Shown piece after piece: positions 1 through 64,000 of a DNA stretch of 64,000 bases. The notes under the pieces were generated by a model that was not told the origin of the DNA, made no database searches, and was given only the letters and a program-made list of their open reading frames with translations. Both the position numbers and the translations under genes were made by a program. The DNA is from Phenylobacterium sp. SCN 70-31 (GTDB lineage Bacteria > Pseudomonadota > Alphaproteobacteria > Caulobacterales > Caulobacteraceae), in assembly GCF_001724605.1 (NCBI RefSeq), contig NZ_MEEX01000019.1, positions 35,608-99,607 on the forward strand. Direction: 5' to 3'. Numbering within the stretch: position 1 is the first letter of the stretch; each line of letters starts with the position of its first letter.

Positions 1-225
1 CGCGGGCCGTCCGGCGGCGGCCCGCGCGGCTTCGGCCAGGGCGGCTTCGGCCGCCGCCGTCAGGTCCGCCCGCGCAGGCAAGGGAAGACCCAGGGCGCGG
101 CAGCCGCGCTCCATGCGTTCGACATGGTCGTCCCAGTATTCCAGCACCCCGCCCGCCCACAGCACCGTTTCGAACAGGCCGTGGCCCAGGGTGAATCCGC
201 GGTCGTTTAGGGCGATGTCGCTCAT
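1..225 (-). CDS. pabC: Aminodeoxychorismate lyase PabC, N-terminal part (gene runs off the left edge)
   Basis: Pyridoxal-phosphate class IV aminotransferase-fold lyase that would release pyruvate from aminodeoxychorismate to give p-aminobenzoate for folate. Only the first 75 residues are in the window. They read MSDIALNDRGFTLGHGLFET, the classic fold-type IV opening (R-G..-GhGhFET) shared by PabC and branched-chain aminotransferases. The ATG at 225 overlaps the TGA of pabB (ATGA), so the two are translationally coupled and the pairing with pabB favours PabC over IlvE. The catalytic lysine and the rest of the protein lie outside the window, so the choice between family members rests on context. 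Confidence 0.8.
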   Translation of the reverse strand, partial: MSDIALNDRGFTLGHGLFETVLWAGGVLEYWDDHVERMERGCRALGLPLPARADLTAAAEAALAEAARAAAGRPA

Positions 226-1604
226 CTTGGGGCGTCCGCAGCGGGTTCGGTCAACGCCTTCAGGATGGCGCCGATCTTGGCCGTGGTCTCGTCCGTCTCG
301 GCGACGGGATCGCTGTCGGCGACCACACCGCCCCCGGCGCGCGCTTCGAACGCCCATCCCGCCGGATTTTCGGTCAGCTCCTCGACCAGCGCCACCGTCC
401 GGATGAGCACCGAAGCCTCCAGCGCACCGTCGACACCCGCCCAGAACAGGCTGCCGCAGTAAGGGCCGCGCGGGGCCTCGTGGTCGGCGATCACCCGCAT
501 GGCCTGCAGCTTCGGAGCGCCCGTCACCGAGCCCGGCGGGAAGGCCGCCAGAAAAGCGTCCCAGGCGCTCTTGTCCGGGGCCAGCCGCGCCCGCACCGTG
601 GAGACCAGGTGATGGACGTTGGCGTAGCTGCGCACGGCCGCGAACGCCGGGACGCTCACCGTGCCGGGTTCCGACACCCGCGCCAGGTCGTTGCGCATCA
701 GGTCCACGATCATCAGGTTCTCGGCCCGATCCTTGTCGCTGGCCGCAAGCTCCGCCGCCAGGGCGGCGTCCGAGGCCGGGTCCGCGCCGCGCGGCCGGGT
801 GCCCTTGATCGGCCAGGTCTCGGCCCACAGCCCGCCCTCGCCGGGCCGCACCGACAGGAAGCGCTCGGGCGAATTCGACACCAGCGCCCGCCCCGGCAAC
901 CGCAGCCAGGCGGCATAGCCGGCCGCGCTGCTCGCCGCGAGCCGGCGGAAGAGGTCGTAGGGCGTCACGTCCGCCTCGAGCCGGCCGCGCCAGGCGCGGG
1001 CCAGATTCGCCTGGAAGATCTCGCCGGCGGCGATCCTCGCCACCGTCTGCGCGACGGCGGCGGCATGCGCGTCGTCCGTCACCGAAAGCTCGACGGACGC
1101 CGCCAGAACGTCCCGGCGGGACGGGGGTCTTGGGGCGTCCAGCCAGCTCAGGGCGAAGTCGGCCGCCGCCGCCGCCGCGCGAGGATCGGGTCCGCGACCG
1201 ATGGCCAGCGCCCGCCGTCGATCAGCGTGGAAGGCCAGCAGCGCCGGATAGCGCAACAGGGTGAGGTCGGGCCAGACGCCGTCGCGGGCCTGCGGCGTGG
1301 TGGGCTCGAGCACCGCGCCCAGTTCGTAGCCGGCCAACCCCACCACCCCGCCCAGGAACGGCGGGCCATCCGTCGGCGGTTGGGGCGGTCCCAACAGGCC
1401 GGCCAGGTCCAGGCTGTCCTCCGACACCGCATCGGGCCGGCGGAGGACGTACGACCAGCCCTCGGCCGACAGCAGCACGCAGCCGTAGGTCTCGTCCGCG
1501 AAAGCCGCGCCGACAGCCACGGGATCGGCCCAGGCCGTCGCGCGCACGGCGAGGCAGGCCAGCGGATCGGCGATCGACGGGGGGTGTGGGGCGGCGTGCG
1601 GCAC
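222..1604 (-). CDS. pabB: Aminodeoxychorismate synthase component I, PabB
   Basis: Chorismate-binding enzyme that makes 4-amino-4-deoxychorismate from chorismate and ammonia, cytosolic, first committed step to p-aminobenzoate. The 460-residue protein has the anthranilate-synthase fold. The diagnostic motif is PIKGT at residues 265-269; its lysine is the PabB nucleophile, whereas TrpE has PIAGT, which argues against anthranilate synthase. GSVTGAPK follows at 358-365, with AENLMIVDLMRND at 294-306 and a C-terminal glycine-rich GGGVVADSDP segment. There is no fused amidotransferase, so a separate PabA is expected elsewhere. Start is a GTG at 1604, just inside the divergent gap facing the crotonase gene. 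The stop overlaps pabC by four bases. Confidence 0.93.
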   Translation of the reverse strand: MPHAAPHPPSIADPLACLAVRATAWADPVAVGAAFADETYGCVLLSAEGWSYVLRRPDAVSEDSLDLAGLLGPPQPPTDGPPFLGGVVGLAGYELGAVLEPTTPQARDGVWPDLTLLRYPALLAFHADRRRALAIGRGPDPRAAAAAADFALSWLDAPRPPSRRDVLAASVELSVTDDAHAAAVAQTVARIAAGEIFQANLARAWRGRLEADVTPYDLFRRLAASSAAGYAAWLRLPGRALVSNSPERFLSVRPGEGGLWAETWPIKGTRPRGADPASDAALAAELAASDKDRAENLMIVDLMRNDLARVSEPGTVSVPAFAAVRSYANVHHLVSTVRARLAPDKSAWDAFLAAFPPGSVTGAPKLQAMRVIADHEAPRGPYCGSLFWAGVDGALEASVLIRTVALVEELTENPAGWAFEARAGGGVVADSDPVAETDETTAKIGAILKALTEPAADAPR

Positions 1605-1694
1605 GCCGCCGCCTATAGCGCATCGCGGGCCGGTTGACCTTCCGCCTCGTCAAGCGCGCCCCCTGCCGGAAACAGACGACCAGGGAGGACGACG

Positions 1695-2552
1695 TTGGCC
1701 TACGAAACCATCCTCTACGAGATCGAAGGCCCGGTGCTGACGGTCACGCTGAACCGGCCCGAGAAGCTGAACGCCTACACCGCCGTCATGGGCGCGGAAC
1801 TGGCCGACGCCTTCCACCGCGCCGACGCGGACGACGACGTGCGCGTGGTGATCGTCACCGGCGCGGGCCGTGGTTTCTGCGCCGGGGCCGACATCTCGGG
1901 CGGCGCAGGCGCGTTCGACGCCCAGGCCGAGGGCTCGGTCGCCTTCGCCGCGCCCGGTCAGGCGCGGCAGGCCGGGGGCGGCTTCGTGGAAGCCATCTTC
2001 AACTGCCGCAAGCCGTCCATCGCGGCGATCAACGGCGCGGCGGCGGGTGTGGGTGCGACGCTCACCCTGCCGATGGACATCCGGCTCGCCGCCGAGACCG
2101 CGAAGATCGGCTTCGTCTTCGCCCGTCGCGGCCTGGTGCCCGAGGCCGGCAGCGCCTGGTTCCTGCCACGGCTGGTGGGCCTGCCGCAGGCGCTGCGCTG
2201 GTGCCTGACCGGCGCGATGGTCGGCCCTGACGAGGCCCACGCCGCCGGCCTCGTGGCCGAAGTTACACCCCTGGACGAACTGATGGCCCGCGCCCGTGCG
2301 CTGGCGCTGGAGATCGCCGAGAACACCGCCCCGGTATCGATCGCGCTGGCCCGTCAGATGCTGTGGCGGTTCTCGGGCGAGCCCGATCCCTGGGGCCTGC
2401 TGAAGGTGGACGGACCGCTCAGCCTGCAGCTCGGCGCAGGCGCCGACGTGCGCGAGGGGGTCGGCGCCTTCCTGGAGAAACGCCCGCCCCGCTTCCCTGG
2501 CAAGGTGTCCACCGACATGCCGCCGGGCTATCCGTGGTGGGAGAAGGCGTAA
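1695..2552 (+). CDS. Enoyl-CoA hydratase/isomerase family protein (crotonase)
   Basis: Crotonase-fold protein of 285 residues, expected to act on an acyl-CoA. The oxyanion-hole segment GFCAGADISGG lies near residues 57-67 and the second segment INGAAAGVGATLTLPMDIRL near 112-131, followed by ARRGLVPEAGSAWFLPRLVG. The usual first catalytic glutamate of true hydratases is replaced (AAGVGATLTL), while VPEAGS keeps the second acidic residue, so it may be an isomerase or hydrolase-type member. Start is TTG at 1695, chosen because GGGAGGA sits at 1683-1689 with good spacing and the protein opens MAYETILYE as in relatives. It is divergent from pabB and convergent with the epimerase gene five bases downstream. 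Substrate cannot be assigned. Confidence 0.88.
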   Translation: MAYETILYEIEGPVLTVTLNRPEKLNAYTAVMGAELADAFHRADADDDVRVVIVTGAGRGFCAGADISGGAGAFDAQAEGSVAFAAPGQARQAGGGFVEAIFNCRKPSIAAINGAAAGVGATLTLPMDIRLAAETAKIGFVFARRGLVPEAGSAWFLPRLVGLPQALRWCLTGAMVGPDEAHAAGLVAEVTPLDELMARARALALEIAENTAPVSIALARQMLWRFSGEPDPWGLLKVDGPLSLQLGAGADVREGVGAFLEKRPPRFPGKVSTDMPPGYPWWEKA

Positions 2553-2557
2553 CCCAC

Positions 2558-3589
2558 TCAGGGACGCGGGCCGGGGTCGCCCCAGAATCCCGCGTCCGGC
2601 GGGTGCAGCACGCCCCGCTCGATGCGGCAGCCGCCGGGCCGGTCGCGCGTCAGCCACCAGGGGCCGTCCAGGTCGACCGCGTCGGCGCCGGCCCCGATCC
2701 AGAGCGCGGGCGCGATCGCCAGGGAACTCGACACCATGCAGCCGGCCATCAGGCCCAGGCCCAGTCGGCGCGCCTCGGCCGCCATCGCGAGCGCCTCGGT
2801 GAGGCCTCCGGCCTTGTCCAGCTTGACGTTGACCACCTGATAGCGGTCGGCGACCCGGGTCACGTCGGCGGCGGTGTGGACGGACTCGTCGGCGCAGAGC
2901 GGCGCGGGATAGGCCAGGCCGGCGAGCGCGGCGTCCGCGTCGGCCGGCAACGGCTGCTCCACCATCGCCACCGGCAGCCGGGCGATCAGGTCGGCGAGGC
3001 CCATGAGGACATCCAGGGTCCAGCCCTCGTTCGGGTCCACGATCAGGCGGGCGCCGGGCGCGGCCCGCGCCACCGCCAGCAGGCGCGCCCCAGGATCGTC
3101 GGCGTCCAGCTTCACCTTCAGCAGCGGCGCGTCGGCCGACGCCACGGCGGCGGCGGCCATCGCCTCGGGGGCGTCCAGGCTGATCGTCACCGCCGTCGCC
3201 ATCGGGCCGGGCGCTTGTCGGCCCAGCCGCGCAGCGACGCTCTTGCCCGAGCGCCGCGCCTCCAGGTCCCGGAGCGCGCAGTCCAAGGCGTTGCGCGCCG
3301 CGCCTGCGGGCATGGCCGCCGCGACGGCGCGGGCGGGCTCGCCCCGCGCGATCCGGCCCGACGCCTCCGCCAGCGCGGCGAGCACCGTGTCCGGCGTCTC
3401 GCCGTAGCGGGCGTAGGGGACGCATTCGCCCAGGCCCAGCCGATCGCCGTCGCGGACCTCCGCCACCACCACCTCGGCATGGGTCTTCACGCCGCGCGAA
3501 ATGCGGAAGGGCGCCTTGAGCGGCAGGCGCTCGGCGTGCGCGGTCAGGACCTCGGCCACGACGGCGTTCTCCCCCATCCCCGCCGCCAC
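2558..3589 (-). CDS. L-Ala-D/L-Glu (dipeptide) epimerase, enolase superfamily
   Basis: Enolase-superfamily racemase of 343 residues, probably epimerising L-Ala-D-Glu from peptidoglycan turnover to L-Ala-L-Glu for reuse. Superfamily residues are visible in order: KVKLD (base on strand 2), DPNEGW, EQPL and CADES as the three metal-binding carboxylates, and KLDKAGG with the opposite base. The GCMVSSS segment and the later DLDGPWWL motif are typical of the dipeptide epimerase branch rather than mandelate racemase or muconate cycloisomerase; the DxD motif is the one that holds the substrate amino group. Start is ATG at 3589. It converges on the crotonase gene and is divergent from the membrane protein gene to its right. 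Confidence 0.87.
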   Translation of the reverse strand: MAAGMGENAVVAEVLTAHAERLPLKAPFRISRGVKTHAEVVVAEVRDGDRLGLGECVPYARYGETPDTVLAALAEASGRIARGEPARAVAAAMPAGAARNALDCALRDLEARRSGKSVAARLGRQAPGPMATAVTISLDAPEAMAAAAVASADAPLLKVKLDADDPGARLLAVARAAPGARLIVDPNEGWTLDVLMGLADLIARLPVAMVEQPLPADADAALAGLAYPAPLCADESVHTAADVTRVADRYQVVNVKLDKAGGLTEALAMAAEARRLGLGLMAGCMVSSSLAIAPALWIGAGADAVDLDGPWWLTRDRPGGCRIERGVLHPPDAGFWGDPGPRP

Positions 3590-3663
3590 GTCGACAGGGC
3601 CAGCAACCCGTGATTACTCTCGGGTCAGACATCGCCCCCCCGGGGACGATTGGGGGGAGCGAC

Positions 3664-4485
3664 ATGACGGACACCACCGCCGCGGAAACGCGCAAGCTCG
3701 ACATCGGCCGCGTGATGGGCGGCACGTTCTCGGTCATCGGCCGGAATTTCGTGACCTTCGCGGTCCTGGGTCTGATCCTGGCCGGCCTGCCGACCGGGCT
3801 GATGTACGTTCTCCAGACCTCGGCGATGACCGAGCAGCTCGCCGCGATGGAGACGGGCGACCTCGGCGCAACCGGCGCCTATTTCGGCAATGTCGGCCTG
3901 AGTGTGGTGGTCCTCATGATCACCACCGCCATCCTTCAGGGCGCGCTCATCCATGCCGTCGTCCAGGATTTCAGCGGCGCCCGCGCCTCCATCGGCGAGG
4001 CCCTGGCCACCGGACTGCGCGCCTTCCTCCCGCTGATCGCGGTGAGCATTCTCTACACCCTGGCGATCATGCTGGGGTTCGTTCTGCTCATCGTGCCCGG
4101 AATCATGATCGCCATCGCGCTGTGCGTCTGCGCGCCCGCGGTCGTGGCGGACCGGTCGGGAGTCTTCGGCGCTTTCACGCGCTCGCGCGCCCTCACCCGC
4201 GGCAACCGCTGGCGGATCTTCGCCCTGTTCGTCGTTCTCTTCGTGCTCCTGATGGTGGTCGGCGCCGTCGTCGCCGTCGTCGCGGGCGCGCTGGCCTTCG
4301 CGAACCCCACCGCCCTGCAAGACCCGAGCGCCCTGGCGACCAACCCGCTGATGATCGCGCTCAACGTCGTCCAGCAGACCCTATCCGCCATCCTCAGCGC
4401 GGCGCTGATCTCGGTGCTGTACGTCGAGCTGCGTCAGGCCAAGGAGGGGCTGGGCGCAAAGGACCTGGCCGACATCTTCAACTGA
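3664..4485 (+). CDS. Multi-pass membrane protein of the YciC / glycerophosphodiesterase-membrane-domain type
   Basis: Integral membrane protein of 273 residues with about six hydrophobic segments (for instance FAVLGLILAGLPTGLMYVL and FALFVVLFVLLMVVGAVVAV) and short polar loops. The segment AFTRSRALTRGNRWRIFALF is the characteristic cytosolic loop of this loosely related group of proteins (UPF0259/GPDPase_memb-like). No catalytic residues are seen and no function is known. Start is ATG at 3664, with GGGGGGAG at 3653-3660 as ribosome binding site; a longer reading from 3610 has no such site. Its last eight bases overlap the end of the convergent RDD gene. Confidence 0.75.
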   Translation: MTDTTAAETRKLDIGRVMGGTFSVIGRNFVTFAVLGLILAGLPTGLMYVLQTSAMTEQLAAMETGDLGATGAYFGNVGLSVVVLMITTAILQGALIHAVVQDFSGARASIGEALATGLRAFLPLIAVSILYTLAIMLGFVLLIVPGIMIAIALCVCAPAVVADRSGVFGAFTRSRALTRGNRWRIFALFVVLFVLLMVVGAVVAVVAGALAFANPTALQDPSALATNPLMIALNVVQQTLSAILSAALISVLYVELRQAKEGLGAKDLADIFN

Positions 4486-5407
4486 CGTCGAACTTGTCCC
4501 GACGGCGGCGGCCGAACAGCAGGCGGCTCTCCAGCCGCCCTCGGAGCGCGACGTAGTAGGCGTTGAGGAAGGTGACGTCGGCCGTGTCGGCGGGCCCTTC
4601 CCAGGCGATCTTGTCCCGGATACGCCCGGCCACCGCCGCCATCGCCTTTCGGTCGCCCGCCCGGATCACGTCTTCCAGCACGTGGAGTTCGCGGATGCCG
4701 TAGGCGTCGAGCTGGGCCGGCGAGAACGCCAGCCCGCTGGAGACGCGACGGTCGGCGTCGGCGAGGTCGGCCTGCAGCACGCGCCGGGGCGCCTTCACGA
4801 CGATCGTTCCCGCCACGAGGTCGCCCAGCCGCCGCCGGTCGGCGTTGAACAGCGGGAACAGGACCAGCACCAGGCTCCAGATGGCGCCCAGGCCGATGAG
4901 CGCGGCGTCTACCCCCTCGCCGCGCATCATGAAGAAGGTGGCGGGCAGGAACACCTCGACCTCGCGCATGGCGTTCCGCGCGAAGACCGCGTCGGCGGTG
5001 AGCCGCCCCCCGTCGGCCGAGGCGACCCGGAGGCCCATCAACCGCTTGCCCGGCGTCGCCGCCCGCGACCGCGCCTCGAACCAGAAGAAGTAGAAGTTCC
5101 GGCCCAGGAACCAGCCCAGGATGGCGACGATCACCGCCCCCTGTCCCAGCCACGTCGCACCGGTCGCCCAGACGGCCAGGGCCACCATCAGACCGAACAC
5201 CAGCAGGCCGGCGCCCAGGATCAGCAGGTCGAGAGCCATGGCGCTCAGCCGCTCGCCGTATCCGCCCACCTGGAGCCGGAGGTCCACGCCTTCGGGGGTG
5301 ACCAGTTCGCGATAGCCGTCGAAGCGGCGTCGGGCCCCGCGGCCGCGCGCCGGGCGGCGTCCCCAGAACGACCGCCGCGTTCCGGCGGGAGGGGCGGGCG
5401 CGGTCAC
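4478..5407 (-). CDS. RDD-domain membrane protein, last gene of the MoxR operon
   Basis: Protein of 309 residues with an RDD domain: roughly four hydrophobic segments beginning with GYGERLSAMALDLLILGAG (Arg and Asp typical of the family near residue 55) and containing EARSRAATPGKRLMGLRV, the conserved PGKxxxGLRV block. A hydrophilic C-terminal tail of about 110 residues is extra compared with minimal RDD proteins. Start is GTG at 5407, overlapping the TGA of the SpoIIM-like gene (GTGA); an apparent ORF extending far upstream merely runs through that gene. In this six-gene operon RDD, SpoIIM, DUF58 and MoxR recur together in many bacteria; RDD proteins are thought to be transporters or membrane anchors but the role here is not known. 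Confidence 0.85.
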   Translation of the reverse strand: MTAPAPPAGTRRSFWGRRPARGRGARRRFDGYRELVTPEGVDLRLQVGGYGERLSAMALDLLILGAGLLVFGLMVALAVWATGATWLGQGAVIVAILGWFLGRNFYFFWFEARSRAATPGKRLMGLRVASADGGRLTADAVFARNAMREVEVFLPATFFMMRGEGVDAALIGLGAIWSLVLVLFPLFNADRRRLGDLVAGTIVVKAPRRVLQADLADADRRVSSGLAFSPAQLDAYGIRELHVLEDVIRAGDRKAMAAVAGRIRDKIAWEGPADTADVTFLNAYYVALRGRLESRLLFGRRRRDKFDVS

Positions 5408-6402
5408 GACGCAGCTTTCCGGGGCCAGTAGAAGTAGGCCAGCCAGCCCGCCAGCGTCGTGGCCGCGATGGCGTAGCGGACGAGGTCGTGGGTGATGAGC
5501 TGGCGGCCCAGCCCCTCCAGCAGGCCGGCGACCATCAGCATGCAGACCACGCCCGCCATGGCCGTGGCCGCGCGCCGGCCCGCGGCGGCGGCGGCGTCCA
5601 GGCGCGTCCGGTCGCCGGGGAAGATCACCGACCAGCCGATGGAGAAGCCCGCCGCGCCAGCCAGGATCACCGCGAACAGTTCGGTGGCGCCGTGGATCAT
5701 CAGCCATCCGCCAGCCTCGAAGCCCAGGTTGCGCGAGGCGAACAGAGCCAGGAAGGCGCCCAACATGCCGCCGTTCAGCACCATCAACGCCGCCGTGGGC
5801 GCGCAGAGCAGGAAGCCGAGGGCGAAGGCGAACAGCGCCACCTGGGCGTTGTGGGCGAAGAGGAACGCCGCGAACACCGTCAGCCCGTCGCCGACGCTGG
5901 CGTCGTGGTCGTAGAGGGTCTCGCGCAGGAACTCCGTCGACGCCGACGGATCGCGGCCGCCGGCCAGTCCCGGATTGACGAAGCTGTGGAACCAGTCCGG
6001 GTCGCCCGTCACCAGCAGGAAGGCCACCAGGGCGGCCACCGCCGAGATCGCAAACGAGGCCAGGGTCTCGCGCCACAGCGCCTGCACCGCGTTCGGCCAG
6101 TCGTATCGGAAGAAGCGGGCCAGCCGCTCGGGCAGGCGGGTGCGCGCGCCGTAGACGAAGAAGTAGGCCCGCGTGCAGAGGCTCTCCAGATAGCCGGTCA
6201 GGCTCTGATCCAGCGAGATCGAACGAGCCACCGACAGCGACGACAGCGCCTGACGGTAGAGCACCGGCATCTCCAGAAGTTCGTCGGGGGACAGGCGGGC
6301 CGCGCCGCCGGCCTCCGCCTTGTCCAGCAGCCGCTCCAGGCGCCGCCAGTCCGCCTCGCGCTCGGCCCGGAACCGCCAGCTCTTGAGGTGCAGCTCGGAC
6401 AT
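5404..6402 (-). CDS. Stage II sporulation protein M-like membrane protein
   Basis: Protein of 332 residues with a soluble N-terminal third (to about residue 105, rich in Arg/Glu and helix-forming) followed by about six membrane segments, matching the SpoIIM family as found outside sporeformers. Family hallmarks seen are FLFAHNAQVALFAFALGF, LNGGMLGAF and the HGATELFAVILAGAAGF stretch. The organism is Gram-negative and would not sporulate, so the sporulation name is only a family label. Overlaps: its ATG at 6402 shares one base with the DUF58 stop, its stop overlaps the RDD start. Context suggests a membrane partner of the MoxR ATPase system. Confidence 0.87.
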   Translation of the reverse strand: MSELHLKSWRFRAEREADWRRLERLLDKAEAGGAARLSPDELLEMPVLYRQALSSLSVARSISLDQSLTGYLESLCTRAYFFVYGARTRLPERLARFFRYDWPNAVQALWRETLASFAISAVAALVAFLLVTGDPDWFHSFVNPGLAGGRDPSASTEFLRETLYDHDASVGDGLTVFAAFLFAHNAQVALFAFALGFLLCAPTAALMVLNGGMLGAFLALFASRNLGFEAGGWLMIHGATELFAVILAGAAGFSIGWSVIFPGDRTRLDAAAAAGRRAATAMAGVVCMLMVAGLLEGLGRQLITHDLVRYAIAATTLAGWLAYFYWPRKAAS

Positions 6403-7715
6403 CAGACCAGTCCCCGCCGCTTCACGTCGAGGTATTCGTTGAGCAGCACCGAGGCCAGGGCGTCCGCGGGCGCGTCCACGATCTGGGCTCCCAGCCGGCG
6501 CAGGCGGGCGGTCACCGCCTCGCGCTGGCGCAGGAGGCGCTCGGCGATGACCGTGCGGGTGACGTCCTCGGGGGTGACCGGCTCGGCCGTCACCCGACGC
6601 TCGACCTCCTCGTCGCGGAACACCACGAACAGGACCACGTGCGTGCGCAGCAGCCGCGCGACGTTCTCCACCATCAGCTCGGCCGAGGTGGCGTCGGCGA
6701 AATCAGTGAAGACCACCACCGTCGCCCGCCGGTCCAGCCGCCCCGACAGCGCCGTGAGGCCCAGGGTGAAGTTGGTCTCTTCCACCGAGTAATCGATCCC
6801 GGCGCAGATCCGCTGGACCAGGGGGAACGCCGACGGTCCCGAGGCCGCGCCGCTGGCCACCCGCGGTCTGGAGTCGAAGGCGAAGACCCCCACCCGGTCG
6901 CCCATCCGGAGCGAGACGAAAGCCAGCAGCAGCGCGGCGTTGATCGACCGGTCCAGTCGCGGCAGGCCGGCGACGGGGGCGCTCATCAGCCGGCCGCAGT
7001 CCAGCGCCAGCATCACCTGGTGGTTCCGCTCGGTGCGGTATTCGCGGCCGATCAGGCGGGCGTGGCGGGCGCTCTGCTTCCAGTCGATGTCGCCCAGATC
7101 CATGCCGGTCTGGAATTCCTTCAGCGCGTGGAACTCGGCGCCCTCGCCCGTGTCGATCAGCGGCTTGGCGCCCAGCGGCGCGTCGCGGGCGAACAGCCTC
7201 AGCGCCTGTTCCTTGACCCCGGCAATGTCGGGCAGGATCGGTACGACGGCGCCCGGCGACACCTCGCGTTGCAGCCACATCAGCCCCAGCGGCCCACGCC
7301 AGCGCACCCAAAGCGCCTCGACCCGCCCCTCGCCGCGGCGCACGGCCTCCAGGGTCAGCTCGGCCTCGGCCCGGCCCTCGCGCGTCGCCAGCACCCGCCG
7401 GTCGGGCGTCACCGTCAACCGCGGTCCCACGCCCGCCGCCACCTCCACGCGCGGCGGCGCGGCCCGCTCGAAGGCGGCGGTGACCCGCAAGGTCTCGGGC
7501 CGCCCCATGCCCATCAGCGGCGGCGCGGCGGCGGACAGCGTCAGCGCACGCGGCGAGGCCGCCAGCATGACGTCCGCCAGCATCAGGCCCACGGCCAACA
7601 AGATCCACGCCGCCGCCAGCGTCCAGAGCTGGGGCGCGGCCACGGCCAGGGCCAGGGCCGGCGCGGCGCCGGCGGCCATCAGGCCGATCGCCCGGGCTGT
7701 GGGATAGAGGCCCAC
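6402..7715 (-). CDS. DUF58 domain protein (VWA-like partner of MoxR)
   Basis: Protein of 437 residues. Two hydrophobic segments occupy the first 55 residues, then a beta-rich periplasmic-like or cytosolic region, then the DUF58 domain with its signature GMDLGDIDWKQSARHARL near residues 205-222 and a degenerate von Willebrand A fold (ALDCGRLMSAP, VVVFTDFADATS). DUF58 proteins are the usual substrates or adaptors of MoxR AAA ATPases. The gene lies four bases downstream of moxR and its stop overlaps the next gene start, supporting co-translation. The metal-ion-dependent adhesion site is incomplete (DCGR instead of DxSxS), which is common in DUF58. Confidence 0.88.
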   Translation of the reverse strand: MGLYPTARAIGLMAAGAAPALALAVAAPQLWTLAAAWILLAVGLMLADVMLAASPRALTLSAAAPPLMGMGRPETLRVTAAFERAAPPRVEVAAGVGPRLTVTPDRRVLATREGRAEAELTLEAVRRGEGRVEALWVRWRGPLGLMWLQREVSPGAVVPILPDIAGVKEQALRLFARDAPLGAKPLIDTGEGAEFHALKEFQTGMDLGDIDWKQSARHARLIGREYRTERNHQVMLALDCGRLMSAPVAGLPRLDRSINAALLLAFVSLRMGDRVGVFAFDSRPRVASGAASGPSAFPLVQRICAGIDYSVEETNFTLGLTALSGRLDRRATVVVFTDFADATSAELMVENVARLLRTHVVLFVVFRDEEVERRVTAEPVTPEDVTRTVIAERLLRQREAVTARLRRLGAQIVDAPADALASVLLNEYLDVKRRGLV

Positions 7716-7719
7716 CGGG

Positions 7720-8662
<943 letters not shown>

Positions 8663-8676
<14 letters not shown>

Positions 8677-9883
8677 GCGTGAGTTCTCCCTTCCAGTCGT
8701 AGAGCTTGCGGGCGACCCCCAGCAGGTCGTCGCGGGTCTTCGCGCCCTGAGCCTCGGCGGCCATCTCGTCGGGCGAGGCGACACCGCGGCGTCGGGCCAG
8801 GTCGTCCAGCCAGTGTTCCTGGGCGGCGTGACCGCCCCCGGCGCGGATCACCATCCGGCGGATCACGCCGGCGTAGGCCGGGGCGAACTCGGCTTCCTTG
8901 CGCGCCATGCGGATCAGGTCGGCGGAATTGTCCACCAGCGCGCCGGCGCCCAGCGCGAAGGCCCGGCCCTCGCGGCGCGGCTGGCCGAACCGCGCCAGGG
9001 CGTGCAGCGCCATCAGCACCGTGGCCGCCAGGCCGATCAGGGTGGCCGCCAGCCACGGCGGCTCCAGCATCAGCCGGCCCAGCCCGCGCCCGCGCGCCAG
9101 GCCGTTCAGCGTCACGTCGAAGAGGATGGGCCGCTCGCCGCCGGCGCTGGCGGCCGACAGGATCGCCGCGCCGGCGCGCGCGTTGGCCAGTTCGGCCAGG
9201 CCCTGGTTGTTCAGCAGGTCGGGATCGGCCAGCAGGAGGATCTTGGGGTTTTCGACGGCGTAGGCGAGGACGATCTCGCCCTTCTCGTTCACCAGCGCCG
9301 GCGCCCAGCCCTCGCCGGTCACGGTCTGGAGCCGGTCGATCGGCCCCAGCGGCAGCACCGTGCCGGGATCGAACGGCCCGCCGGCGCCACGCAGAATCGG
9401 GCGCGTTACGGCCGAACCCGGTGTCAGCCGCGTGGCCTTGGCGTACCGCGACAGCAGCCGGTCGACGTCGCGGGCCGGCCGGACGTCGACCTTGCGCACC
9501 GCGCCCCGGCGCAACGGGTCGGGTGAGACCGCCCATTTCGGCATCACGATCAGGACGGCGGCGGCTTCGGCGAACGGATCCAACGCCTGGGTCCGCTCAT
9601 GGCCTTCGGGCGTGACGACGACCACGGCCTCGGCCAGCCCGCGCGGCGGGCTGCGGCTCACGCTGGCCGTCTCGCCCAAATTCCGGGCCAGGATCGGCGC
9701 GGCGGCGAAGCCGATCGCCGATCGCGACATCGCGTGCGCCCGCCCGTCGTTCCCGCTGCGCAGGTCGGGCGCATAGGCCGCCAGGACGGCCATGGCGGCG
9801 AACGCCACGACCCCAACGCCGATCAACGCCAGGATCGTCCGCGGCCGGAACGCGGGCGCGGCGGGCGTGGGCGCCTCGCTCAT
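8663..9883 (-). CDS. DUF4350 domain-containing membrane-anchored protein
   Basis: Protein of 406 residues with an N-terminal membrane segment ([20 protein letters not shown], about residues 17-36), a large extracytoplasmic domain containing the DUF4350 core ([29 protein letters not shown]) and a second membrane segment near residues 275-300 ([20 protein letters not shown]), then a cytosolic helical tail. DUF4350 resembles GldG/ABC-accessory periplasmic domains but has no known catalysis. The ATG at 9883 overlaps the TGA of the DUF4129 gene, and a GTG six bases earlier is the alternative. Second gene of the MoxR operon. Confidence 0.8.
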
Positions 9884-10512
9884 CGCCACCCCTCGGCGAA
9901 GGCGAACGCCTCATAGTCCGCGCGCGCCTCGCGGAACGCGTCGGCCCCGGCGGGCCGGCCGCCGAAGAACGTCTGCTCCACCGCTCCGGCCAGACGCGCG
10001 AACGCCGCCCGCGCCGCCGGCGGCAGGACCGAAAGGCCGGCGATATCGCGGCTGGTCAGGGCGGGGCGCACCACGCCGGGGCGGCGGCCCGCGAGATCGT
10101 CGATGGACCGGAACAGCAGGACGTGGATCGCCTCCTCGAACCGGCCGGCCTCGGCCAGGCGGTCGGCGTCCTCCAGCAGCGCCCGCGCCGCCGCGGCGTC
10201 GGGCCGCCAGTCGGCCACGTCACTCACCGTCGACCTTCGGCGGAACCAGGACTCCGGCGCGAATTCCCGCGCGACCAGATAGACGATGAACAGGACCCCG
10301 GCCGCCACGCCGGCCCAGAACACCACGACCATCACGGGCGCGATGACCTCCAGGAATTCGGCCAGGCCCTTCAGCCAGGGCGGCGGCTTCGGCGCCGGCG
10401 GCGCGCCCTTGAAATCGAACTGGATCCCCGGCGTTTCCAGCAGGGCGCGATGGGCGGCGGCGAGTTTCGCCTCCGCGGCCCGACCGCCGTCCGCCGCCAC
10501 ATCGCCTTGCAC
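9880..10512 (-). CDS. DUF4129 domain-containing membrane protein, first gene of the MoxR operon
   Basis: Protein of 210 residues with one clear membrane helix (VIAPVMVVVFWAGVAAGVLF, about residues 53-72) preceded by a proline-rich short segment and followed by a cytosolic DUF4129 domain (residues about 95-205: LLEDADRLAEAGRFEEAIHVLLF, RDIAGLSVLPPAARAAF, VEQTFFGGRPAGADAFREAR). Start GTG at 10512 is preferred because of the G-rich stretch just upstream (10514-10521 on the opposite strand reading); an in-frame reading to 10641 adds residues of low-complexity composition. DUF4129 genes are regular companions of MoxR/DUF58. The start is the least certain point. Confidence 0.75.
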   Translation of the reverse strand: MQGDVAADGGRAAEAKLAAAHRALLETPGIQFDFKGAPPAPKPPPWLKGLAEFLEVIAPVMVVVFWAGVAAGVLFIVYLVAREFAPESWFRRRSTVSDVADWRPDAAAARALLEDADRLAEAGRFEEAIHVLLFRSIDDLAGRRPGVVRPALTSRDIAGLSVLPPAARAAFARLAGAVEQTFFGGRPAGADAFREARADYEAFAFAEGWR

Positions 10513-10679
10513 GCACGCCCCCCGGTTGCGACGCCAGCCTAGATCACCCACCGCCGTCCGCAAGCCGGGCCCGCCCCGGCAGAGTCCGGGGTCGTCCTGG
10601 CCCAAGCGTTTGGCCCCCCAGGCCCGGCGCAAGACCCGCAAACCTTGAACCGACCGCAGGTTCGGAGTTGGGTGGCCGG

Positions 10680-11705
10680 ATGAGTGATCTCCCGACCTTC
10701 GTCCAGGGCCTCCCCAAGGCCGAGTTGCACCTGCATATCGAGGGCAGTCTCGAGCCCGAACTGATGTTCGAGCTGGCCCGCCGCAACCGCCTCGACCTGC
10801 CCTTCCGCTCCGTGGAGGAGGTGCGCGCCGCCTACGCCTTCGGAAACCTCCAGGACTTCCTCGACATCTACTACCAGGGCGCCGGCGTGCTCAGGACCGA
10901 AGAGGACTTCAAGGATCTCGCCCTGGCCTACTTCCGCCGCGTCGCCGCCGACGGCTGCCGCCATGTAGAGCTGTTCTTCGACCCCCAGACGCATACGGAC
11001 CGCGGCATCCCCTTCGCCGTCGTCGCCGACGGCCTGCTGGCGGGAATGGCCGAGGCCGAGACGTCGCTGGGCGTCGGCTCGGGCCTCATCCTCTGCTACC
11101 TGCGCCACCTGGACGAGGACGCCGCCTTCGCCACCCTGCGCATGGCCGAGCCCTACCTGGACCGCATTCTGGGCGTGGGCCTGGATTCGTCCGAGGTGGG
11201 CCATCCCCCCTCCAAGTTCGCCCGCGTCTTCCGGGCCTCGCGCGAACGGGGCCTGAAGCTGGTGGCCCACGCCGGCGAGGAGGGGCCGCCGGAATATGTC
11301 TGGGAGGCGCTGGACGTCCTGGGCGTCGATCGCATCGACCACGGCAACCGCGCCCTGGAGGACCCGAAGCTGGTCGAACGCCTGGTGGCCGACGGCATGA
11401 CGCTCACCGTCTGCCCGCTCTCGAACCTCAAGCTGTGCGTGGTGGACGACCTGGCCGAACACCCCCTGAAGCGGATGCTGGGCCTGGGCCTGAAGGCGAC
11501 GCTGAACTCGGACGACCCGGCCTACTTCGGCGGCTACCTGGGCCGAAACTGGATCGCCACGGCCGACGCCCTGGGCCTGACGAAGGCGGAACTGGTCACG
11601 CTCGCGAAGAACAGTTTCACCGGCTCGTTCCTGCCGCCCGAAACCGTGCAGGCCCGCTTGGCCGAGATCGACGCCTACGCCTCGTCCAGCGCGTACTCGC
11701 AGTAG
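10680..11705 (+). CDS. Adenine deaminase, adenosine-deaminase superfamily (type 2)
   Basis: Zinc amidohydrolase of 341 residues that should convert adenine to hypoxanthine in purine salvage. Metal ligands and catalytic residues: AELHLHIEGSLEP near residue 15, AHAGEEGPPEY near 194, RIDHGNRALED near 218 and LNSDDPAYFGGY near 274. The segment VGLDSSEVGHPPSKFARVF is the hallmark of the bacterial adenine-deaminase branch (Pseudomonas PA0148 type), where true adenosine deaminases have a different loop, so adenine is the better substrate assignment; adenosine activity cannot be excluded. ATG at 10680 is preferred over TTG at 10668. An inverted repeat GAACC-N7-GGTTC (10647-10663) sits just before the gene. 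Its last 31 bases overlap the convergent acetyltransferase gene. Confidence 0.88.
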   Translation: MSDLPTFVQGLPKAELHLHIEGSLEPELMFELARRNRLDLPFRSVEEVRAAYAFGNLQDFLDIYYQGAGVLRTEEDFKDLALAYFRRVAADGCRHVELFFDPQTHTDRGIPFAVVADGLLAGMAEAETSLGVGSGLILCYLRHLDEDAAFATLRMAEPYLDRILGVGLDSSEVGHPPSKFARVFRASRERGLKLVAHAGEEGPPEYVWEALDVLGVDRIDHGNRALEDPKLVERLVADGMTLTVCPLSNLKLCVVDDLAEHPLKRMLGLGLKATLNSDDPAYFGGYLGRNWIATADALGLTKAELVTLAKNSFTGSFLPPETVQARLAEIDAYASSSAYSQ

Positions 11706-12103
11706 GCCACCGCCTGCATCTCGGCGCCGCGGCCGGCGTAGAGCGCGCGGGCGGGGTCGTTGTCGAGTTCGGTGGCCACCCAGGCGACGGCGCAGCCATT
11801 CGCACGGCCCCAGTCGGTGAGATCTTCCAGCAGGCGCGAGGCGATCCCTTCCCGCCGCCACGCCTCGGCGACGCCCAGGTTGTCGATGTAGAGCGCGGGC
11901 GGGGCGTCGGGCTGGCGCGTGATGACGCCCCGGGCCTGACCGATCACCACGCCGTCCGCCACCGCGCAGACCAGCAGGTGGCCCGGATCGGCGAGATAGG
12001 CCGCGAGGTGACGGGGGTCGATCTCATGGTCGAAGACGTCGGCCTCGACCCGGTTCAGCAGGCCCGCCCCGGCGGCGGTGATGCGCAGGATCCGAGCGTC
12101 CAT
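11675..12103 (-). CDS. GNAT family N-acetyltransferase
   Basis: Acetyl-CoA dependent acyltransferase of 142 residues, cytosolic. The acetyl-CoA binding motif A is at residues about 75-95 (LYIDNLGVAEAWRREGIASR, matching the Q/RxxGxG/A loop as RREGIA), followed by ALYAGRGAEMQAVAYCEYAL at the C terminus, which is the usual motif B region. The ATG at 12103 has AAGGTGG five bases upstream; a GTG nine bases earlier is possible. The substrate is unknown. The gene stands alone: convergent with the deaminase (31-base overlap) and divergent from the beta-helix gene. Confidence 0.85.
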   Translation of the reverse strand: MDARILRITAAGAGLLNRVEADVFDHEIDPRHLAAYLADPGHLLVCAVADGVVIGQARGVITRQPDAPPALYIDNLGVAEAWRREGIASRLLEDLTDWGRANGCAVAWVATELDNDPARALYAGRGAEMQAVAYCEYALDEA

Positions 12104-12189
12104 GGGCGCCACCTTAGGGCTTGCGCGCTCGAGTTGAACAGCGTCTCCTCAAACCTGAACGGCGCGTCACGATGCCGGGGAGGATCCTG

Positions 12190-13407
12190 ATGCCGAAGCT
12201 GATGCTGGCCCTGCTGGCCGCCACCGCGCTCACGGGCGCGGCCCACGCGAAGACCATTGCGGTGCCCCCCGGCCCCGACGCCCAGGAGCGGATCCAGACC
12301 GCCCTGCTGGATGCGAAGCCGGGCGACGTGGTCCAGATCGCCGCCGGCCGGTACGATCTGGTCGACGGCCTCTCGCTGGACGTGGACGACGTGACGGTGA
12401 AGGGCGCCGGCCCCGAGGCCACCATCCTGTCGTTCAAGGGCCAGAAGGGCGCGGGCGAGGGCCTGCTGGTCACCTCGGACCGCGTGACCATCCGGGACCT
12501 CGCCGTCGAGGACACACGGGGCGACGGACTGAAGTCCAAGGGCTCCGACCAGATCAGCTTCATCAACGTGCGCGTCGAATGGACAGGCGGGCCGAAGGAG
12601 ACCAACGGCGCCTATGGCGTCTATCCCGTCTCGTCCAGCAACGTGCTGATCGACCGCGCCGTGGTGCGGGGGGCTTCGGACGCCGGCATCTATGTGGGCC
12701 AGTCGAAGAACATCGTGGTCAAGCGCAGCCGCGCCGAGTTCAACGTGGCGGGCATCGAGATCGAGAACTCGATGAGCGCCGATGTCTTCGACAACGTGGC
12801 CACCCGCAACACCGGCGGCATCCTGGTGTTCGACCTGCCGAACCTGCCGGTCATGGGCGGCCACTCCACCCGCCTGTTCCGCAACCGTGTCGTGGACAAC
12901 GACACGCCCAACTTCGCGCCCGCCGGCAACATCGTGGCCGGCGTGCCGGTGGGCACGGGCGTGATGATCATGGCCAACCGGAACGTCCACGTCTTCGACA
13001 ACGAGATCGCCGGCAACCAGTCCACCGCGGTGATGCTGGTCAGCTACACTCAGAAGTTCGACGACAAGACCTACAACCCCCTCGCCCGGGACATCGTGGT
13101 CCGCGACAACCGGATCGGCCGCAACGGCTGGGACCCGAAGTTCGCGGGCGGCGACATCATCAAGGGGCTGTTGGGTCGCGACATCCCGCCGGTGATGTGG
13201 GACGGCGTCACCAGCCACCCGCAGAACAGCGACCCCGTGCGCATGCGCCTCACCGACGGTCCCGTGCTGAACCTGCGTCTGCCCGGTCCCGGCCAGGTGG
13301 ACAAGGCCAATCCGGACATGACGCCGAACGTCGCCATCGACGGCGCGGCCGTGGCCGAGCCGGCGCCGGTCGTCCTGCCCAAGGCGCAGGCCGACCTCGG
13401 GGCCTGA
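12190..13407 (+). CDS. Exported right-handed parallel beta-helix protein (TIGR03805-like)
   Basis: Secreted protein of 405 residues. A signal peptide is clear (MPKLMLALLAATALTGAAHA, cleavage after residue 20). The rest is a ladder of short beta-strand repeats with asparagine turns (SSNVLIDRAVVRGASDAGIY, SKNIVVKRSRAEFNVAGIEI, ANRNVHVFDNEIAGNQSTAV), typical of PbH1 beta-helix proteins such as polysaccharide lyases and epimerases. I see no catalytic signature that fixes an enzyme class. GGGGAGG at 12177-12183 supports the ATG at 12190 over earlier in-frame codons. It is followed after ten bases by a dihaem-motif protein; from memory this family regularly occurs as a gene pair with exactly such a partner (TIGR03805/TIGR03806), function unknown. 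Confidence 0.85.
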   Translation: MPKLMLALLAATALTGAAHAKTIAVPPGPDAQERIQTALLDAKPGDVVQIAAGRYDLVDGLSLDVDDVTVKGAGPEATILSFKGQKGAGEGLLVTSDRVTIRDLAVEDTRGDGLKSKGSDQISFINVRVEWTGGPKETNGAYGVYPVSSSNVLIDRAVVRGASDAGIYVGQSKNIVVKRSRAEFNVAGIEIENSMSADVFDNVATRNTGGILVFDLPNLPVMGGHSTRLFRNRVVDNDTPNFAPAGNIVAGVPVGTGVMIMANRNVHVFDNEIAGNQSTAVMLVSYTQKFDDKTYNPLARDIVVRDNRIGRNGWDPKFAGGDIIKGLLGRDIPPVMWDGVTSHPQNSDPVRMRLTDGPVLNLRLPGPGQVDKANPDMTPNVAIDGAAVAEPAPVVLPKAQADLGA

Positions 13408-13417
13408 GGCCGGCGCG

Positions 13418-14443
13418 GTGCGGTGGCTCGCGGCCCTCGCCGCCCTTCTCTGCCTGGGCGCCGCGCCGCCGCCAGGGCCTGTGGCGCTGGACGTCCTGCT
13501 GGCCGAGACGCCGGCGCCCAAGCTCTCGGACTACCGTCTGTTCACCGGCCCCGGCCAGGCCACGCCCAACGCCGGCCTGACCCCCTACGACCTGAACACT
13601 CCGCTGTTCAGCGACTACGCCGAAAAGCACCGCTTCCTCTACCTGCCGCCGGGCGCGAAGGTCCGGTATCGCGAGCACGGCGCATTCGAGTTCCCCATCG
13701 GCGCCGCGCTGGTGAAGACCTTCGGATATCCCGGCCGGCGTCTCGAGACCCGGCTCCTGATCCGCAAGACGGAGGGATGGACCGCGTTCGCCTATGTCTG
13801 GAACGACGATCAGACAGAGGCGGTGCTGCGGCGCGCCGGCGCCCGCCTGGAAGCCCGTTTCACCGATCCCCAGGGGCGTGCGCGAACGGTGGAGTGGGCG
13901 GTCCCCAACCAGAACCAGTGCAAGGAATGCCATCAGCTCGACAGGACGCTGGTTCCCATCGGTCCCAACGCCCGCAACCTCAACCGCGACTTCGCCTATG
14001 CTTCCGGGCCGCAGAACCAGCTCGCCCACTGGACGCGCGCGGGCCTGCTGGCCGGCGCGCCGCGGCCCGAGGCCGCGCCCCGCACCGCCCGCTGGGACGA
14101 TCCCGCCGCGCCCCTGGCCGACCGGGCGCGAGCCTATCTCGACGTCAATTGCGCGCACTGCCACAACCCGCGCGCCGTGGCCTCGAACTCGGGCCTGTAC
14201 CTCGACCTGGACGAGACCCGGCCGGCTGCGCTAGGCGTCGGCAAGGGGCCGGTGGCCGCGGGCCGGGGATCGGGCGGGCTGCGCGTCGGCATCGAACCCG
14301 GTCGGCCCCAGGCCTCGATCCTCGTCCACCGCATGACCTCCACCGAGCCCGGCGTGATGATGCCCGAACTGGGCCGCACGCTGACGCACGACGAGGGCCT
14401 GGCCCTGGTCCGCGCGTGGATCGCCGAGATGCCGCGGCCATGA
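13418..14443 (+). CDS. Exported protein with two CxxCH haem-binding motifs (HNE_0200 / TIGR03806-like)
   Basis: Protein of 341 residues with a short signal peptide (MRWLAALAALLCLGAAPPPG). Two c-type cytochrome motifs are present, CKECH near residue 168 and CAHCH near residue 245, each with a plausible distal methionine later (MTSTEPGVMMPELG near 308-321). The N-terminal half (FTGPGQATPNAGLTPYDLNT, PLFSDYAEKHRFLYLPPG) is the conserved domain of the HNE_0200 family. Start is GTG at 13418, with GAGG eight bases before it. It follows the beta-helix gene by ten bases and would be co-transcribed. Periplasmic or surface location and haem attachment are inferences; the function of the pair is unknown. 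Confidence 0.83.
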   Translation: MRWLAALAALLCLGAAPPPGPVALDVLLAETPAPKLSDYRLFTGPGQATPNAGLTPYDLNTPLFSDYAEKHRFLYLPPGAKVRYREHGAFEFPIGAALVKTFGYPGRRLETRLLIRKTEGWTAFAYVWNDDQTEAVLRRAGARLEARFTDPQGRARTVEWAVPNQNQCKECHQLDRTLVPIGPNARNLNRDFAYASGPQNQLAHWTRAGLLAGAPRPEAAPRTARWDDPAAPLADRARAYLDVNCAHCHNPRAVASNSGLYLDLDETRPAALGVGKGPVAAGRGSGGLRVGIEPGRPQASILVHRMTSTEPGVMMPELGRTLTHDEGLALVRAWIAEMPRP

Positions 14444-14538
14444 GGCCGCCGCGCTGATACGGCTTGCAGAAAGGCTGGTTTGCCGGCCGCTGCGGAAGCC
14501 CTCTATCCACATCCGACACCCCAGCCTGGAGCCCGACC

Positions 14539-15612
14539 TTGGCCGACCTGTTCTCGCCCCTGACCCTGGCCCACGGCCCGGCGCTCAAGAACCGCTTCAT
14601 GCTGGCGCCGCTGACGAACCTCCAGAGCCATCCCGACGGCGTGCTCTCTGACGACGAGTTCCGTTGGCTCACGCTGCGCGCCAAGGGCGGCTTCGGCCTC
14701 ACAATGACCTGCGCGGCCCACGTTCAGGCGGTGGGCCAGGGCTTCCCCGGCCAGCTCGGCATCTTCGGCGACCAGCACCTGCCGGGCCTCACCCGCCTGG
14801 CCGCCGCGATCAAGGGCCACGGCAGCGTCTCGTCCGTCCAGCTCCACCACGCCGGCAACCGCAGCCCCAAGGACCTCGTCGGCCAGCCCGTCTGTCCCTC
14901 GGACGATCCCGAGACCGGCGCCCGCGGCCTGTCGCTGGGCGAGGTGGAACAGCTCGTGGAGGATTTCGTCGCCGCCGCCGTCCGCGCCGATCAGGCCGGG
15001 TTCGACGGCGTCGAGATTCACGGGGCCCACGGCTATGTCCTGGCCCAGTTCCTGTCGCCCGAGATCAACCGCCGCGAAGACCGCTATGGGGGCTCAATCG
15101 AGAACCGCGCCCGGATCGTCTTCGAGATCATCGACGGCGTGCGCGCCCGCACCCGCCCCGACTTCCAGGTGGGCCTGCGCCTCTCGCCCGAGCGCTTCGG
15201 CCTGCGGCTGGCCGAGATCCGCGACACCGCCCAGGCCGTCCTCACGGACGGCCGGATCGACTACCTCGACATGTCGTTGTGGGACGTCTTCAAGGAACCG
15301 GTCGAGGAAGCGTTCAAGGGCCGGAGCCTGATGAGCTGGTTCACCGACCTCGACCGCGGGAACGTCCGGCTGGGCGTGGCCGGCAAGATCACCACCCCGG
15401 CCATAGCGGCGAAGATGCTGGACGACGGCGCCGACTACGTCCTGATCGGCCGCGCCGCCATCCTGCACCACGACTTCCCGGAACGCGCCCGCGACCCGAC
15501 CTTCACGCCGATCGCCCTACCCGTCACGGCCGAGCATCTGCAGAATGAGGGCCTTGGCCCCGCGTTTGTGACCTATATGGCCACCTGGCCCGGCTTTGTT
15601 CAGGCCGCGTGA
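14539..15612 (+). CDS. NADH:flavin oxidoreductase, old yellow enzyme family
   Basis: FMN-dependent TIM-barrel oxidoreductase of 357 residues, cytosolic. It opens LADLFSPLTLAHGPALKNRF, with MLAPLTNL for the first strand, the active-site SVQLHHAGN (His and Asn of the OYE family, near residue 110), GFDGVEIHGAHGYVLAQFLS near 155, and NRREDRYGGSIENRARI. The C-terminal phosphate-binding segment is DDGADYVLIGRAAILH. Reduction of an activated C=C bond is the expected chemistry; the substrate is unknown. The start is TTG at 14539 with TGGAGC seven bases upstream, giving the family-standard N terminus; an upstream in-frame extension to 14464 is unlike relatives. Its 3' end overlaps a small gene on the other strand. 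Confidence 0.88.
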   Translation: MADLFSPLTLAHGPALKNRFMLAPLTNLQSHPDGVLSDDEFRWLTLRAKGGFGLTMTCAAHVQAVGQGFPGQLGIFGDQHLPGLTRLAAAIKGHGSVSSVQLHHAGNRSPKDLVGQPVCPSDDPETGARGLSLGEVEQLVEDFVAAAVRADQAGFDGVEIHGAHGYVLAQFLSPEINRREDRYGGSIENRARIVFEIIDGVRARTRPDFQVGLRLSPERFGLRLAEIRDTAQAVLTDGRIDYLDMSLWDVFKEPVEEAFKGRSLMSWFTDLDRGNVRLGVAGKITTPAIAAKMLDDGADYVLIGRAAILHHDFPERARDPTFTPIALPVTAEHLQNEGLGPAFVTYMATWPGFVQAA

Positions 15613-15711
15613 CGTGCGGCGGGCCGCGACCAGGTCGGCCACCATCACGCCCGACAGGATCGTCGCATACGCCACGAAGGCGCACAGGATCACATAGGGT
15701 TCCGGCCACAT
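15517..15711 (-). CDS. Small single-pass membrane protein, unrecognised
   Basis: A 64-residue reading frame beginning MWPEPYVILCAFVAYATILS, with one hydrophobic segment (residues 5-28) followed by a basic, glycine-rich tail. What supports it as a gene is a strong ribosome binding site, GGGAGG, seven bases before the ATG, and the membrane-helix composition, which is not expected of a random antisense frame. Against it is the 96-base overlap with the 3' end of the oxidoreductase gene on the opposite strand. I do not recognise the family. A cluster of CTACG/CGTAG half-sites lies 58-83 bases upstream. Confidence 0.5.
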   Translation of the reverse strand: MWPEPYVILCAFVAYATILSGVMVADLVAARRTSRGLNKAGPGGHIGHKRGAKALILQMLGRDG

Positions 15712-15765
15712 CGCGGGTCCTCCCGACCTTGGCCGCAGGATGCCCGCGTCAGGCGTCCGAGGAAA

Positions 15766-15796
15766 TTTCGTAGCGACCCCTACGGGAAACTACGGA
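15766..15796. promoter_or_regulatory. Cluster of three CGTAG/CTACG half-sites
   Basis: Within 15712-15834, the gap between two minus-strand genes, three copies of the same pentamer occur: CGTAG at 15769-15773, CTACG at 15780-15784 and CTACG at 15790-15794. The first two form an inverted repeat inside TTTCGTAG...CTACGGGAAA, the last two a direct repeat with a 10-base period. Spacings of 10-11 bases place them on one face of the helix. A regulator binding site upstream of the small membrane protein gene is an inference. Confidence 0.35.
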
Positions 15797-15834
15797 GCCC
15801 GCAACACGAGCGTGCAGTGCGGCGCGCGGCGCCC

Positions 15835-16470
15835 TCAGCCCCGCGTCGCCTCCAGGCGCACCAGGACTGTCGATGTCCACCGCACGTCGCCACGTCCCAG
15901 GCGATCCTGGGCGGCGACGCTGCGGATCACGCGGAGACCGCTGTCGCCGGCCAGGCGCTCGAGTTCGCCTTCGGGGCAGGCCCACATCGGCCGGTCGGGA
16001 ACCGACGAGGGGTTGCGATGGCTGATGAGCAGAACCCCGTCGTCGGCGAGCAGCGCCGCCAGCGACCGCAGCGCCGGCGGTCGGTCGCCCGGCCGGACAT
16101 GCATCCACACGCCGCTGAGCAGGATGAGGTCGAACGTGCGATCAAGGGCGTGCGTCGCCGACAGACGCGGCAGGCGGTCGTCCAGCCAAAGGACGTCCGC
16201 CTCGGCGTGACGCGCCTGCGCCTCGGCGCGAAGTCCCGCGGCGGGTTCGACGGCCACCACCGCATAGCCCAGGCGGGCGAGCCACGCGGCGTCGCGGCCC
16301 GACCCCGCGCCCACGTCCAGCGCACGCCCGCCGGCCCGGGACCGGACGAGGTCCGCGACTACGGCATGCACCGCCTCGGCCTGTACGCTCTCGTAACGCA
16401 CCGCGATCTCGGCCGCCGCGGCGTCGTATCCCGCGATGGGATCGGCTTCCCGGTCATGGTCGGCGTCCAC
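15835..16470 (-). CDS. Class I SAM-dependent methyltransferase
   Basis: Methyltransferase of 211 residues. SAM-binding motif I is ALDVGAGSGRDAAWLARLGY near residues 50-69, motif II VVAVEPAAGL follows, and motif IV is FDLILLSGVWMHV near 113-125. The small size and the DRTFDLILLSGVWMHV region fit a small-molecule methyltransferase with no substrate-specific domain. It starts at ATG 16470, four bases downstream of the glcF stop, so it is probably the last gene of the glcDEF transcript; a link with glycolate metabolism is not known. Substrate unknown. Confidence 0.87.
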   Translation of the reverse strand: MDADHDREADPIAGYDAAAAEIAVRYESVQAEAVHAVVADLVRSRAGGRALDVGAGSGRDAAWLARLGYAVVAVEPAAGLRAEAQARHAEADVLWLDDRLPRLSATHALDRTFDLILLSGVWMHVRPGDRPPALRSLAALLADDGVLLISHRNPSSVPDRPMWACPEGELERLAGDSGLRVIRSVAAQDRLGRGDVRWTSTVLVRLEATRG

Positions 16471-16474
16471 GGCG

Positions 16475-17731
16475 TCAAGCCTCCCCCACGCCGTCCAGCG
16501 CCGCCGGGCGCGGGCCGCCGGTCGCCCAGTCCAGCAGTTCCACCGGATGCGCCATAGGCGTCTCGACCACGGGCGCGAGCTGGGTGATGCAGCCGATGTT
16601 GCCGGCCGCCACCACCGCGCCGCCCGCCGCGGCGATATGGGCCGCCTTGCGGTCGCGCAGACGGGTCGCCAGCTCGGGCTGAAGGATGTTGTAGACCCCC
16701 GCCGAGCCGCAGCAGAGATGCCCCTCGGCCACCGTGCGCACGTCGAAGCCCGCCTGCTTCAGCAACGCCAGCGGCGGAGCCTTGATCTGCTGGCCGTGCT
16801 GGAGCGAGCAGGCGGCATGGTACGTCACGGCCAGCCCCGTACCGGCCACGGGCGGCGGCAGACCCGCCTCGGCCACGAACTCCAGGATGTCCCGCGCGGC
16901 GACCGGACGGCCCGCCACCCGGCCGTACGCCTTCAGCATCGTGCCGCAGCCCGCGGCGGTCGTGACGACGGCCTCGATCTCTCCCAGCCTCTCCCAGGCT
17001 GCAAGGTTCGCCCGCGCCATGCGCCGCGCCTCGTCCGCCCGGCCCAGATGTTCCGAAAGCGCCCCGCAGCAGCCCTCGCCCGGCGCCTCGGCCACCGCAT
17101 AGCCCATGCGTTCCAGCAGCCGCGTCGCCGCGGCGCGGACCTGCGGCGCCATCGCCGCCTCGACGCACCCCTTCAGCAGAACCACCCGGCCGCGCCGCCC
17201 CTCGCCCCTCGCGGGCGGGACGACGGGCGCAGGCGCCGCAGCCGGCAGTAGCCGCAGCATCGCAGCCAGGGGCGCGAGGCCCAGGCGCGCCAGAACGGGC
17301 TCCAGCGGCCGCGCCAGCCGGCCCAGCCGGAGCGCCCAGGTCAGGCGGCGCGGATAGGGCAGCACGACCGCCAACAAGCCGCGCACGAACCGCTCGGGCC
17401 AAGGCCGGCGGTGGTGCGTCTCGATGTGCGCCCGAGCGTGGTCGATGAGCTGGGCGTAGTCCACGCCCGAAGGGCAGGTGGTGGTGCAGGCCAGGCACGA
17501 CAGGCAGCGGTCCACGTGCGTCACCGTTCCGGGCGACGGCGGGCCACCCGTCTCCAGCATGTCCCGGATCAGCTCGATCCGGCCCCGCGGACTATCGCGT
17601 TCGTCGCCCAGCAGGACGTAGGTGGGGCATGTGGCCGTGCAGAAGCCGCAGTGGACGCACTTGCGGATCGCGCCCGCGCTGGCGGCGACCTCGGGGTCGG
17701 CGAGCTGCTCGGGCGTGAAGGCGGTCCTCAT
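16475..17731 (-). CDS. glcF: Glycolate oxidase iron-sulfur subunit GlcF
   Basis: Iron-sulfur subunit of glycolate oxidase, 418 residues, which passes electrons from the flavin subunits to the membrane quinone pool. Two 4Fe-4S motifs are visible: CVHCGFCTATCP near residue 25 and CLSCLACTTTCP near 75. Two CCG domains follow (GEGCCGALSEH and GHLCCGSAGVYNILQPE), as in GlcF and heterodisulfide-reductase-type proteins. Length matches the E. coli protein. ATG at 17731 overlaps the glcE stop (ATGA). The presence of all three subunits in order D-E-F supports glycolate or a related 2-hydroxy acid as substrate. Confidence 0.94.
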   Translation of the reverse strand: MRTAFTPEQLADPEVAASAGAIRKCVHCGFCTATCPTYVLLGDERDSPRGRIELIRDMLETGGPPSPGTVTHVDRCLSCLACTTTCPSGVDYAQLIDHARAHIETHHRRPWPERFVRGLLAVVLPYPRRLTWALRLGRLARPLEPVLARLGLAPLAAMLRLLPAAAPAPVVPPARGEGRRGRVVLLKGCVEAAMAPQVRAAATRLLERMGYAVAEAPGEGCCGALSEHLGRADEARRMARANLAAWERLGEIEAVVTTAAGCGTMLKAYGRVAGRPVAARDILEFVAEAGLPPPVAGTGLAVTYHAACSLQHGQQIKAPPLALLKQAGFDVRTVAEGHLCCGSAGVYNILQPELATRLRDRKAAHIAAAGGAVVAAGNIGCITQLAPVVETPMAHPVELLDWATGGPRPAALDGVGEA

Positions 17732-18897
17732 GGGCGGCCCTCCATCCGGCCGGGATTCAGGACGCCGAGAGGGTCGAAGGCGGCCTTCACCCGGTCCTGC
17801 AACGCGCCCAGCGCGCCCTCCCGAGGTCCGAACGCCTCGTCGCCCTTGAGGCAGAGCGCATGGCCGCCCAACTCGCGCACCACCGCCCGCACCCGCACAG
17901 CCGGCTCCTCGGTGGACAGCCAGGCCAGGCCGCCGGCCCAGTCGTAGAGCGCTTCGCCGGGCAGGGCGTGCGGGGCGCGCCAGCCCACGGCCGGCGGCAA
18001 CGACAGACGCCAGAGCGGCCGGGGATCGTCCGCCAGCGCTTCCGCCTCGCGCACCTGGAGCCAGAAGTCGCGGGAATGCCCGGCGTCCAGCCGATCGGTG
18101 CGGCCGAAGCCGGCCAGCGCCCGCGCCAGGTCGTCGGCCCGCGCCGCCACCGACGCTTCGAAGCCCTCCAGCCTGAGCGCCGTGACCGCCATCTCGGCCT
18201 TGAGCGGCCGCGCGCGGGCCGCCGTCACCGGCAGGTGCGCCGCCCCCGACACCTCGAACGGCCCGTTCATCGCCGCCTGCATCGCCTCGAACGCGCGGAC
18301 GTCGTGCAGGCCGAACAACAGCAGCGTCACCTCGGCGCGCGGTGCGGGCAGCACCTTCACTGTCATCTCGGTCATCACGGCCAGCGTCCCCCAAGAGCCG
18401 GCCATCAGCTTCATCAGGTCGTAGCCGGTGACGTTCTTCACCACCTTGCCCCCGGCCTTGAACACCTCGCCCCGGCCCGAGACGGCCGAGAAGCCCAGCA
18501 GGTGGTCGCGCGCCGCGCCGGCCCGCAGCCGCCGAGGACCCGAGAGGTTCGCCGCCACCACACCGCCCAGGGTGGGCTCGCCGCGGGCGCCCAGCAGGCG
18601 CGTCCAGCGAGGCGGCTCGAAGGCCAGCATCTGGCCGCGCGCGGCCACGATCCGCTCCAGGTCGGAAATCCGCACGCCGGGCTGCGCGGTCAGCACCAGT
18701 TCGTCGGGCGCGTAGTCCACGATCCGGTCCAGGCGCTGGATCGACAGCACCAGATCCACGGGCTCCAGCGCCCCGATCCCGCGCTTGGTGCCCGCCCCCA
18801 TCACCTCGATGCGTCGCGCCGCGGCCCCTGCCTCGGCGACGATGGCCTGGACCTCCTCGGGGGTGGCCGGCTTCAGTGGTCTGGCGGCGTCGGGCAT
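17728..18897 (-). CDS. glcE: Glycolate oxidase FAD-binding subunit GlcE
   Basis: Second FAD-binding subunit, 389 residues. The vanillyl-alcohol-oxidase-type FAD domain shows RRIEVMGAGTKRGIG near residue 28, LVLTAQPGVRISDLERIVA and GARGEPTLGGVVAANLSGPR, then GGKVVKNVTGYDLMKLMAGS, a block conserved in GlcE. It is shorter than GlcD and lacks the cysteine-containing C-terminal region. Its ATG shares one base with the stop of glcD (TGATG), and its stop overlaps glcF. Catalytic activity of the complex requires D, E and F together in E. coli. Confidence 0.94.
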   Translation of the reverse strand: MPDAARPLKPATPEEVQAIVAEAGAAARRIEVMGAGTKRGIGALEPVDLVLSIQRLDRIVDYAPDELVLTAQPGVRISDLERIVAARGQMLAFEPPRWTRLLGARGEPTLGGVVAANLSGPRRLRAGAARDHLLGFSAVSGRGEVFKAGGKVVKNVTGYDLMKLMAGSWGTLAVMTEMTVKVLPAPRAEVTLLLFGLHDVRAFEAMQAAMNGPFEVSGAAHLPVTAARARPLKAEMAVTALRLEGFEASVAARADDLARALAGFGRTDRLDAGHSRDFWLQVREAEALADDPRPLWRLSLPPAVGWRAPHALPGEALYDWAGGLAWLSTEEPAVRVRAVVRELGGHALCLKGDEAFGPREGALGALQDRVKAAFDPLGVLNPGRMEGRP

Positions 18898-20384
18898 CAG
18901 AAGCGCGGCAGTTCGGGGAAAGCCACCTTGCCCCTGTGCACGTGCATCCGCCCCAGTTCGGCGCAGCGGTGCAGGGTCGGGAACACCTTGCCGGGATTCA
19001 GCAGCAGGCCGGGATCGAAGGCGCACTTCACCCGCTGCTGACAGGCCAGGTCCGTGGGATCGAACATCTCGCCCATCAGGTCGCGCTTCTCCACGCCCAC
19101 CCCGTGTTCGCCGGTCAGCACCCCGCCGACGGCCACGCACAGCTTCAGGATGTCGGAGCCGAACGCCTCGGCCTTCTCCAGATCGCCGGGCCGGTCGGCG
19201 TCGTAGAGGATCAGCGGGTGCAGGTTCCCGTCGCCGGCGTGGAACACGTTCGCCACGCCCAAACCATAGCTTTCGGCCAGCTCGTAGATGCGGCCCAGCA
19301 CCTGGGGCAACTTCCCGCGCGGGATGGTGCCGTCCATGCAGTAGTAATCGGGGGCGATCCGGCCCACCGCCGGAAAGGCCGCCTTGCGCCCGGCCCAGAA
19401 ACTCAGCCGCTCGGCCTCGCTCTGCGACACCTTCAGGAAGTCGGCCCCCCGCGTCGCGGCCATCGCCTCGACCTGGTCCGTGAGCTCGGCGCACTCGGCC
19501 TCGGGGCCGTCCAGTTCCACGATCAGCAGGGCGGCGGCGTCCACCGGATAGCCGGCGTGGACGAAAGCCTCGGCCGCCCGGATCGCCGGGTTGTCCATCA
19601 TCTCCAGCCCGGCCGGGATCACGCCGGCGGCGATGATGTCGCCCACGCAGGCGCCCGCCGCCTCGGCCGAAGGGAAGCCCAGCAGGAGCGCGCGCGCCGT
19701 GGCCGGCTTGGGCAGGATGCGCACCGTCACCTCGGTCACGACTCCCAGCAGCCCCTCCGACCCCGTCACCAGGCCCAGCAGGTCGTAGCCCTCGGCGTCG
19801 AACGCCTTCCCGCCCAGCCGCACCACCTCGCCGCTCATGAGCACGATCTCGCAGCCCAGGAGATTGTTGGTGGTCAGCCCGTACTTCAGGCAGTGAACCC
19901 CGCCCGAGTTCTCGGCCACGTTGCCGCCGATGGTGCAGGCGATCTGGCTGGACGGATCGGGGGCGTAGTAGAATCCCGCCGCCTCCACCGCCGCCGTAAC
20001 GCCCAGGTTCGTGACGCCCGGCTGAACCACCGCGCAGCGGTTGGCGTAGTCCACCTCCAGCACCCGGTTGAACTTCGACAGCCCCAGCACCACGCCGTCG
20101 GCCAGCGGCAGCGCTCCGCCCGACAGTGACGTCCCCGCCCCGCGCGGAACCACCTTCACCCCGTTCGCGCCGCACCAGCGGAGGATGTCGGCAACCTGCT
20201 GGGTCGTCTCGGGCAGCACCACCGCGATCGGCGCCTGGCGATAGGCCGACAACCCGTCGCTCTCGAAGGGGACCAGTTCCGCCGCCTCGGCGATCACACC
20301 CTCGCCCGGGACGATCCGGCGCAGCGCACGCACGATCTCGCCCTTGCGGGCGATCAGCGACTCGTCGGGCGCGGGCATTCGCAT
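18897..20384 (-). CDS. glcD: Glycolate oxidase catalytic FAD subunit GlcD
   Basis: Catalytic flavoprotein subunit, 495 residues, oxidising glycolate (or lactate-like 2-hydroxy acids) to the 2-oxo acid. FAD-binding signatures: VVPRGAGTSLSGGALPLADG near residue 80, CTIGGNVAENSGGVHCLKYG near 148 and LVTGSEGLLGVVTEVTV near 205. C-terminal catalytic residues are in NVFHAGDGNLHPLILYD and GGVLTGEHGVGVEKRDLM, the conserved histidines of the glycolate/D-lactate dehydrogenase family. Start ATG 20384; a second ATG two codons later is equally possible. First of the glcDEF set, 38 bases after the PhyH gene, so it is likely read through from there. Confidence 0.93.
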   Translation of the reverse strand: MRMPAPDESLIARKGEIVRALRRIVPGEGVIAEAAELVPFESDGLSAYRQAPIAVVLPETTQQVADILRWCGANGVKVVPRGAGTSLSGGALPLADGVVLGLSKFNRVLEVDYANRCAVVQPGVTNLGVTAAVEAAGFYYAPDPSSQIACTIGGNVAENSGGVHCLKYGLTTNNLLGCEIVLMSGEVVRLGGKAFDAEGYDLLGLVTGSEGLLGVVTEVTVRILPKPATARALLLGFPSAEAAGACVGDIIAAGVIPAGLEMMDNPAIRAAEAFVHAGYPVDAAALLIVELDGPEAECAELTDQVEAMAATRGADFLKVSQSEAERLSFWAGRKAAFPAVGRIAPDYYCMDGTIPRGKLPQVLGRIYELAESYGLGVANVFHAGDGNLHPLILYDADRPGDLEKAEAFGSDILKLCVAVGGVLTGEHGVGVEKRDLMGEMFDPTDLACQQRVKCAFDPGLLLNPGKVFPTLHRCAELGRMHVHRGKVAFPELPRF

Positions 20385-20422
20385 GCGCGCAACCGTAGGC
20401 GCAGAGCCCCGTCTGCTCCAGC

Positions 20423-21268
20423 CTATCCGTCGTAGAAGAACGCCGGATGCAGGCCCACGACGCGGCGCTCGCGCTCGGTTCCGGCCCGCGCGACGGCTTC
20501 GGGCGAGAGCTGGTTGCGCTCGTCGGTCGGCAACAACCGCTGGGCGATGTCCCGGCGGCCGTAGTGGACCTGGAGGAAGAAACGCCCGTGGTCCCCGTCC
20601 TGCGTCGGCATGCGCCGGTGCCAGACATCCGAGACGAACAGGCCCGCGTCTCCGGCCTTCGCCAGCAGCGGCGTGACCTTGCGGCCCTCATGGTCCAGAT
20701 CGTCGTCCAGCAGACGGTCGCGCGGCGGCGGACGGCCCGAAAGGTGGCTGCCGGGGATCACGCCCGTCGGGCCGTCCTCAAGGGCGCAATCCATCAGGTA
20801 GAGGTGGACGCCGATCGCGAACACCGGGTGCGGGATCTCCGCCGGCCAGCGCACGCCCTCCGGAAGGGGAATGTGCGGGCCCGCGTCGATGTGCCAGTTC
20901 TGACCGCCATGGCTGCCGGGGTGGCCCGCGGGATTGCGCCACGCAGTATTGGCGATCACGTGACAGTCCTCGCCCAGCAGCGGCTCGATCACCGACAGCA
21001 GGCGCGGATGGGCCACGGCCCGCTGGGCCGCGGCGCTGCGGTTCAGCATGGCGTAGCGGAACATGGCCGCATCCTCGGGCGACCGACTTCCCCGTTCGTC
21101 CGGCGGCTCGCGGTCGAAGACGCCGCCGATCTCGGCCCTCAGATCGGCCACCTCGGCCGCGCCGAGCAGGCCCCGGACGACGGCGTAACCCTCCCGTTCG
21201 AGCTGATGGGTCTCCTCGCTCGCAGGTTCGCTGCGGGGCTCCAGATATGGAAAGCCGCGTCGGATCAT
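20423..21268 (-). CDS. Phytanoyl-CoA dioxygenase (PhyH) family protein
   Basis: Fe(II)/2-oxoglutarate dioxygenase of 281 residues. The metal-binding HxD is in NWHIDAGPHIPLP near residue 124 and the distal histidine in VSDVWHRRMPTQ near 219, followed by an arginine-bearing stretch (HGRFFLQVHYGRR) that would hold 2-oxoglutarate. It opens with a short helix and the usual YAVVRGLL of PhyH enzymes. Substrate is unknown; the family hydroxylates acyl-CoAs, mitomycin-like metabolites, ectoine and others. It sits between a crotonase and glcD on the same strand, which allows, but does not prove, a role in making or using a 2-hydroxy acid. Confidence 0.87.
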   Translation of the reverse strand: MIRRGFPYLEPRSEPASEETHQLEREGYAVVRGLLGAAEVADLRAEIGGVFDREPPDERGSRSPEDAAMFRYAMLNRSAAAQRAVAHPRLLSVIEPLLGEDCHVIANTAWRNPAGHPGSHGGQNWHIDAGPHIPLPEGVRWPAEIPHPVFAIGVHLYLMDCALEDGPTGVIPGSHLSGRPPPRDRLLDDDLDHEGRKVTPLLAKAGDAGLFVSDVWHRRMPTQDGDHGRFFLQVHYGRRDIAQRLLPTDERNQLSPEAVARAGTERERRVVGLHPAFFYDG

Positions 21269-21317
21269 GCGTCCGTTCCTCCCGGACCGGAGCGTAACGC
21301 CGTGATACGACCTTGCG

Positions 21318-22100
21318 CTACCGCCCTTCGAACCGGGCCGTGCGCTTCTCGTTGAACGCGGCCACCCCCTCGCGCCGGTCGGCGGTGGTGAAGAGGTCGT
21401 TGTAGACAGTGAGCTCCAGGTCCATCGCCTGCTTCAGGTCCAGGTCCAGGCCGCCGTGGACCACGCGCTTGGCGCCCCGCACCGACTGCGGCGCCTTGCT
21501 CGCGATCACCGTCGCCACGCCCAGCACCGTCTCGAACAGGGCCTCGGGCGGAACCACGCCGCTCACCAGCCCCCAGTCCAGCGCCTGCTGCGCCGAGAAC
21601 GGGGCCGCCGTGGTCAGGAGTTCGATGGCCCGCCGGGGTCCCACCGCCCGCGTGAGGAGTTGAGTGCCGCCCAGGCCCGGCAGGATGCCCAGGCCAGCTT
21701 CGGGCAGGCCGAACCGCGCGCCCTCCGCCGCATAGGCGAAGTCGCAGGCTAGCGTCATCTCGCAGCCGCCCCCCATCGCCGCCCCCTGCACCGCGGCGAT
21801 CACCGGCACGGGACAGGCGAGTTGCATCCGGATCATGGCCTCGAACAGGCGGTGCTGCTCGGCCCAGGCCTCGTCGGTCATGCCGTTGCGTTCCTTGAGG
21901 TCCGCCCCGGCCTGGAAATGCTTGCCCTCGCCCCGCAGGATCACGCAGCGCAGCGCCTCGTCGGCCCGCAGCTTCGACCAGGCGTCCAGCAGTTCGCGCC
22001 CCATCTGCGTGGACAGCGCGTTCGCCACCTCGGGCCGGTCGAACGTGATCGCCGTGATCCCCGGCGCGGCCGCTTCGACCCTGATGGTTTCGTAGCTCAT
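21318..22100 (-). CDS. Enoyl-CoA hydratase (crotonase), with both catalytic glutamates
   Basis: Canonical enoyl-CoA hydratase of 260 residues. Oxyanion-hole elements are GKHFQAGADLKER near residue 60 and VQGAAMGGGCEMTLACDFAY near 104-123; the two catalytic glutamates are in GGCEMT and in FGLPEAGLGILPGLGGTQLL near 134. This is the pattern of active hydratases, in contrast to the crotonase at 1695 which lacks the first glutamate. The C-terminal AFNEKRTARFEGR is the standard CoA-binding ending. ATG at 22100 has AGGAGGAA upstream. First gene of the minus-strand run leading to the PhyH and glc genes. Confidence 0.92.
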   Translation of the reverse strand: MSYETIRVEAAAPGITAITFDRPEVANALSTQMGRELLDAWSKLRADEALRCVILRGEGKHFQAGADLKERNGMTDEAWAEQHRLFEAMIRMQLACPVPVIAAVQGAAMGGGCEMTLACDFAYAAEGARFGLPEAGLGILPGLGGTQLLTRAVGPRRAIELLTTAAPFSAQQALDWGLVSGVVPPEALFETVLGVATVIASKAPQSVRGAKRVVHGGLDLDLKQAMDLELTVYNDLFTTADRREGVAAFNEKRTARFEGR

Positions 22101-22229
22101 CGTTCCTCCTGCGCGCCGCGGGCGCGGGGCGGGGCGCCGGGACGGCCGGCGGCGGACGTGGCGCCCCAGGCTCCACGCCCGCTTTTCTTCATATGCGATT
22201 CCGCCACCCGTCAGGGACGGGAGCGTCGG

Positions 22230-23117
22230 CTACTTCCCGGCCTCGGCCAGGGCCTTGTCGATGTCGGCCGCCGAGTGCCGCTCGGCGATCGCAGGCTTGC
22301 CCTGGGCGCGGTTGACGATGCGGCCGCGCTTCACCGCCTCGCGCTGGCCGACCTGCTCGGTCCAGCGCTGGACGTTCCTGTAGCTCTGGACGTCCAGGAA
22401 CTCGCCCGCCTCGTAGGCGCCGCCCTTGGCCAGCAGGCCGTACCAGGGCCAGACCGCCATGTCGGCGATCGTGTAGTCCGCTCCGCCAAGGTACTCGCTC
22501 TCGGCCAGCCGCCGGTCCAGCACGTCGAGCTGGCGCTTCACCTCCATGGCGAAGCGGTCGATGGCGTATTCGATCTTCATCGGCGCATAGGCGTAGAAGT
22601 GGCCGAAGCCGCCGCCCAGATAGGGCGCCGAGCCCATCTGCCACATCACCCACGAGATCGTCTCGGCCCGCGCCGCGCGGTCGGTGGGCAGGAAGGCGCC
22701 GAACTTCTCGGCCAGGTACATCAGGATCGCGGCCGACTCGAAGATCCGCACCGGCTTGGGCTCCGACCGGTCCAGCAGCGCGGGGATCTTGGAGTTCGGG
22801 TTGATGCCGACGAAGCCCGATCCGAACTGGTCGCCCTGACCGATGTTGATGAGCCAGGCGTCGTACTCGGCGCCCTTGTGGCCGGCGGCCAGCAACTCCT
22901 CGAACATGATGGTGACCTTCACGCCGTTGGGCGTGCCCAGCGAGTAGAGCTGGAACGGGTGCTCGCCCACGGGCAGAATCTTGTCGTGGGTGGGGCCGGC
23001 GATCGGGCGGTTGATCGCGGCGAAACGCCCTCCGCTCTCCTTGTTCCACTGCCACACCGGCGGCGGCGTGTAGTCGGCGGGAAAGTTCGGCGGGGGCTTC
23101 GTCGCGTCGTCGGCCAT
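22230..23117 (-). CDS. yghU: YghU-type glutathione S-transferase / disulfide reductase
   Basis: Nu-class-like glutathione transferase of 295 residues. An extended N terminus (WQWNKESGGRFAAINRP near residues 23-39 and GPTHDKILPVGEHPFQLYSL) precedes the thioredoxin fold, which is the distinguishing trait of YghU/YfcG relatives. The GSH-binding segment NPNSKIPALLDR is near residue 100 and IFESAAILMYLAEKFG follows. The helical domain shows GGFGHFYAYAPMKIEYAIDR, conserved in YghU. Such enzymes bind two glutathiones and reduce organic disulfides and peroxides. ATG 23117 has GAGGA about a dozen bases upstream. Divergent from nudC with a 220-base gap. Confidence 0.9.
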   Translation of the reverse strand: MADDATKPPPNFPADYTPPPVWQWNKESGGRFAAINRPIAGPTHDKILPVGEHPFQLYSLGTPNGVKVTIMFEELLAAGHKGAEYDAWLINIGQGDQFGSGFVGINPNSKIPALLDRSEPKPVRIFESAAILMYLAEKFGAFLPTDRAARAETISWVMWQMGSAPYLGGGFGHFYAYAPMKIEYAIDRFAMEVKRQLDVLDRRLAESEYLGGADYTIADMAVWPWYGLLAKGGAYEAGEFLDVQSYRNVQRWTEQVGQREAVKRGRIVNRAQGKPAIAERHSAADIDKALAEAGK

Positions 23118-23337
23118 GGATCGGCGTCCTCGTTCTTTTTTGTCTCGGCGCCTCGCATCCGGGCGCGCCCCGCCAATCTGGGGGCGGGACACCGCCGTGT
23201 CACCCATGCGGCCGAGGAATCTCGCGTGGAAATTCCCGACCGACGACGGGAAAGGGCGCTGAGGCCAGCACGCGAGCGGCCACCCAGGCGTGCGGAACCC
23301 TGTTGGGCCGGCGCGCAAGGCGCACTATGAACAGGCC
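23118..23337. promoter_or_regulatory. Divergent intergenic region yghU/nudC with an inverted repeat
   Basis: Both flanking genes are transcribed outward, so promoters for each must lie in these 220 bases. I see a T-rich hexamer (TTCTTTTTT) near 23135 and an inverted repeat TTCCCG-N8-CGGGAA at 23233-23252. A further GGAAT...ATTCC pair overlaps its left arm. No convincing sigma-70 boxes could be fixed by eye. No reading frame here looks coding. Confidence 0.35.
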
Positions 23338-24264
23338 ATGCCGCTCACGTTCTTCCGCAACACCTTCGCCGGCAATCCGCTCGACCGGGCCAGCGATCGA
23401 CGAGGCGACGCCGACTGGCTGTCGCGCCAGCTCGGTTCGTCCGAAAGCCTGGGCGTTGCCCTGTGGAACGGCCGCCCCTTCGTCGAAAAGACCAAGGATG
23501 GCGGCGAGCAGATCGCCTATCTGCCCTCGCGCCTCGTGGGCGAGCTGGCCGGCGGGAACGAACGTCTGCTGTTCCTGGGCCTCTGGCAGGAGACCGCCGT
23601 CTTCGCCGTCGACATCGAAGGCTCCAACGACCCGGCTCAGGGGCCGCTCCAGGGCCTGGGCGAGTTCAAGGATCTGCGCCAGATCGCGCTGCAGCTTCCC
23701 GACACCGACGCCGCCATCCTGGCCACCGGCAAGGCGATGTTCGAATGGCGGCGCAAGCATCAGTTCTGCGCCGCCTGCGGCCAGCCCTCCGTCACGCGGG
23801 ATGGGGGATGGAAGCGCCAGTGCCCCTCGTGCCAGGCCGAGCATTTCCCGCGCACCGACCCGGTGGTCATCATGCTGGCTGTGCATGGCGACCGCTGCAT
23901 GCTGGGCCGCCAGGAGGCCTGGCCCAAGGGCATGTTCTCGGCCCTCGCCGGTTTCCTCGAACCGGGGGAGAGCATCGAGGAGGCCTGCGCCCGCGAACTG
24001 TCGGAAGAGGCCGGCCTGCGGACCATCAGCGTCCGCTACCACTCCACCCAGCCGTGGCCCTATCCGTCGTCGCTGATGATCGGCCTGATCGCCGAGGTCG
24101 AGGACGACGAGGGCACGCCCGACCAGACCGAACTTTCCGAAGTCCGCTGGTTCACCCGCGCCGAGGCCCGGTCGCTGCTGGCCGGCGAACTGGAGGGGGT
24201 CTTCTGCCCGCCGCGCATGGCGATCGCCCACCAGCTCATCCGCGCCTGGGCGGAAGAAGGCTGA
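23338..24264 (+). CDS. nudC: NAD(+) diphosphatase NudC (NADH/deNADding Nudix hydrolase)
   Basis: Nudix hydrolase of 308 residues that cleaves NAD(H) to NMN(H) and AMP and can remove NAD caps from RNA in other bacteria. A zinc ribbon is visible, CAACGQP then CPSCQ, near residues 141-163. The Nudix box GFLEPGESIEEACARELSEE is near 203-222 with EAGL completing it, and the NudC-specific motif QPWPYPSS (SQPWPFPxS in the family) follows about 20 residues later. ATG at 23338 gives an N terminus MPLTFFRNTFAGNPLDR like that of alphaproteobacterial homologues. Monocistronic, 121 bases before the lipid A operon. Confidence 0.93.
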   Translation: MPLTFFRNTFAGNPLDRASDRRGDADWLSRQLGSSESLGVALWNGRPFVEKTKDGGEQIAYLPSRLVGELAGGNERLLFLGLWQETAVFAVDIEGSNDPAQGPLQGLGEFKDLRQIALQLPDTDAAILATGKAMFEWRRKHQFCAACGQPSVTRDGGWKRQCPSCQAEHFPRTDPVVIMLAVHGDRCMLGRQEAWPKGMFSALAGFLEPGESIEEACARELSEEAGLRTISVRYHSTQPWPYPSSLMIGLIAEVEDDEGTPDQTELSEVRWFTRAEARSLLAGELEGVFCPPRMAIAHQLIRAWAEEG

Positions 24265-24385
24265 GGCCGAGCCGTCCCAAGGCCACGGCGTCTCTCGGAG
24301 TTCAAGGAACCTCCGCTCGCGCGGGGGTGGTGCGCATGGGCCGCGGGGAGTTGACGCGGGGCGTGCAACATCCGATCCCAGCGCG
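24265..24385 (+). promoter_or_regulatory. Gap before the lipid A/Kdo operon: candidate -35 box and small hairpin
   Basis: A small hairpin (GGAG-TTC-aag-GAAC-CTCC, 24297-24314) lies first, without a following U-run. TTGACG at 24351-24356 matches the vegetative -35 box used by Caulobacter-type sigma factors, and GCAACATC at 24365-24372 resembles the GCTANAWC -10 box, but the spacing is shorter than usual. Promoter activity for the five-gene operon is therefore only a suggestion. The ATG at 24386 has no obvious Shine-Dalgarno. Confidence 0.3.
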
Positions 24386-26161
24386 ATGAGCGAGGCCGCC
24401 CCGCCGGAGCTGAGCGCGCGCGCCCTGATCGGGCGGGTGGCGCGGGTCTATCTGGCCCCGAGGTGGAAGGGCTGGACCGTCGCCCTCCTGGCCGCCGTCG
24501 TTGTGGCCTGGACCAGCGCCGAGCTGGTGCGGATCATCGAACCGGCCACCAACGACCTGCTGGTGTTCCGCAAGCCGGGCGCGATCCTGTGGCTGCCGCT
24601 CACCATCGCCGCCCTGGCCGCGGGCCGCACCCTGGCCCAGGTGGTGCAGGCCACCCTGGTCAATCGCATCGGCAACGCCGTGGTGGGCGACGTGCAGGTC
24701 CAGCTCTTCGGTCGGCTGGTGCGCGCCGACCTCGCCCACCTGCGCAGCCGCCATTCGGGCAGCTTCGTCTCGTCGGTGCTGTACGACGCCGGCCTGATCC
24801 GCGAGGCGGCGACGGCGGGCGTGGTGAACTACACCCAGAACCTGCTGATCTTCGTCGGCGCCACACTGGTGATGGTGGCCAACGACTGGATGCTGTCGCT
24901 GCTGCTGCTCGGCGCCGCACCGATCGCCTCGCTCATCATGCGCCGCTTCGCCAGACGGACCACCAAGGCGGCCAAGGGCGCGATGGCCGAGACCTCGGCC
25001 CTCTCCTCGGCGATCATGGAGAGCCTGGACGGCGTGCGGGTGGTCAAGCTCGAGAACCGCGAGGCCTACGAGGAGGGCCGCGTGGCCGAGGTGGTGGCGC
25101 GCCGCCAGCGCCATCTGACCAAGGGCGCCAACGCCCGCGCCCGCGCCGCGCCGGCCACCGAACTGCTGATGACCCTGATCGTCGCCGCCGTGTTCGCCTA
25201 CGCCGGCTGGCGGGCGACGGTGGGCGAGATGAACGCCGGGGCCTTCTTCTCGTTCGTGGCGGCGCTGACCATGGCCAGCCAGGCGTTGCGCCAGCTCGCC
25301 AACCTCCAGACGGTCTTCGCCGAGGGAATGTCCGCGGCGCGCCGCCTGTTCGCCGCCCTGGATGTCGAGCCGGAAGTCCGCGAACAGGCCGGCGCCCGGC
25401 CGCTGGTCGTCGGCGAGGGCCGGGTGCGGTTCGAGGGCGTCGGCTTCTCGTACGCCGCCGACGGCCCGCCGGCGCTGGACGGCGTGGAGCTGGAGGCCCG
25501 GCGCGGCGAGACCGTGGCCCTGGTCGGGCCCTCGGGCGGCGGCAAGAGCACCATCCTCAACCTGATCCCGCGCTTCTACGACGCCACCGCCGGCCGGGTG
25601 ACGATCGACGGCCAGGACGTGCGCGAGGTGACGCTGGCCTCGCTGCGCGACCGCATCGCGCTGGTCACCCAGGAGCCGTTCCTGTTCGACGACACCATCC
25701 GCGCCAACATCGCCTACGCCCGGCCCCAGGCGGAAGAGGCCGCGATCGAGGCCGCCGCCCGCGCCGCGGCGGCCCACGACTTCATCGCCGACCTGCCCGA
25801 GGGTTACGACACGCTGGTGGGCGAAGGCGGCGCGCGCCTGTCGGGCGGCCAGCGCCAGCGGATCGCCATCGCCCGCGCCTTCCTGAAGGATGCCCCGATC
25901 CTACTGCTGGACGAGGCCACCAGCGCGCTGGATACCGAGAGCGAGGCCCAGGTCCAGGCCGCGCTGCAACGACTGATGTCGGGCCGCACCACCATCCTGA
26001 TCGCCCACCGGCTGGCCACGGTGCGCGGCGCCGACCGCATCTATGTGATCGACCGCGGCCGGGTGGTGGAGACCGGCGACCACGCCGCGCTGGTGCGCCG
26101 CCGCGGGCTCTACGCACGCCTCGCCAAGGGCCAGGACCTCGAGGCGGAGCCGACGGCTTGA
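24386..26161 (+). CDS. msbA: MsbA-like lipid exporter, ABC half-transporter (fused permease and ATPase)
   Basis: ABC exporter half-transporter of 591 residues, inner membrane. Five to six membrane helices fill residues about 30-310 (for example [31 protein letters not shown]). The ATPase domain has Walker A GPSGGGKS near residue 385, Q-loop [10 protein letters not shown], signature LSGGQRQR near 488, Walker [13 protein letters not shown] and the H-loop IAHRLATV. Position in an operon with a lauroyl-type acyltransferase relative, waaA and lpxK points to flipping of lipid A-core; substrate specificity cannot be proven from sequence. Its TGA overlaps the next gene's TTG start. Confidence 0.85.
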
Positions 26162-26859
26162 AGGCCTTCCTACGATCCGACGGCGTGCAGGCGGTCCTCG
26201 GCTGGCTGCTCGGAACCTACCTGAGGCTGGTGCTCCGCACGGTGCGCTGGCGGCACGAGAATCTGGTCTGCGTCGAGCCCGTGCTGGCGGACGACACGGC
26301 CGGCGCCGTGGCCCTCTTCTGGCACGGCCGCATCCCGCTCTGCCTCGCCACAGCGCCCCAGTGGTGGCGCAAGCGCACCCGCTGCCTGATCTCGCCCTCG
26401 GCCGACGGCGAGTTCATCGCCCGCGCGCTGGCCATGTCGGGATTCCCCGCCATCCGCGTCTCGTCGGCGAAGCCCGGCGATACGGCCAAGGCGCGGCAGG
26501 CCGTGGCCGCGATCCGCGACGCCACGCAGTGGGTGAAGGGCGGCGGCGCCCTGGTGGTCACGCCCGACGGGCCGCGCGGGCCGAACGAGGTGATCGCCGC
26601 CGGCTCGCTCCAGATCGCCCGGCGATCGGGCCAGCCGGTGTTCCTGATGGGCATCGCCGCCGCCCCGGCCTGGCGGCTGGAGAACACCTGGGACAAGGTC
26701 ATGTTCGCCGTCCCCTTCGGCCGCGGCGCCGTGGTCTGGGACGGTCCGCTCCACGTGCCGGCCGACGCCGACGAGACGGCGATCGCGGGGTTGATCCAGG
26801 ACTGGTCCGCCCGCCTCTCGGCCGCGACCCGGCGGGCCGAGGCGCTGGTCTCGCGCTGA
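26158..26859 (+). CDS. Lysophospholipid acyltransferase-family protein, DUF374
   Basis: Membrane-associated acyltransferase-like protein of 233 residues. The family HxxxxD-type motif region is FWHGRIPLC near residue 60, followed by LISPSADGEFIARAL and VVTPDGPRGPNEV near 135-147, the DUF374 hallmark. In several alphaproteobacteria DUF374 proteins sit with lpxK and waaA, and they are suspected to act on lipid A or Kdo-lipid A. Start is TTG at 26158 overlapping the exporter stop (TTGA), with GGAG about nine bases upstream; a much longer reading in this frame is a shadow of the exporter gene. Confidence 0.82.
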   Translation: MKAFLRSDGVQAVLGWLLGTYLRLVLRTVRWRHENLVCVEPVLADDTAGAVALFWHGRIPLCLATAPQWWRKRTRCLISPSADGEFIARALAMSGFPAIRVSSAKPGDTAKARQAVAAIRDATQWVKGGGALVVTPDGPRGPNEVIAAGSLQIARRSGQPVFLMGIAAAPAWRLENTWDKVMFAVPFGRGAVVWDGPLHVPADADETAIAGLIQDWSARLSAATRRAEALVSR

Positions 26860-26909
26860 GGCGAGGCCCCGAGATTGATCCCTGCCGGAGTCGGTGAGAC
26901 ATAGGCGAA

Positions 26910-27899
26910 ATGGCCGACGCCGCGCACGATGACGTCCACGGGCACGACCACGGGCACGACCACCCGCCTGGCCAAGGCCACGGGCATACGCACGCGCATG
27001 GCCATCACCACCACGCGCCGCCGGACGACATGAGCCGCGCCTTCCTGATCGGGGTGGTTCTCAACACCGGCTTCGTGATCGCCGAGGTGGCGGTGGGCCT
27101 CTGGACCCAGTCGCTGTCCCTGCTGGCCGACGCCGGGCACAACCTCTCCGACGTCCTGTCGCTGCTGCTGGCCTGGGGCGCCGCGGTCCTGGCGAAGCGC
27201 GCGCCCGCCGGGCGACGCACCTACGGCATGCGCAAGGCGACCATCCTGGCCTCGCTGACCAACGCCGTGCTGCTTCTGGTCGCCGTGGGCGTCATCGTCT
27301 CCGAGGCGATCCACCGCTTGCAGGAGCCGGCCCCCGTGGCCACCGGACTGGTGATGATCACCGCCGCCCTGGGCGTGCTCATCAACGGCGCCACGGCGCT
27401 GCTGTTCATGCGCGGCAGCCATTCCGATCTCAACGTCCGGGGCGCGTTCCTGCACATGGCGGCCGACGCCGGCGTCTCGCTGGCCGTGGTGATCGGCGCC
27501 TTCGCGATGGGCCTGACAGGCCTCCTTTGGATCGACCCGGTGCTGGGCCTGCTCATCGCCGTGGTGATCGTGGTCGGCACATGGGGACTGCTGCGCGACT
27601 CGATCGACCTGGCCCTCGACGCGGCGCCGCGCGGCGTCGACGTGGACGAAGTGCGGACGTGGCTGGCGAACCTGCCGGGCGTAGAGGACGTCCACGACCT
27701 GCACGTCTGGGCGCTCTCGACCACCGAGACCGCGATGACCGCCCACCTGCTGCGGCCCGACAACGCCGACGCCGACGACTTCCTGCACAAGGCCTGCGAG
27801 GAGCTGGCGCACCGGTTCAGGATCGGCCACGCCACCCTTCAGATCGAGACCGACGCCACCCGCACCTGCCGGCTGGCCCACCACGCCGGGCCGGTGTGA
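26910..27899 (+). CDS. Cation diffusion facilitator (zinc-type) with His-rich N terminus
   Basis: Six-helix cation/proton antiporter of 329 residues, probably exporting zinc or cobalt. The first 40 residues are a metal-binding tail with 16 or more histidines (HGHDHGHDHPPG..., HAHGHHHHAPP). Metal-site motifs are DAGHNLSDVLSLL in helix 2 and HMAADAGVSLAVV in helix 5 (HxxxD pattern, typical of Zn2+ members). A cytosolic C-terminal domain (VDEVRTWLANLPGVEDVHDL, HVWALSTTE) is present. It is embedded in the lipid A operon, 50 bases after DUF374, and its GTG-TGA end overlaps the waaA start (GTGA), so co-expression is likely. That pairing is unusual; the zinc enzyme LpxC is a speculative link. Confidence 0.92.
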   Translation: MADAAHDDVHGHDHGHDHPPGQGHGHTHAHGHHHHAPPDDMSRAFLIGVVLNTGFVIAEVAVGLWTQSLSLLADAGHNLSDVLSLLLAWGAAVLAKRAPAGRRTYGMRKATILASLTNAVLLLVAVGVIVSEAIHRLQEPAPVATGLVMITAALGVLINGATALLFMRGSHSDLNVRGAFLHMAADAGVSLAVVIGAFAMGLTGLLWIDPVLGLLIAVVIVVGTWGLLRDSIDLALDAAPRGVDVDEVRTWLANLPGVEDVHDLHVWALSTTETAMTAHLLRPDNADADDFLHKACEELAHRFRIGHATLQIETDATRTCRLAHHAGPV

Positions 27900-29152
27900 G
27901 CCGACCCCTTTCGCTTGCGCTCTACGGCCTCGCCACGGGCCTGCTGGAGCCTTTCGCCCCGGCGATCCTTCGCCGTCGCGCGCGGCGCGGAAAGGAGGCG
28001 CCGGCGCGGCTGGCCGAGCGGCTGGGCCGGGCTTCGCTGGCGCGGCCCCCAGGATCGCTCGTCTGGCTGCATGGCGTGTCGGTGGGCGAAACCACCTCGC
28101 TGCTGCCCCTGGTCTTCGCACTTCGCGCAAGGCGACCCGACCTCGCCCTGCTGGTCACCTCGGGCACGGTGACGGCGGCCGAACTGCTGGCCCGACGCCT
28201 GCCGCCCGGCGTGATCCACCAGTTCGCGCCGGTGGACGGCCCGCGCGCCGTGGGGCGCTTCCTCGATCATTGGCGGCCGGCGCTGGGGGTGTTCGTCGAG
28301 AGCGAACTCTGGCCCAACCTGATCCTGGGCGCCCGGCGCGGCGGCGTACGGCTGGCGCTCGCGTCCGCCCGCATCACCGAGGCCAGCGCCCGCCGCTGGC
28401 GCGGCTGGCCCGGAGCGGCGCGAACCCTGCTGGCCGCCTTCGACCCGATCCTCCCCCAGGACACGGCTTCGGCTGGGCGACTTGAGAGCCTGGGCGGCGC
28501 CTGCGGCCCACGGCTCAACCTCAAACGCGTCGGCGAGGCCCTTCCCGCCGATCCCGAGGCGTTGCGACGCCTGCGCGAGATCGTGAACGGCCGTCGCGTG
28601 GTCGTGGCCGCCAGCACCCACCCCGGCGAGGAGACCCTCGTCGCCGAGGCCTTCCGCCAGGCCGTCCCCGACCCTGCCGAAAAAGCGATCCTGATTGTGA
28701 TCCCGCGACATCCCGAGCGCGGCGCGGACGTCGCGACCGCCCTGGGCGCCGATCGCCGTTCCACCGGCGCGGCGCCGGCGGGACCGATCCACGTGGCCGA
28801 CACCCTGGGCGAACTGGGCCTCTTCTTCCGGCTCGCCGACGTCGTGGTGATGGGCGGCGGCTTCGTGGACGGCGTCGGGGGGCACAATCCGCTGGAGCCG
28901 GCGCGCCTGGGCAAGCCGATCCTCACAGGGCCGCACGTCTTCAACGCCCAGGACCTCTACGCCGAACTCGAGGCCGAGGCGGCGGCCATCGTCGCGCACG
29001 ACGCCCGGGACCTGGCGCGCCACATCCGCGGCCTGCTGGACAACGCCCGGATCGCCCGGCGGATCGGCGAAGCGGCGCTGGACTACGCCGCCCGCCAATC
29101 CGCGGCGCTGGACGACGCGCTCGCCCGACTCGAACACCTGCTGCCCGCATGA
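27896..29152 (+). CDS. waaA: 3-deoxy-D-manno-octulosonic acid (Kdo) transferase WaaA
   Basis: GT30 glycosyltransferase of 418 residues adding Kdo to lipid IVA at the inner face of the inner membrane. Family motifs: a membrane-embedded N terminus, LVWLHGVSVGETTSLLPLV near residue 58 (HxxSxGE with the catalytic glutamate), FVESELWPNLI near 131, VVAASTHPGEE near 237, VIPRHPERG, and GGGFVDGVGGHNPLEPARLG near 320. Start is GTG at 27896, overlapping the stop of the cation exporter. Its stop overlaps lpxK (ATGA). Followed directly by lpxK, the kinase that makes its acceptor. Confidence 0.94.
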   Translation: MSRPLSLALYGLATGLLEPFAPAILRRRARRGKEAPARLAERLGRASLARPPGSLVWLHGVSVGETTSLLPLVFALRARRPDLALLVTSGTVTAAELLARRLPPGVIHQFAPVDGPRAVGRFLDHWRPALGVFVESELWPNLILGARRGGVRLALASARITEASARRWRGWPGAARTLLAAFDPILPQDTASAGRLESLGGACGPRLNLKRVGEALPADPEALRRLREIVNGRRVVVAASTHPGEETLVAEAFRQAVPDPAEKAILIVIPRHPERGADVATALGADRRSTGAAPAGPIHVADTLGELGLFFRLADVVVMGGGFVDGVGGHNPLEPARLGKPILTGPHVFNAQDLYAELEAEAAAIVAHDARDLARHIRGLLDNARIARRIGEAALDYAARQSAALDDALARLEHLLPA

Positions 29153-30141
29153 GGCTCACCACGCCCCGCTGGTGGTACGCCCGCGATCCCGCCCGAGGCC
29201 GGATCGCCCGCATCCTGCTGTCCCCCCTCTCGGCGGCCTGGACCAACGCCACGGCCCGGCGGCTCGAACGTGGACGCCCGTTCGACCCCGGCGTCCCGGT
29301 GATCTGCGTGGGCAACCTGACGGTCGGCGGGACGGGCAAGACGCCCGTCGCCCACGAGATCGCCCGTCGGCTGGGCGGCCACATCCTCACCCGCGGCCAT
29401 GGCGGGCGGCTCCGCGGGCCGCTGCGCGTCGAGCCCGATCGGCACACGGCCGCCGACGTGGGCGACGAACCCATCATGCTCTCCCGGGATGTCCCGGTCT
29501 GGGTGGCGCGAGACCGGGCGGCCGGCGCCGCCGCGGCGGTTCGGGCCGGCGCGCCCGTGCTGGTGATGGACGACGGCCACCAGAATCCTACGCTCGCCAA
29601 GAGCCTGTCGCTGGTCGTCGTCGACGGCGAGACGCGCGACGGCGAATGGCCGTTCGGCGCCGAGGGCGTGGCGCCGGCCGGCCCCTTGCGCGAACCGCTG
29701 GACGTCGGCCTGGCCCGCGCAGACGCCGTGGTGCTGATGCTGCCGGCCGACGTGGCTGCGCCCGATCCCACGCTGCTCGCGCGGCTGGCGGAGACGCCGG
29801 TCCTGGTCGCCCGGCTGGTCCCGGCGAGGCCGCCCCCGCCCGGCCCGCTGGTCGCCTTCGCCGGGATCGGCAAGCCCTGGAAATTCGAGCGGGCGCTGCG
29901 CTCGGCCGGCGGGGCTGTGGTCGAGATGCGAGCCTTTCCCGACCATCACGCCTATGGCGACAGAGAACTCCGGATACTGGCCGAGGACGCCATGCGCGCG
30001 AACGCCCGCCTGGTCACCACAGAGAAGGACTGGGTGCGCCTGCCGCCAGCCTGGCGGGAACGCGTCGCACCCTGGCCCGTGCGCGCCGTGTTCGACGACG
30101 AGGCCGCGCTGGAGGCGCGGCTCACCCGGTCGTCGGGCTGA
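29149..30141 (+). CDS. lpxK: Tetraacyldisaccharide 4'-kinase LpxK
   Basis: Membrane-anchored P-loop kinase of 330 residues that phosphorylates the 4' position of the lipid A disaccharide. Walker A-type motif VGNLTVGGTGKTPVAHEIAR lies near residue 51-70, DDGHQNPTLAKSLSLVVVD near 140 holds the family DDGxQ catalytic stretch, and LVTTEKDWVRLP near 287 is the C-terminal signature. An N-terminal amphipathic/hydrophobic helix (ARIARILLSPLSAAW region) fits membrane attachment. ATG overlaps waaA. Last gene of the lipid A operon; convergent with the ACAD10-type kinase gene, 30 bases away. Confidence 0.94.
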   Translation: MRLTTPRWWYARDPARGRIARILLSPLSAAWTNATARRLERGRPFDPGVPVICVGNLTVGGTGKTPVAHEIARRLGGHILTRGHGGRLRGPLRVEPDRHTAADVGDEPIMLSRDVPVWVARDRAAGAAAAVRAGAPVLVMDDGHQNPTLAKSLSLVVVDGETRDGEWPFGAEGVAPAGPLREPLDVGLARADAVVLMLPADVAAPDPTLLARLAETPVLVARLVPARPPPPGPLVAFAGIGKPWKFERALRSAGGAVVEMRAFPDHHAYGDRELRILAEDAMRANARLVTTEKDWVRLPPAWRERVAPWPVRAVFDDEAALEARLTRSSG

Positions 30142-30171
30142 GCGATCGGACCCGACGCCACGCGGCGCGGA

Positions 30172-31251
30172 CTACGCCCCGGCCTTCTGCGCGTACGACC
30201 ACGACAACTTGGACAGCGCTTCGACGCGGGGGCCCATGTTCGCCGCGTCGGGGTGGTTGGCGGTGCCGTCGCGCACGCGGCCCAGGATGCCCTGGAGGAT
30301 GCCCACGAGACGGAAGCTGTTGTAGGCGAAGAACCAGTTCAGGTCGGCGATGCCCGAACGCCCGGTGAGGCCGCAGTAGTACTCGACCGCCTCGTCCATC
30401 GTGGGGAGGCCATGCGCCTTGAGGTCGGGGATGGTCGAGATCGTGCCGTTCACCCAGTTCATCAGGATGTAGGTGAAGTCGGCCAGGGGCTCGCCCAGGG
30501 TGCCCAGTTCCCAGTCCAGCACCGCCGTCACACGCGATTCGGTGGGGTGGAAGATCATGTTGTCCAGGCGATAGTCGCCGTGGACCACGGAGGTCCGCTC
30601 CTGCGGCGGCACGGTCTTCGGCAGCCATTCGATGAGGCGCTCGACCTCGGGGATGTGGACCGTCTCGGAGGCCTTGTACTGTTTCGTCCAGCGATCGACC
30701 TGGCGGGCCATGTAGTTGCCCGGCTTGCCGTAGTCCTCCAGCCCCACCTTGACGTAGTCGGTGTTGTGCAGGTCGGCGAGGGTCTTGATCTTGGCCTTGA
30801 AGATCGCGTTGCGCTCGGCCGGCGCGTACTGCGGAAGACTCTGGTCCCAGAGGATCCGGCCCTCCACCATCTCCATGATGTAGAACCAGGTGCCGATCAC
30901 GCCGTCGTCGGTGCACAGCGCAAACGGCCGCGCCACCGGGAAACCCGTGGGATAGAGCGCCGAGATCACCTTGAACTCGCGGTCCACCGCATGCGCCGAC
31001 GGCAGCAGCTTGCCCGGCGGCTTGCGGCGCATGACGTACTTTTGACCGGGCGTCGTGAGCTGATAGGTCGGGTTCGACTGGCCGCCCTTGAACTGGCGCA
31101 CCGTCAGAGGCCCCTGATAGCCTTCGACGTTGGCCTTCATCCAGGCGTCCAGCGCCGCCTCGTCGAAGCGGTGGGATTCGGCCACATCCTTGGTGCCGGT
31201 GTTGGCCTGTTCGCGGGCCTGTTCGGCGGCGAGATCCGCGGTCACGGACAT
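30172..31251 (-). CDS. Phosphotransferase family protein, ACAD10/ACAD11-type kinase
   Basis: Aminoglycoside-phosphotransferase-fold kinase of 359 residues, cytosolic. The N lobe has KYVMRRKPPGKLLPSAHAVD with the invariant lysine region, the catalytic loop is SVVHGDYRLDNMIFHPTES near 218-236 and the metal-binding aspartate is in AVLDWELGTLGEPLADF near 241. This exact pattern (HGDYRLDN, DWELATLGDPLAD) is that of the kinase domain in animal ACAD10/11 and its bacterial homologues, linked in animals to 4-hydroxy-acid catabolism by phosphorylation. In bacteria it is often near acyl-CoA dehydrogenases; none is adjacent here. ATG at 31251 has AAGGGAGC upstream. Confidence 0.87.
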   Translation of the reverse strand: MSVTADLAAEQAREQANTGTKDVAESHRFDEAALDAWMKANVEGYQGPLTVRQFKGGQSNPTYQLTTPGQKYVMRRKPPGKLLPSAHAVDREFKVISALYPTGFPVARPFALCTDDGVIGTWFYIMEMVEGRILWDQSLPQYAPAERNAIFKAKIKTLADLHNTDYVKVGLEDYGKPGNYMARQVDRWTKQYKASETVHIPEVERLIEWLPKTVPPQERTSVVHGDYRLDNMIFHPTESRVTAVLDWELGTLGEPLADFTYILMNWVNGTISTIPDLKAHGLPTMDEAVEYYCGLTGRSGIADLNWFFAYNSFRLVGILQGILGRVRDGTANHPDAANMGPRVEALSKLSWSYAQKAGA

Positions 31252-31321
31252 GGCGCTCCCTTCCGTTCGTCGTACGCTTGTTTGAAATTCCTTTTACCCG
31301 CGCCGGGCGGGGGAGCAAGGC

Positions 31322-31759
31322 ATGCCGGACGAGGTCTCTTCGATCATCGAGATCGCCGCCCCCCGCGAACGGGTGTGGCGGGCCCTGACCGAACCGTCCC
31401 TGGTCGTGCAATGGATGGGCTGCCTGAGGTTCGCGCCGCTGGCCGGCCACGTCTTCTATCTCCAGCCCGATCAAGGGCGCCGCGCAGCCGGCGACGTCAC
31501 CGACGCCATCGCCTGCCGCATAGGAGTCATCGACGCGCCGCGGCGGCTGAGTTTCACCTGGCGCTTCCCCGGCGCACCCGACACGTTCGTGGACATCCGG
31601 CTGACCCGCATCGTCGGCGGCGCCCATGTGCGCCTGGTCCATGCGGGCTGGAATCAGTTCGAAGAGCGGGAGGCGGCGGAGGTCCAGGGGGGCCTGGCCG
31701 TCGCCTGGCACGACGTGGCCCTTCCCGCCCTGCGAGCCGTGGCGGAGCGCGCGGGGTAG
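31322..31759 (+). CDS. SRPBCC (AHSA1-like) domain protein
   Basis: Small START/Bet v1-fold protein of 145 residues, cytosolic, binding an unknown hydrophobic ligand or acting with Hsp90-type chaperones. The opening IIEIAAPRERVWRALTEPSL and VVQWMG near residue 30 are typical of the activator-of-Hsp90-ATPase homologue group, with RLSFTWRFPGAP and HAGW in the second half. A strong ribosome binding site GGGGGAGCAAGG precedes ATG 31322. Divergent from the kinase gene, 70 bases apart. No enzymatic assignment is possible from the sequence. Confidence 0.83.
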   Translation: MPDEVSSIIEIAAPRERVWRALTEPSLVVQWMGCLRFAPLAGHVFYLQPDQGRRAAGDVTDAIACRIGVIDAPRRLSFTWRFPGAPDTFVDIRLTRIVGGAHVRLVHAGWNQFEEREAAEVQGGLAVAWHDVALPALRAVAERAG

Positions 31760-31763
31760 GGTC

Positions 31764-31901
31764 GACCACGAAAGTACACGAGGGGGCATGGCGCCCGCCT
31801 CGGGCGATGCCGCGAAGCGGCGCCCCTTCGAATTTCAAGGAACCGCGGAAGGCGCGGAAGGGGAAGCCGCGATTCCGCGTTCCTTCGTGTTTTCCGCGGT
31901 T
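31764..31901. repeat. Intergenic element with three copies of a 20-bp motif in mixed orientation
   Basis: The gap 31760-31971 between the SRPBCC gene and purD holds a structured element. ACCACGAAAGTACACGAGGG (31765-31784) and AACCGCGGAAGGCGCGGAAG (31841-31860) are forward copies; CCTTCGTGTTTTCCGCGGTT (31882-31901) is the same motif inverted. The last two can form a stem with a loop of about 20 bases. This looks like a mobile or transcribed intergenic repeat of the palindromic type found in many copies in GC-rich proteobacteria; only one full copy is in this window, though short pieces (TTCAAGGAACC, CTCGCGCGG) recur near 24301. Confidence 0.55.
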
Positions 31902-31971
31902 GCATGACGGAGCCTCCCCTCGCGCGGCGGCTCGAAGCAAACTCCGGCCCCATCGTGTTTGGTGGTTCCCG

Positions 31972-33246
31972 TCAGCGCGGCCCCAGGGCCCGCCAGCCGA
32001 TGTCGCGGCGGCAGAAGCCGTCGGGGAAATCGATGGCGTCCACGGCGGCGTAGGCGACGTCCCGCGCGGCCTGGAGCGTCGGTCCTCTGGCGCAGACGTT
32101 CAGCACCCGACCACCCGCAGCGCGAAGCACGCCGTCGTCGCCCTTTTTCGTGCCCGCATGGAACACCGAGGTCAGCGGGCCGAAATCGGCGTCCGCGCCA
32201 CGGATCTCGCCGCCGGATTTCGGCGCCTCCGGATAGCCGTCGGCGGCCATCACGACACACACGGCCGAGTCGTCGCGCCACGCGGGCGGCGGCGTCTCGG
32301 CCAGGCGTCCCTCGGCGCAGGCCAGCAGATAGGGGACGATGTCGCTTTCCAGCCGCAGCATCAGCACCTGGCACTCGGGATCGCCAAAACGGACGTTGAA
32401 TTCCACCAGCTTCGGCCCGTCCTTCGTGGCCATCAACTCCACGAACAGCACGCCGCGATAGGGAAAGCCGTCGGCGGCGATCCCGGCGAAGGCCGGCTCC
32501 ACGAGGCGCGTGCGCACCTGCTCCACCAGTTCGGGCGTGAAGACCGGCGCGGGCGAATAGGTCCCCATGCCCCCGGTGTTCGGCCCCTGTTCGCCGTCGA
32601 AGGCCCGCTTGTGGTCCTGGGCCCAGCCGAAGATCATCGAGTCCCGTCCGTCGCAGAGGGCGAACAGCGAACCGATCTCGCCCTCCAGGAACTCCTCCAG
32701 CACCACGCGGGCGCCCGCGGCGCCGAAGCGGCCGCCAAAGGCGTCGTCGATGGCGGCTTCGGCTTCGGCCCGCGCCTGCGCGATCACCACGCCCTTGCCG
32801 GCCGCAAGGCCGTCGGCCTTGATCACATACGGCGGCCGGAACCCATCCAGGGCGGCGCGGGCGGCTTCCGCGCTGTCGCACACCGCGTAGGCCGAGGTAG
32901 GCAGACCGTGACGGTCGCAGAAGGCCTTCGTAAACGCCTTTGAGGACTCGAGCTGGCCGGCGCCGGCGGTCGGACCGAAGCAGCGGACGCCCTCGGCCTC
33001 CAGCGCATCGGCAAGACCCGCAGCCACCGCCGATTCGGGACCGATCACCACGAGATCCGCGGCGACTTCCTTCGCCAGGGCCAGCAGCCCCGGGACGTCG
33101 GTCGCCGCCACATTCCGGAGTTCACACTGCGCAGCCATGCCGGGGTTGCCGGGCGCGGCGACCAGACGGCGAACGGACGGCGAGGCGGCGATCTTCCAGG
33201 CCAGCGCATGCTCGCGGCCGCCGGAACCCACGAGGAGGATATTCAT
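31972..33246 (-). CDS. purD: Phosphoribosylamine-glycine ligase PurD
   Basis: ATP-grasp ligase of 424 residues, second step of de novo purine synthesis (phosphoribosylamine + glycine + ATP to GAR). It begins MNILLVGSGGREHALAWKIA, the GAR synthetase N-terminal domain, with VIGPESAVAAGLADAL near 66. ATP-grasp elements are VIKADGLAAGKGVVIA near 144, VVLEEFLEGEIGSLFALCDG near 184, and the signature RFGDPECQVLM near 285. Length is as expected. ATG 33246 is preceded by a short GC-rich leader (GGTCAA, i.e. TTGACC on this strand, at 33278-33283). Monocistronic here. Confidence 0.96.
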   Translation of the reverse strand: MNILLVGSGGREHALAWKIAASPSVRRLVAAPGNPGMAAQCELRNVAATDVPGLLALAKEVAADLVVIGPESAVAAGLADALEAEGVRCFGPTAGAGQLESSKAFTKAFCDRHGLPTSAYAVCDSAEAARAALDGFRPPYVIKADGLAAGKGVVIAQARAEAEAAIDDAFGGRFGAAGARVVLEEFLEGEIGSLFALCDGRDSMIFGWAQDHKRAFDGEQGPNTGGMGTYSPAPVFTPELVEQVRTRLVEPAFAGIAADGFPYRGVLFVELMATKDGPKLVEFNVRFGDPECQVLMLRLESDIVPYLLACAEGRLAETPPPAWRDDSAVCVVMAADGYPEAPKSGGEIRGADADFGPLTSVFHAGTKKGDDGVLRAAGGRVLNVCARGPTLQAARDVAYAAVDAIDFPDGFCRRDIGWRALGPR

Positions 33247-33401
33247 GGGCGGGGCTTTGACCTGCGCTCGCCCTTCCGGTCAAGACGCTGCGCAAGCGCA
33301 CGATTCGCGGCGTAACATGTTTCACTGGTTGCGACGTCGAGTCGCACCCCTCGCCCAGGTTGCGGGGGTTAGGGTTTGCCCGGCCTGCGACGGGAGACGG
33401 T

Positions 33402-34070
33402 ATGGCCAGTCCCAGCGACGACGACGAGACGAACGCGTTGGAGCGGCACGCCGCGCGGCAGCGCGAATCCGAGCACAGGGTGAAGAACACCCTGCAACTC
33501 ATCTCGTCGATCGTCATGCTTCAGGGCCGGCGGGTGTCGGACGAGGATGTCCGCCAGGCGTTGAAGGCGGTCCAGAGCCGCGTCGCCGCGGTCAGCGTGG
33601 CGCACCGTCACGTGACGTGGGGCGAAGACGCCGAGGAGACCGAGCTGGCAGGGCTCGTGCGCGAGATCGTCGGCGACCTGGCCGGCTCGGCAGGCCGCGA
33701 GGGCGTGGACATCGATCTCGACCTGGAGAGCGTGATCATTCCCGGCCGCAACGCCGCGCCGATGGCGCTGATCGTCAGCGAGGCCGTCGGCAACGCCTTG
33801 CGCCACGCCTATCCCGACGGCCGCAACGGCCGTATCCGCGTGGCGTTGCAGCGGATCGACCACGGTTTCGAGCTGAGCGTCGCCGACGATGGGGTCGGGG
33901 TGGACGACGGAGCGGGCGACCGGGCGCCGACACCGGCCTTCGGGCTGACGGTCGCGCAACTCATGGCCCAGCAGGTGCGCGGCCGGTTGCAGACCGGCGG
34001 TGTTCCCGGGCAACCCGGCGTGCGGATCGCCGTTACCGTCACCATGGACAGCACCGCGCCCCGGGCCTGA
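33402..34070 (+). CDS. Soluble sensor histidine kinase, HisKA_2 family
   Basis: Histidine kinase of 222 residues without membrane segments or an obvious sensor domain. The HisKA_2 dimerisation box is SEHRVKNTLQLISSIVMLQG near residues 24-43, with the phospho-accepting histidine in EHRVKN, then RVAAVSVAHRHV near 65. The ATPase domain has the N box VSEAVGNALRHAY near 124, G1 VADDGVGVDDG near 157, and the G2 region AFGLTVAQLMAQQ. ATG 33402 has GGGAG five bases upstream. In Alphaproteobacteria such kinases often feed the PhyR-NepR-EcfG general stress response; no such partner is nearby, so this is only a possibility. Confidence 0.88.
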   Translation: MASPSDDDETNALERHAARQRESEHRVKNTLQLISSIVMLQGRRVSDEDVRQALKAVQSRVAAVSVAHRHVTWGEDAEETELAGLVREIVGDLAGSAGREGVDIDLDLESVIIPGRNAAPMALIVSEAVGNALRHAYPDGRNGRIRVALQRIDHGFELSVADDGVGVDDGAGDRAPTPAFGLTVAQLMAQQVRGRLQTGGVPGQPGVRIAVTVTMDSTAPRA

Positions 34071-34092
34071 GGCCCATGCCTCCCAGGACACC

Positions 34093-34359
34093 ATGTCTCT
34101 GATCGCCAATGTGATCGGCACGGGCGCCGCCCTGTGCTCGATGACCAGCTTCGTGCCGCAGATCGCCAAGATCGTGCGCGAACGCGACGCCACCTCGGTT
34201 TCGCTGCGCATGTATGCCGTCACCGTGACGGGCTTCTGCCTCTGGACGGCCTATGGCGTGATGATCGGAAGCTGGCCGGTGGCGGCGTCCAACATCGTCT
34301 GCCTGGCCCTGTCGGCCACTGTCCTGGCGCTGAAGTGGCGCTTCTCGCGCGCCGCATAA
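34093..34359 (+). CDS. SemiSWEET-type sugar transporter (PQ-loop)
   Basis: Three-helix membrane protein of 88 residues, the bacterial half-size SWEET fold that dimerises to carry mono- or disaccharides across the inner membrane. The PQ-loop motif is TSFVPQIAKIVRERDATSVS near residues 16-35; helix 2 is YAVTVTGFCLWTAYGVMIG and helix 3 SNIVCLALSATVLALKW. Length is standard for the family. Start at ATG 34093 with AGGA five bases before it; a longer reading from 34000 runs through the kinase gene. It follows that gene by 22 bases and may be co-transcribed, though no functional link is evident. Confidence 0.88.
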   Translation: MSLIANVIGTGAALCSMTSFVPQIAKIVRERDATSVSLRMYAVTVTGFCLWTAYGVMIGSWPVAASNIVCLALSATVLALKWRFSRAA

Positions 34360-34444
34360 ACTTCTTGTCCTAGCCACGTCGCCGCCGGGGCCGTAAGTCG
34401 GGCGCTCACGCGCAGGTTTGGCGCGCGGGCTCGAAGGTCACGGA

Positions 34445-36730
34445 ATGAGCGACAGGCTGCAGGCCGCACAGGCGGCGCTGAATTCGGGACGGCGGGACGA
34501 GGCGATCGAGCACCTGATCGCCGCTGTGGCCGAGGCGCCAGGCCAGCCCGTCAACGTCTATCGGATCCTGACGGTCCAGCTCTACAACGCCGGGCGGTTC
34601 GAAGAGGGCGAGCAGCACGCGGCAGCGGGGCTCAAGCGCTATCCCCGGGACTACGACCTGCTCAACGTCCACGGCGTGATGCTGCGGAAACTCAAGCGCC
34701 AGCGCGAAGCCGCGCCCGTGCTGGAGCGAGCGATCAAGCTCAAGCCCAACGCCCCGGCGGCTCAGCAGAACCTGGGCAACGTCCTGCTGGACCTGGGGGA
34801 GCACGCGCGCGCCGAAGCCGTGTTCTCGAAGCTCGTCCGGGCCGAGCCGCGAAACAGCGAATACCACCGCCAGCTCGGGCGCACCCTCGCCCGGCGAGGT
34901 AAGATAGAACCCGCGCTGACCCGGCTACGGGCCGCAGTCAGCATCAAGCGGGACAATGTGGAAGCCTGGCTGGACCTCGCCGGCTGCCTCTCTGAGGAGT
35001 TCCGTATAGCCGAGGCGCAGGAAGCGCTCGCCGCGGCCCTCGCCGCCAACCCCGGCGCCCAGAAGCTGCTGGAAGCCAGGGCGCTGACCCTTCGACGCGG
35101 GGGAGACCTGAAAGGCTGCCAGACCTTCCTCGAAGAACTCCTGCCGTCCAATCCCGACGCGGCCTGGCTCCAGCACCAGCTCGGCTCCCTGGTTTCGGAC
35201 TGGGACCGCGATCGCGCCAACCGGCATTTCGAGCGGGCGCACGAGCTGGAGCCGGACAGGCTCGAATACGCCACCGCGCTGGTCGAGAGCCTGGAGCGCA
35301 CCCGCCTCGGCGACGAAGGCGGCCATATCGAGCGCGCCTACCAGCTCGCCCTGACGCTCCTGCCGCGAAAGCCGGAGTTCTCGGACTCGACCAACAAGGT
35401 CATGACCGACGTTTTCGTGCGCGTCTGCGACTACGACGGGCTGGACGCCGTGGGCGACTTCAAGACTCTGGGCCGGGGCTGGGCCCAGAGCGGCCGCCAC
35501 ACCGCGCTGCTCAAGCAGATCGCCCGCGTGCGGGGCGACGACGACCGGCAAGAACTGGTCGAGCAACACCGCATCTGGGGCCGGGCCCAGGAGGAGGCCG
35601 CCGCCCGCCGAACCATCAAGCGCCCGCCGCCGCGGCCGCTCGGTCCGAAGATCCGCCTGGGCTTCATGTCGTCGGACCTGCGCGCCCACCCGGTGGGCTA
35701 CTTCGCGATGCCGCTCTTCGACCACATCGACACCGACCGGTTCGAGGTGTTCATCTACTCATTCTACCAGGGCCGAGAAGACGCAGCGCAGCGGGCGATC
35801 ACAGAGAAGGTCACCGCCTATCGCTGGTGGCCCGAGGCCAGCATCACCCAGGCCGCCGAGCGGATCGCGGCGGACCAGCTCGACCTGCTCATCGAGCTGG
35901 GCGGCTCCACCCACATGAACAAGCTGGAGGTGATGGCCTATCGGCCGGCGCCGCTCCAGGCGAGCTGGCTGGGCTATCCCCACTCGGCGGGGCTCTCGAC
36001 CATCGACTGGTTCATCTGCGACCCGATCACCGCGCCGCCCCGGCGCGAGCTCCTGATCGAGACCCCGCTGCTGATGCCGCGGAGCTGGATCGCGCTGGGC
36101 GCGCGGTTCTTCTCCAACACGGTCGAGATCGGCGAGGCGCCCGAGCTGCGGAACGGCTTCATCACCTACGGCACGGCAAACAATCCGCACAAGTACACGC
36201 GCGACGTCCTGCGGACCTGGGCGAAGGTGGTCGCCGCAACGCCGGGGTCGAAGTTCGCGTTCATCCGGCCCGAGGCCAGCGGCGAGAGCTTCCGGCGCAA
36301 CATCGAAAAGCAGTTCGCCGTGGAGGGCGTCACGCCCGACCGGCTGGTGTGGCACGCGATCCGCGGCGCGCACCTGCCCTACTACAACGAGGTGGACATC
36401 ACCCTCGACCCCTTCCCGCTGACCGGCGGCACCACCACCGCCGAGACCCTGTGGATGGGCGTGCCTCTGGTGAGCCTGACGGGGCCGGCGTTCTATGAGC
36501 GCCTCAGCGCCTCGATCATGACCAACAGCGGGGTCGGCGACCTGGCCGTCGACACGCGGGAGGCCTACCTCGACACCGCTGTCGCCCTGGCGGCGAACCG
36601 CGAGCGGCGGCTGGAGCTGCGGCGCTCGCTGCGTGACCGGATGCGCCAGGGGCCGCTGGGGCAGACCGAACAGTTCGCGAAGGACTTCTACGATATGATC
36701 CACGCCGCGGTGACCGCGAAGCGCGGATAG
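34445..36730 (+). CDS. TPR-containing O-linked glycosyltransferase, GT41 (OGT/SPINDLY-like)
   Basis: Protein of 761 residues: about 8-9 tetratricopeptide repeats over residues 1-330 (for example APAAQQNLGNVLLDLGEHAR, NVEAWLDLAGCLSEEFRIAE), a linker, then the GT41 catalytic region from about 400 to the end. Catalytic-domain blocks are IRLGFMSSDLRAHPVGYFAM near 402, LLIELGGSTHMNKLEVMAYR near 485, APLQASWLGYPHSAGLSTID near 506, and DPFPLTGGTTTAETLWMGVP near 656. It should transfer a sugar to Ser/Thr of a protein or to another acceptor. In Caulobacter a related enzyme, FlmG, glycosylates flagellin. Here it faces, with one base between stops, the CDP-sugar operon. The RTX protein ten kilobases away is another conceivable acceptor. 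Confidence 0.87.
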   Translation: MSDRLQAAQAALNSGRRDEAIEHLIAAVAEAPGQPVNVYRILTVQLYNAGRFEEGEQHAAAGLKRYPRDYDLLNVHGVMLRKLKRQREAAPVLERAIKLKPNAPAAQQNLGNVLLDLGEHARAEAVFSKLVRAEPRNSEYHRQLGRTLARRGKIEPALTRLRAAVSIKRDNVEAWLDLAGCLSEEFRIAEAQEALAAALAANPGAQKLLEARALTLRRGGDLKGCQTFLEELLPSNPDAAWLQHQLGSLVSDWDRDRANRHFERAHELEPDRLEYATALVESLERTRLGDEGGHIERAYQLALTLLPRKPEFSDSTNKVMTDVFVRVCDYDGLDAVGDFKTLGRGWAQSGRHTALLKQIARVRGDDDRQELVEQHRIWGRAQEEAAARRTIKRPPPRPLGPKIRLGFMSSDLRAHPVGYFAMPLFDHIDTDRFEVFIYSFYQGREDAAQRAITEKVTAYRWWPEASITQAAERIAADQLDLLIELGGSTHMNKLEVMAYRPAPLQASWLGYPHSAGLSTIDWFICDPITAPPRRELLIETPLLMPRSWIALGARFFSNTVEIGEAPELRNGFITYGTANNPHKYTRDVLRTWAKVVAATPGSKFAFIRPEASGESFRRNIEKQFAVEGVTPDRLVWHAIRGAHLPYYNEVDITLDPFPLTGGTTTAETLWMGVPLVSLTGPAFYERLSASIMTNSGVGDLAVDTREAYLDTAVALAANRERRLELRRSLRDRMRQGPLGQTEQFAKDFYDMIHAAVTAKRG

Positions 36731-36731
36731 G

Positions 36732-37385
36732 TCAGAGGCGGAAGTATTCCTTCAGCAGATCGTCGGGGCGCGGCTGGAAAGCCAGGTCGGCCCCGGCGCC
36801 GCGAAAGGCGATGACGCCGGGTGGAACGACCTTGTTCACCGCGCTGACGCCTTGGCTCAGCACGGCGTCGTCGCCGATCACCGAACGGCCGATCACCGCG
36901 GTGTTGGGATAGAGCACGACCCGGTCGCCGATCACGGGGATCTGGTCCTTGTGCCGGCCGACGGTCGAGTTCTGGTAGAGGACCAGGTAGTTCCCGTAGG
37001 TCGCCTTGGCCAGGACGATGCCCACCGAGTGGCCGATGTAGAACACCGGCGGCATCTGGATTTCGTAGAACAGGTCGATGCCGTTCAGGGCCTTGTTCAT
37101 CAGGAACAGGCGCGTGGCCGCCGCCGTATCGCCCGAGCGCCGCCAGATCGTGTTCGAGAGATAGTACAGGAAGATGCAGTGTTGCGAGCTCTGCAGCACG
37201 TTGAACTGGTCGGGCCGCCACGGCGCGCAGGCGTTGATACAGACGTGCATCCGCTCCAGGGCTTCATGGACATGCTCGTCCACCGCCTTGCGGAAGGCGT
37301 CCTCCCGGCCGTCGGGCACGATCGCCGCGCACTGGGCGACGAGATAGGCGACCAGGCTGTCGCGGGTGTGGTCGAGGAGCTGCAC
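36732..37385 (-). CDS. Serine acetyltransferase-like left-handed beta-helix acetyltransferase
   Basis: Acetyltransferase-fold protein of 217 residues. A helical N-terminal domain (residues 1-115) is followed by a short hexapeptide-repeat beta-helix (IGHSVGIVLAKATYGNYLVL, IPVIGDRVVLYPNTAVIGRS, VIGDDAVLSQGVSAVNKVVP). This arrangement resembles CysE-type serine acetyltransferases, but the usual GxxHR catalytic site is not evident, so an amino-sugar or sugar O-acetyltransferase is more likely in this operon. It is the last gene of the CDP-sugar operon, seven bases after the reductase. The stop lies one base from the stop of the convergent GT41 gene. Confidence 0.78.
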   Translation of the reverse strand: MQLLDHTRDSLVAYLVAQCAAIVPDGREDAFRKAVDEHVHEALERMHVCINACAPWRPDQFNVLQSSQHCIFLYYLSNTIWRRSGDTAAATRLFLMNKALNGIDLFYEIQMPPVFYIGHSVGIVLAKATYGNYLVLYQNSTVGRHKDQIPVIGDRVVLYPNTAVIGRSVIGDDAVLSQGVSAVNKVVPPGVIAFRGAGADLAFQPRPDDLLKEYFRL

Positions 37386-37391
37386 GGCGCG

Positions 37392-38186
37392 TCAGAGCCC
37401 TTCCAGATAGGCGCGGATCACATCCTCGACGGCCCGCGCGCGCACGCCAAGACCCGCCAGCCGTTCGACGCTGGCGCTGGGCGGCGGCGGTGGGTTGGCC
37501 TGGCCCCGGAATCGCACTGTCCAGCCCGCCGTCTCGAACACCCGAGCGATCCCGGCGTTTGTGGTCAGGCGGCCTGCGGCCACGTTGAAGACCCCGACCG
37601 GCGCGGCGGCGATGGCCATGAGGGCGGCGACCGTGTCATCCAGGTGGATGTAGTCGCGCGCGATGTTCGGGCTGGAGTCCAGCTCCAGGTCCCGGCTCCC
37701 ACGGGCGGCGATCAGCCATTCGGACAGGAAGCCCGGCGCGCCGTCCGCCCAGTCGAACACGTTGGACAGCCGGGCCACGGCCCCCCGGCCGCCGGTGCGC
37801 GCCAGGGTCAGGTTCTCGCCCAGGGCTTTCGAGAGATCGTACACCCGCCGCGGGTCGGCCGGATCGAAGATCAGGGGCTCGGCCTCGTGGACCACGTCCT
37901 TGCGCTGGCCGTCGTACAGCCGGGTGGACGAACAGTAGACCAGCCGCTCGAACCGGCCCGCCTCGACAAGCCGGCTCACCAGACTGGCGTGGGCCTCCAC
38001 CGTATCGAACGGCCGCCGGTCGTAGTCGGCGGTCAGGCCGGCGCAGTAGAACACCACACCCAGGTCACGGGCCAGCAGGTCGGCGTCGCCCTTGGCCGGC
38101 GCCCACACGTCCCAGCCCTCGGCGCGCAAACGCTGCGCCAGGCGGACGCCCACGAACCCGGCCGCGCCGACGACGGTGGCCTTCAT
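37392..38186 (-). CDS. NAD(P)-dependent sugar epimerase/dehydratase or reductase (extended SDR)
   Basis: Short-chain dehydrogenase of 264 residues. The Rossmann motif GAAGFVG is at residues 7-13, VFYCAGLT near 46, YCSSTRLYDGQ near 95 and the catalytic tyrosine-lysine pair is YDLSKALGENL (YxxxK) near 126. An ARDYIHLDDTVAALMAI block follows near 186. The product of the upstream enzymes would be a CDP-4-keto-6-deoxy-C-methyl sugar, so the logical role is stereospecific reduction of the C-4 keto group; an epimerase role is the alternative. ATG at 38186 overlaps the acyltransferase stop by four bases. Confidence 0.85.
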   Translation of the reverse strand: MKATVVGAAGFVGVRLAQRLRAEGWDVWAPAKGDADLLARDLGVVFYCAGLTADYDRRPFDTVEAHASLVSRLVEAGRFERLVYCSSTRLYDGQRKDVVHEAEPLIFDPADPRRVYDLSKALGENLTLARTGGRGAVARLSNVFDWADGAPGFLSEWLIAARGSRDLELDSSPNIARDYIHLDDTVAALMAIAAAPVGVFNVAAGRLTTNAGIARVFETAGWTVRFRGQANPPPPPSASVERLAGLGVRARAVEDVIRAYLEGL

Positions 38187-38674
38187 CCGCCCCGCTCGCC
38201 GATCCGTCGCGCCGGGGCGCCCGCGAAGATCGCATAGGCTGGGACCTCGCCGCGCACCACGGCCCCCGCGGCGATAACCGCGCCACGCCGGATCACCGCC
38301 CCGTCCAGAACCACCACGCCCGAGCCCAGCCAGCAGTCGTCCTCGATGACGATACCGCCCTTCGACGCCTGGAAACCCTGGTCCTTGATGAATCGCTGGC
38401 GGTCGGAGATGGCGTGGTTCGTGGGCGCGAGCGTGCAGTTGGCGGCGATGGCGACACCCTGGCCGATGGTCACGCCGTTGCCGGTGTAGATCACGGTGCC
38501 GGAATTGATGGCCGTGTCCGGGCCGATCACCACGTCGCCCGAGCCGCCGGCCGGCTTGATCTTCACGAAGCTGTCGATCATCACCCGCGGTCCGATCTCG
38601 ATCAGAGTGCCGCGCACCGACTCCTCAATGTCGGCCATCGGCGAGATCCGGGCGGTGGGATCAATCTTCAGCAT
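38183..38674 (-). CDS. Hexapeptide-repeat sugar O-acyltransferase (LbetaH)
   Basis: Left-handed beta-helix acyltransferase of 163 residues. Hexapeptide turns run through most of the chain (IEIGPRVMIDSFVKI, VVIGPDTAINSGTVIYTG, VTIGQGVAIAANCTLAPTNH, IVIEDDCWLGSGVVVLDGAV). The APTNH segment near residue 88 contains the histidine typical of maltose/galactoside acetyltransferases, and CWLGSG follows. It ends with the usual PAYAIFAGAPARRIG. Acetyl-CoA is the probable donor and a nucleotide sugar or glycan the acceptor. The ATG at 38674 lies inside the end of the epimerase gene (14-base overlap). Confidence 0.86.
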   Translation of the reverse strand: MLKIDPTARISPMADIEESVRGTLIEIGPRVMIDSFVKIKPAGGSGDVVIGPDTAINSGTVIYTGNGVTIGQGVAIAANCTLAPTNHAISDRQRFIKDQGFQASKGGIVIEDDCWLGSGVVVLDGAVIRRGAVIAAGAVVRGEVPAYAIFAGAPARRIGERGG

Positions 38675-39197
38675 CGTAATCGGGATACCCGGCGTCTCGC
38701 GGCGAGATCAACTGCGGCCGCATCGGCCAGGCGATCCCGAAGGCCGGGTCGTCCCAGCGGACGCCCGCTTCGAAGCCCGGCCGGTAGGCGGGAGCGATCT
38801 GGTAGAGGACGTCGGTGTCGGGTTCCAGCGTGAGGAAGCCGTGAGCGACCCCTTCGCCGATATAGAGGCCCACGAGATTGTCGGCGGAGAGTTCGACGCC
38901 GATCCATCGGCGGAAGGTGGGGCTGCCGCGGCGCAGGTCGATGGCGACGTCGAAGACTCGGCCGCGCGTGACGCGCACCAGCTTGGTTTCCGCGTGGGGG
39001 GCGGCCTGGTAGTGCATGCCACGGAGCGTGCCGACGCGCGGATTGCGCGAGACGCTGGTCTGGACCGGGGCGAAGGGAGCGCCGGCGGCGGCGAATTCGT
39101 CGGGGCAGTGCAGGCGCGCGAAGAGGCCGCGGTCGTCAGCATGCGGCTCGGCCTCGACCCTGACCACGCCGGCGATCGGGGTCGGGACAAACCGCAC
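38661..39197 (-). CDS. dTDP-4-dehydrorhamnose 3,5-epimerase family protein (RfbC-like)
   Basis: Cupin-fold sugar epimerase of 178 residues. Family blocks seen are DDRGLFARLHCPDEF near residue 21, QTSVSRNPRVGTLRGMHYQA near 45 (with the catalytic histidine in RGMHYQ), GRVFDVAIDLRRGSPTF, and IGEGVAHGFLTLEPDTDVLY near 113 with the conserved HGF. In this operon the substrate should be CDP- rather than dTDP-linked, a 4-keto sugar made by RfbG and perhaps already C-methylated. Start is GTG at 39197, sharing one base with the stop of the methyltransferase (TAGTG). Confidence 0.88.
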   Translation of the reverse strand: MRFVPTPIAGVVRVEAEPHADDRGLFARLHCPDEFAAAGAPFAPVQTSVSRNPRVGTLRGMHYQAAPHAETKLVRVTRGRVFDVAIDLRRGSPTFRRWIGVELSADNLVGLYIGEGVAHGFLTLEPDTDVLYQIAPAYRPGFEAGVRWDDPAFGIAWPMRPQLISPRDAGYPDYDAED

Positions 39198-40438
39198 TAG
39201 TCCAGCACCCTGGTTTCGGGCGAGGCGACGACGAACCGGCCGCCCCAGTCGCCGATGAAGGCGAGTTGGCGGACGATCTCGTCCTGGAGGTTCCAGGGCA
39301 GGATGACGACGTAATCGGGCCGCGTGGTCCGTACGGCGTCGGGCGCCTTGATGGGGACGTGACTGCCGGGGAGGTACCGGCCCTGCTTCGCGGGATTGGC
39401 GTCGTAGACCTCGACGATGTCATCGCGCGTGACGCCGCACCGGTTCAGGAAGGTGTTGCCCTTGGCCGCCGCGCCATAGGCGGCCACTGCCCGGCCCTCG
39501 TCCCGGGCGTCCGACAGGAAGGCCCGGAAGCTGTCGCAGACCGCCTCCACCCGCGCCGCGAAGCCGTCGTAGGTCTCCGCCACGCCCAGGCCAGCGTCGG
39601 CCTCAGTGGCGCGCAGCGCCCGCAGGGCTTCGGTCTCGGCATGGTCGGCCGCCTCGTGACAGCAGAACAGCCGCAGCGAACCGCCGTGGGTGGCCAGCAG
39701 CTCCACGTCGAAGGGCCGCAGCCCGTGCGCCCGCAGCACCTGCTCCACCGCCAGCAGCGACAGGTACGAGTAGTGCTCGTGGTAGATGGTGTCGAACTGG
39801 ACCTTCTCGATCAGGTTCAGGAGGTGCGGGAACTCGAAGGTCAGCACGCCCTGCGGCTTCAGCACCTTGGGGAAGCCGGCCATGAAGGCGTTGAGGTCGG
39901 GCACGTGGGCCAGGACGTTGTTGGCCGCCATCAGATCGGCGCGGTCGCCCCGCGCGGCCAGAGCGCCCCCGGTCTCGGCGTTGAAGAAGACCACGTCCGT
40001 CCGCACGCCGATGGCGCGGGCCGCCTCGGCCGTGTTGGCCGTAGGCTCGACGCCCAGGACCGGGACGCCCCGGGCCAGGAAGTGCTTGAGGAGGTAACCA
40101 TCGTTGCTGGCCACCTCGACCACCAGCGAATCGGGACCCAGCCCGAACCGCGCGATCATCGCCTCGGCGTAGCGGCGGGCGTGCTCGACCCAGCCCGACG
40201 AGAACGACGAGAAGTAGGCGTAGCCCGCATCGAAAATCGCCTCGGCCGGGACCTCATGATCGGCCTGGACCAGGAAGCAGCGGTCGCAGACGCGCGTGTG
40301 CAGCGGGAAGACCGGCTCGTTCCCCGCCGCCAGTTGCTCGGGCGTGAGGTAGCTGTTGGCCAGGGGCTGCTCGCCCAGGTCGAGGAAGGTGCGGGTCAGA
40401 GGCGCCCGGCAGAAGCGGCAAAGTGGCGGGTTGGTCAT
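39197..40438 (-). CDS. Sugar C-methyltransferase (TylC3/NovU family)
   Basis: SAM-dependent C-methyltransferase of 413 residues in three parts: a zinc-binding N-terminal domain with CRFCRAPL and CDRCFLVQADHEVP (residues about 7-60, two CxxC pairs); a SAM domain with VVEVASNDGYLLKHFLARGV near 95 and LMAANNVLAHVPDLNAFMAG near 153; and a C-terminal domain with AAYGAAAKGNTFLNRCGV near 308. This is the arrangement of the enzymes that methylate C-3 or C-5 of NDP-4-keto-6-deoxy sugars. ATG at 40438 overlaps rfbG (ATGA). Combined with RfbF/RfbG it implies a CDP-linked branched 6-deoxyhexose. Confidence 0.9.
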   Translation of the reverse strand: MTNPPLCRFCRAPLTRTFLDLGEQPLANSYLTPEQLAAGNEPVFPLHTRVCDRCFLVQADHEVPAEAIFDAGYAYFSSFSSGWVEHARRYAEAMIARFGLGPDSLVVEVASNDGYLLKHFLARGVPVLGVEPTANTAEAARAIGVRTDVVFFNAETGGALAARGDRADLMAANNVLAHVPDLNAFMAGFPKVLKPQGVLTFEFPHLLNLIEKVQFDTIYHEHYSYLSLLAVEQVLRAHGLRPFDVELLATHGGSLRLFCCHEAADHAETEALRALRATEADAGLGVAETYDGFAARVEAVCDSFRAFLSDARDEGRAVAAYGAAAKGNTFLNRCGVTRDDIVEVYDANPAKQGRYLPGSHVPIKAPDAVRTTRPDYVVILPWNLQDEIVRQLAFIGDWGGRFVVASPETRVLD

Positions 40439-41481
40439 GCGCGGGCTTGGTACCCTTCGATCTGCTCCAGGCACAAGGCGCGCGCATCGGCGCCGGCCGC
40501 CTGTCGCGCGTACCAGTCCATGGTGAGCCGGACGGCTTCGGCCGCGTCCAGACGGCTCTCGAAGCCCAGGGCGGTTCGGGCCAGAGTGGCGTCGATGGCC
40601 AGCGCGCGCGCTTCCAGGGAGTTCGCGTCGGATTCGTGACGCCAGGGGCGCCCGCCCAAGGCCTCGACGCCCAGGGTCGCCAGTTCGCCCACCGTCACCT
40701 CGGCCCCGCCGGGACGCGGCCCGAAATTGAGCGCCCGCGGCGTGTCGGGACGCGTGGCCAGCGCCTCCAGGTGGGCGAAGTAGCCGGCCAGACAGTCCAG
40801 CACGTGCTGCCAAGGCCGGGTCGCCTCGGGATGGCGGAGGGTCACCGCCTCGCCGGCTCGCGCCGCGCGCACGATGTCGACCACCAGGCGGTCGCGCGAG
40901 AAGTCGCCGCCGCCGATGACGTTGCCGCCGCGCGCGGTGGCCACCGCCACCTGGGGGAAATAGCTGCGGGCGAAGCTCTGGACCACGATCTCGGCGGCCG
41001 CCTTCGAGGCCGAGTAAGGGTCCTTTCCCCCCAGCCGGTCACCCTCGGCGAAGGCCCGGCCGCCGTCGTCGTTGGCGTAGACCTTGTCCGACGTGATGGT
41101 CAGGACGGCCTTCAGGTCGGGGCGGCCACGCAGGGCCTGCAGCAGCCGCGCCGTGCCCATGACGTTGGTGTCGAAAGCGGCCACGGGATCCTCGATCGCG
41201 GTGCGCACGATCGCCTGGGCCGCCATGTGCAGGACGAGGTCGAAGGTCTTTCCCGCCAGCGCCCGGTCGATCGCGGCCGGATCGCGGATGTCGCCGAACC
41301 GCGAGTCGACGCCCCGCTCGACGGCCGCCATCTCGAACAGGCTGGGCGTCTGGTCGGGCGGGAGGGCGAGGCCGGTCACCTCCGCCCCCATTTGGGACAA
41401 CCAAAGGGCGGCCCACGAGCCCTTGAAGCCCGTGTGGCCGGTTAGCAGGACCCGCTTGCCGGTCCAGAACCCCGGGGTCAC
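40435..41481 (-). CDS. rfbG: CDP-glucose 4,6-dehydratase RfbG
   Basis: Extended SDR of 348 residues converting CDP-D-glucose to CDP-4-keto-6-deoxy-D-glucose. Opening FWTGKRVLLTGHTGFKGSWA is the family signature, with the dinucleotide-binding GHTGFKG. VLHMAAQAIVR and TITSDKVYAN follow, the catalytic YSASKAAAEIV (YxxxK) near residue 155, and ATARGGNVIGGGDFSRDRLV near 180. The start GTG at 41481 overlaps the rfbF stop (GTGA) and gives the standard N-terminal length; a GTG nine bases earlier is the alternative. It pairs with the cytidylyltransferase immediately upstream. Confidence 0.93.
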   Translation of the reverse strand: MTPGFWTGKRVLLTGHTGFKGSWAALWLSQMGAEVTGLALPPDQTPSLFEMAAVERGVDSRFGDIRDPAAIDRALAGKTFDLVLHMAAQAIVRTAIEDPVAAFDTNVMGTARLLQALRGRPDLKAVLTITSDKVYANDDGGRAFAEGDRLGGKDPYSASKAAAEIVVQSFARSYFPQVAVATARGGNVIGGGDFSRDRLVVDIVRAARAGEAVTLRHPEATRPWQHVLDCLAGYFAHLEALATRPDTPRALNFGPRPGGAEVTVGELATLGVEALGGRPWRHESDANSLEARALAIDATLARTALGFESRLDAAEAVRLTMDWYARQAAGADARALCLEQIEGYQARA

Positions 41482-42245
41482 CGTCGCCACGGCGCCTCGC
41501 CCGAGGCCCACAGCGCCTCCAGGACGTTCTTGTCGCGCAGGGTGTCCATGGCGGCCCAGAAGCCGTCGTGACGGAACGCCATGAGCTGGCCGTCGGCGGC
41601 GAGGCCCTCCAGCGGCTCGCGTTCCCAGATCGTGGGATCGCCGTCGATCCGGTCCAGCACCGCGGGATTCAGGACGAAGAAACCGCCGTTGATCAGTCCC
41701 TGGTCGCCCGGGGGCTTCTCCACGAAGCGATCGACGCGGCCGTCCTGGATATCCAGCGCCCCGAAGCGACCCGGAGGGGCCACGGCGGTGATCGTGGCCT
41801 CGCGGCCGTGGGCTTCATGGAACGCCAGGAGGGCGGGGAGGTCCACGTCGGACACGCCGTCGCCGTAGGTCATGAAGAAGGGCTGGCCCGGCTCGAGATA
41901 CTTCGCTACCCGCTTGAGGCGGCCGCCGGTCATGGTCTCGGCGCCCGTCTCGACCAGGGTCACCTTCCAGGGTTCGTGATTGGTGGCGTGGTACTCCAAC
42001 GCGCCCGTGGCCATGTCGACCGTCAGATCCGCGTTGTGCAGCACGTAGTTGGCGAAATACTCCTTCACCACATAGCCGCGGTAGCCGAGGCAGACGATGA
42101 AGTCGTCGAAGCCGTGGTGGGCGTAGTGGCGCATGATGTGCCAGAGGATCGGCCGGCCGCCGATCTCGATCATCGGCTTGGGCTTGAACTGGCTCTCTTC
42201 GGAGATGCGCGTTCCCAGGCCGCCGGCCAGGATCACGGTCTTCAC
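41478..42245 (-). CDS. rfbF: Glucose-1-phosphate cytidylyltransferase RfbF
   Basis: Nucleotidyltransferase of 255 residues making CDP-glucose from CTP and glucose-1-phosphate. It opens MKTVILAGGLGTRISEESQF, with KPKPMIEIGGRPILWHIMR, the lysine-bearing substrate segment; FMTYGDGVSDVDL near 123 carries the metal-binding aspartates; GGFFVLNPAVLDRI near 185 and DGFWAAMDTLRDKN near 233 are conserved in RfbF. The SEESxxKPKPMIEIG string separates it from dTDP-glucose enzymes. First gene of the seven-gene operon (42245 down to 36732), so the promoter must lie in 42246-42403, which it shares with the divergent sulfotransferase. Confidence 0.94.
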   Translation of the reverse strand: MKTVILAGGLGTRISEESQFKPKPMIEIGGRPILWHIMRHYAHHGFDDFIVCLGYRGYVVKEYFANYVLHNADLTVDMATGALEYHATNHEPWKVTLVETGAETMTGGRLKRVAKYLEPGQPFFMTYGDGVSDVDLPALLAFHEAHGREATITAVAPPGRFGALDIQDGRVDRFVEKPPGDQGLINGGFFVLNPAVLDRIDGDPTIWEREPLEGLAADGQLMAFRHDGFWAAMDTLRDKNVLEALWASGEAPWRR

Positions 42246-42403
42246 AGGATCACCCCGCTCACAGCAACACCGTCTTCATGCATCCGCCCCGTGGCGCGCG
42301 GGGTCGAAGGACTCGGGGCCGCGCGGGTTCACGTCGTCTTAGCGGCTCCGAGCGCGCGCCAGAAGCCCCTTGCCCGAAACGCCGCTACGGGGGATGGGAC
42401 GGC
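42246..42403. promoter_or_regulatory. Divergent gap between the CDP-sugar operon and the sulfotransferase
   Basis: The two outward-facing genes must both be driven from these 158 bases. Reading by eye gives no convincing promoter boxes; GGGGTGATC-type purine-rich sequence just before 42245 (minus strand) can serve rfbF as a ribosome binding site. No coding frame is evident apart from an arginine-rich extension of the sulfotransferase that I do not accept. Confidence 0.3.
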
Positions 42404-43150
42404 ATGGCCGCGCCGCCCCTTGTCAGCTTCCTGATCGCCGGCGTCCAGAAGGGCGGCACGACCGCCCTCTTCGACTATCTCGGCGACTACGGCGACATGG
42501 CCTTGCCGGCCGAAAAGGAGCTTCATTTCTTCGATGACGAGGGCGTGGACTGGTCGGCGCCAGACTATGCTCCCTACCACGCCCGCTTCCCCATGCCGGA
42601 CGGACGCCCGCGAGGCGAAGCCACGCCGATCTATACCTACTGGCCGAACAGCCTCGAACGGATCGCCGCCTACAATCCGGCCATGCGACTGATCGTGGTG
42701 ATGCGCGACCCCATTCAGCGGGCCTGGTCGCACTGGCGCATGGAGTACGCCCGCGGCGTGGAGACGCGCCCCTTCGCCTGGTGCGTCCGCGAAGGGCGAC
42801 AGCGGCTGTTCCAGACCGAACCCTGGGGCCACCATCGCGAGTTCAGCTACGTGGAGCGCGGCTTCTACGGTGAGCAGGCCGAGCGGCTCCTGGGCCTGTT
42901 CCCACGCGAGCAGTTGCTGTTCCTCCGATCCGAGGACCTTCGGCGGCAGGGCGGCGCGACCCTGGACAGGGTGCGGGACTTCCTGGGTCTGGCGCCCGCC
43001 GCGACGCCCGCGTCCCGCGAATCACACGTGGGGCGGTCGGCGGACTATCCTTCCGTGCTCACGAGCGAGGACGTCGCCCACCTGCGACTGGTCTACGCCC
43101 GCGACGCCGAACGACTGGCCGATCTGACGGGTGTCCGCTTCGAGACCTGA
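42404..43150 (+). CDS. Sulfotransferase (heparan N-deacetylase/sulfotransferase-like)
   Basis: PAPS-dependent sulfotransferase of 248 residues. The 5'-phosphosulfate loop is FLIAGVQKGGTTALFDYL near residues 9-26 and the 3'-phosphate motif is RLIVVMRDPIQRAWSHWRME near 97-116. KELHFFDDE near 38 and SYVERGFYGEQAERLLGLFP near 151 are typical of the bacterial NodH/heparan-like group. It should sulfate a sugar of a surface polysaccharide or lipid. ATG 42404 is preceded by a G-rich stretch (GGGGGATGGGAC) within reach as a ribosome binding site; an in-frame extension to 42278 is low-complexity. Divergent from the CDP-sugar operon. Confidence 0.87.
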   Translation: MAAPPLVSFLIAGVQKGGTTALFDYLGDYGDMALPAEKELHFFDDEGVDWSAPDYAPYHARFPMPDGRPRGEATPIYTYWPNSLERIAAYNPAMRLIVVMRDPIQRAWSHWRMEYARGVETRPFAWCVREGRQRLFQTEPWGHHREFSYVERGFYGEQAERLLGLFPREQLLFLRSEDLRRQGGATLDRVRDFLGLAPAATPASRESHVGRSADYPSVLTSEDVAHLRLVYARDAERLADLTGVRFET

Positions 43151-43191
43151 CGGCCATACATTGGCCCCGGCGTTCCCGAAGGAGTCGCATC

Positions 43192-44196
43192 ATGCGCCGC
43201 GCGCTCCTCCTCCGCACCACCTTCGCCATTGGCGCGTCGGCGGCCCTGGCCGCGCCGGTGACCGCCCAGCCCCCCGGCGCCCCGTCACTGGCCTTTCCCG
43301 TCGCCTGTCAGCCCGGCCGGACCTGCGAGATCCAGCACTACGTCGATCGGGATCCCGGTCCCGGCGTGCGTGATCATCGCTGCGGGACCATGACCTACGA
43401 GGGGCACAACGGCGTCGACATCCGTCTGCCCGACCTCGCGGCGCAGCGTCGGGGCGTCGCGGTGCTGGCTGCGGCCCCAGGGCGCGTGCGGGCCGTACGC
43501 GACGGCAAACCCGACATCTCGGTGAAGGCCGTGGGCGCGCCGTCGGTCGCGGGCGAAGAGTGCGGCAACGGCGTGGCGATCACGCATGCCGGCGGGTGGG
43601 AGACGCAGTACTGCCACATGGCCCGCGGCAGCATCGGCGTGGCCGAGGGACAAGCGGTGGCGGCCGGCGCGCCCCTGGGGCGGATCGGCCTTTCGGGACT
43701 GACCGAGTATCCGCACCTCCATTTCACCGTGCGGCGCGCCGGCCGGGTCGTCGATCCCTTCCGTCCCGACGCTGGCCAGACCTGCGGCGGCGGGGCGGCG
43801 GCGGGTCTGTGGACGCCCGAGGCGGCGGCCCGGATGCCCTATCGGGCCGGCGCGATCCTCAACACCGGCTTCTCGGCGACCCCCGTGAGCCAGGATCAGA
43901 TCGAAGGCGGCGCGATCCGCGCACCCGACGCCGGCGCCGGTGTGCTCGTGGCCTACGCGAGAGCCATCGCGCTCCTGCCGGGCGACGAGGTGGAACTGGA
44001 TCTCAAGGGTCCGGACGGTGTCAGCCTGGCGCGCAGCCGGCGGCCCCCGCTGGCCAACTGGCGGGCGCAGGAGATGATTTACGTGGGGAAGAAGCGACCC
44101 GCGGCGGGGTGGCCGCGGGGAATCTATTCCGCCGAGTATCGCGTCTGGCGGAAGGGGACGGTCGTCCTGTCGCGGCGCTTTCAGACGAGGCTGTAG
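43192..44196 (+). CDS. Exported M23-family metallopeptidase (LytM domain)
   Basis: Secreted protein of 334 residues with a signal peptide (residues 1 to about 26, ending VTAQ). The M23 fold carries metal ligands in EGHNGVDIRLP near residue 72 (HxxxD) and the catalytic histidines in TQYCHMARG and YPHLHFTVR near 180 (HxH). Four cysteines in the N-terminal region (ACQPGRTCEI, HRCGT, EECGNG) suggest disulfides. A C-terminal beta-rich domain of about 120 residues follows. Peptidoglycan endopeptidase activity, or a regulator of it, is expected; all zinc ligands are present so activity is plausible. AAGGAG precedes ATG 43192. Confidence 0.9.
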   Translation: MRRALLLRTTFAIGASAALAAPVTAQPPGAPSLAFPVACQPGRTCEIQHYVDRDPGPGVRDHRCGTMTYEGHNGVDIRLPDLAAQRRGVAVLAAAPGRVRAVRDGKPDISVKAVGAPSVAGEECGNGVAITHAGGWETQYCHMARGSIGVAEGQAVAAGAPLGRIGLSGLTEYPHLHFTVRRAGRVVDPFRPDAGQTCGGGAAAGLWTPEAAARMPYRAGAILNTGFSATPVSQDQIEGGAIRAPDAGAGVLVAYARAIALLPGDEVELDLKGPDGVSLARSRRPPLANWRAQEMIYVGKKRPAAGWPRGIYSAEYRVWRKGTVVLSRRFQTRL

Positions 44197-44350
44197 AGCG
44201 CGGCCCGAACAGATCCTGGCGGTAAGGGCGCCCCATAGTCCGCGGTGGAACGACGCTCAATCGGCGGGCGCTCTGCGGGACACTCGACACGTTCCCGGGG
44301 GGAAGGCCGTGGCATGGCCCCACGGCGACAATCGCGATGATGCATAGCGC
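44197..44350. other. Intergenic stretch between M23 peptidase and RTX gene ends
   Basis: These bases separate two convergent genes. Apart from a short inverted repeat CCGTGG/CCACGG near 44310-44328 (no following U-run) and the terminator just to the right, I see no coding frame, repeat or recognisable RNA. Confidence 0.5.
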
Positions 44351-44381
44351 AAAAGAAAAGGGCCGCCCCGAGGGGCGGCCC
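44351..44381 (-). terminator. Strong intrinsic terminator of the RTX gene
   Basis: A perfect 10-base-pair GC stem (GGGCCGCCCC at 44360-44369 with GGGGCGGCCC at 44372-44381, two-base apparent loop) followed, on the minus strand, by TTTTCTTTT (complement of 44351-44359). It lies 28 bases beyond the RTX stop and is by far the clearest intrinsic terminator in the window, consistent with a strongly transcribed gene. Confidence 0.9.
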
Positions 44382-44409
44382 GATCCTTGTTCAGCTCATC
44401 GTTCGGACG

Positions 44410-46230
44410 TTAGACGCCGACGATGTTCGACGCGCTGATGTCGGCCAGGGTGCGGCCCACCAGCACGACCGCGTCTTCCGCCGTGCCGTTGTTGGCGCCG
44501 GTGTCCGCGAAGACCACGACGTTCGTGCCGACCTGGATCACCACGTAGTCGATGACGCCGCCCGCGATCTGGGCGTCGGCAAGGAGCTTCGCCGCGTCGT
44601 AGGTGCTGGCCGACAGTTCGATGTAGTTCGAACCTTCGGTCGCAGCGCCCAGGCCGTTGAAGCGGAGGGTGTCCACCGTCTCCCAGTCGAGGATCTGATC
44701 CAGCGAACCAGCGGTGACGCCGGAGTCGCCCGAAGCGAACACGAAGCGGTCAGCGCCATTGCCACCGGACAGGAAGTCGGTGCCCGCACCGCCCACGATG
44801 GTGTCGTTGCCGTCACCACCTTGCACGGTGTCGTTGCCGGCTCCGCCGATCACGCTGTCGTTGCCGCCGCCAGCGTCGATCTGGTCGTTGTCGGCGCCGC
44901 CATCGAGGGTGTCGTTGCCTTCACCGCCCGAGACGACGTCGTTGCCGGCGCCAGCGATGACGCTGTCGTTGCCGGCGCCCGCGCTGATGGTGTCGTTGCC
45001 GGCGCCCGCGTCGGCGGTGTCGTTGCCATCGCCGAGGGTGACGGTGTCGTTGCCAGCGCCCGCGGTGACGTTGTCGTTGCCAGCGCCCGCATCGACCGTG
45101 TTCGCGCCGTCACCGGCCACGATGGTGTCGTTGCCGTCGCCGCCGTCGATGTTGTCGTTTCCGGCTCCGGCGGTGATGTCATCGTTGCCGATGCCGCCGC
45201 TGACGGTGTTGTTGCCCGCACCGGCGTCGATCGTGTCGTTGCCGTCTTCACCGAAGACGCGGTCGTTGCCGCCGCCCGTAGCGATGGAGTCATCGCCCAG
45301 GTTGCCGTTGAACACGCCGCCCGCCGTAGCCGCCGAGGCGTCGATCACATCGTTGCCCTGGCCGCCGAGGACGGTCAGGTTGGCGCTGGTGCTGGTGGCG
45401 GTGACGGTGTCATCGCCGGCGCCGCCCTGGACGAAGCCCGCACCGGTGAACGTGATGTCGTCCGCGCCCGCGCCGCCCTGGATGTTCACGACGCCAGCCG
45501 TGGCCGTGATCGTGTCGTTGCCGTCGCCGCCATCGACCGTGACCGAGTTGGTCGCGCCGCTGGTGGCGTTGATCGTGTCGTCGCCGGCTTCACCGAAGAT
45601 CTGGTCGTTGCCGCCGCTGCCGGTGAGCGAGTCGTTGCCGAGGTTGCCGTTGATGAAGTCGTCGCCGGCGCCGCCGTCGATCACGTCATCGCCTTGGCCA
45701 CCCAGCACGGTGTCGTTGCCCGCGCCACCATTGATGGTGTCGTTGCCGATGTTGCCCTGACCGAAGTCGTTGCCGTCGCCCAGGTCGAGTTCGTCGCTGC
45801 CCTGGCCGCCGTAAGCGGTGTCGTTGCCCGTGCCGCCGACGATGCTGTCATCGCCTTGGTTGCCCTGCAGCACGTCGGCGCCGCCGGCGCCGTTGAGCGT
45901 GTCAGCGCCCGCACCGCCGAACAGGGCGTCACCGCCCGCGCCGCCGGTGCCGGCGTCGTCGCCCGCGCCGCCGATGAACAGCGACGAGCTGTCGGGGAAC
46001 ACGACTTCACCGGCCGTGCCGGTCGCGATCGAGTTGCTGAACGTCACCGCGCGGCCCGTGAGGCCCGAGATGATCGTCACCGTCGCGGCGGAGGTCGCCG
46101 TCGCGGGATTGAAGATCACGGACGTGGTCACCGCACGCTCGCCGACGCCACCAAAGACGAGTACGTCGTTCGCGGCGTTGTAGGCGAGAGCCTGCGCTTC
46201 CGTGATCGTCTCAAAAAGATAAGTCGCCAT
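44410..46230 (-). CDS. RTX calcium-binding repeat protein, type I secretion substrate (possible S-layer or surface protein)
   Basis: Acidic protein of 606 residues with no cysteine that I can see. Residues 1-85 are a beta-rich N-terminal domain (MATYLFETITEAQALAYNAA). From about 86 to 500 runs a long array of RTX nonapeptides GGxGxDxUx (e.g. GGAGNDTVLGGQGDDVIDGG), which bind calcium after export. The last hundred residues form the uncleaved C-terminal secretion signal region, ending LADISASNIVGV. The ABC exporter and membrane fusion genes lie just to the right on the same strand, the arrangement of Caulobacter rsaA-rsaD-rsaE, though here the substrate gene is downstream. GGAGAG six bases before ATG 46230 and the strong terminator suggest high expression. 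Confidence 0.9.
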   Translation of the reverse strand: MATYLFETITEAQALAYNAANDVLVFGGVGERAVTTSVIFNPATATSAATVTIISGLTGRAVTFSNSIATGTAGEVVFPDSSSLFIGGAGDDAGTGGAGGDALFGGAGADTLNGAGGADVLQGNQGDDSIVGGTGNDTAYGGQGSDELDLGDGNDFGQGNIGNDTINGGAGNDTVLGGQGDDVIDGGAGDDFINGNLGNDSLTGSGGNDQIFGEAGDDTINATSGATNSVTVDGGDGNDTITATAGVVNIQGGAGADDITFTGAGFVQGGAGDDTVTATSTSANLTVLGGQGNDVIDASAATAGGVFNGNLGDDSIATGGGNDRVFGEDGNDTIDAGAGNNTVSGGIGNDDITAGAGNDNIDGGDGNDTIVAGDGANTVDAGAGNDNVTAGAGNDTVTLGDGNDTADAGAGNDTISAGAGNDSVIAGAGNDVVSGGEGNDTLDGGADNDQIDAGGGNDSVIGGAGNDTVQGGDGNDTIVGGAGTDFLSGGNGADRFVFASGDSGVTAGSLDQILDWETVDTLRFNGLGAATEGSNYIELSASTYDAAKLLADAQIAGGVIDYVVIQVGTNVVVFADTGANNGTAEDAVVLVGRTLADISASNIVGV

Positions 46231-46440
46231 TAGTCTCTCCAGTCTGTGTCACACGGACCCCTGGAACGCTTGACCTCCACTCGCGGCAGAGCATCCCAGC
46301 GGTCCATTACCCCACGCGCCATAGCACGGCTGCGGCGCAGGTTAGACGAGCCCAAGGGGAGACGTATCGGAACCCCGCCAATTGCGCAACCTGAAAAAGC
46401 CCCCGGAATCCGAGTGTTCGGCGGTGTGGCGGCGGCGCCT
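46231..46440. promoter_or_regulatory. Gap between exporter and RTX genes, likely RTX promoter/leader
   Basis: All flanking genes are on the minus strand. The right end, just beyond the membrane-fusion gene, reads as a GC-rich stretch followed by GGGGGCTTTTT on the minus strand (about 46395-46406), a weak terminator candidate. An 8-base palindrome TTGCGCAA lies near 46382-46389. The left end carries the RTX ribosome binding site. A separate promoter for the RTX gene is expected here because such substrates are made in large excess over their exporters, but I cannot fix its boxes. Confidence 0.35.
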
Positions 46441-47829
46441 CTACTGTTCGCGGAAGGCGTCTTCCAGGGTCTCGGTGATGGGCGAGATCAGGTAGCTCAT
46501 GACCGACCGCTCGCCCGTCACGATGAGCGCCTGAGCCGGCATGCCCGGCGTCAGTTCGACGCCCTTCTTCAGCTTGCGCAACTCGGTGGGGAGGATGCGC
46601 AGATCGACTTTGTAATATGCGGTCCCGTTCTTCTCGTCGGTGAACCGATCGGCCGAAACCACGGACACCTCGGCATCCAGCGAATCGCTGAAGCGCTGAT
46701 TGAGACCGGTCAGCTTCACCTTCGCCGGCATGCCGACACGGACCTCGTCCACGTCCTCCGGCTTGATGGTGGCGGTGACGGTCAGCGGCGTGCCGGTCGG
46801 CACCACATCCATCATGACCTCGCCGCCGCCGACCACGCCGCCCACGGTGAACTGGGTCAGGTTGAACACATAGCCGTCCACCGGAGCGCGGACGACCGTC
46901 GAGGCCAGGGTCTGGCGGGCGGTCGTGAGGCGGGGGATCACGTCGGAGAGCTTGGTCTGGCTGTCGCGCAGACCTTCGGCCGACTGCGTGGCGCGTTCGT
47001 TGCGCAACGAGGCGAGCTGGAGCCGGGTCTCCCCCATCTGCTGCCGTAGCCGGGCGATGTCGGCGTTGAGCTGGCCGCGGCGGCCGCCCAACTCGGCCAG
47101 GCTGCGCTCGTAGCGCAGGATGAGAGTCTTCGGCGCGAAGCCCTGCTCGTTGAGCTTGCGGTAGCCCGAGAGCTCCTCCTCGGTCAGGCGCTGCTGCTCG
47201 ACGATGGAGTCGAGTTGCGCCTGCGCGCCCTGGATCTGGGTCTCCTGCTGCTCGATGCGCTGCATGAGGACGGCCGACTGGCTCTGGAAGAGCTGCTGGC
47301 GGGTGGTGAAGAGGAACTGCTGGTCCCGGATGATGGTGGCGACCCCGGCCTCGCCCATGCGCGCCGTCAGTTCGGGCGGCAGTTCCAGCGAAGTCCTGCC
47401 CAGGGCTTCCGCCGTGTAGCGGGCGTTCTGGGCCAGGAGCGTGTCGTACTGGTTCTGCAGCACGTCGACCGCCGCACGGGCCTCGACGTCGTTGAAGAGC
47501 AGGAGCGGCTGACCGGCGCGGACCTGCTGTCCCTCCTTCACCAGGATCTGCTTCACGATCCCGGTTTCCTTATGGCGCAGCGTCTTGCGCTGCGAGTCGG
47601 CGCGAACCGCCGCCCCGGCGGTGATTCCCGACGCCAGGGAGTTGAACGACGCCCAAAGGCCAAGCCCCACCACGAACACGGCGATCACGCCCGCGCCCAC
47701 CAGCATCGGGCGGCGCAGGCGCTCCCGCAGCTCGGGCGCCATCGGCCCAGGGTCCTCGGCGCCGAAGGTGGGCGGGACGTAGGCCGACGGCGCCTGCGAC
47801 GGGCGGAACGGCTTCAGGTCGAGCTTCAC
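46441..47829 (-). CDS. Type I secretion membrane fusion protein (HlyD/PrtE/RsaE family)
   Basis: Periplasmic adaptor of 462 residues. One membrane anchor lies at about residues 43-65 (MLVGAGVIAVFVVGLGLWAS), the biotinyl-lipoyl-like half-motifs follow (KTLRHKETGIVKQILVKEGQ and VRAPVDGYVFNLTQF), with a long coiled-coil hairpin of about 150 residues between them and a C-terminal beta-barrel segment (GMPAQALIVTGERSVMSYLI), which is the usual HlyD ending. The start is GTG at 47829, overlapping the stop of the ABC gene (GTGA). The outer-membrane TolC-like partner is not in the window. Confidence 0.92.
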   Translation of the reverse strand: MKLDLKPFRPSQAPSAYVPPTFGAEDPGPMAPELRERLRRPMLVGAGVIAVFVVGLGLWASFNSLASGITAGAAVRADSQRKTLRHKETGIVKQILVKEGQQVRAGQPLLLFNDVEARAAVDVLQNQYDTLLAQNARYTAEALGRTSLELPPELTARMGEAGVATIIRDQQFLFTTRQQLFQSQSAVLMQRIEQQETQIQGAQAQLDSIVEQQRLTEEELSGYRKLNEQGFAPKTLILRYERSLAELGGRRGQLNADIARLRQQMGETRLQLASLRNERATQSAEGLRDSQTKLSDVIPRLTTARQTLASTVVRAPVDGYVFNLTQFTVGGVVGGGEVMMDVVPTGTPLTVTATIKPEDVDEVRVGMPAKVKLTGLNQRFSDSLDAEVSVVSADRFTDEKNGTAYYKVDLRILPTELRKLKKGVELTPGMPAQALIVTGERSVMSYLISPITETLEDAFREQ

Positions 47830-49574
47830 CGGCCACCCTCCACCGCGCGCACTTCCGCCGCAGGAGCCTGCGGCTGGGCGGGCTTCACGAGGCGCGCCAT
47901 CACCTGATCGCGCGGGCCGAACAATTCGACGCGGCCGTCGCGCAGCACCAGCATCTTGTCGGCGGCGCGAAACACGCCGGGCTTGTGCGAGATGATGACG
48001 ACGGTGGCGCCGTTGGCCTTCATCGCATCGATGGCGCGCATCAAGGCGTCCTCGCCCTCGGCGTCGAGGTTGGCGTTCGGCTCGTCCAGCACCACGAAGG
48101 CGGGATTGCCCAGCAGGCATCGGGCGAGGCCCACGCGCTGGCGCTGGCCGGCGGACAGCACCGTTCCCCCTTCGCCGACATCGGTGTCGTAACCCTTGGG
48201 CATGCGCAGGATGAGCTCGTGGACTCCGGCGAGCTGGGCGGCGGCGACCACCTCCTCATCGGTGACCCCTTCCCGGAAGCGCGCGATGTTGTTGCGCACG
48301 GTGCCGGCGAACAGTTCGGTGTCCTGCGGCAGATAGCCGACGTAGCGGCCGAAGTCGGCGCGATCCCAGGTGAAGACGTCGGCGCCGTCCAGGCGCACCA
48401 CGCCGTTCAGCGGCTTCCAGATTCCGACCAGCAGACGCGCGAGGGTGGACTTGCCGGCGCCCGAGGGGCCGATCACGCCCAGGACTTCACTGGGTTCGAT
48501 GGTGAAGTTGACGCCCGACAGGACGAGGCGCTGAACGCTGGGCGGGGCGAAGTTCACGCCCTCCACCGAAAGCTTGCCCAGCGGTCGCGGAAGGGCGGTG
48601 GCGGCGGCCGGCGCCTCGGCGGTCTCCAGCAACTGGTTGAGCCGAAGGTACGCCCGGTACATCGCGTTGAGCGGATCCCACGATCCCACGATCTTCTCGA
48701 TCGGCTGCAGCGCCCGGCTGACCAGGATCATGTTGGCGAACAGCATGCCGGGGTGGATCGAGCCCTTCAGGATCAGGAACGCGCCCAGCCCGATGGTCAG
48801 CACCTGCATGCCCATCCGCACCGCCTTGATGGCGTCGGTGTAGAAGTTCGACGCCTCGGAGGCGGCCGCGCCGCGCTCGATCGTCACCGCGCGGTGACGC
48901 GCCCAGGCCTGGCCCAGGGTGGGCAGCATCCCCATCGCCCGAACCACCTCGCCGTTGCGAAGCGCCGCGTCGGTGAAGGCGTAGCTGCGCAGCGCGGCGT
49001 CATTGGCCTCCTTGAGCGCCGACTGTGTGGCCCGCGCCTGCGCGATCGCCAGCATCACCAGGATCGCCGCGCCGATCAGGGTGACCACACCGATCAGCGG
49101 GTCGATGATGAAGAGAACGCCCAGGAAGACCGGGATCCACGGCACGTCGAAGAAGGCCGCAGCCGCGATGCCGGTGAGCGCCTGCCGGAACTGGTCCAGG
49201 TCGCGCAACGCCTGCGCGCGGGCGCCAGCGCCGCCGCGGACGGCCGCGTCGAACAGGCTGCTGAACACCCGCCCCGAAACCCGCTGGTCCAGGGCCACGC
49301 CGTAGTTGATCAGGATGCGCGCCCGGAAGTCGTCGATGACACTCGAGATGATGAAGACGAACAGCGTGATCAATGTCAGCGACCAGAGCGTCGCCTGACT
49401 CTGGCTGGTCAGGACCCGGCCGTAGACCTGATAAGTGTAGAGCGGAAGAGCCAGGTAGAGGACGTTCGACACCAGACTGAAGCCGAACGCGACCATGGCC
49501 GGGCGGCGGCCCTCGCGCAGGGCGCGGCCGAGCACGTTGTCGGGCAGGTCCGTGAGGAACGTCAGAAACTTCAT
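47826..49574 (-). CDS. Type I secretion ABC transporter (PrtD/RsaD family)
   Basis: Half-transporter of 582 residues energising one-step export of the RTX protein. Six membrane helices cover residues about 25-310 (MVAFGFSLVSNVLYLALPLY, IGVVTLIGAAILVMLAIAQA), without the N-terminal peptidase-like domain of HlyB, as in PrtD. The ATPase domain has Walker A GPSGAGKSTLARLL near residue 368, signature LSAGQRQRVGLAR near 473 (LSAGQ rather than LSGGQ, common in this group), Walker B FVVLDEPNANLD near 496 and the switch histidine in IISHKPGV. ATG 49574. First gene of the export pair; it is divergent from the DUF6270 gene across 186 bases. Confidence 0.93.
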   Translation of the reverse strand: MKFLTFLTDLPDNVLGRALREGRRPAMVAFGFSLVSNVLYLALPLYTYQVYGRVLTSQSQATLWSLTLITLFVFIISSVIDDFRARILINYGVALDQRVSGRVFSSLFDAAVRGGAGARAQALRDLDQFRQALTGIAAAAFFDVPWIPVFLGVLFIIDPLIGVVTLIGAAILVMLAIAQARATQSALKEANDAALRSYAFTDAALRNGEVVRAMGMLPTLGQAWARHRAVTIERGAAASEASNFYTDAIKAVRMGMQVLTIGLGAFLILKGSIHPGMLFANMILVSRALQPIEKIVGSWDPLNAMYRAYLRLNQLLETAEAPAAATALPRPLGKLSVEGVNFAPPSVQRLVLSGVNFTIEPSEVLGVIGPSGAGKSTLARLLVGIWKPLNGVVRLDGADVFTWDRADFGRYVGYLPQDTELFAGTVRNNIARFREGVTDEEVVAAAQLAGVHELILRMPKGYDTDVGEGGTVLSAGQRQRVGLARCLLGNPAFVVLDEPNANLDAEGEDALMRAIDAMKANGATVVIISHKPGVFRAADKMLVLRDGRVELFGPRDQVMARLVKPAQPQAPAAEVRAVEGGR

Positions 49575-49760
49575 GTGTCGCTAAAGCCGTCCCGCCAGAC
49601 CTTTAGGGCCTGATACACCATACTTCGACAAAAAGGATGAACGCGCCGGAAGTTTGGCGGTCGTGACCCGTCCCTAGGCGAACGGGCCGGTAGATGATGG
49701 CCCTCCCACGGGTTGTCAATGCCGCGACTCGACGCACGCTCGGCATGGTAAGGGACCGGG
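49575..49760. promoter_or_regulatory. Divergent promoter region of the export operon and the DUF6270 gene
   Basis: These 186 bases are locally A/T richer than their surroundings (CAAAAAGGATG near 49628, TGATACACCATACTTCG near 49611), as expected for a promoter. On the minus strand TTGTCG (complement of 49628-49633) could be a -35 box. I could not assign a -10 box with confidence, and see no coding frame. Confidence 0.3.
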
Positions 49761-50576
49761 ATGGAGCCGCGCATCGCCATTCTCGGGAGTTGCATCACCC
49801 GCGACCTCTGGCCCGTTCGGGGCGGCGGCGCCGAGCGGCTGCTCTACATTTCGCGGACCAGCCTCCCGAGTCTGTTCTCGCCGCCGGTGGCCGGTTTCGA
49901 ACCCGCCGCAAGCGCGCCCGAGGGCCTGACCGCCCATGAACATCGCGCCCTGGTCGCCGATCTGCGGAAGACGGCCCTGGCCAGTCTGGTCGCCTTCGAT
50001 CCCACGCACCTGATCTTCGACTTCATCGACGAGCGCTTCGACCTGGTGTCCGCGGGCGCGGCGCTGGCCAGTCGCAGCAGCGAGCTGCTCCGCAGCGGCT
50101 ATGGGGCGCAACCCGCCTTCGACGGCGCCCGTGTGATCCCCAGGTTGTCGGCCGTCGCCGAGCGCCTGTGGGCCGAGGGACTGGCCCAGTTCGCGGCCCT
50201 CGTCCGATCGACCCCCCTGGCTCATGCGCGGCCAGTTCTGCACCGCGCCCGGTGGGCGAGCCATCTCCGGCTGGCGGACGGAACGGACGAACCGATTCGC
50301 GACGTCCAGATCGTCTCTGGCCAGCCCACCGACATCGCCCCCTACAACGACCTGCTCGCGCGCCAGGACGCCGCGTTCCTGGCGGCGATGCCGGGGATCG
50401 AGGTGGTGGAGGCGGCGACGCCGCCGCTGGCCGACCCCGACCACCGCTGGGGCCTCAGCCCCTTCCACTACACCGCGGACTACTACGAGGTCCTTCGGAC
50501 CCGCCTGTGCTCGGTCCCGGGCCTGGAGGATGCGTTCACGCCCGTCCCTGCCGCGCCCAGTGCTCTAGGGGCGTGA
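49761..50576 (+). CDS. DUF6270-like protein, possible SGNH-type hydrolase or esterase
   Basis: Cytosolic protein of 271 residues without signal peptide. It opens MEPRIAILGSCITRDLW, where GSCxTRD near residues 9-15 resembles the block I serine/cysteine motif of SGNH-type hydrolases, and ends with LSPFHYTADYYEVLRTRL near 233-250, a histidine-bearing block conserved in the DUF6270 family as I remember it. LIFDFIDERFDL near 93 is another family-like segment. DUF6270 genes are frequent beside polysaccharide glycosyltransferases, which fits here. Catalytic function is unproven. ATG 49761 follows GGGACCGGG. The last 41 bases overlap the convergent repeat-protein gene. Confidence 0.65.
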   Translation: MEPRIAILGSCITRDLWPVRGGGAERLLYISRTSLPSLFSPPVAGFEPAASAPEGLTAHEHRALVADLRKTALASLVAFDPTHLIFDFIDERFDLVSAGAALASRSSELLRSGYGAQPAFDGARVIPRLSAVAERLWAEGLAQFAALVRSTPLAHARPVLHRARWASHLRLADGTDEPIRDVQIVSGQPTDIAPYNDLLARQDAAFLAAMPGIEVVEAATPPLADPDHRWGLSPFHYTADYYEVLRTRLCSVPGLEDAFTPVPAAPSALGA

Positions 50577-51771
50577 CGCCCGTCCGCGCCAATTCCGGCC
50601 GGCGCGCCAGATAGACGGCCGCGGACGAACCCGGCCCGAAGTCTCGCGCCTTCCAGGCGCCGCCCAACAGATAGTCGATCAGCAGATTGAGACCCGCAGG
50701 ACGATCTTCGCCCCGCGCCGTCGCGTAGGCTTCGGCGTCGAACCAGGGACCGGGCCGCCGGAAATGCTCAGGCGGCTCCAGGAGATAGTGGGTGAGCGGA
50801 TCCACGCCCGCAGCCTCCACGTCCGGATAGGTCTCCCGGTACCATCGTGCATCGAACAGCGGATGCGGCGAGACGCCGTCGCGCCAGCCTTGGTCGAGGT
50901 AGTGCAGCAACGGCGGCCCGGGTTCGGAACCGACCCGCGCGCCCACCTGGGCCGCGTACCAGGCCGGATCGAACAGCGGACCGGGCGAGAGCCCCCGTCT
51001 CCAGCCCTCGCGCAGATAGTGCGAAAGCGGATCGTCGTCGGGCGCCAGTTCCACGCCTTGGGCGAGATAGTGACCCACGTCGAACAACGGATGCGGCGAA
51101 GCCCCCTCGCGGGCACCCGCCCGGACGTAGTGCTCCAGCGGCGAGAGGCCGGTCGCCGCCAGCGCATGGGCGTGGCGCGACGCATACCAGGCGGGCTGGA
51201 AGAACGACGCCGGCGCACGGCCTTCGAACCCGCCCCTGACGAGATAGTGGACCAGCGGGGCGACCCGGGCTGCGGCCACGTCGGGATAGGCCGACAGATA
51301 GGCCGCCTGGCTGAACAGCGCCGCCGGCGCGACGTCGGACCGTGCGCCACGCCGGGCGTAGGCCGCCATGTGGCGCAGATCGTGGAGCGCCCGCCCCTCG
51401 CCACGCCAGACGCCGCTGCGCGCGATCACCAGGGCCTGTCCGAGCGACCCCAGGCGAGCCAGGAAGCGATCCAGCGCCTTGCTGGGCCGATTGTGCCGAC
51501 GGGACGGACGGACCCTCGCCAGGCGCCGCCAGGCTGAGAGCGCCTGGGCGCGGAGGCGGGCCTCGGCCTCGGCGCGGCCCGCAGCGGCCTCGAACAGCGC
51601 CAGACTCAGCTCCGTCCGCGTCAGAGCCTCGCGAAGCTGGGCGTCGTGCGCCACCCGGCGCAGGCCGGCGTGCTCGCGGGCCAGGGCCTGAACCCTCTCC
51701 AGCGTGCGCCCGCGCTCGGCGAGGATCGCGGCGGCGCCGTCCGGCTGGACGCCGGCCGCCGCCGGGGTCAC
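50536..51771 (-). CDS. Repeat protein: seven FDxxYY/PDV/PLxHY units after a helical N terminus, no catalytic domain
   Basis: Protein of 411 residues. Residues 1-145 are helical and rich in Ala/Arg/Leu (possible coiled coil at 15-85). From about 150 to the end come seven imperfect repeats of roughly 37 residues with consensus LFDxxWYxxxYPDVxxAGxxP-LxHYLxxGxxxGxSPxP; clear units are LFDPAWYAAQVGARVGSE and LFDARWYRETYPDVEAAGVD. The same unit forms the N-terminal parts of the two glycosyltransferases upstream in the operon. Function unknown; substrate binding or scaffold for glycan synthesis are possibilities. Start GTG 51771 overlaps the upstream stop (GTGA); ATG 51792 is the alternative. Confidence 0.75.
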   Translation of the reverse strand: MTPAAAGVQPDGAAAILAERGRTLERVQALAREHAGLRRVAHDAQLREALTRTELSLALFEAAAGRAEAEARLRAQALSAWRRLARVRPSRRHNRPSKALDRFLARLGSLGQALVIARSGVWRGEGRALHDLRHMAAYARRGARSDVAPAALFSQAAYLSAYPDVAAARVAPLVHYLVRGGFEGRAPASFFQPAWYASRHAHALAATGLSPLEHYVRAGAREGASPHPLFDVGHYLAQGVELAPDDDPLSHYLREGWRRGLSPGPLFDPAWYAAQVGARVGSEPGPPLLHYLDQGWRDGVSPHPLFDARWYRETYPDVEAAGVDPLTHYLLEPPEHFRRPGPWFDAEAYATARGEDRPAGLNLLIDYLLGGAWKARDFGPGSSAAVYLARRPELARTGVTPLEHWARQGRA

Positions 51772-52793
51772 GCCCCTTCGGTTTCGAGCCATTCTTGGAA
51801 GGTTCCGCGTCCGGAGGCGAAGGGGTTGGGGAAGGCCGACTGCAGGTCCGGCCGCTCCCGATAGAGCACACGATCCGACTTGGCGATGGGCCGGCCGTCG
51901 TCATAGGCGCCATAGGCCCACCAGCGTTCCGGGATGGCCGGGTCGGTCGCCGCGGCCACCTGACGCCGGTACCAGGCCCAGATCTCGTAGACGGGGTGAT
52001 TCGAGCCGGCGTAACGGCGGGTCATGGCGTCGCCGATCGCCCCCAGCTTGGTGAAATGCCAGAACCGCAGGGGATGGCCGTTGACCAGGATGCGCCCGTC
52101 CTTCTCCACCGAGACCGTCCGGGTGGAGAGGTTCCAGCTCGCCACGTTGTAGCCGGGATCGCGCACGACCTTCACCTTGTCGAACAGCGCCGGCACATGG
52201 TCGCACCACCGCTGGTCCACGAAGAGGCCGCTTGGCATGTCGTCGTAGCAGTACGACAGCAGCCGGTCGTTCCACCAGCGGGCGAAGCGCGCGCCCTCGC
52301 CCGTCGTCCGGATGGCTACGAAGCCCAGATTGAAGATGCCGGTCCGCGAGGCGGACAGGTCGTTGTCGAGGATCGCCGCATGATCGTCGTTGGGATCGAC
52401 CAGATGCGGGGTGAGCAGGATGTCGTGCTCTTCCAGCCAGGACTCCAGCGGCGCCAGCGTACCCAGCGCGGCGGTGTCGGGGTCCATGTAGATCACGGCG
52501 TCGAAGCCCCAGCCGCAGGCCTGGTGGATGAACGGCCCCTTCACCGCCGTGCAGACCTCGACCACGTCGTGGCGGAACAGCCATCCGGTGAAGTCCGGGA
52601 TGCCCAGGTCCTCGGCCCAGACGAGTCGGTCGAACGGTTCGGACGCCGGATCGAACACGAAGCCCTCGGGCGGCCGATCGGTGATCAACGCCGCCAGCTC
52701 CCAATCGGGATGGTGGCGCTTGAGGGTCTGGAACAGCACCCGCGCCCGGTTGAGGTACGAGAACGTGAAGCTGGAGTAGCAGAGGATCTTCAT
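51768..52793 (-). CDS. Glycosyltransferase-like protein, GT-A type with DxD
   Basis: Protein of 341 residues beginning MKILCYSSFTFSYLNRARVL, with DWELAALITDRPPEGF and, near residue 102, FDAVIYMDPDTAALGTLAPL. The DPD is the expected nucleotide-sugar/metal DxD of a GT-A (GT8-like) fold. NLGFVAIR and DQRWCDHVPAL later also resemble GT8 acceptor-side blocks. The C-terminal 70 residues are extra. ATG 52793 overlaps the stop of the glycosyltransferase upstream (ATGA), and its stop overlaps the repeat protein; all four genes from 56415 to 50536 are thus likely one transcript. Donor and acceptor unknown. Confidence 0.75.
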   Translation of the reverse strand: MKILCYSSFTFSYLNRARVLFQTLKRHHPDWELAALITDRPPEGFVFDPASEPFDRLVWAEDLGIPDFTGWLFRHDVVEVCTAVKGPFIHQACGWGFDAVIYMDPDTAALGTLAPLESWLEEHDILLTPHLVDPNDDHAAILDNDLSASRTGIFNLGFVAIRTTGEGARFARWWNDRLLSYCYDDMPSGLFVDQRWCDHVPALFDKVKVVRDPGYNVASWNLSTRTVSVEKDGRILVNGHPLRFWHFTKLGAIGDAMTRRYAGSNHPVYEIWAWYRRQVAAATDPAIPERWWAYGAYDDGRPIAKSDRVLYRERPDLQSAFPNPFASGRGTFQEWLETEGA

Positions 52794-54394
52794 GGGCGCG
52801 GCAGGTCCAGCGAAAGGGCGCTGAAGCGCAGGTCGTACAGCATGGGACGCCTTCGTGCGCGGGCCAGATCGAGGATCGCGCCCGACTCGAACGCGGCCCT
52901 CAGGGCGGCCTCGTCGGGCAGGCTCAGCCCGTGGCCGGTCTCGTCGACGAAGGCGCGGACGTTGCCGCTGTCGGGCCCCGTGACGACCGCGCAGCCCGCG
53001 GCCACCGCCTCGTACGCGACGAAGGAGAAGGTTTCGCGGCACAGGGGCCAGACCAGCACCGCATCGGCCTGCACGCGCGCAAGCGCGCCGGACATGTCGT
53101 GGGTCACGGCCTCGAACCCGCATTCGGCCCCTGGATCTCGGCGCGCGCCGAGATGGAGGAATTCGTAGCGGGCGTCGTCGGCGAACCGCGACGCCAGCTC
53201 GGCGAAGATCGGGAAGCCCTTGTGGGCCACCGGCAGGCCCGCGAAGGCCAGACGGAACGGCCTGCCGCCGTCCGCGGGCGCCGGGCCGCACGCCGTCAGG
53301 GTCGCATGGGGCAGCACGACGGCGCCGGCGTGGGGCAGGCGCGCGCGGGCCTCCCAGAGGTCCAAGGCGTTCCGGGACGGTGCGGCGACGGTGAGCCGCA
53401 GGCGTTCGAACAGGCGGGCATGGGCCGCCTCATGGCGAGCACGCCAGGGGCTGTATACGCACACCCCGCACCCCGGACTGTCGGGCGGCGGCGCAGCGCA
53501 ATCCTCGACGTCGTTGCGCAGGAGGTGGAAGCCGGCGCACAGGCTGGCGAAGTCGTGCAACCAGAAATGCCCCGCCGAAAGGCCTGCCGCCGCCAGGACG
53601 TCGGCCACCGTATCCGCATCGTGGCCCAGCAGGCTGTGGATGGCGAAGCTGCGCGATCCGCCGCTCTCCGCGCCGGACGTCGCCGCGACCGCCCGCGCCA
53701 GCGCCCCACACAGGTCGACAGCGTCGAAATAGCCGAGGAAGGCACCGTTCCAGACCACGCCCAGCGGCTCCTCGACACCTACGGGCCGCACCACCGGCCA
53801 GGGCCGCGCCGGGAAGACGTGCAGATGGTCGCGTCCGTCGGCCTCCAGCCGGACGGCTTCACGGCGAATGGCCGTCTGAAGTCCGCCGACCGTGGCGGTG
53901 AAATCGTCGTGGCTGAAGGTGACGTGCAGGCCCGCCAGGCGGCTGCGGGCTCGGGCCAAGGCGTCGTCGAGGTCGGCGGCGGTTCCCGAGGCGGGCGCGG
54001 CCGGCGGCAGTGCGTCCAGGCGTTCGTCCATCGACGCCAGCCGCGCGATCACGTCGTAGCGAAAGCCGTAGGGCGGCGGCGGGCGCCGCAACCTGGGCCG
54101 CCCCGTGGTGAGCCAGTGGACGAACGGGTTGACGCCCGACTCCGACACATCCGGGAACATCTCCAGATAGACCCGGGTCGAGAAGGCCGGGCTGGGGTCG
54201 CGGCCCTCGCGCCAGCCATGGGCCATGTAGTGATCGAGCGGATCGCCCCCGCCCGCCGCCACGTCGGCGTAGGTCGAAAGATAGAAAGCCCGGTCGAACG
54301 CCCGCGCGGCGATCGCGTGGTCGCCGTGCAGCGGCGTCCGACGGAGCCGGCGACGGATGTCCGGCGGCAGCATGGCCGCGACGAGCCGCCTCAT
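52790..54394 (-). CDS. Two-repeat glycosyltransferase paralogue B with Cys motif
   Basis: Protein of 534 residues. Residues about 30-105 carry two units of the FDxxFY...PDV..G.DPLxHY..GWREGRDPSP repeat (FDRAFYLSTYADVAAGGGDP and a second ending VNPFVHWLTTGR). The remainder is a GT-B-like glycosyltransferase: HVTFSHDDF near 152, HSLLGHDAD near 250, FWLHDFASLCAG, RNDVEDCAAPPPDSPGCGVC (C-x9-C-x2-C), LPVAHKGFPIF in a GT4-type Rossmann fold, and WPLCRETFSFVAYEAVAAGC with TGPDSGNV near the end, the usual donor-site E..E region. It shares nearly all these blocks with the adjacent longer protein, so they are tandem duplicates. ATG 54394 overlaps that gene's stop. Confidence 0.8.
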   Translation of the reverse strand: MRRLVAAMLPPDIRRRLRRTPLHGDHAIAARAFDRAFYLSTYADVAAGGGDPLDHYMAHGWREGRDPSPAFSTRVYLEMFPDVSESGVNPFVHWLTTGRPRLRRPPPPYGFRYDVIARLASMDERLDALPPAAPASGTAADLDDALARARSRLAGLHVTFSHDDFTATVGGLQTAIRREAVRLEADGRDHLHVFPARPWPVVRPVGVEEPLGVVWNGAFLGYFDAVDLCGALARAVAATSGAESGGSRSFAIHSLLGHDADTVADVLAAAGLSAGHFWLHDFASLCAGFHLLRNDVEDCAAPPPDSPGCGVCVYSPWRARHEAAHARLFERLRLTVAAPSRNALDLWEARARLPHAGAVVLPHATLTACGPAPADGGRPFRLAFAGLPVAHKGFPIFAELASRFADDARYEFLHLGARRDPGAECGFEAVTHDMSGALARVQADAVLVWPLCRETFSFVAYEAVAAGCAVVTGPDSGNVRAFVDETGHGLSLPDEAALRAAFESGAILDLARARRRPMLYDLRFSALSLDLPRP

Positions 54395-56415
54395 TTCGCG
54401 CCCTTCCCGACCAGATCCGCCGTCATGCCGCTGAAGGCCAGGTCGAACAGTTCGCCCCCCGTTCGGCCACCACGCGCCATGCGGATGATCTCGCCCGAGG
54501 CGAAGACCTCGGCGAGGGCCGTCTCGTCGGGGAGCACGACGCCCCGGCCGGACGCCGCGAAGGCCGCCACGTTGCCGCTGTCGGGACCGGTCAGGACGGC
54601 CGCGCCCCCGGCCGCCGCCTCGTAGGCCGTGAACGAGAAGGTCTCCCGGCACAGGGGCCAGATCAGCGCGATATCCACCTCCAGGTCCTCGACGGCGTCG
54701 CGCATCGCGAGCGGCTGTTCCACGCTCACCACGACCGGGTGGAAGTCCGCCGGCGCGGCCGGATCGGGGCGTCCGCCGAGGTGCACGAAATCGTAGCGGG
54801 GATCGTCGGCGAACCTCTGGGCCAGATCGCGGAACACGGGCCAGCCTTTCAACGCCGCCGGCATGCCCAGGAAAGCGGTTCGGAGCACGCCGGTCCGCGG
54901 CCCGCCGGCCCCGGTTCGAGGCGTCAGCTCGGCGTGCGGCAGCACCACGGCGCCCGTCGCAGGCAGGTCGGTGCGTGCGCGCCAGAAATCCAGCGTCACC
55001 CGCGAGGGTGCGACCACGGTAAGGGCCAGGCGCTCGAACAGGCGTCGGTGCGCCGTCTCGTGGCGGGCGCGGAAGGGGCCATAGTCGCAGACGCCGCAGG
55101 CCGGGCTGTCGGCCGGCGGCGCGCCGCAATCCTCGACGTCGTTGCGGACCAGATGGACGCCCGCGCACACGCTGGCGAAATCGTGCAGCCAGAAGAAGCC
55201 CGCCGACAGTCCCGCCGCCGCCAGGATATCGGCCGTGGCGTCGGCGTCGTGGCCCAGCAGGCTGTGCACCGCGAAGGTGCGCCGGCCCCCGGTCGTCGCC
55301 GCGTCCGCCAGCGCGCGGGCGACGGCCCGAGACGGATGGACACCCAGGCTGACGCCATCCAGCAGCACGCCCAACAGACCCGGCTCCTCCGGCGTCCGAA
55401 CCATCGGCCAGGGCGATGCCGGATAGAGGTGGAGGTGCGCCACGCCCGCCGCAGCGAATCCGGCGCTCTCGCGTCGCACGCAGGCCTGGAGCCCCCCCGA
55501 ATTCCGCACATAGTCATCGTGGCTGAAGGTCACGTGCAGGTCGCGCAACCGCCCCAATCCCTCGGCCAGCCGTTCCGGCGCGTCGGGACGCAGACGCGCC
55601 GCCGCGTCCCGCGCGTCGTCCAGGCGGCCAGCCGCCGGCCGGGCCCGCGACAGGATCTCGTAGCGGAATCCCAGGTCGATCTTCGCCGCACGTCCCTCGG
55701 CCCGGCCGGCCATGACGTAGTGGACGAAGGGATTGAGGCCGCTGGCGGCGACGTCGGGATGCGCCTCCAGATAGTCGCGCACCGAGAACCGCGGCGACGG
55801 ATCGCGTCCCTCCCGCCAGCCGGTCCGCAGGAAGTGGTCGAGAGGGTCCATCCCCGACGCCGCGATGTCGGGATTCACCGCCAGATAGTAGGCGGCGTCG
55901 AAGTCGGCGCCGACGACCGCCCGCTGGTCGGAGAGGTTGGGCGCACCCGCGCCGGCGACGCCCCCCCGTCGGCCCGGCCCGTCACCCTGCGCAACGTCTT
56001 GCCAGGCGGGCGGCGCCCAGCCGGAGGCCCCCAAATAGTCCCAGGCATGCGGCGACGCGGCGACCTCGCGCCCCTGAAAGCGGCCTTCCAGAAGATAGTG
56101 GGCGAAGGGACCACCCTCCGCCTCGGCCGCATCGGGATGATCGCGCCGATAGGCCTCGGTCGAAAACCAGGGCGCCGGATCGCGCCCCTCCGCCTCGCCG
56201 GCCATCCGGTAGTGCCACAGCGCGTCCATCCCGGCCGGCAGGTCGGTGTAGACCGCACGATAGAACCGCGCATCGAAGGCGACGGCCACGGCGCGATAGC
56301 CGATCTCGGTGCGAGGGCGGTCGTGGGCGAGGGCGACGAGGGGGGCCATCAAGGCCTTGAAGCTCCGGAAACGGTCGGGGACGGCCGGGGGCGCCGCGAG
56401 GCTGACATGCAACAT
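54391..56415 (-). CDS. Four-repeat glycosyltransferase paralogue A with Cys motif
   Basis: Protein of 674 residues, first gene of the four-gene operon. Four repeat units in two pairs occupy about residues 45-260 (FDARFYRAVYTDLPAGMDAL, FDAAYYLAVNPDIAASGMDP, HPDVAASGLNPFVHYVMAGR), separated by a glycine-rich linker. The catalytic half repeats the blocks of its neighbour: HVTFSHDDYVRNSGGLQ, HSLLGHDADATADILAAAGL, RNDVEDCGAPPADSPACGVC, FLGMPAALKGWPVF, WPLCRETFSFTAYEAAAGGA, TGPDSGNVAAF. The start is uncertain: ATG 56415 (MLHVSLAAPP) is chosen because it leaves 82 bases for divergent promoters, but no strong ribosome binding site is seen and later ATGs are possible. Confidence 0.78.
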   Translation of the reverse strand: MLHVSLAAPPAVPDRFRSFKALMAPLVALAHDRPRTEIGYRAVAVAFDARFYRAVYTDLPAGMDALWHYRMAGEAEGRDPAPWFSTEAYRRDHPDAAEAEGGPFAHYLLEGRFQGREVAASPHAWDYLGASGWAPPAWQDVAQGDGPGRRGGVAGAGAPNLSDQRAVVGADFDAAYYLAVNPDIAASGMDPLDHFLRTGWREGRDPSPRFSVRDYLEAHPDVAASGLNPFVHYVMAGRAEGRAAKIDLGFRYEILSRARPAAGRLDDARDAAARLRPDAPERLAEGLGRLRDLHVTFSHDDYVRNSGGLQACVRRESAGFAAAGVAHLHLYPASPWPMVRTPEEPGLLGVLLDGVSLGVHPSRAVARALADAATTGGRRTFAVHSLLGHDADATADILAAAGLSAGFFWLHDFASVCAGVHLVRNDVEDCGAPPADSPACGVCDYGPFRARHETAHRRLFERLALTVVAPSRVTLDFWRARTDLPATGAVVLPHAELTPRTGAGGPRTGVLRTAFLGMPAALKGWPVFRDLAQRFADDPRYDFVHLGGRPDPAAPADFHPVVVSVEQPLAMRDAVEDLEVDIALIWPLCRETFSFTAYEAAAGGAAVLTGPDSGNVAAFAASGRGVVLPDETALAEVFASGEIIRMARGGRTGGELFDLAFSGMTADLVGKGAK

Positions 56416-56497
56416 GTGGCAGGGGGGATCAACCTCGGCCCGTCCGGCGCGATCGGCGCTTGCAGGCGCGACGGTCGGCCCGTACCACCCGCATGGC
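56416..56497. promoter_or_regulatory. Short divergent region between glycosyltransferase A and the sulfotransferase
   Basis: Eighty-two bases between the first gene of the minus-strand repeat/glycosyltransferase operon and the plus-strand sulfotransferase. Both promoters should lie here unless glycosyltransferase A starts later than annotated. No clear boxes were recognised. Confidence 0.25.
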
Positions 56498-57571
56498 ATG
56501 AGCAAGACGGCCGCCCCTTCGAAGCCACGCACCGCCTATCTGGTGCTGGGCATGCACCGCTCGGGCACCTCGGCGGTGACGCAGCTCCTGGCGCTGGCCG
56601 GCGCGACCCTGCCCGCCAACGTGATGCCGGGGGACGAGCATAACGCCAAGGGGTACTTCGAGCCCTGGAAGATCGCGATCTTCAACGACGAGCGCCTGCG
56701 GGCGGGCGGCTCGGCCTGGGACGACCCGTTCGCATTTCCCTATGCGCCGCTGCCGGCCGACGACGAGGACGCCTGGGTCGAACGGGCCACCGCGTTGTTC
56801 GACGAGGAGTTCCCCAAGACGCCCTGGCCGCTGATGAAGGACCCCCGCGCCACCGTCCTGCTGCCCCTTTGGCGCCGGGTGCTGGATGCGCGCGGCGTGG
56901 CGGCCCGCTGCGTGATTCCCGTGCGTCACCCCCTGGCCGTCGCCGGCTCGCTGCGCCGGCGCGACGGGTTCGCGGCCGAGAAGTCGGTGCTGGTCTGGAG
57001 CGCCTACATGCTGGCGGCCGAGGCCTATACCCGCGACCTGCCCCGGGCCTTCGTCGGCTACGACGCCCTGCTCGCCGACTGGCGAGCCGAGACAGCCCGG
57101 ATCGAGGCGGCGCACGGCGCGCACCTGCCGCGTCTGACCGAGGCGGCGGGCAAGCGCATCGACAGGTTCCTGACTCCCGAACTCCGCCACAACGCGGGCG
57201 AGGACGGCCTCAAAGGCCTGGGTTGGGCCGGCGAGATCGCGGCGCAGGTTCTGGCCTGGTTCCAGGCGCGCGCGGCAGGCGAAACGCCTGGCCCCCAAGC
57301 CCTCGACGCCGCGGCGGCCCGCCTGGCCGAACGCCGCCGCGAGATCGGGCCCCTGGTCTCGCCGATGGCCCGCGACCTCGCCGCCGTCCGCATCGAGCTG
57401 GCCGACGCCCGCGCCCGCCTTCAGGTCGCCGAAGGGCTGGAGGCCGAACTGCGCGCGCTCACCCGCCGGCTGGAGGACGGCTGGCGCGCCGACCAGCGGA
57501 ACCTCGACACCGCCCTTCAGCTCCTCGATCGCATCGACGCCGAAGCGTCCGAGGCCCTGGCCCGCAAGTGA
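56498..57571 (+). CDS. Sulfotransferase-family protein with C-terminal coiled coil
   Basis: Protein of 357 residues. The P-loop-like 5'-phosphosulfate motif is YLVLGMHRSGTSAVTQLLAL near residues 14-33 and the 3'-phosphate region is CVIPVRHPLAVAGSLRRRDG near 141-160. GYFEPWKIAIFND near 53 is found in the sulfotransferase proteins of polysaccharide loci. Beyond residue 270 the chain turns highly charged and heptad-like (LAAVRIELADARARLQVAEG), predicting a coiled coil. It may modify the same glycan as the neighbouring transferases. Start ATG 56498, 82 bases from the divergent glycosyltransferase. The methyltransferase gene begins eight bases downstream. Confidence 0.78.
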   Translation: MSKTAAPSKPRTAYLVLGMHRSGTSAVTQLLALAGATLPANVMPGDEHNAKGYFEPWKIAIFNDERLRAGGSAWDDPFAFPYAPLPADDEDAWVERATALFDEEFPKTPWPLMKDPRATVLLPLWRRVLDARGVAARCVIPVRHPLAVAGSLRRRDGFAAEKSVLVWSAYMLAAEAYTRDLPRAFVGYDALLADWRAETARIEAAHGAHLPRLTEAAGKRIDRFLTPELRHNAGEDGLKGLGWAGEIAAQVLAWFQARAAGETPGPQALDAAAARLAERRREIGPLVSPMARDLAAVRIELADARARLQVAEGLEAELRALTRRLEDGWRADQRNLDTALQLLDRIDAEASEALARK

Positions 57572-57578
57572 GTCCCCC

Positions 57579-58340
57579 ATGACCCTCGACGCCGCGCTCG
57601 CGCGCTTCCCCAAGACCCGCCCGCCCCTGCCGCCGAGGCTCGCGGAGATCTATGCGCAGCAGTACGCCGAGAACCGGGCCGGCGGCAGCACCGCCGCCTC
57701 GCTCTCGCAGCGCCTGGAACGCTGGATGCACCGGCAGGTCGCCGCCGACGTCGCCGGGGGCGAGGCTCGCCCGACGCTCGAAGTCGGGGCCGGCAACCTG
57801 AATCAGCTCCCCTTCGAGCCCGCCGGCGCGCCCTACGACATCGTCGAGCCGTTCGCCGAACTCTACGCCGGCTCGCCACACCAGGCGCGGGTGCGCGACG
57901 CCTTCGCAGACATCGCCGACGTCCCCGCCGACCGTCGCTACGACCGGATCGTGAGCATCGCCGCCCTGGAGCACGTCTGCGACCTGCCCGTGCTGCTGGC
58001 GCGCTCGGCGCTTCTGCTGACGCCCTCGGGCGTATTCCGGGCGGCGATCCCCTCGGAAGGCGGGCTGCTGTGGCGGTTGGGCTGGTCCATGACCACCGGC
58101 CTGGAGTTCCGCCTGCGCTACGGCCTGAACTACGGCCAGCTCATGGCCCACGAGCACGTCAACGACGCAGCCGAGATCGAGCGGCTGGTCCGGGCGATGT
58201 TCGACGACGTGAACGTCCGCGCGTTCGGCCTGGGCCGCCAGCTCTCGCTCTACCGCTTCATCGAGGCCCGCCGCCCGCGGCCCGAGACCGCACGCGCCTG
58301 GCTGTCGCGCTTCGACCAGGGCGGCGCCATCGCAACGTAG
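57579..58340 (+). CDS. SAM-dependent methyltransferase
   Basis: Methyltransferase of 253 residues. SAM motif I is PTLEVGAGNLNQLPFEPAG near residue 65; motif IV-like IVSIAALEHVCDLPVLLARS near 124 and the AAIPSEGGLLW segment resemble the Methyltransf_11 group found in polysaccharide clusters. A helical N terminus (LAEIYAQQYAENRAGGS) precedes the fold. Follows the sulfotransferase by eight bases. Its last 91 bases overlap antisense the end of the membrane glycosyltransferase-like gene; both frames look genuine up to their stops. Acceptor unknown. Confidence 0.83.
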   Translation: MTLDAALARFPKTRPPLPPRLAEIYAQQYAENRAGGSTAASLSQRLERWMHRQVAADVAGGEARPTLEVGAGNLNQLPFEPAGAPYDIVEPFAELYAGSPHQARVRDAFADIADVPADRRYDRIVSIAALEHVCDLPVLLARSALLLTPSGVFRAAIPSEGGLLWRLGWSMTTGLEFRLRYGLNYGQLMAHEHVNDAAEIERLVRAMFDDVNVRAFGLGRQLSLYRFIEARRPRPETARAWLSRFDQGGAIAT

Positions 58341-59671
58341 AGCAGCCCGGTCATCGCGGCGATGTCCAGCAGGTAGAGGTAGCGGTAGTCGCAGGCCAGC
58401 GAGATCACGAAGAAGCTGGCGGTGAACGCCAGCGCGCCGCCCATGAACGCCGCCATCGCCCAGTCCGCGGGCGTCCGCCGGATGAGAACGAGCAATCCCA
58501 CGGCCAGAGCGATGACCGCATAGGTGATGTGCGAATAGGCCGGGGTGTCCAGGAACCACGTCACATAATTGTAGAGCCGGGTGTCGCCCACGGCCCGCCG
58601 GGGCGGCATCCGAAGGTCGTTCAGCGCGAAATCCGGGCCGGCGACGCCGACGTGCACCGGCAGGCAACGGTCGATGACCGGCGTCGCGAACACCCATCGG
58701 AAGGCGTCGGCGCGGGTGGCGAGATAGACGGCCGGCTCGCGGACGATCAGGTCCAGCCACTCGGCCCGGATCACCGCATCCGGCGCCTGTCCCAGGCGCG
58801 CCCCGAACGCCCGGTCGGCCATCAGCGTATCGACCCGCTCCGGCGAGTAGAGGTCACGCGCCCGCGCCCGCACCAGATCGTCGAGGGTGGGATCGAAGGC
58901 GTCCAGGTGGGACAACGGCAACGGCTCTCGCGCGGCGGCGCCGATGATGTCGTACACCTGCACGATCCGCACGCCCTTGGCGCCGGCGGAATCCGGCCGC
59001 GCGCCGACGCCCTGGGGCTGGGCGATCACGCTGAGCACGAAGCTCGCGAAGGCGACCGTCGCCACCCACAGCGCCCCGGCCGCCAGCGCCCGACCACGCC
59101 CCGCCGACCACCCCACCGCGACGATCGCGGCCCCGGCCGCCAGCGCGAGCACAAGGCCGTTCTGGCGCAGAAGGCCCGCCAGGGCGAAGAGGGCCGCCGC
59201 CGCGACGAACAGGGCCAGCCGCACCAGCACCGGACGCGCCTGCAGCGCGAAGGCGAGCACCACGAAGCCCGCCACGGCGCACTCGGCGAACCAGACGTCC
59301 TTCCAGACGATGCCGGGGTAGATCAGCGCCTGGGGCAGGAAAATGAGGCCCGCCGCCGCGACGGGGGCCAGCCAGGATGTCCGGCGATGCAGGCCCGCCA
59401 TCGCCGCCCAGGCGGCGAACAGGAGCGCGGCGCCGACGCCCATCGCCACGGCCGTCCCGCGATGCAGGCGGTCGGCGAGACCCAGCAGCCAGCCGAAGAC
59501 CGCCGGGTTCCAGGTTTCCCGGACACCGAGGCGGCCCTCCCGGAGGGCCAGCACCGAATCGACCGACAGATGGCCCGGCAGGTTGAGCCGCATCACCATC
59601 GCATAGGCCGCAACCAGCACGAGCCACAGCGCCCAGCGCGCGCCGCCGCCAGCCGGCGTCCAGGCGTTCAC
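58250..59671 (-). CDS. Polytopic membrane protein, GT39/ArnT-like glycosyltransferase candidate
   Basis: Integral membrane protein of 473 residues with ten or more hydrophobic helices (ALWLVLVAAYAMVMRLNL, LALFVVAAAALFALAGLL, YAVIALAVGLLVLIRR). Soluble-loop motifs LPGHLSVDSVLALREGR near residue 30 and YPGIVWKDVWFAECAVAG near 115 resemble the first periplasmic loops of polyprenyl-phosphate-sugar-dependent glycosyltransferases (GT39/ArnT/DUF6020 types), where an acidic residue in that position is catalytic. The start is GTG at 59671, overlapping the EmrE-like stop (GTGA). Next to a GT2 polyprenyl-phosphate sugar synthase and a small flippase-like protein, it could transfer a sugar at the periplasmic face. 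Assignment is by context. Confidence 0.65.
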   Translation of the reverse strand: MNAWTPAGGGARWALWLVLVAAYAMVMRLNLPGHLSVDSVLALREGRLGVRETWNPAVFGWLLGLADRLHRGTAVAMGVGAALLFAAWAAMAGLHRRTSWLAPVAAAGLIFLPQALIYPGIVWKDVWFAECAVAGFVVLAFALQARPVLVRLALFVAAAALFALAGLLRQNGLVLALAAGAAIVAVGWSAGRGRALAAGALWVATVAFASFVLSVIAQPQGVGARPDSAGAKGVRIVQVYDIIGAAAREPLPLSHLDAFDPTLDDLVRARARDLYSPERVDTLMADRAFGARLGQAPDAVIRAEWLDLIVREPAVYLATRADAFRWVFATPVIDRCLPVHVGVAGPDFALNDLRMPPRRAVGDTRLYNYVTWFLDTPAYSHITYAVIALAVGLLVLIRRTPADWAMAAFMGGALAFTASFFVISLACDYRYLYLLDIAAMTGLLYVAMAPPWSKRDSQARAVSGRGRRASMKR

Positions 59672-60024
59672 GCGGGACGCACCACGAGGAACAGGCCCGC
59701 GATCATCAGGCTGTAGCCCGCCACCATGCTCCACGTGAACTGCTCCTTGAACACCAGCCAGGCGGCCAGCGGAACCAGGCACGTTCCCGTGAGCGAGAAG
59801 GCGTAGGCGAGCGAGAGCGGCACCCGCGTCAGGATGTAGAACCAGAGCAGCGCGGTCAGGCCGTACCAGGCGAAGGCGCCCAGGAGCGGACCGTTCTGGA
59901 GAATACGCAGCACAAGCGGGCCTTCCAGCCGCGCGTTGAGGACCGCACCCCACTTGAACAGCATCTGGCCCAGCGGCATCGCCAGGGCCAGGGTGGCGCA
60001 CAGCGCCATGTCCTTGGGGCTCAC
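59668..60024 (-). CDS. EmrE/ArnE-like small membrane transporter (EamA superfamily half)
   Basis: Four-helix membrane protein of 118 residues. Helices: MALCATLALAMPLGQMLFKW, LLGAFAWYGLTALLWFYIL, PLSLAYAFSLTGTCLVPLAA and MVAGYSLMIAGLFLVV. The AFSLTGTCLVPLAAWLVFKE block is typical of the EamA/SMR superfamily, and pairs of this size (ArnE/ArnF type) flip polyprenyl-phosphate sugars. It lies between a GT2 that would make such a carrier-linked sugar and a GT39-like membrane protein, with four-base overlaps on both sides, so flipping the GT2 product is the simplest role. Drug export is the alternative. Confidence 0.8.
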   Translation of the reverse strand: MSPKDMALCATLALAMPLGQMLFKWGAVLNARLEGPLVLRILQNGPLLGAFAWYGLTALLWFYILTRVPLSLAYAFSLTGTCLVPLAAWLVFKEQFTWSMVAGYSLMIAGLFLVVRPA

Positions 60025-61037
60025 GGCGCGCCTTCCTCTGATTCCAGCTCCTTGAGCACGTTCAGATACGGGTGAATCGGACGGCTGGGCACGTTCAGCA
60101 CATCGAAGTTCATGGCCTGAAGCAGGAACTGCACGCCGAGGATCACCGGCAGGGCGGCCAGCATGACGACGCCGGCCGAAGCCGCCTGCTCAGGCGCCCG
60201 GGTGGCCAGATAGCTCAGGGCGTAGCCAACGCCGAACAGCAGGAAGAACAGGCCGAACACCAGCTCCAGGCTGGCGGCGTTGAAGTCGCGGACGAAGTAC
60301 TGACCCATGACCCGCTGGGCGAAATTGCGCAGGTGCTTCAGCGCAAAGGGTCCGACGATCTGGCCGATGCGGATGTTCGAGACTTCGTCGGCGTAGCGCG
60401 CGGGCATCGGAACGTCGCGCACCACCGCCCGCAGCGTTCCGAGATGGTAGAGCAGGTCGGTCTCGAAGAAGAAGCGCCGGGATATCCGCTTCTCCATCAC
60501 CAGCCCCGCTACGTTCGCCTCGATGGCCGTGTAGCCGTTCGTGGGGTCGAAGATGTTCCAGTAGCCGGTCGAGAGCTTGGCCGCGAAGCTCAGCATCGCG
60601 TTTCCCAGCACGCGGATCGTCGGCATGCTGGTCAGGTGGCTGATCGAGGTGAAACGGTTGCCCTTGGCGTAGTCGGCCTCGCCCAGCAGGATCGGCGCGA
60701 CGAGCTGGGCGGCGTAGGACAGATCCATCTGGTCGTCGCCATCGACCTTGACCATCACGCGCGCGCCCCGACGCGCGGCCTCTGCGTATCCCGCCAGCAT
60801 GGCGCCGCCGACCCCCTGATTCTTCGGCAGCCGCAGGACCACCACGCGCGGGTCGGTGTTCTCGGCCTCGATGAAGTCGCCCGAGCCGTCCGGACAGGCG
60901 TCGTCGACACAGACGATTCCCTCGAACCAGGCCGGCGTCCTGGCGATGACGCGAAGGATATGCCCCCGCACCTTGTAGCAGGGCACGACCAGCCAGACGC
61001 CCGCGCCCTCCAGCGAAACGGTCGGGATTCCGTTCAT
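60021..61037 (-). CDS. GT2 family glycosyltransferase, polyprenyl-phosphate sugar synthase-like
   Basis: Membrane-bound GT2 enzyme of 338 residues. The nucleotide-binding start is GVWLVVPCYKVRGHILRVIA near residue 13, IVCVDDACPDGSGDF near 41, LPKNQGVGGAMLAGYAEAAR near 68 and the DxD is VMVKVDGDDQMDLSYAAQL near 92. Two C-terminal membrane helices (ELVFGLFFLLFGVGYALSYL, VVMLAALPVILGVQFLLQAM) anchor it, as in dolichol-/undecaprenyl-phosphate mannose or glucose synthases. Start ATG 61037 gives MNGIPTVSLEG; a longer frame is low-complexity. First of a three-gene set with the EmrE-like and GT39-like proteins. Confidence 0.88.
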   Translation of the reverse strand: MNGIPTVSLEGAGVWLVVPCYKVRGHILRVIARTPAWFEGIVCVDDACPDGSGDFIEAENTDPRVVVLRLPKNQGVGGAMLAGYAEAARRGARVMVKVDGDDQMDLSYAAQLVAPILLGEADYAKGNRFTSISHLTSMPTIRVLGNAMLSFAAKLSTGYWNIFDPTNGYTAIEANVAGLVMEKRISRRFFFETDLLYHLGTLRAVVRDVPMPARYADEVSNIRIGQIVGPFALKHLRNFAQRVMGQYFVRDFNAASLELVFGLFFLLFGVGYALSYLATRAPEQAASAGVVMLAALPVILGVQFLLQAMNFDVLNVPSRPIHPYLNVLKELESEEGAP

Positions 61038-61187
61038 GTCACGGGCGATCCGGTCAGGGGCCGGTCTTGCAGGGGTTTGGGCCACGCGCCCGGCTAACAC
61101 GCCCGTCGCGTCGTGGCAAAACGCCCTCGGCCGCCTGCCGAACCGGGGCCATCCTTGCGCCCGAATCCCGCGGCTGATACCTCGCCT

Positions 61188-61251
61188 GCCTTCTGTGGTG
61201 TCCGCCTTCCGTCGGGCCACCCTTCTGCCGGACCCGCCTTCTGTCGAGAGA
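61188..61251 (+). repeat. Four tandem imperfect 16-bp repeats directly upstream of wzm
   Basis: Units: GCCTTCTGTGGTGTCC (61188), GCCTTCCGTCGGGCCA (61204), CCCTTCTGCCGGACCC (61220) and GCCTTCTGTCGAGAGA (61236). They are in phase, end four bases before the wzm ATG at 61256 and the last unit supplies the GAGAGAGG ribosome binding site. The rest of the gap (61038-61187) shows nothing I can identify. A role in regulation or slipped-strand variation of O-antigen export is inference. Confidence 0.75.
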
Positions 61252-61255
61252 GGCC

Positions 61256-62089
61256 ATGCAAACCGCCACCCACATGCTGCGGACGGGGCAGCGCGGCGCG
61301 CTGTTCCAGCTTCAGATGGCGCAGCGGGATCTGCGGAACTCGTTCGGGCGGATCGGGCTGGCCTGGTCGCTCGCCACGCACGACGTGAAGTCCCGCTATC
61401 GCGGATCGGTCCTCGGCCCGTTCTGGATCACGCTCTCGATGGGGCTGATGGTGCTGGGCATCGGCATCCTGTACGCGAGCCTCTTCAACATCCCGCTGGC
61501 GCAGTTCCTGCCCTATGTGGCGCTCGGCATCGTCTTCTTCGGGGTCATGACCGGCGTCATCAACGAAGGGTGCGAGGCCTTCGTGCTGGCGTCGGGGATC
61601 CTCTCCCAGACCAACCTGCCGATGCTGACCTTCGTCTGGCGCACGGTCTTTCGGAACCTGATCAACCTCGCCCACCACATGGTCATCGTCGTGGCGATGC
61701 TCACCCTCTACGGCTACTGGGGAAAGGCCGACATCCCTCTCGCCATTCTGGGCGTCCTGCTGATGCTGATGAACGTGAGCTGGGCGTCACTGCTCGCGGG
61801 GATCGCGTCGGCGCGCTACCGCGACGTCCCCCAGATCGTGGTCTCGATCATGCAGTTCGCGATCTTCATGACCCCGGTGTTCTGGCTGCCCGACCGCTTC
61901 GGCAAGCACCAGGTCTTCCTCGACTACAATCCGTTCTACCACCTCCTCCACGCCGTCCGCGGACCGATGCTGGGACAGCCGGTGTCGGGCCTGACCTACA
62001 CCGTGCTGATCGCGATGGCGCTGGTCGGCTGGACCCTGGCCTTCCTCATCTTCGCCCGCACGCGCCGGCGGCTGGTGCACTACCTATGA
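61256..62089 (+). CDS. wzm: O-antigen/polysaccharide ABC transporter permease Wzm
   Basis: ABC-2 type permease of 277 residues with six membrane helices. A cytosolic N-terminal amphipathic stretch contains the family block SRYRGSVLGPFWITLSMGLM near residues 45-64 (the RyrrsxLGpxW motif of Wzm/TagG/KpsM). Later VPQIVVSIMQFAIFMTPVFW near 199 and NPFYHLLHAVRGPMLGQP near 224 are also family hallmarks. It would export an undecaprenyl-diphosphate-linked glycan across the inner membrane with the ATPase encoded immediately downstream; their coding regions overlap (ATGA at 62086). ATG 61256 with GAGAGAGG upstream. Confidence 0.93.
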   Translation: MQTATHMLRTGQRGALFQLQMAQRDLRNSFGRIGLAWSLATHDVKSRYRGSVLGPFWITLSMGLMVLGIGILYASLFNIPLAQFLPYVALGIVFFGVMTGVINEGCEAFVLASGILSQTNLPMLTFVWRTVFRNLINLAHHMVIVVAMLTLYGYWGKADIPLAILGVLLMLMNVSWASLLAGIASARYRDVPQIVVSIMQFAIFMTPVFWLPDRFGKHQVFLDYNPFYHLLHAVRGPMLGQPVSGLTYTVLIAMALVGWTLAFLIFARTRRRLVHYL

Positions 62090-62832
62090 CCGGCGCCTCG
62101 ATCACCTGCACCGACCTGACGATCCGATTTCCCGTCTACGGGGCCGACGCCAAGTCCCTGAAGAAGGCCCTGGCGCGCGCGGTGAACGTGGGAGGCGTCC
62201 TGGGCCGCCATGCCGGCGTCACCGATGTCACGGCGCTCAGCAACGTCAACCTCAGGCTCGGGGCCGGGGACCGCCTGGGCCTCATCGGGCACAACGGGTC
62301 GGGCAAGACCACGCTGCTGCGCGCCCTGTCGGGGGCCTACGAGCCGGACGAAGGCACGATCGAGGTTCAGGGGCGGATCGCCTCGCTTCTCGACCTCGGC
62401 CTGGGGATAGATCCCTCGGCCACCGGCTATGACAACATCCGCCTGCGCGGTCGCATCGCGGGCCTGTCCTCGCGCGAGATCGACGAGCGTATGGACGAGA
62501 TCGCCGACTTCACGGGCCTGGGGCCGTTCCTGGCGATGCCGGTGAAGACCTATTCGGCCGGCATGCAGGGCCGCCTGGCCTTCGCCGCCGCGACGGCGGT
62601 CGAGTGCGACGTCCTGCTGATGGACGAGTGGATCGCCGTGGGCGACGCCGACTTCCAGAAAGTGGCGCACAAGCGCCTGCTGAAGCTGGTCGAACGCGCC
62701 GGCATCCTGGTGCTGGCCACGCACGAAGCGCCGCTGCTCAAGCTGTACTGCAACAAGGTGATGAAACTCGAGGGCGGCGTCGCCTCCGAGGTGGTGGACA
62801 TCCGCAGGCTGGACGAGCTTCTGAAGACCTAA
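62086..62832 (+). CDS. wzt: O-antigen/polysaccharide ABC transporter ATPase Wzt
   Basis: ATPase subunit of 248 residues. N-terminal ITCTDLTIRFPVYGADAKSL is the Wzt/TagH-type extension, Walker A is GHNGSGKTTLLRALSG near residue 67, the signature region YSAGMQGRLAFA near 155 (degenerate, with YSAGM as in Wzt), Walker B DVLLMDEWIAVGDADFQ near 178 and the switch histidine in LATHEAPLL. It is short and lacks the C-terminal carbohydrate-binding domain of E. coli O9a Wzt, so chain-terminator recognition would not be needed. Stop overlaps by four bases with the convergent glycosyltransferase. Confidence 0.93.
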   Translation: MTGASITCTDLTIRFPVYGADAKSLKKALARAVNVGGVLGRHAGVTDVTALSNVNLRLGAGDRLGLIGHNGSGKTTLLRALSGAYEPDEGTIEVQGRIASLLDLGLGIDPSATGYDNIRLRGRIAGLSSREIDERMDEIADFTGLGPFLAMPVKTYSAGMQGRLAFAAATAVECDVLLMDEWIAVGDADFQKVAHKRLLKLVERAGILVLATHEAPLLKLYCNKVMKLEGGVASEVVDIRRLDELLKT

Positions 62833-64000
62833 CCCGCCGCCAGCCAGTCGAGCAGGCCGTACTTGGACATCCAAGCCAGTCCCAGCTCGACGGCCCGGCG
62901 GTGCGCCGTCGGAAACGTCAGCAGCACGTCCCGCACCGTGGCGCCGCCCCGTACGGCGATGACTTCGAAAGCCTGGGCGCAGGTCTCGGGCGGCGCGCGA
63001 AAGCCGGAAAAGGCCGTGTCCAGCCCGGCCAGTTCGCGGACCTGATCCGCCGTCGCGCCGCGTGCGGGCGCCAGCCAGGTGTCGAGCGTCAGCGCCGTGT
63101 TGGCGAAACCGGCGAAGTCCCGGAACGGATCGCCCTTCACGGGGTCCGAGGCCGGACGCGCCAAGGGATCGACGCCGGCGGCGCGCACGGCGGCCAGTTC
63201 GTCGGTGAGCGCCCGGATCTGACGCGCCACGATCGGCCAGTCCAACGTTTCGGCCACCCGAGCCCGCCCCGCCGCGCCCATCCGTCGGCGCAGATCCCGC
63301 GAAGCCGCCAGCGCCGCCAGGGCCTCGGCCGCCTTCCCGACATGCACCGCCGTATGCTGGGCCACCGCGCCCACATAGGCCTGATAGGAGGACTGCTCGA
63401 CGGTGTGCCGCTCGACAAGATGCGCGCCTACGCCCCCGCCGGCCGGCCCCCCCTGGGTGGGAACCAGGACGCCCTCGATCCCGTCGCGCACGGTCGAGCG
63501 GTAGCCGTCCCAGTCGCTGACCACGACCGGCAGGCCCGCGGCCATCGCCTCGACCGGCGTGATGCCGAAGGTCTCCTGGATATTGTCGACCAGCGACAGG
63601 AAGATGTCGGCGGCGGCCCACAGGTCTTCCAGGCGCGCGCGGTCGTTGCCGTCGACGAAGCGCACCTCGACGTCGGGGGCGTGCCGGCGCGCGGCCTGCT
63701 CGTAGAGCTCCCGGTCTTGCTCGCCGGGAAACCAGCCGGCCAGGGCGAAGGTGATTCGCCGGCCAGCCGACGCCTGCGCGATCTGCACCGCCTTGAACAT
63801 CGGCTGCGGAAAGGCCTTCTCGAAGTAGGACAGCCGCCCCACCCACAGAACCAGCACGTCGTCTTCGGCCACGCCGAGCCCGTCGCGGCCCCGCGCCCGC
63901 GCCTCGGGCCGGTCCGCCAGCTCGGCGAAACCGCCCGCATCGACGCCCAGGGGAATCACCGGCAGCCGCGGCCGCGGCGGCGGCGCGCCGCCGGTTCGCG
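62829..64000 (-). CDS. GT4-family glycosyltransferase, 5' end beyond the right edge
   Basis: Only the C-terminal part, about 390 residues, is in the window: the frame stays open to the last base and upstream residues PRLPVIPLGVDAGGF match the inter-domain VIPxGVD of GT4 enzymes, so the N-terminal Rossmann domain lies off the edge. Visible donor-domain blocks: LVLWVGRLSYFEKAFPQPMF near the start, FALAGWFPGEQDRELYEQAA, LWAAADIFLSLVDNIQETFG and ITPVEAMAAGLPVVVSDWDG, the EX7E nucleotide-sugar site. A GTG at 63959 would be a false start. A C-terminal extension of about 150 residues follows the GT domain. Convergent with wzt; donor and acceptor unknown. Confidence 0.85.
   Translation of the reverse strand, partial: RTGGAPPPRPRLPVIPLGVDAGGFAELADRPEARARGRDGLGVAEDDVLVLWVGRLSYFEKAFPQPMFKAVQIAQASAGRRITFALAGWFPGEQDRELYEQAARRHAPDVEVRFVDGNDRARLEDLWAAADIFLSLVDNIQETFGITPVEAMAAGLPVVVSDWDGYRSTVRDGIEGVLVPTQGGPAGGGVGAHLVERHTVEQSSYQAYVGAVAQHTAVHVGKAAEALAALAASRDLRRRMGAAGRARVAETLDWPIVARQIRALTDELAAVRAAGVDPLARPASDPVKGDPFRDFAGFANTALTLDTWLAPARGATADQVRELAGLDTAFSGFRAPPETCAQAFEVIAVRGGATVRDVLLTFPTAHRRAVELGLAWMSKYGLLDWLAAG

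Follow-up and report, generated by a model that had tools for sequence, protein, structure and literature searches.

Gene content and conservation of the locus

The window analyzed here is a 64,000-nt stretch of contig NZ_MEEX01000019.1 from Phenylobacterium sp. SCN 70-31, and all coordinates are positions within it. Four overlapping minus-strand genes, P4, P3, P2, and P1, are present, as a preliminary description of this DNA had reported; the successive overlaps are 4, 4, and 25 nt. P4 (54391..56415, minus strand, 674 aa) begins with two pairs of a 37-residue unit and continues into a glycosyltransferase (GT) domain of putative GT-B (GT4-like) type; P3 (52790..54394, minus strand, 534 aa) carries one N-terminal unit pair before the same domain. 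The two are paralogues, as had been proposed, with 54% identity over 519 columns. P3 scored 23.9 bits against the Pfam family Glyco_trans_1_4, short of the cut-off of 27, and the Pfam scan gave P4 no family of its own. P2 (51768..52793, minus strand, 341 aa) is free of units and is a putative GT-A/GT8-like glycosyltransferase; its DPD motif agrees with the earlier GT-A assignment, but it has no Pfam family, and profile A6 found glycogenin only below threshold (best E 0.24). P1 (50536..51792, minus strand), earlier given as 411 residues, is 418 aa long when read from the first ATG. It consists of a coil-like stretch at residues 31 to 86 followed by seven units, and a search for a catalytic domain in it found none.

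The operon had been bounded at 50536..56415. Those limits hold for the four genes, but the conserved organization reaches further, to a putative sulfotransferase divergent from P4 (56498..57571, plus strand, 357 aa). A longer open reading frame (ORF) at 56309-57571 scored 18.9 bits (E 0.0019) against Sulfotransfer_3, whose cut-off of 27 it does not reach, and the trimmed frame (56498-57571) matched no family at 1e-3. Its C-terminal tail is coil-like, at residues 291 to 358 of a 358-residue translation by a lenient heptad rule. We propose this protein as the modifying or terminating partner of P1 to P4. A SAM-dependent methyltransferase (57579..58340, plus strand; Methyltransf_23, 29.5 bits against a cut-off of 27) is a possible second modifier.

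The window also holds a Wzm-like ABC-2 polysaccharide export permease (61256..62089, plus strand; ABC2_membrane) and a Wzt-like ABC ATPase (62086..62832, plus strand, 248 aa; ABC_tran). No family other than ABC_tran was found above cut-off in this ATPase, and a C-terminal carbohydrate-binding module would not fit within its length. A minus-strand ORF at 62080-63846 was rejected as Wzt, being antisense to the true gene. Type I secretion genes lie at lower coordinates, all on the minus strand: an RTX calcium-binding protein (44410..46230) with 15 HemolysinCabind stretches and no units, which is probably the secretion substrate; an HlyD-like adaptor (46441..47736; HlyD_3); and a type I secretion ABC transporter (47826..49574; ABC_tran and ABC_membrane). 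This pairing of RTX and type I secretion genes with polysaccharide export genes resembles the S-layer locus of Caulobacter, a relative, where polysaccharide export genes adjoin the gene of an RTX protein secreted by the type I route. The RTX protein of the window differs in that its 36 matches among PDB sequences at an E of at most 0.01 were generic RTX proteins, none of them named RsaA. The Caulobacter S-layer is anchored by the LPS O-antigen, according to the accessible part of that account (PMC6978808).

P1, P2, P4, and the putative sulfotransferase co-occur in all 40 Phenylobacterium-type loci tested, a set preselected for P1- and P2-like matches and containing one place twice (L027 and L066; L-numbers denote loci of our unit survey). 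A match of at least 469 bits to a type I secretion system (T1SS) transporter is present in 38 of these 40 loci, which raises the question of whether P1 to P4 glycosylate the neighboring RTX protein in the cytoplasm and make no exported polymer at all. Further examples speak in favor: alongside P4- and P2-like genes, L192 has three RTX motifs and a T1SS-like match (147 bits), a P4-P2 pair in Bauldia (L126) is adjoined by RTX and T1SS genes, and the pair in L090 is adjoined by RTX motifs. Yet four of the six named pairs from outside Phenylobacterium (L083, L091, L103, and L114) have neither a T1SS match nor an RTX motif in the fetched stretch. Across the fetched stretches of the survey, a T1SS match occurs in 5 of 59 loci against 11 of 59 for a Wzm-like gene, and the window itself holds both Wzm and Wzt. 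We consider RTX glycosylation quite improbable as the role of the operon.

The 37-residue unit

A converged 37-position hidden Markov model (HMM) identified four units in P4, two in P3, seven in P1, and none in P2, in agreement with the copy numbers of the preliminary description. Domain scores ranged from 25 to 69 bits, the window copies being among the seeds of the model, and the lowest-scoring units of P1 were units 6 and 7. This likeness is not a product of chance, because P1 as a single sequence, without any HMM, recovers P3 and P4 from its own genome (E 3e-13, 6e-11, and 6e-6), with no further match there at E 0.01. Two genome searches likewise restricted the units to the P1-P4 locus in the window's genome. 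The units are mostly paired, with two distinct halves, so that the pair forms a domain of about 75 residues. Aromatic residues are abundant, and F1, Y6, H23, G28, E31, G32, and R33 are conserved at 79 to 100% in first-of-pair units, in second-of-pair units, and in a set of secreted-type carriers described below.

The preliminary description had named an already characterized domain as one finding that would tell against it, and we found no such domain in Pfam, NCBIfam, or PDB sequences. Neither Pfam nor NCBIfam gave the repeat regions a match at curated cut-offs. A four-fold unit consensus aligned to 32 profile positions of NTP_transf_5 (E 4.4e-5, 23.6 bits against a cut-off of 31.2), which we read as a by-product of repetition. 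The best NCBIfam E was 0.22. Among PDB sequences the unit consensus had no match, the P4 sequence reached a best E of 0.39, and the remaining best matches, which we regard as chance, were to sticholysin (E 0.32; profile A3, a 38-row alignment of P1 orthologs), phycocyanin (E 0.61; profile A4), and beta-glucosidase (E 0.02; P1 as a single sequence). TPR, Sel1, and SLH repeats are short tandem units, helical by appearance like this one, but neither the window proteins nor the unit consensus matched them in Pfam; as family assignments these three, together with DUF4214 and RMF, are unsupported by the Pfam and NCBIfam scans. Literature searches, including searches with motif strings, returned no description of the unit. 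We call it undescribed because these searches and scans gave nothing, and within that scope.

Distribution across bacteria and secreted carriers

Of 397 Pseudomonadota genomes sampled, at least 66 carry the unit, counting the window genome; the number is a lower bound, since at most 14 candidates were scored per genome. The unit had been placed in alphaproteobacterial glycosyltransferases, which proved too narrow a range: it also occurs in E. coli capsule-type loci and in Bacteroides and cyanobacterial plasmid records. Its carriers further include proteins of secreted type, namely, an M10-like protease, a GDPD phosphodiesterase, a trypsin-like protease, and RTX/Ig proteins, and some of these secreted-type enzymes end in a unit triplet. 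The secreted set was picked partly by Pfam (10 proteins scanned) and otherwise by a C-terminal triplet layout. One scanned protein (L151) was a glycosyltransferase and was kept out of the set; eight of the other nine had extracellular-enzyme, Ig, or RTX families (Lipase_3 below cut-off), and L124 had none.

Such carriers make carbohydrate binding a serious rival to any coupling role, even if we think it unlikely. By this account the pair of units would act as a carbohydrate-binding module, gripping the growing chain in the glycosyltransferases and tying secreted enzymes to the finished surface polysaccharide. The same seven residues are conserved in both pair halves and in the secreted set; a calcium-binding carrier in Azospirillum sits within a polysaccharide gene cluster; and the account accommodates genomes with a single unit-bearing protein. 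On the other hand, it predicts neither a block at the joint between coil and glycosyltransferase nor coils before C-terminal blocks, and the units resemble no known binding module above cut-off in Pfam or PDB sequences. Copy number in P4 also speaks against it, being fixed: a four-unit ORF occurs in 40 of the 40 Phenylobacterium-type loci, while P1 ranges from 5 to 7 units. The constancy of P4 likewise led us to set aside a variable-length ruler built of the units themselves.

Single-carrier genomes bear on several readings. In three of eight genomes (G280, G485, and G198) a coil-unit protein was the only unit protein found, and in three of another eight the units were confined to a single secreted-set protein. 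These genomes contradict unit-to-unit docking as a general principle: the partner in G280, G485, and G198 is not a second unit protein, because no unit protein was found there besides the coil-unit protein. They would also be explained if the block were a membrane or lipid-carrier anchor at the base of a ruler, one that keeps the enzymes close to the undecaprenyl-linked chain and has no protein partner in particular. The aromatic richness of the units fits such an anchor, as does the amphipathic membrane-associated helix of WbdD, which lies in the same region in the accessible part of its description (PMC11231755). The secreted triplet carriers, though, would need some other target, and we regard an anchor as improbable.

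Position of the unit block relative to coils

Coils were called with a home-made heptad rule, applied in its lenient form to the tail of the putative sulfotransferase; the lenient form also flags stretches of 28 to 32 residues in P2 and P3. The coils of the window are short, about 55 to 70 residues. A coil-like tail was called in 50 of 52 homologues of the putative sulfotransferase, by the lenient rule without a control set and with overlapping-contig rows included.

For the survey outside Phenylobacterium, loci L025 to L044, the named Phenylobacterium-type loci, and 23 secreted-set loci were dropped, and the count took in 99 ORFs with 18 C-terminal, 15 internal, 58 N-terminal, and 8 short blocks. 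Among the C-terminal blocks, in presumed cytoplasmic proteins, 14 of 18 follow a coil of 35 residues or more, and 11 of 18 follow one of 100 residues or more. In the control ORFs from these loci, which may contain non-genes, coils of the two lengths occur at any position in 148 of 517 and 27 of 517 cases, respectively. The p values are 3e-5 and 1e-9 if rows count as independent, a condition that L045 and L046 violate, and two of the 18 (L111 and L135) carry triplets and may belong with the secreted set. A coil precedes 3 of the 58 N-terminal blocks, no fair contrast since these by definition have little preceding sequence. Four of the 18 C-terminal blocks have no coil, and for eight the fetched stretch contains no further unit ORF. 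In five (L045 and L046 from E. coli, L114, L136, and L187) the protein with the C-terminal block directly precedes one with an N-terminal block, so that the two blocks face each other.

Single-chain proteins give the order of the parts directly. In all nine examined (L047, L048, L049, L094, L103, L106, L146, L177, and L180; three scanned before the coil scan and six chosen afterwards), a sulfo- or methyltransferase is followed by a coil, then units, then a glycosyltransferase. The other six of the 15 internal-block proteins divide into three with a coil (L122, L176, and L181) and three without (L077, L087, and L123). L103 joins a homologue of the window's putative sulfotransferase (34% identity over the matching part) to units and a P3-like glycosyltransferase (37%) in one chain, with a P2 homologue in the adjoining gene, and L106 has the parts in one chain with other glycosyltransferases. 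In L114, a sulfotransferase-like part (40% identity to the window protein) leads through a coil to three units, and P4- and P2-like genes follow. The window looks like a split form of this arrangement, in which the putative sulfotransferase, ending in a coil-like tail, stands beside the coil-units protein P1 and the units-GT proteins P3 and P4.

A proposed ruler machine

The way in which polysaccharide polymerases, terminators, and rulers meet is understood for a small number of O antigens in Klebsiella and E. coli. Starting from the units, the synteny, the architecture order, and the fusions, all of which are observed, we propose a single cytoplasmic ruler machine, composed of P1 to P4 and the putative sulfotransferase, with the unit block as its coupling joint, a reading to which we assign a probability of just under one half. 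Its product would be a sulfated polysaccharide of the cell surface, for which the nearby Wzm/Wzt pair would be the exporter. Polymerization would fall to P3, P4, and P2, and the putative sulfotransferase would modify or cap the chain at a distance set by the coiled coil, much as in the WbdD ruler; at the membrane-proximal end, the unit block would join the end of the coil to the glycosyltransferases. In the window these parts are divided into putative sulfotransferase-coil, coil-seven-unit P1, and unit-bearing P3/P4, and in other lineages they form one chain (L103, and L106 with its other glycosyltransferases) or facing neighbors (L114). Four elements of the proposal are inferred from architecture: protein binding by the block, pairing between the coils, the sulfotransferase identity of the enzyme, and chain termination by sulfation. 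The preliminary description had suggested a shared binding or assembly role, which gains from the location of units between coil and glycosyltransferase in fused proteins and, in some split systems, on each of the two sides; of its two options, docking and glycan holding, the architecture favors docking, though not unit-to-unit docking in general.

The closest parallels are the WbdD/WbdA-type rulers (E. coli O9a; Klebsiella O3, O4, O7, and O12), which, in the accessible parts of two reports, combine a modifying enzyme, a coil, and a C-terminal polymerase-side region in ABC-transporter loci, with parts fused or split by serotype, and in which the WbdD C-terminal region recruits the WbdA polymerase (PMC3482155; PMC11231755). 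By architecture, a repeat block here occupies the position of that recruitment site, which suggests a coupling-joint role in a WbdD-like machine for an ABC-exported polysaccharide, and the Wzm/Wzt exporter (61256-62089 and 62086-62832) is a further likeness to WbdD-type systems. The window differs in that its modifier is sulfotransferase-like, its coil is shared by two short proteins, and its Wzt lacks the carbohydrate-binding module that would serve as cap reader. Termination-to-export coupling of the WbdD type is thus not found in the window, because Wzt is without that module. Also counting against the proposed machine are the single-carrier genomes, the units that end secreted-type proteins, the C-terminal blocks that lack a coil or a further unit ORF nearby, the shortness of the window coils and the home-made rule that called them, and the low share of survey loci with a Wzm-like gene.

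More tentatively, the unit pair could be an undescribed transferable coupling domain that assembles a separate ruler coil with polymerizing glycosyltransferases, with P1 as a scaffold of almost nothing but coil and joint and with triplets reused for secreted enzymes that hold to the surface; we consider this broader version possible but somewhat unlikely. The unit block may serve polysaccharide-making machines generally as a coupling piece. With a recurrent, recognizable block at the joint between ruler and polymerase, such complexes could be predicted from their sequences across many bacteria, E. coli capsule loci included, and the presence of this block on secreted enzymes points to an unexplored means of positioning enzymes on the cell surface.

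In the E. coli loci, units occur in a methyltransferase gene and in a GT2 gene after a kpsE-like gene, and we read these loci as group 3 from their gene order. They differ from the window in their other sugars and in having no T1SS link; the accessible part of the group 3 capsule account mentions neither a coil nor a protein repeat, and it places a SAM-dependent methyltransferase first in the central region and group 3B clusters on plasmids (PMC10433991). What these kps-type (group 3-like), transporter-dependent loci have in common with the window is the presence of units in their proteins, which in E. coli are the methyltransferase, with its long coil, and the GT2 enzyme.

A repeat unit that probably forms half of a larger domain

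Four minus-strand genes with overlapping ends occupy positions 50536 to 56415 and encode P4 (54391-56415), P3 (52790-54394), P2 (51768-52793), and P1 (50536-51792). The preliminary description of this operon, with a repeat in overlapping genes and two paralogous glycosyltransferases, is confirmed: P3 and P4 are paralogues with 54% identity, and a 37-position profile finds 4 units in P4, 2 in P3, 0 in P2, and 7 in P1. An ordinary protein search of the genome with P1 recovered P3 and P4, and no other protein of the genome matched P1 at an E value of 0.01. Second copies of the P3 type have more than one origin within the genus, since the window P3 lies in a supported clade of nine (100/99) and the pair from locus L030 forms its own sister group (100/99).

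The profile, seeded with the window copies, converged at 37 positions and captured 958 copies in 213 open reading frames (ORFs) from the loci fetched first; adding later loci brought the alignment to 1208 copies. Start-to-start spacing is most often 38 residues (367 of 749 steps). The 59 survey loci contain 74 unit ORFs with 116 runs, of which 67 are exact pairs. The two members of a pair are consistently distinct, with the consensus FD..fYl..yPDv..ag.DPl.Hyl..GWrEGRDP for the first and FSt..YLe.nPDV..aG.NPf.HYL..Gr.EGR.P for the second, while F1, Y6, H23, G28, E31, G32, and R33 are conserved at 79 to 100% in the three sets compared. Because runs are mostly pairs whose members differ consistently, the unit is best regarded as one half of a ~75-residue domain. 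Searches of Pfam, NCBIfam, and PDB sequences gave no relative of the unit above cut-off or at a significant score, and the domain appears to be undescribed in the libraries and literature searched. The repeated unit consensus matched NTP_transf_5 (PF14907; E value, 4.4e-5; profile positions 188 to 219) below cut-off; this match could have arisen by chance or could point to a related helical segment. Eight short ORFs (<250 amino acids) carry two units each (L132, L137, L142, L118, L109, L148:6556-7044, L149:7498-7998, and L126:6889-7332); these may be fragments or, as with P1, joints that stand alone.

Enzymes and coils joined to the unit

A Pfam scan of 59 of the 74 survey ORFs found GT2 (Glycos_transf_2) in 25, Glyco_trans_1_4 in 21, RgpF in 7, WbsX in 4, WsaF in 3, and RTX in 2, with a sulfotransferase, proteases, and others seen once each. 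A separate, secreted set carries unit triplets at the C terminus of RTX, protease, phosphodiesterase, or Ig-domain proteins. A calcium-binding protein with units is encoded on a plasmid of Azospirillum sp. B510 (L202, 7014-9497), in a cluster of polysaccharide genes that also contains pseB and a flippase gene.

We grouped 99 unit ORFs by block position, a count that leaves out the Phenylobacterium-type loci, other early family loci, and the secreted set. A coiled-coil-like segment (coil) of at least 35 residues by a heptad rule precedes the C-terminal block in 14 of 18 ORFs and the internal block in 12 of 15; such a coil occurs anywhere in 148 of 517 control ORFs (Fisher P = 3e-5 for the C-terminal set versus controls). 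The C-terminal blocks without one under this rule number four (L111, L139, L153, and L167:1-1701). All nine internal-block proteins inspected singly have the order modifying enzyme, coil, units, glycosyltransferase; they are not a blind sample, since L047, L048, and L049 were scanned ahead of the coil scan and the other six were chosen afterwards. Among them, the L180 sulfotransferase and the L049 glycosyltransferase matched slightly under cut-off, the L103 sulfotransferase was called by combining a weak Pfam match with homology to a window protein, that of L106 by such homology alone, and the L048 coil is only 35 residues long. For 5 of the 18 C-terminal blocks (L045, L046, L114, L136, and L187), an N-terminal block follows directly, and 8 of the 18 have no second unit ORF within the fetched stretch.

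The window protein in question, encoded divergently from P4, is a putative sulfotransferase (Pfam match weak, 18.9 bits against a cut-off of 27) whose tail is coil-like. Scored leniently, by a rule that also picks out short segments of P2 and P3, the tail recurs in 50 of 52 homologous rows, some of them from overlapping contigs. In L103 its homologue is fused to units and a P3-like glycosyltransferase, with a P2 homologue next; in L114 the same enzyme, a coil, and units are followed by P4- and P2-like genes; and P1 itself runs from coil to units. Judged from these arrangements, the same machine seems to be present in the window in split form. P1, P2, P4, and the putative sulfotransferase co-occur in 40 of 40 Phenylobacterium-type loci, which were selected by P1- and P2-like matches and count one place twice (L027 and L066). 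All contain a four-unit ORF, their P1-like ORFs have 5 to 7 units, and 38 have a type I secretion match of at least 469 bits. The 13 such loci with 20-kb stretches include the polysaccharide exporter subunits Wzm (10 of 13) and Wzt (9 of 13).

In a Phenylobacterium sub-group, an additional ORF of ~1065 amino acids with six or seven units adjoins the putative sulfotransferase (L025, L026, L027, L028, L058, L060, L066, L069, L075, L096, and others); the two scanned, from L025 and L027, are GT2-WbsX fusions. This ORF is absent from the window.

Role of the unit block

The C-terminal region of WbdD, the coiled-coil ruler terminator of Escherichia coli O9a, is established to recruit the polymerase (PMC3482155, PMC11231755). 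The unit block occupies the place of that region, and by this analogy, which falls short of proof, we infer a coupling role for it. The assembly role proposed previously is supported in part and takes a more specific form here; the partner, however, is not always another unit, since a coil-unit protein is the sole unit protein found in 3 of 8 genomes, and a secreted-set protein is the sole carrier in 3 of 8 others. Glycan binding by the unit would explain the secreted set better than coupling does. Terminated systems have a Wzt with a carbohydrate-binding module, but the window Wzt is without it, and so the locus, which probably works in a way similar to the WbdD system, is not classed as one. 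The type of machine is already known; the proposed joint, the unit block, is its new part.

Distribution and neighboring features

Named relatives of the P1-to-P4 locus are for the most part Phenylobacterium. Unit matches occur in 46 of 119 genomes of the family, the window's own counted; within the genus, among the matches listed, 14 other genomes are positive and at least 2 negative. Across an even sample of the phylum, at least 66 of 397 genomes are positive (the window's own counted), a lower bound because a maximum of 14 candidates was scored per genome. Plasmid records are positive in 128 of 72,556 cases.

E. coli has a split form, in which a methyltransferase with a coil at residues 288 to 809 of its frame and a C-terminal unit pair precedes a GT2 that carries a unit at its N terminus. 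Its locus also holds an annotated KpsE-family protein and polysaccharide-export and ABC-transporter genes. Among 5426 E. coli genomes, 50 have DNA resembling it on the chromosome, and in 37 of these the match covers 80% or more of the query. A plasmid-type version is present in 17 of the 5426, at 15 places on plasmids and 3 on chromosomes.

Elsewhere in the window, a plus-strand DUF6270 protein (49761-50576; Pfam) is convergent with P1 and present in 12 of 13 genus loci. A second, unrelated-looking sulfotransferase (42278-43150, plus strand) matches Sulfotransfer_1 above cut-off. A minus-strand tRNA-Thr called by ARAGORN (47626-47710), within an HlyD-like gene region, is probably spurious. The plus-strand protein at 34418-36730 has TPR and GT41 domain matches and presumably resembles the FlmG-type flagellin glycosyltransferase.
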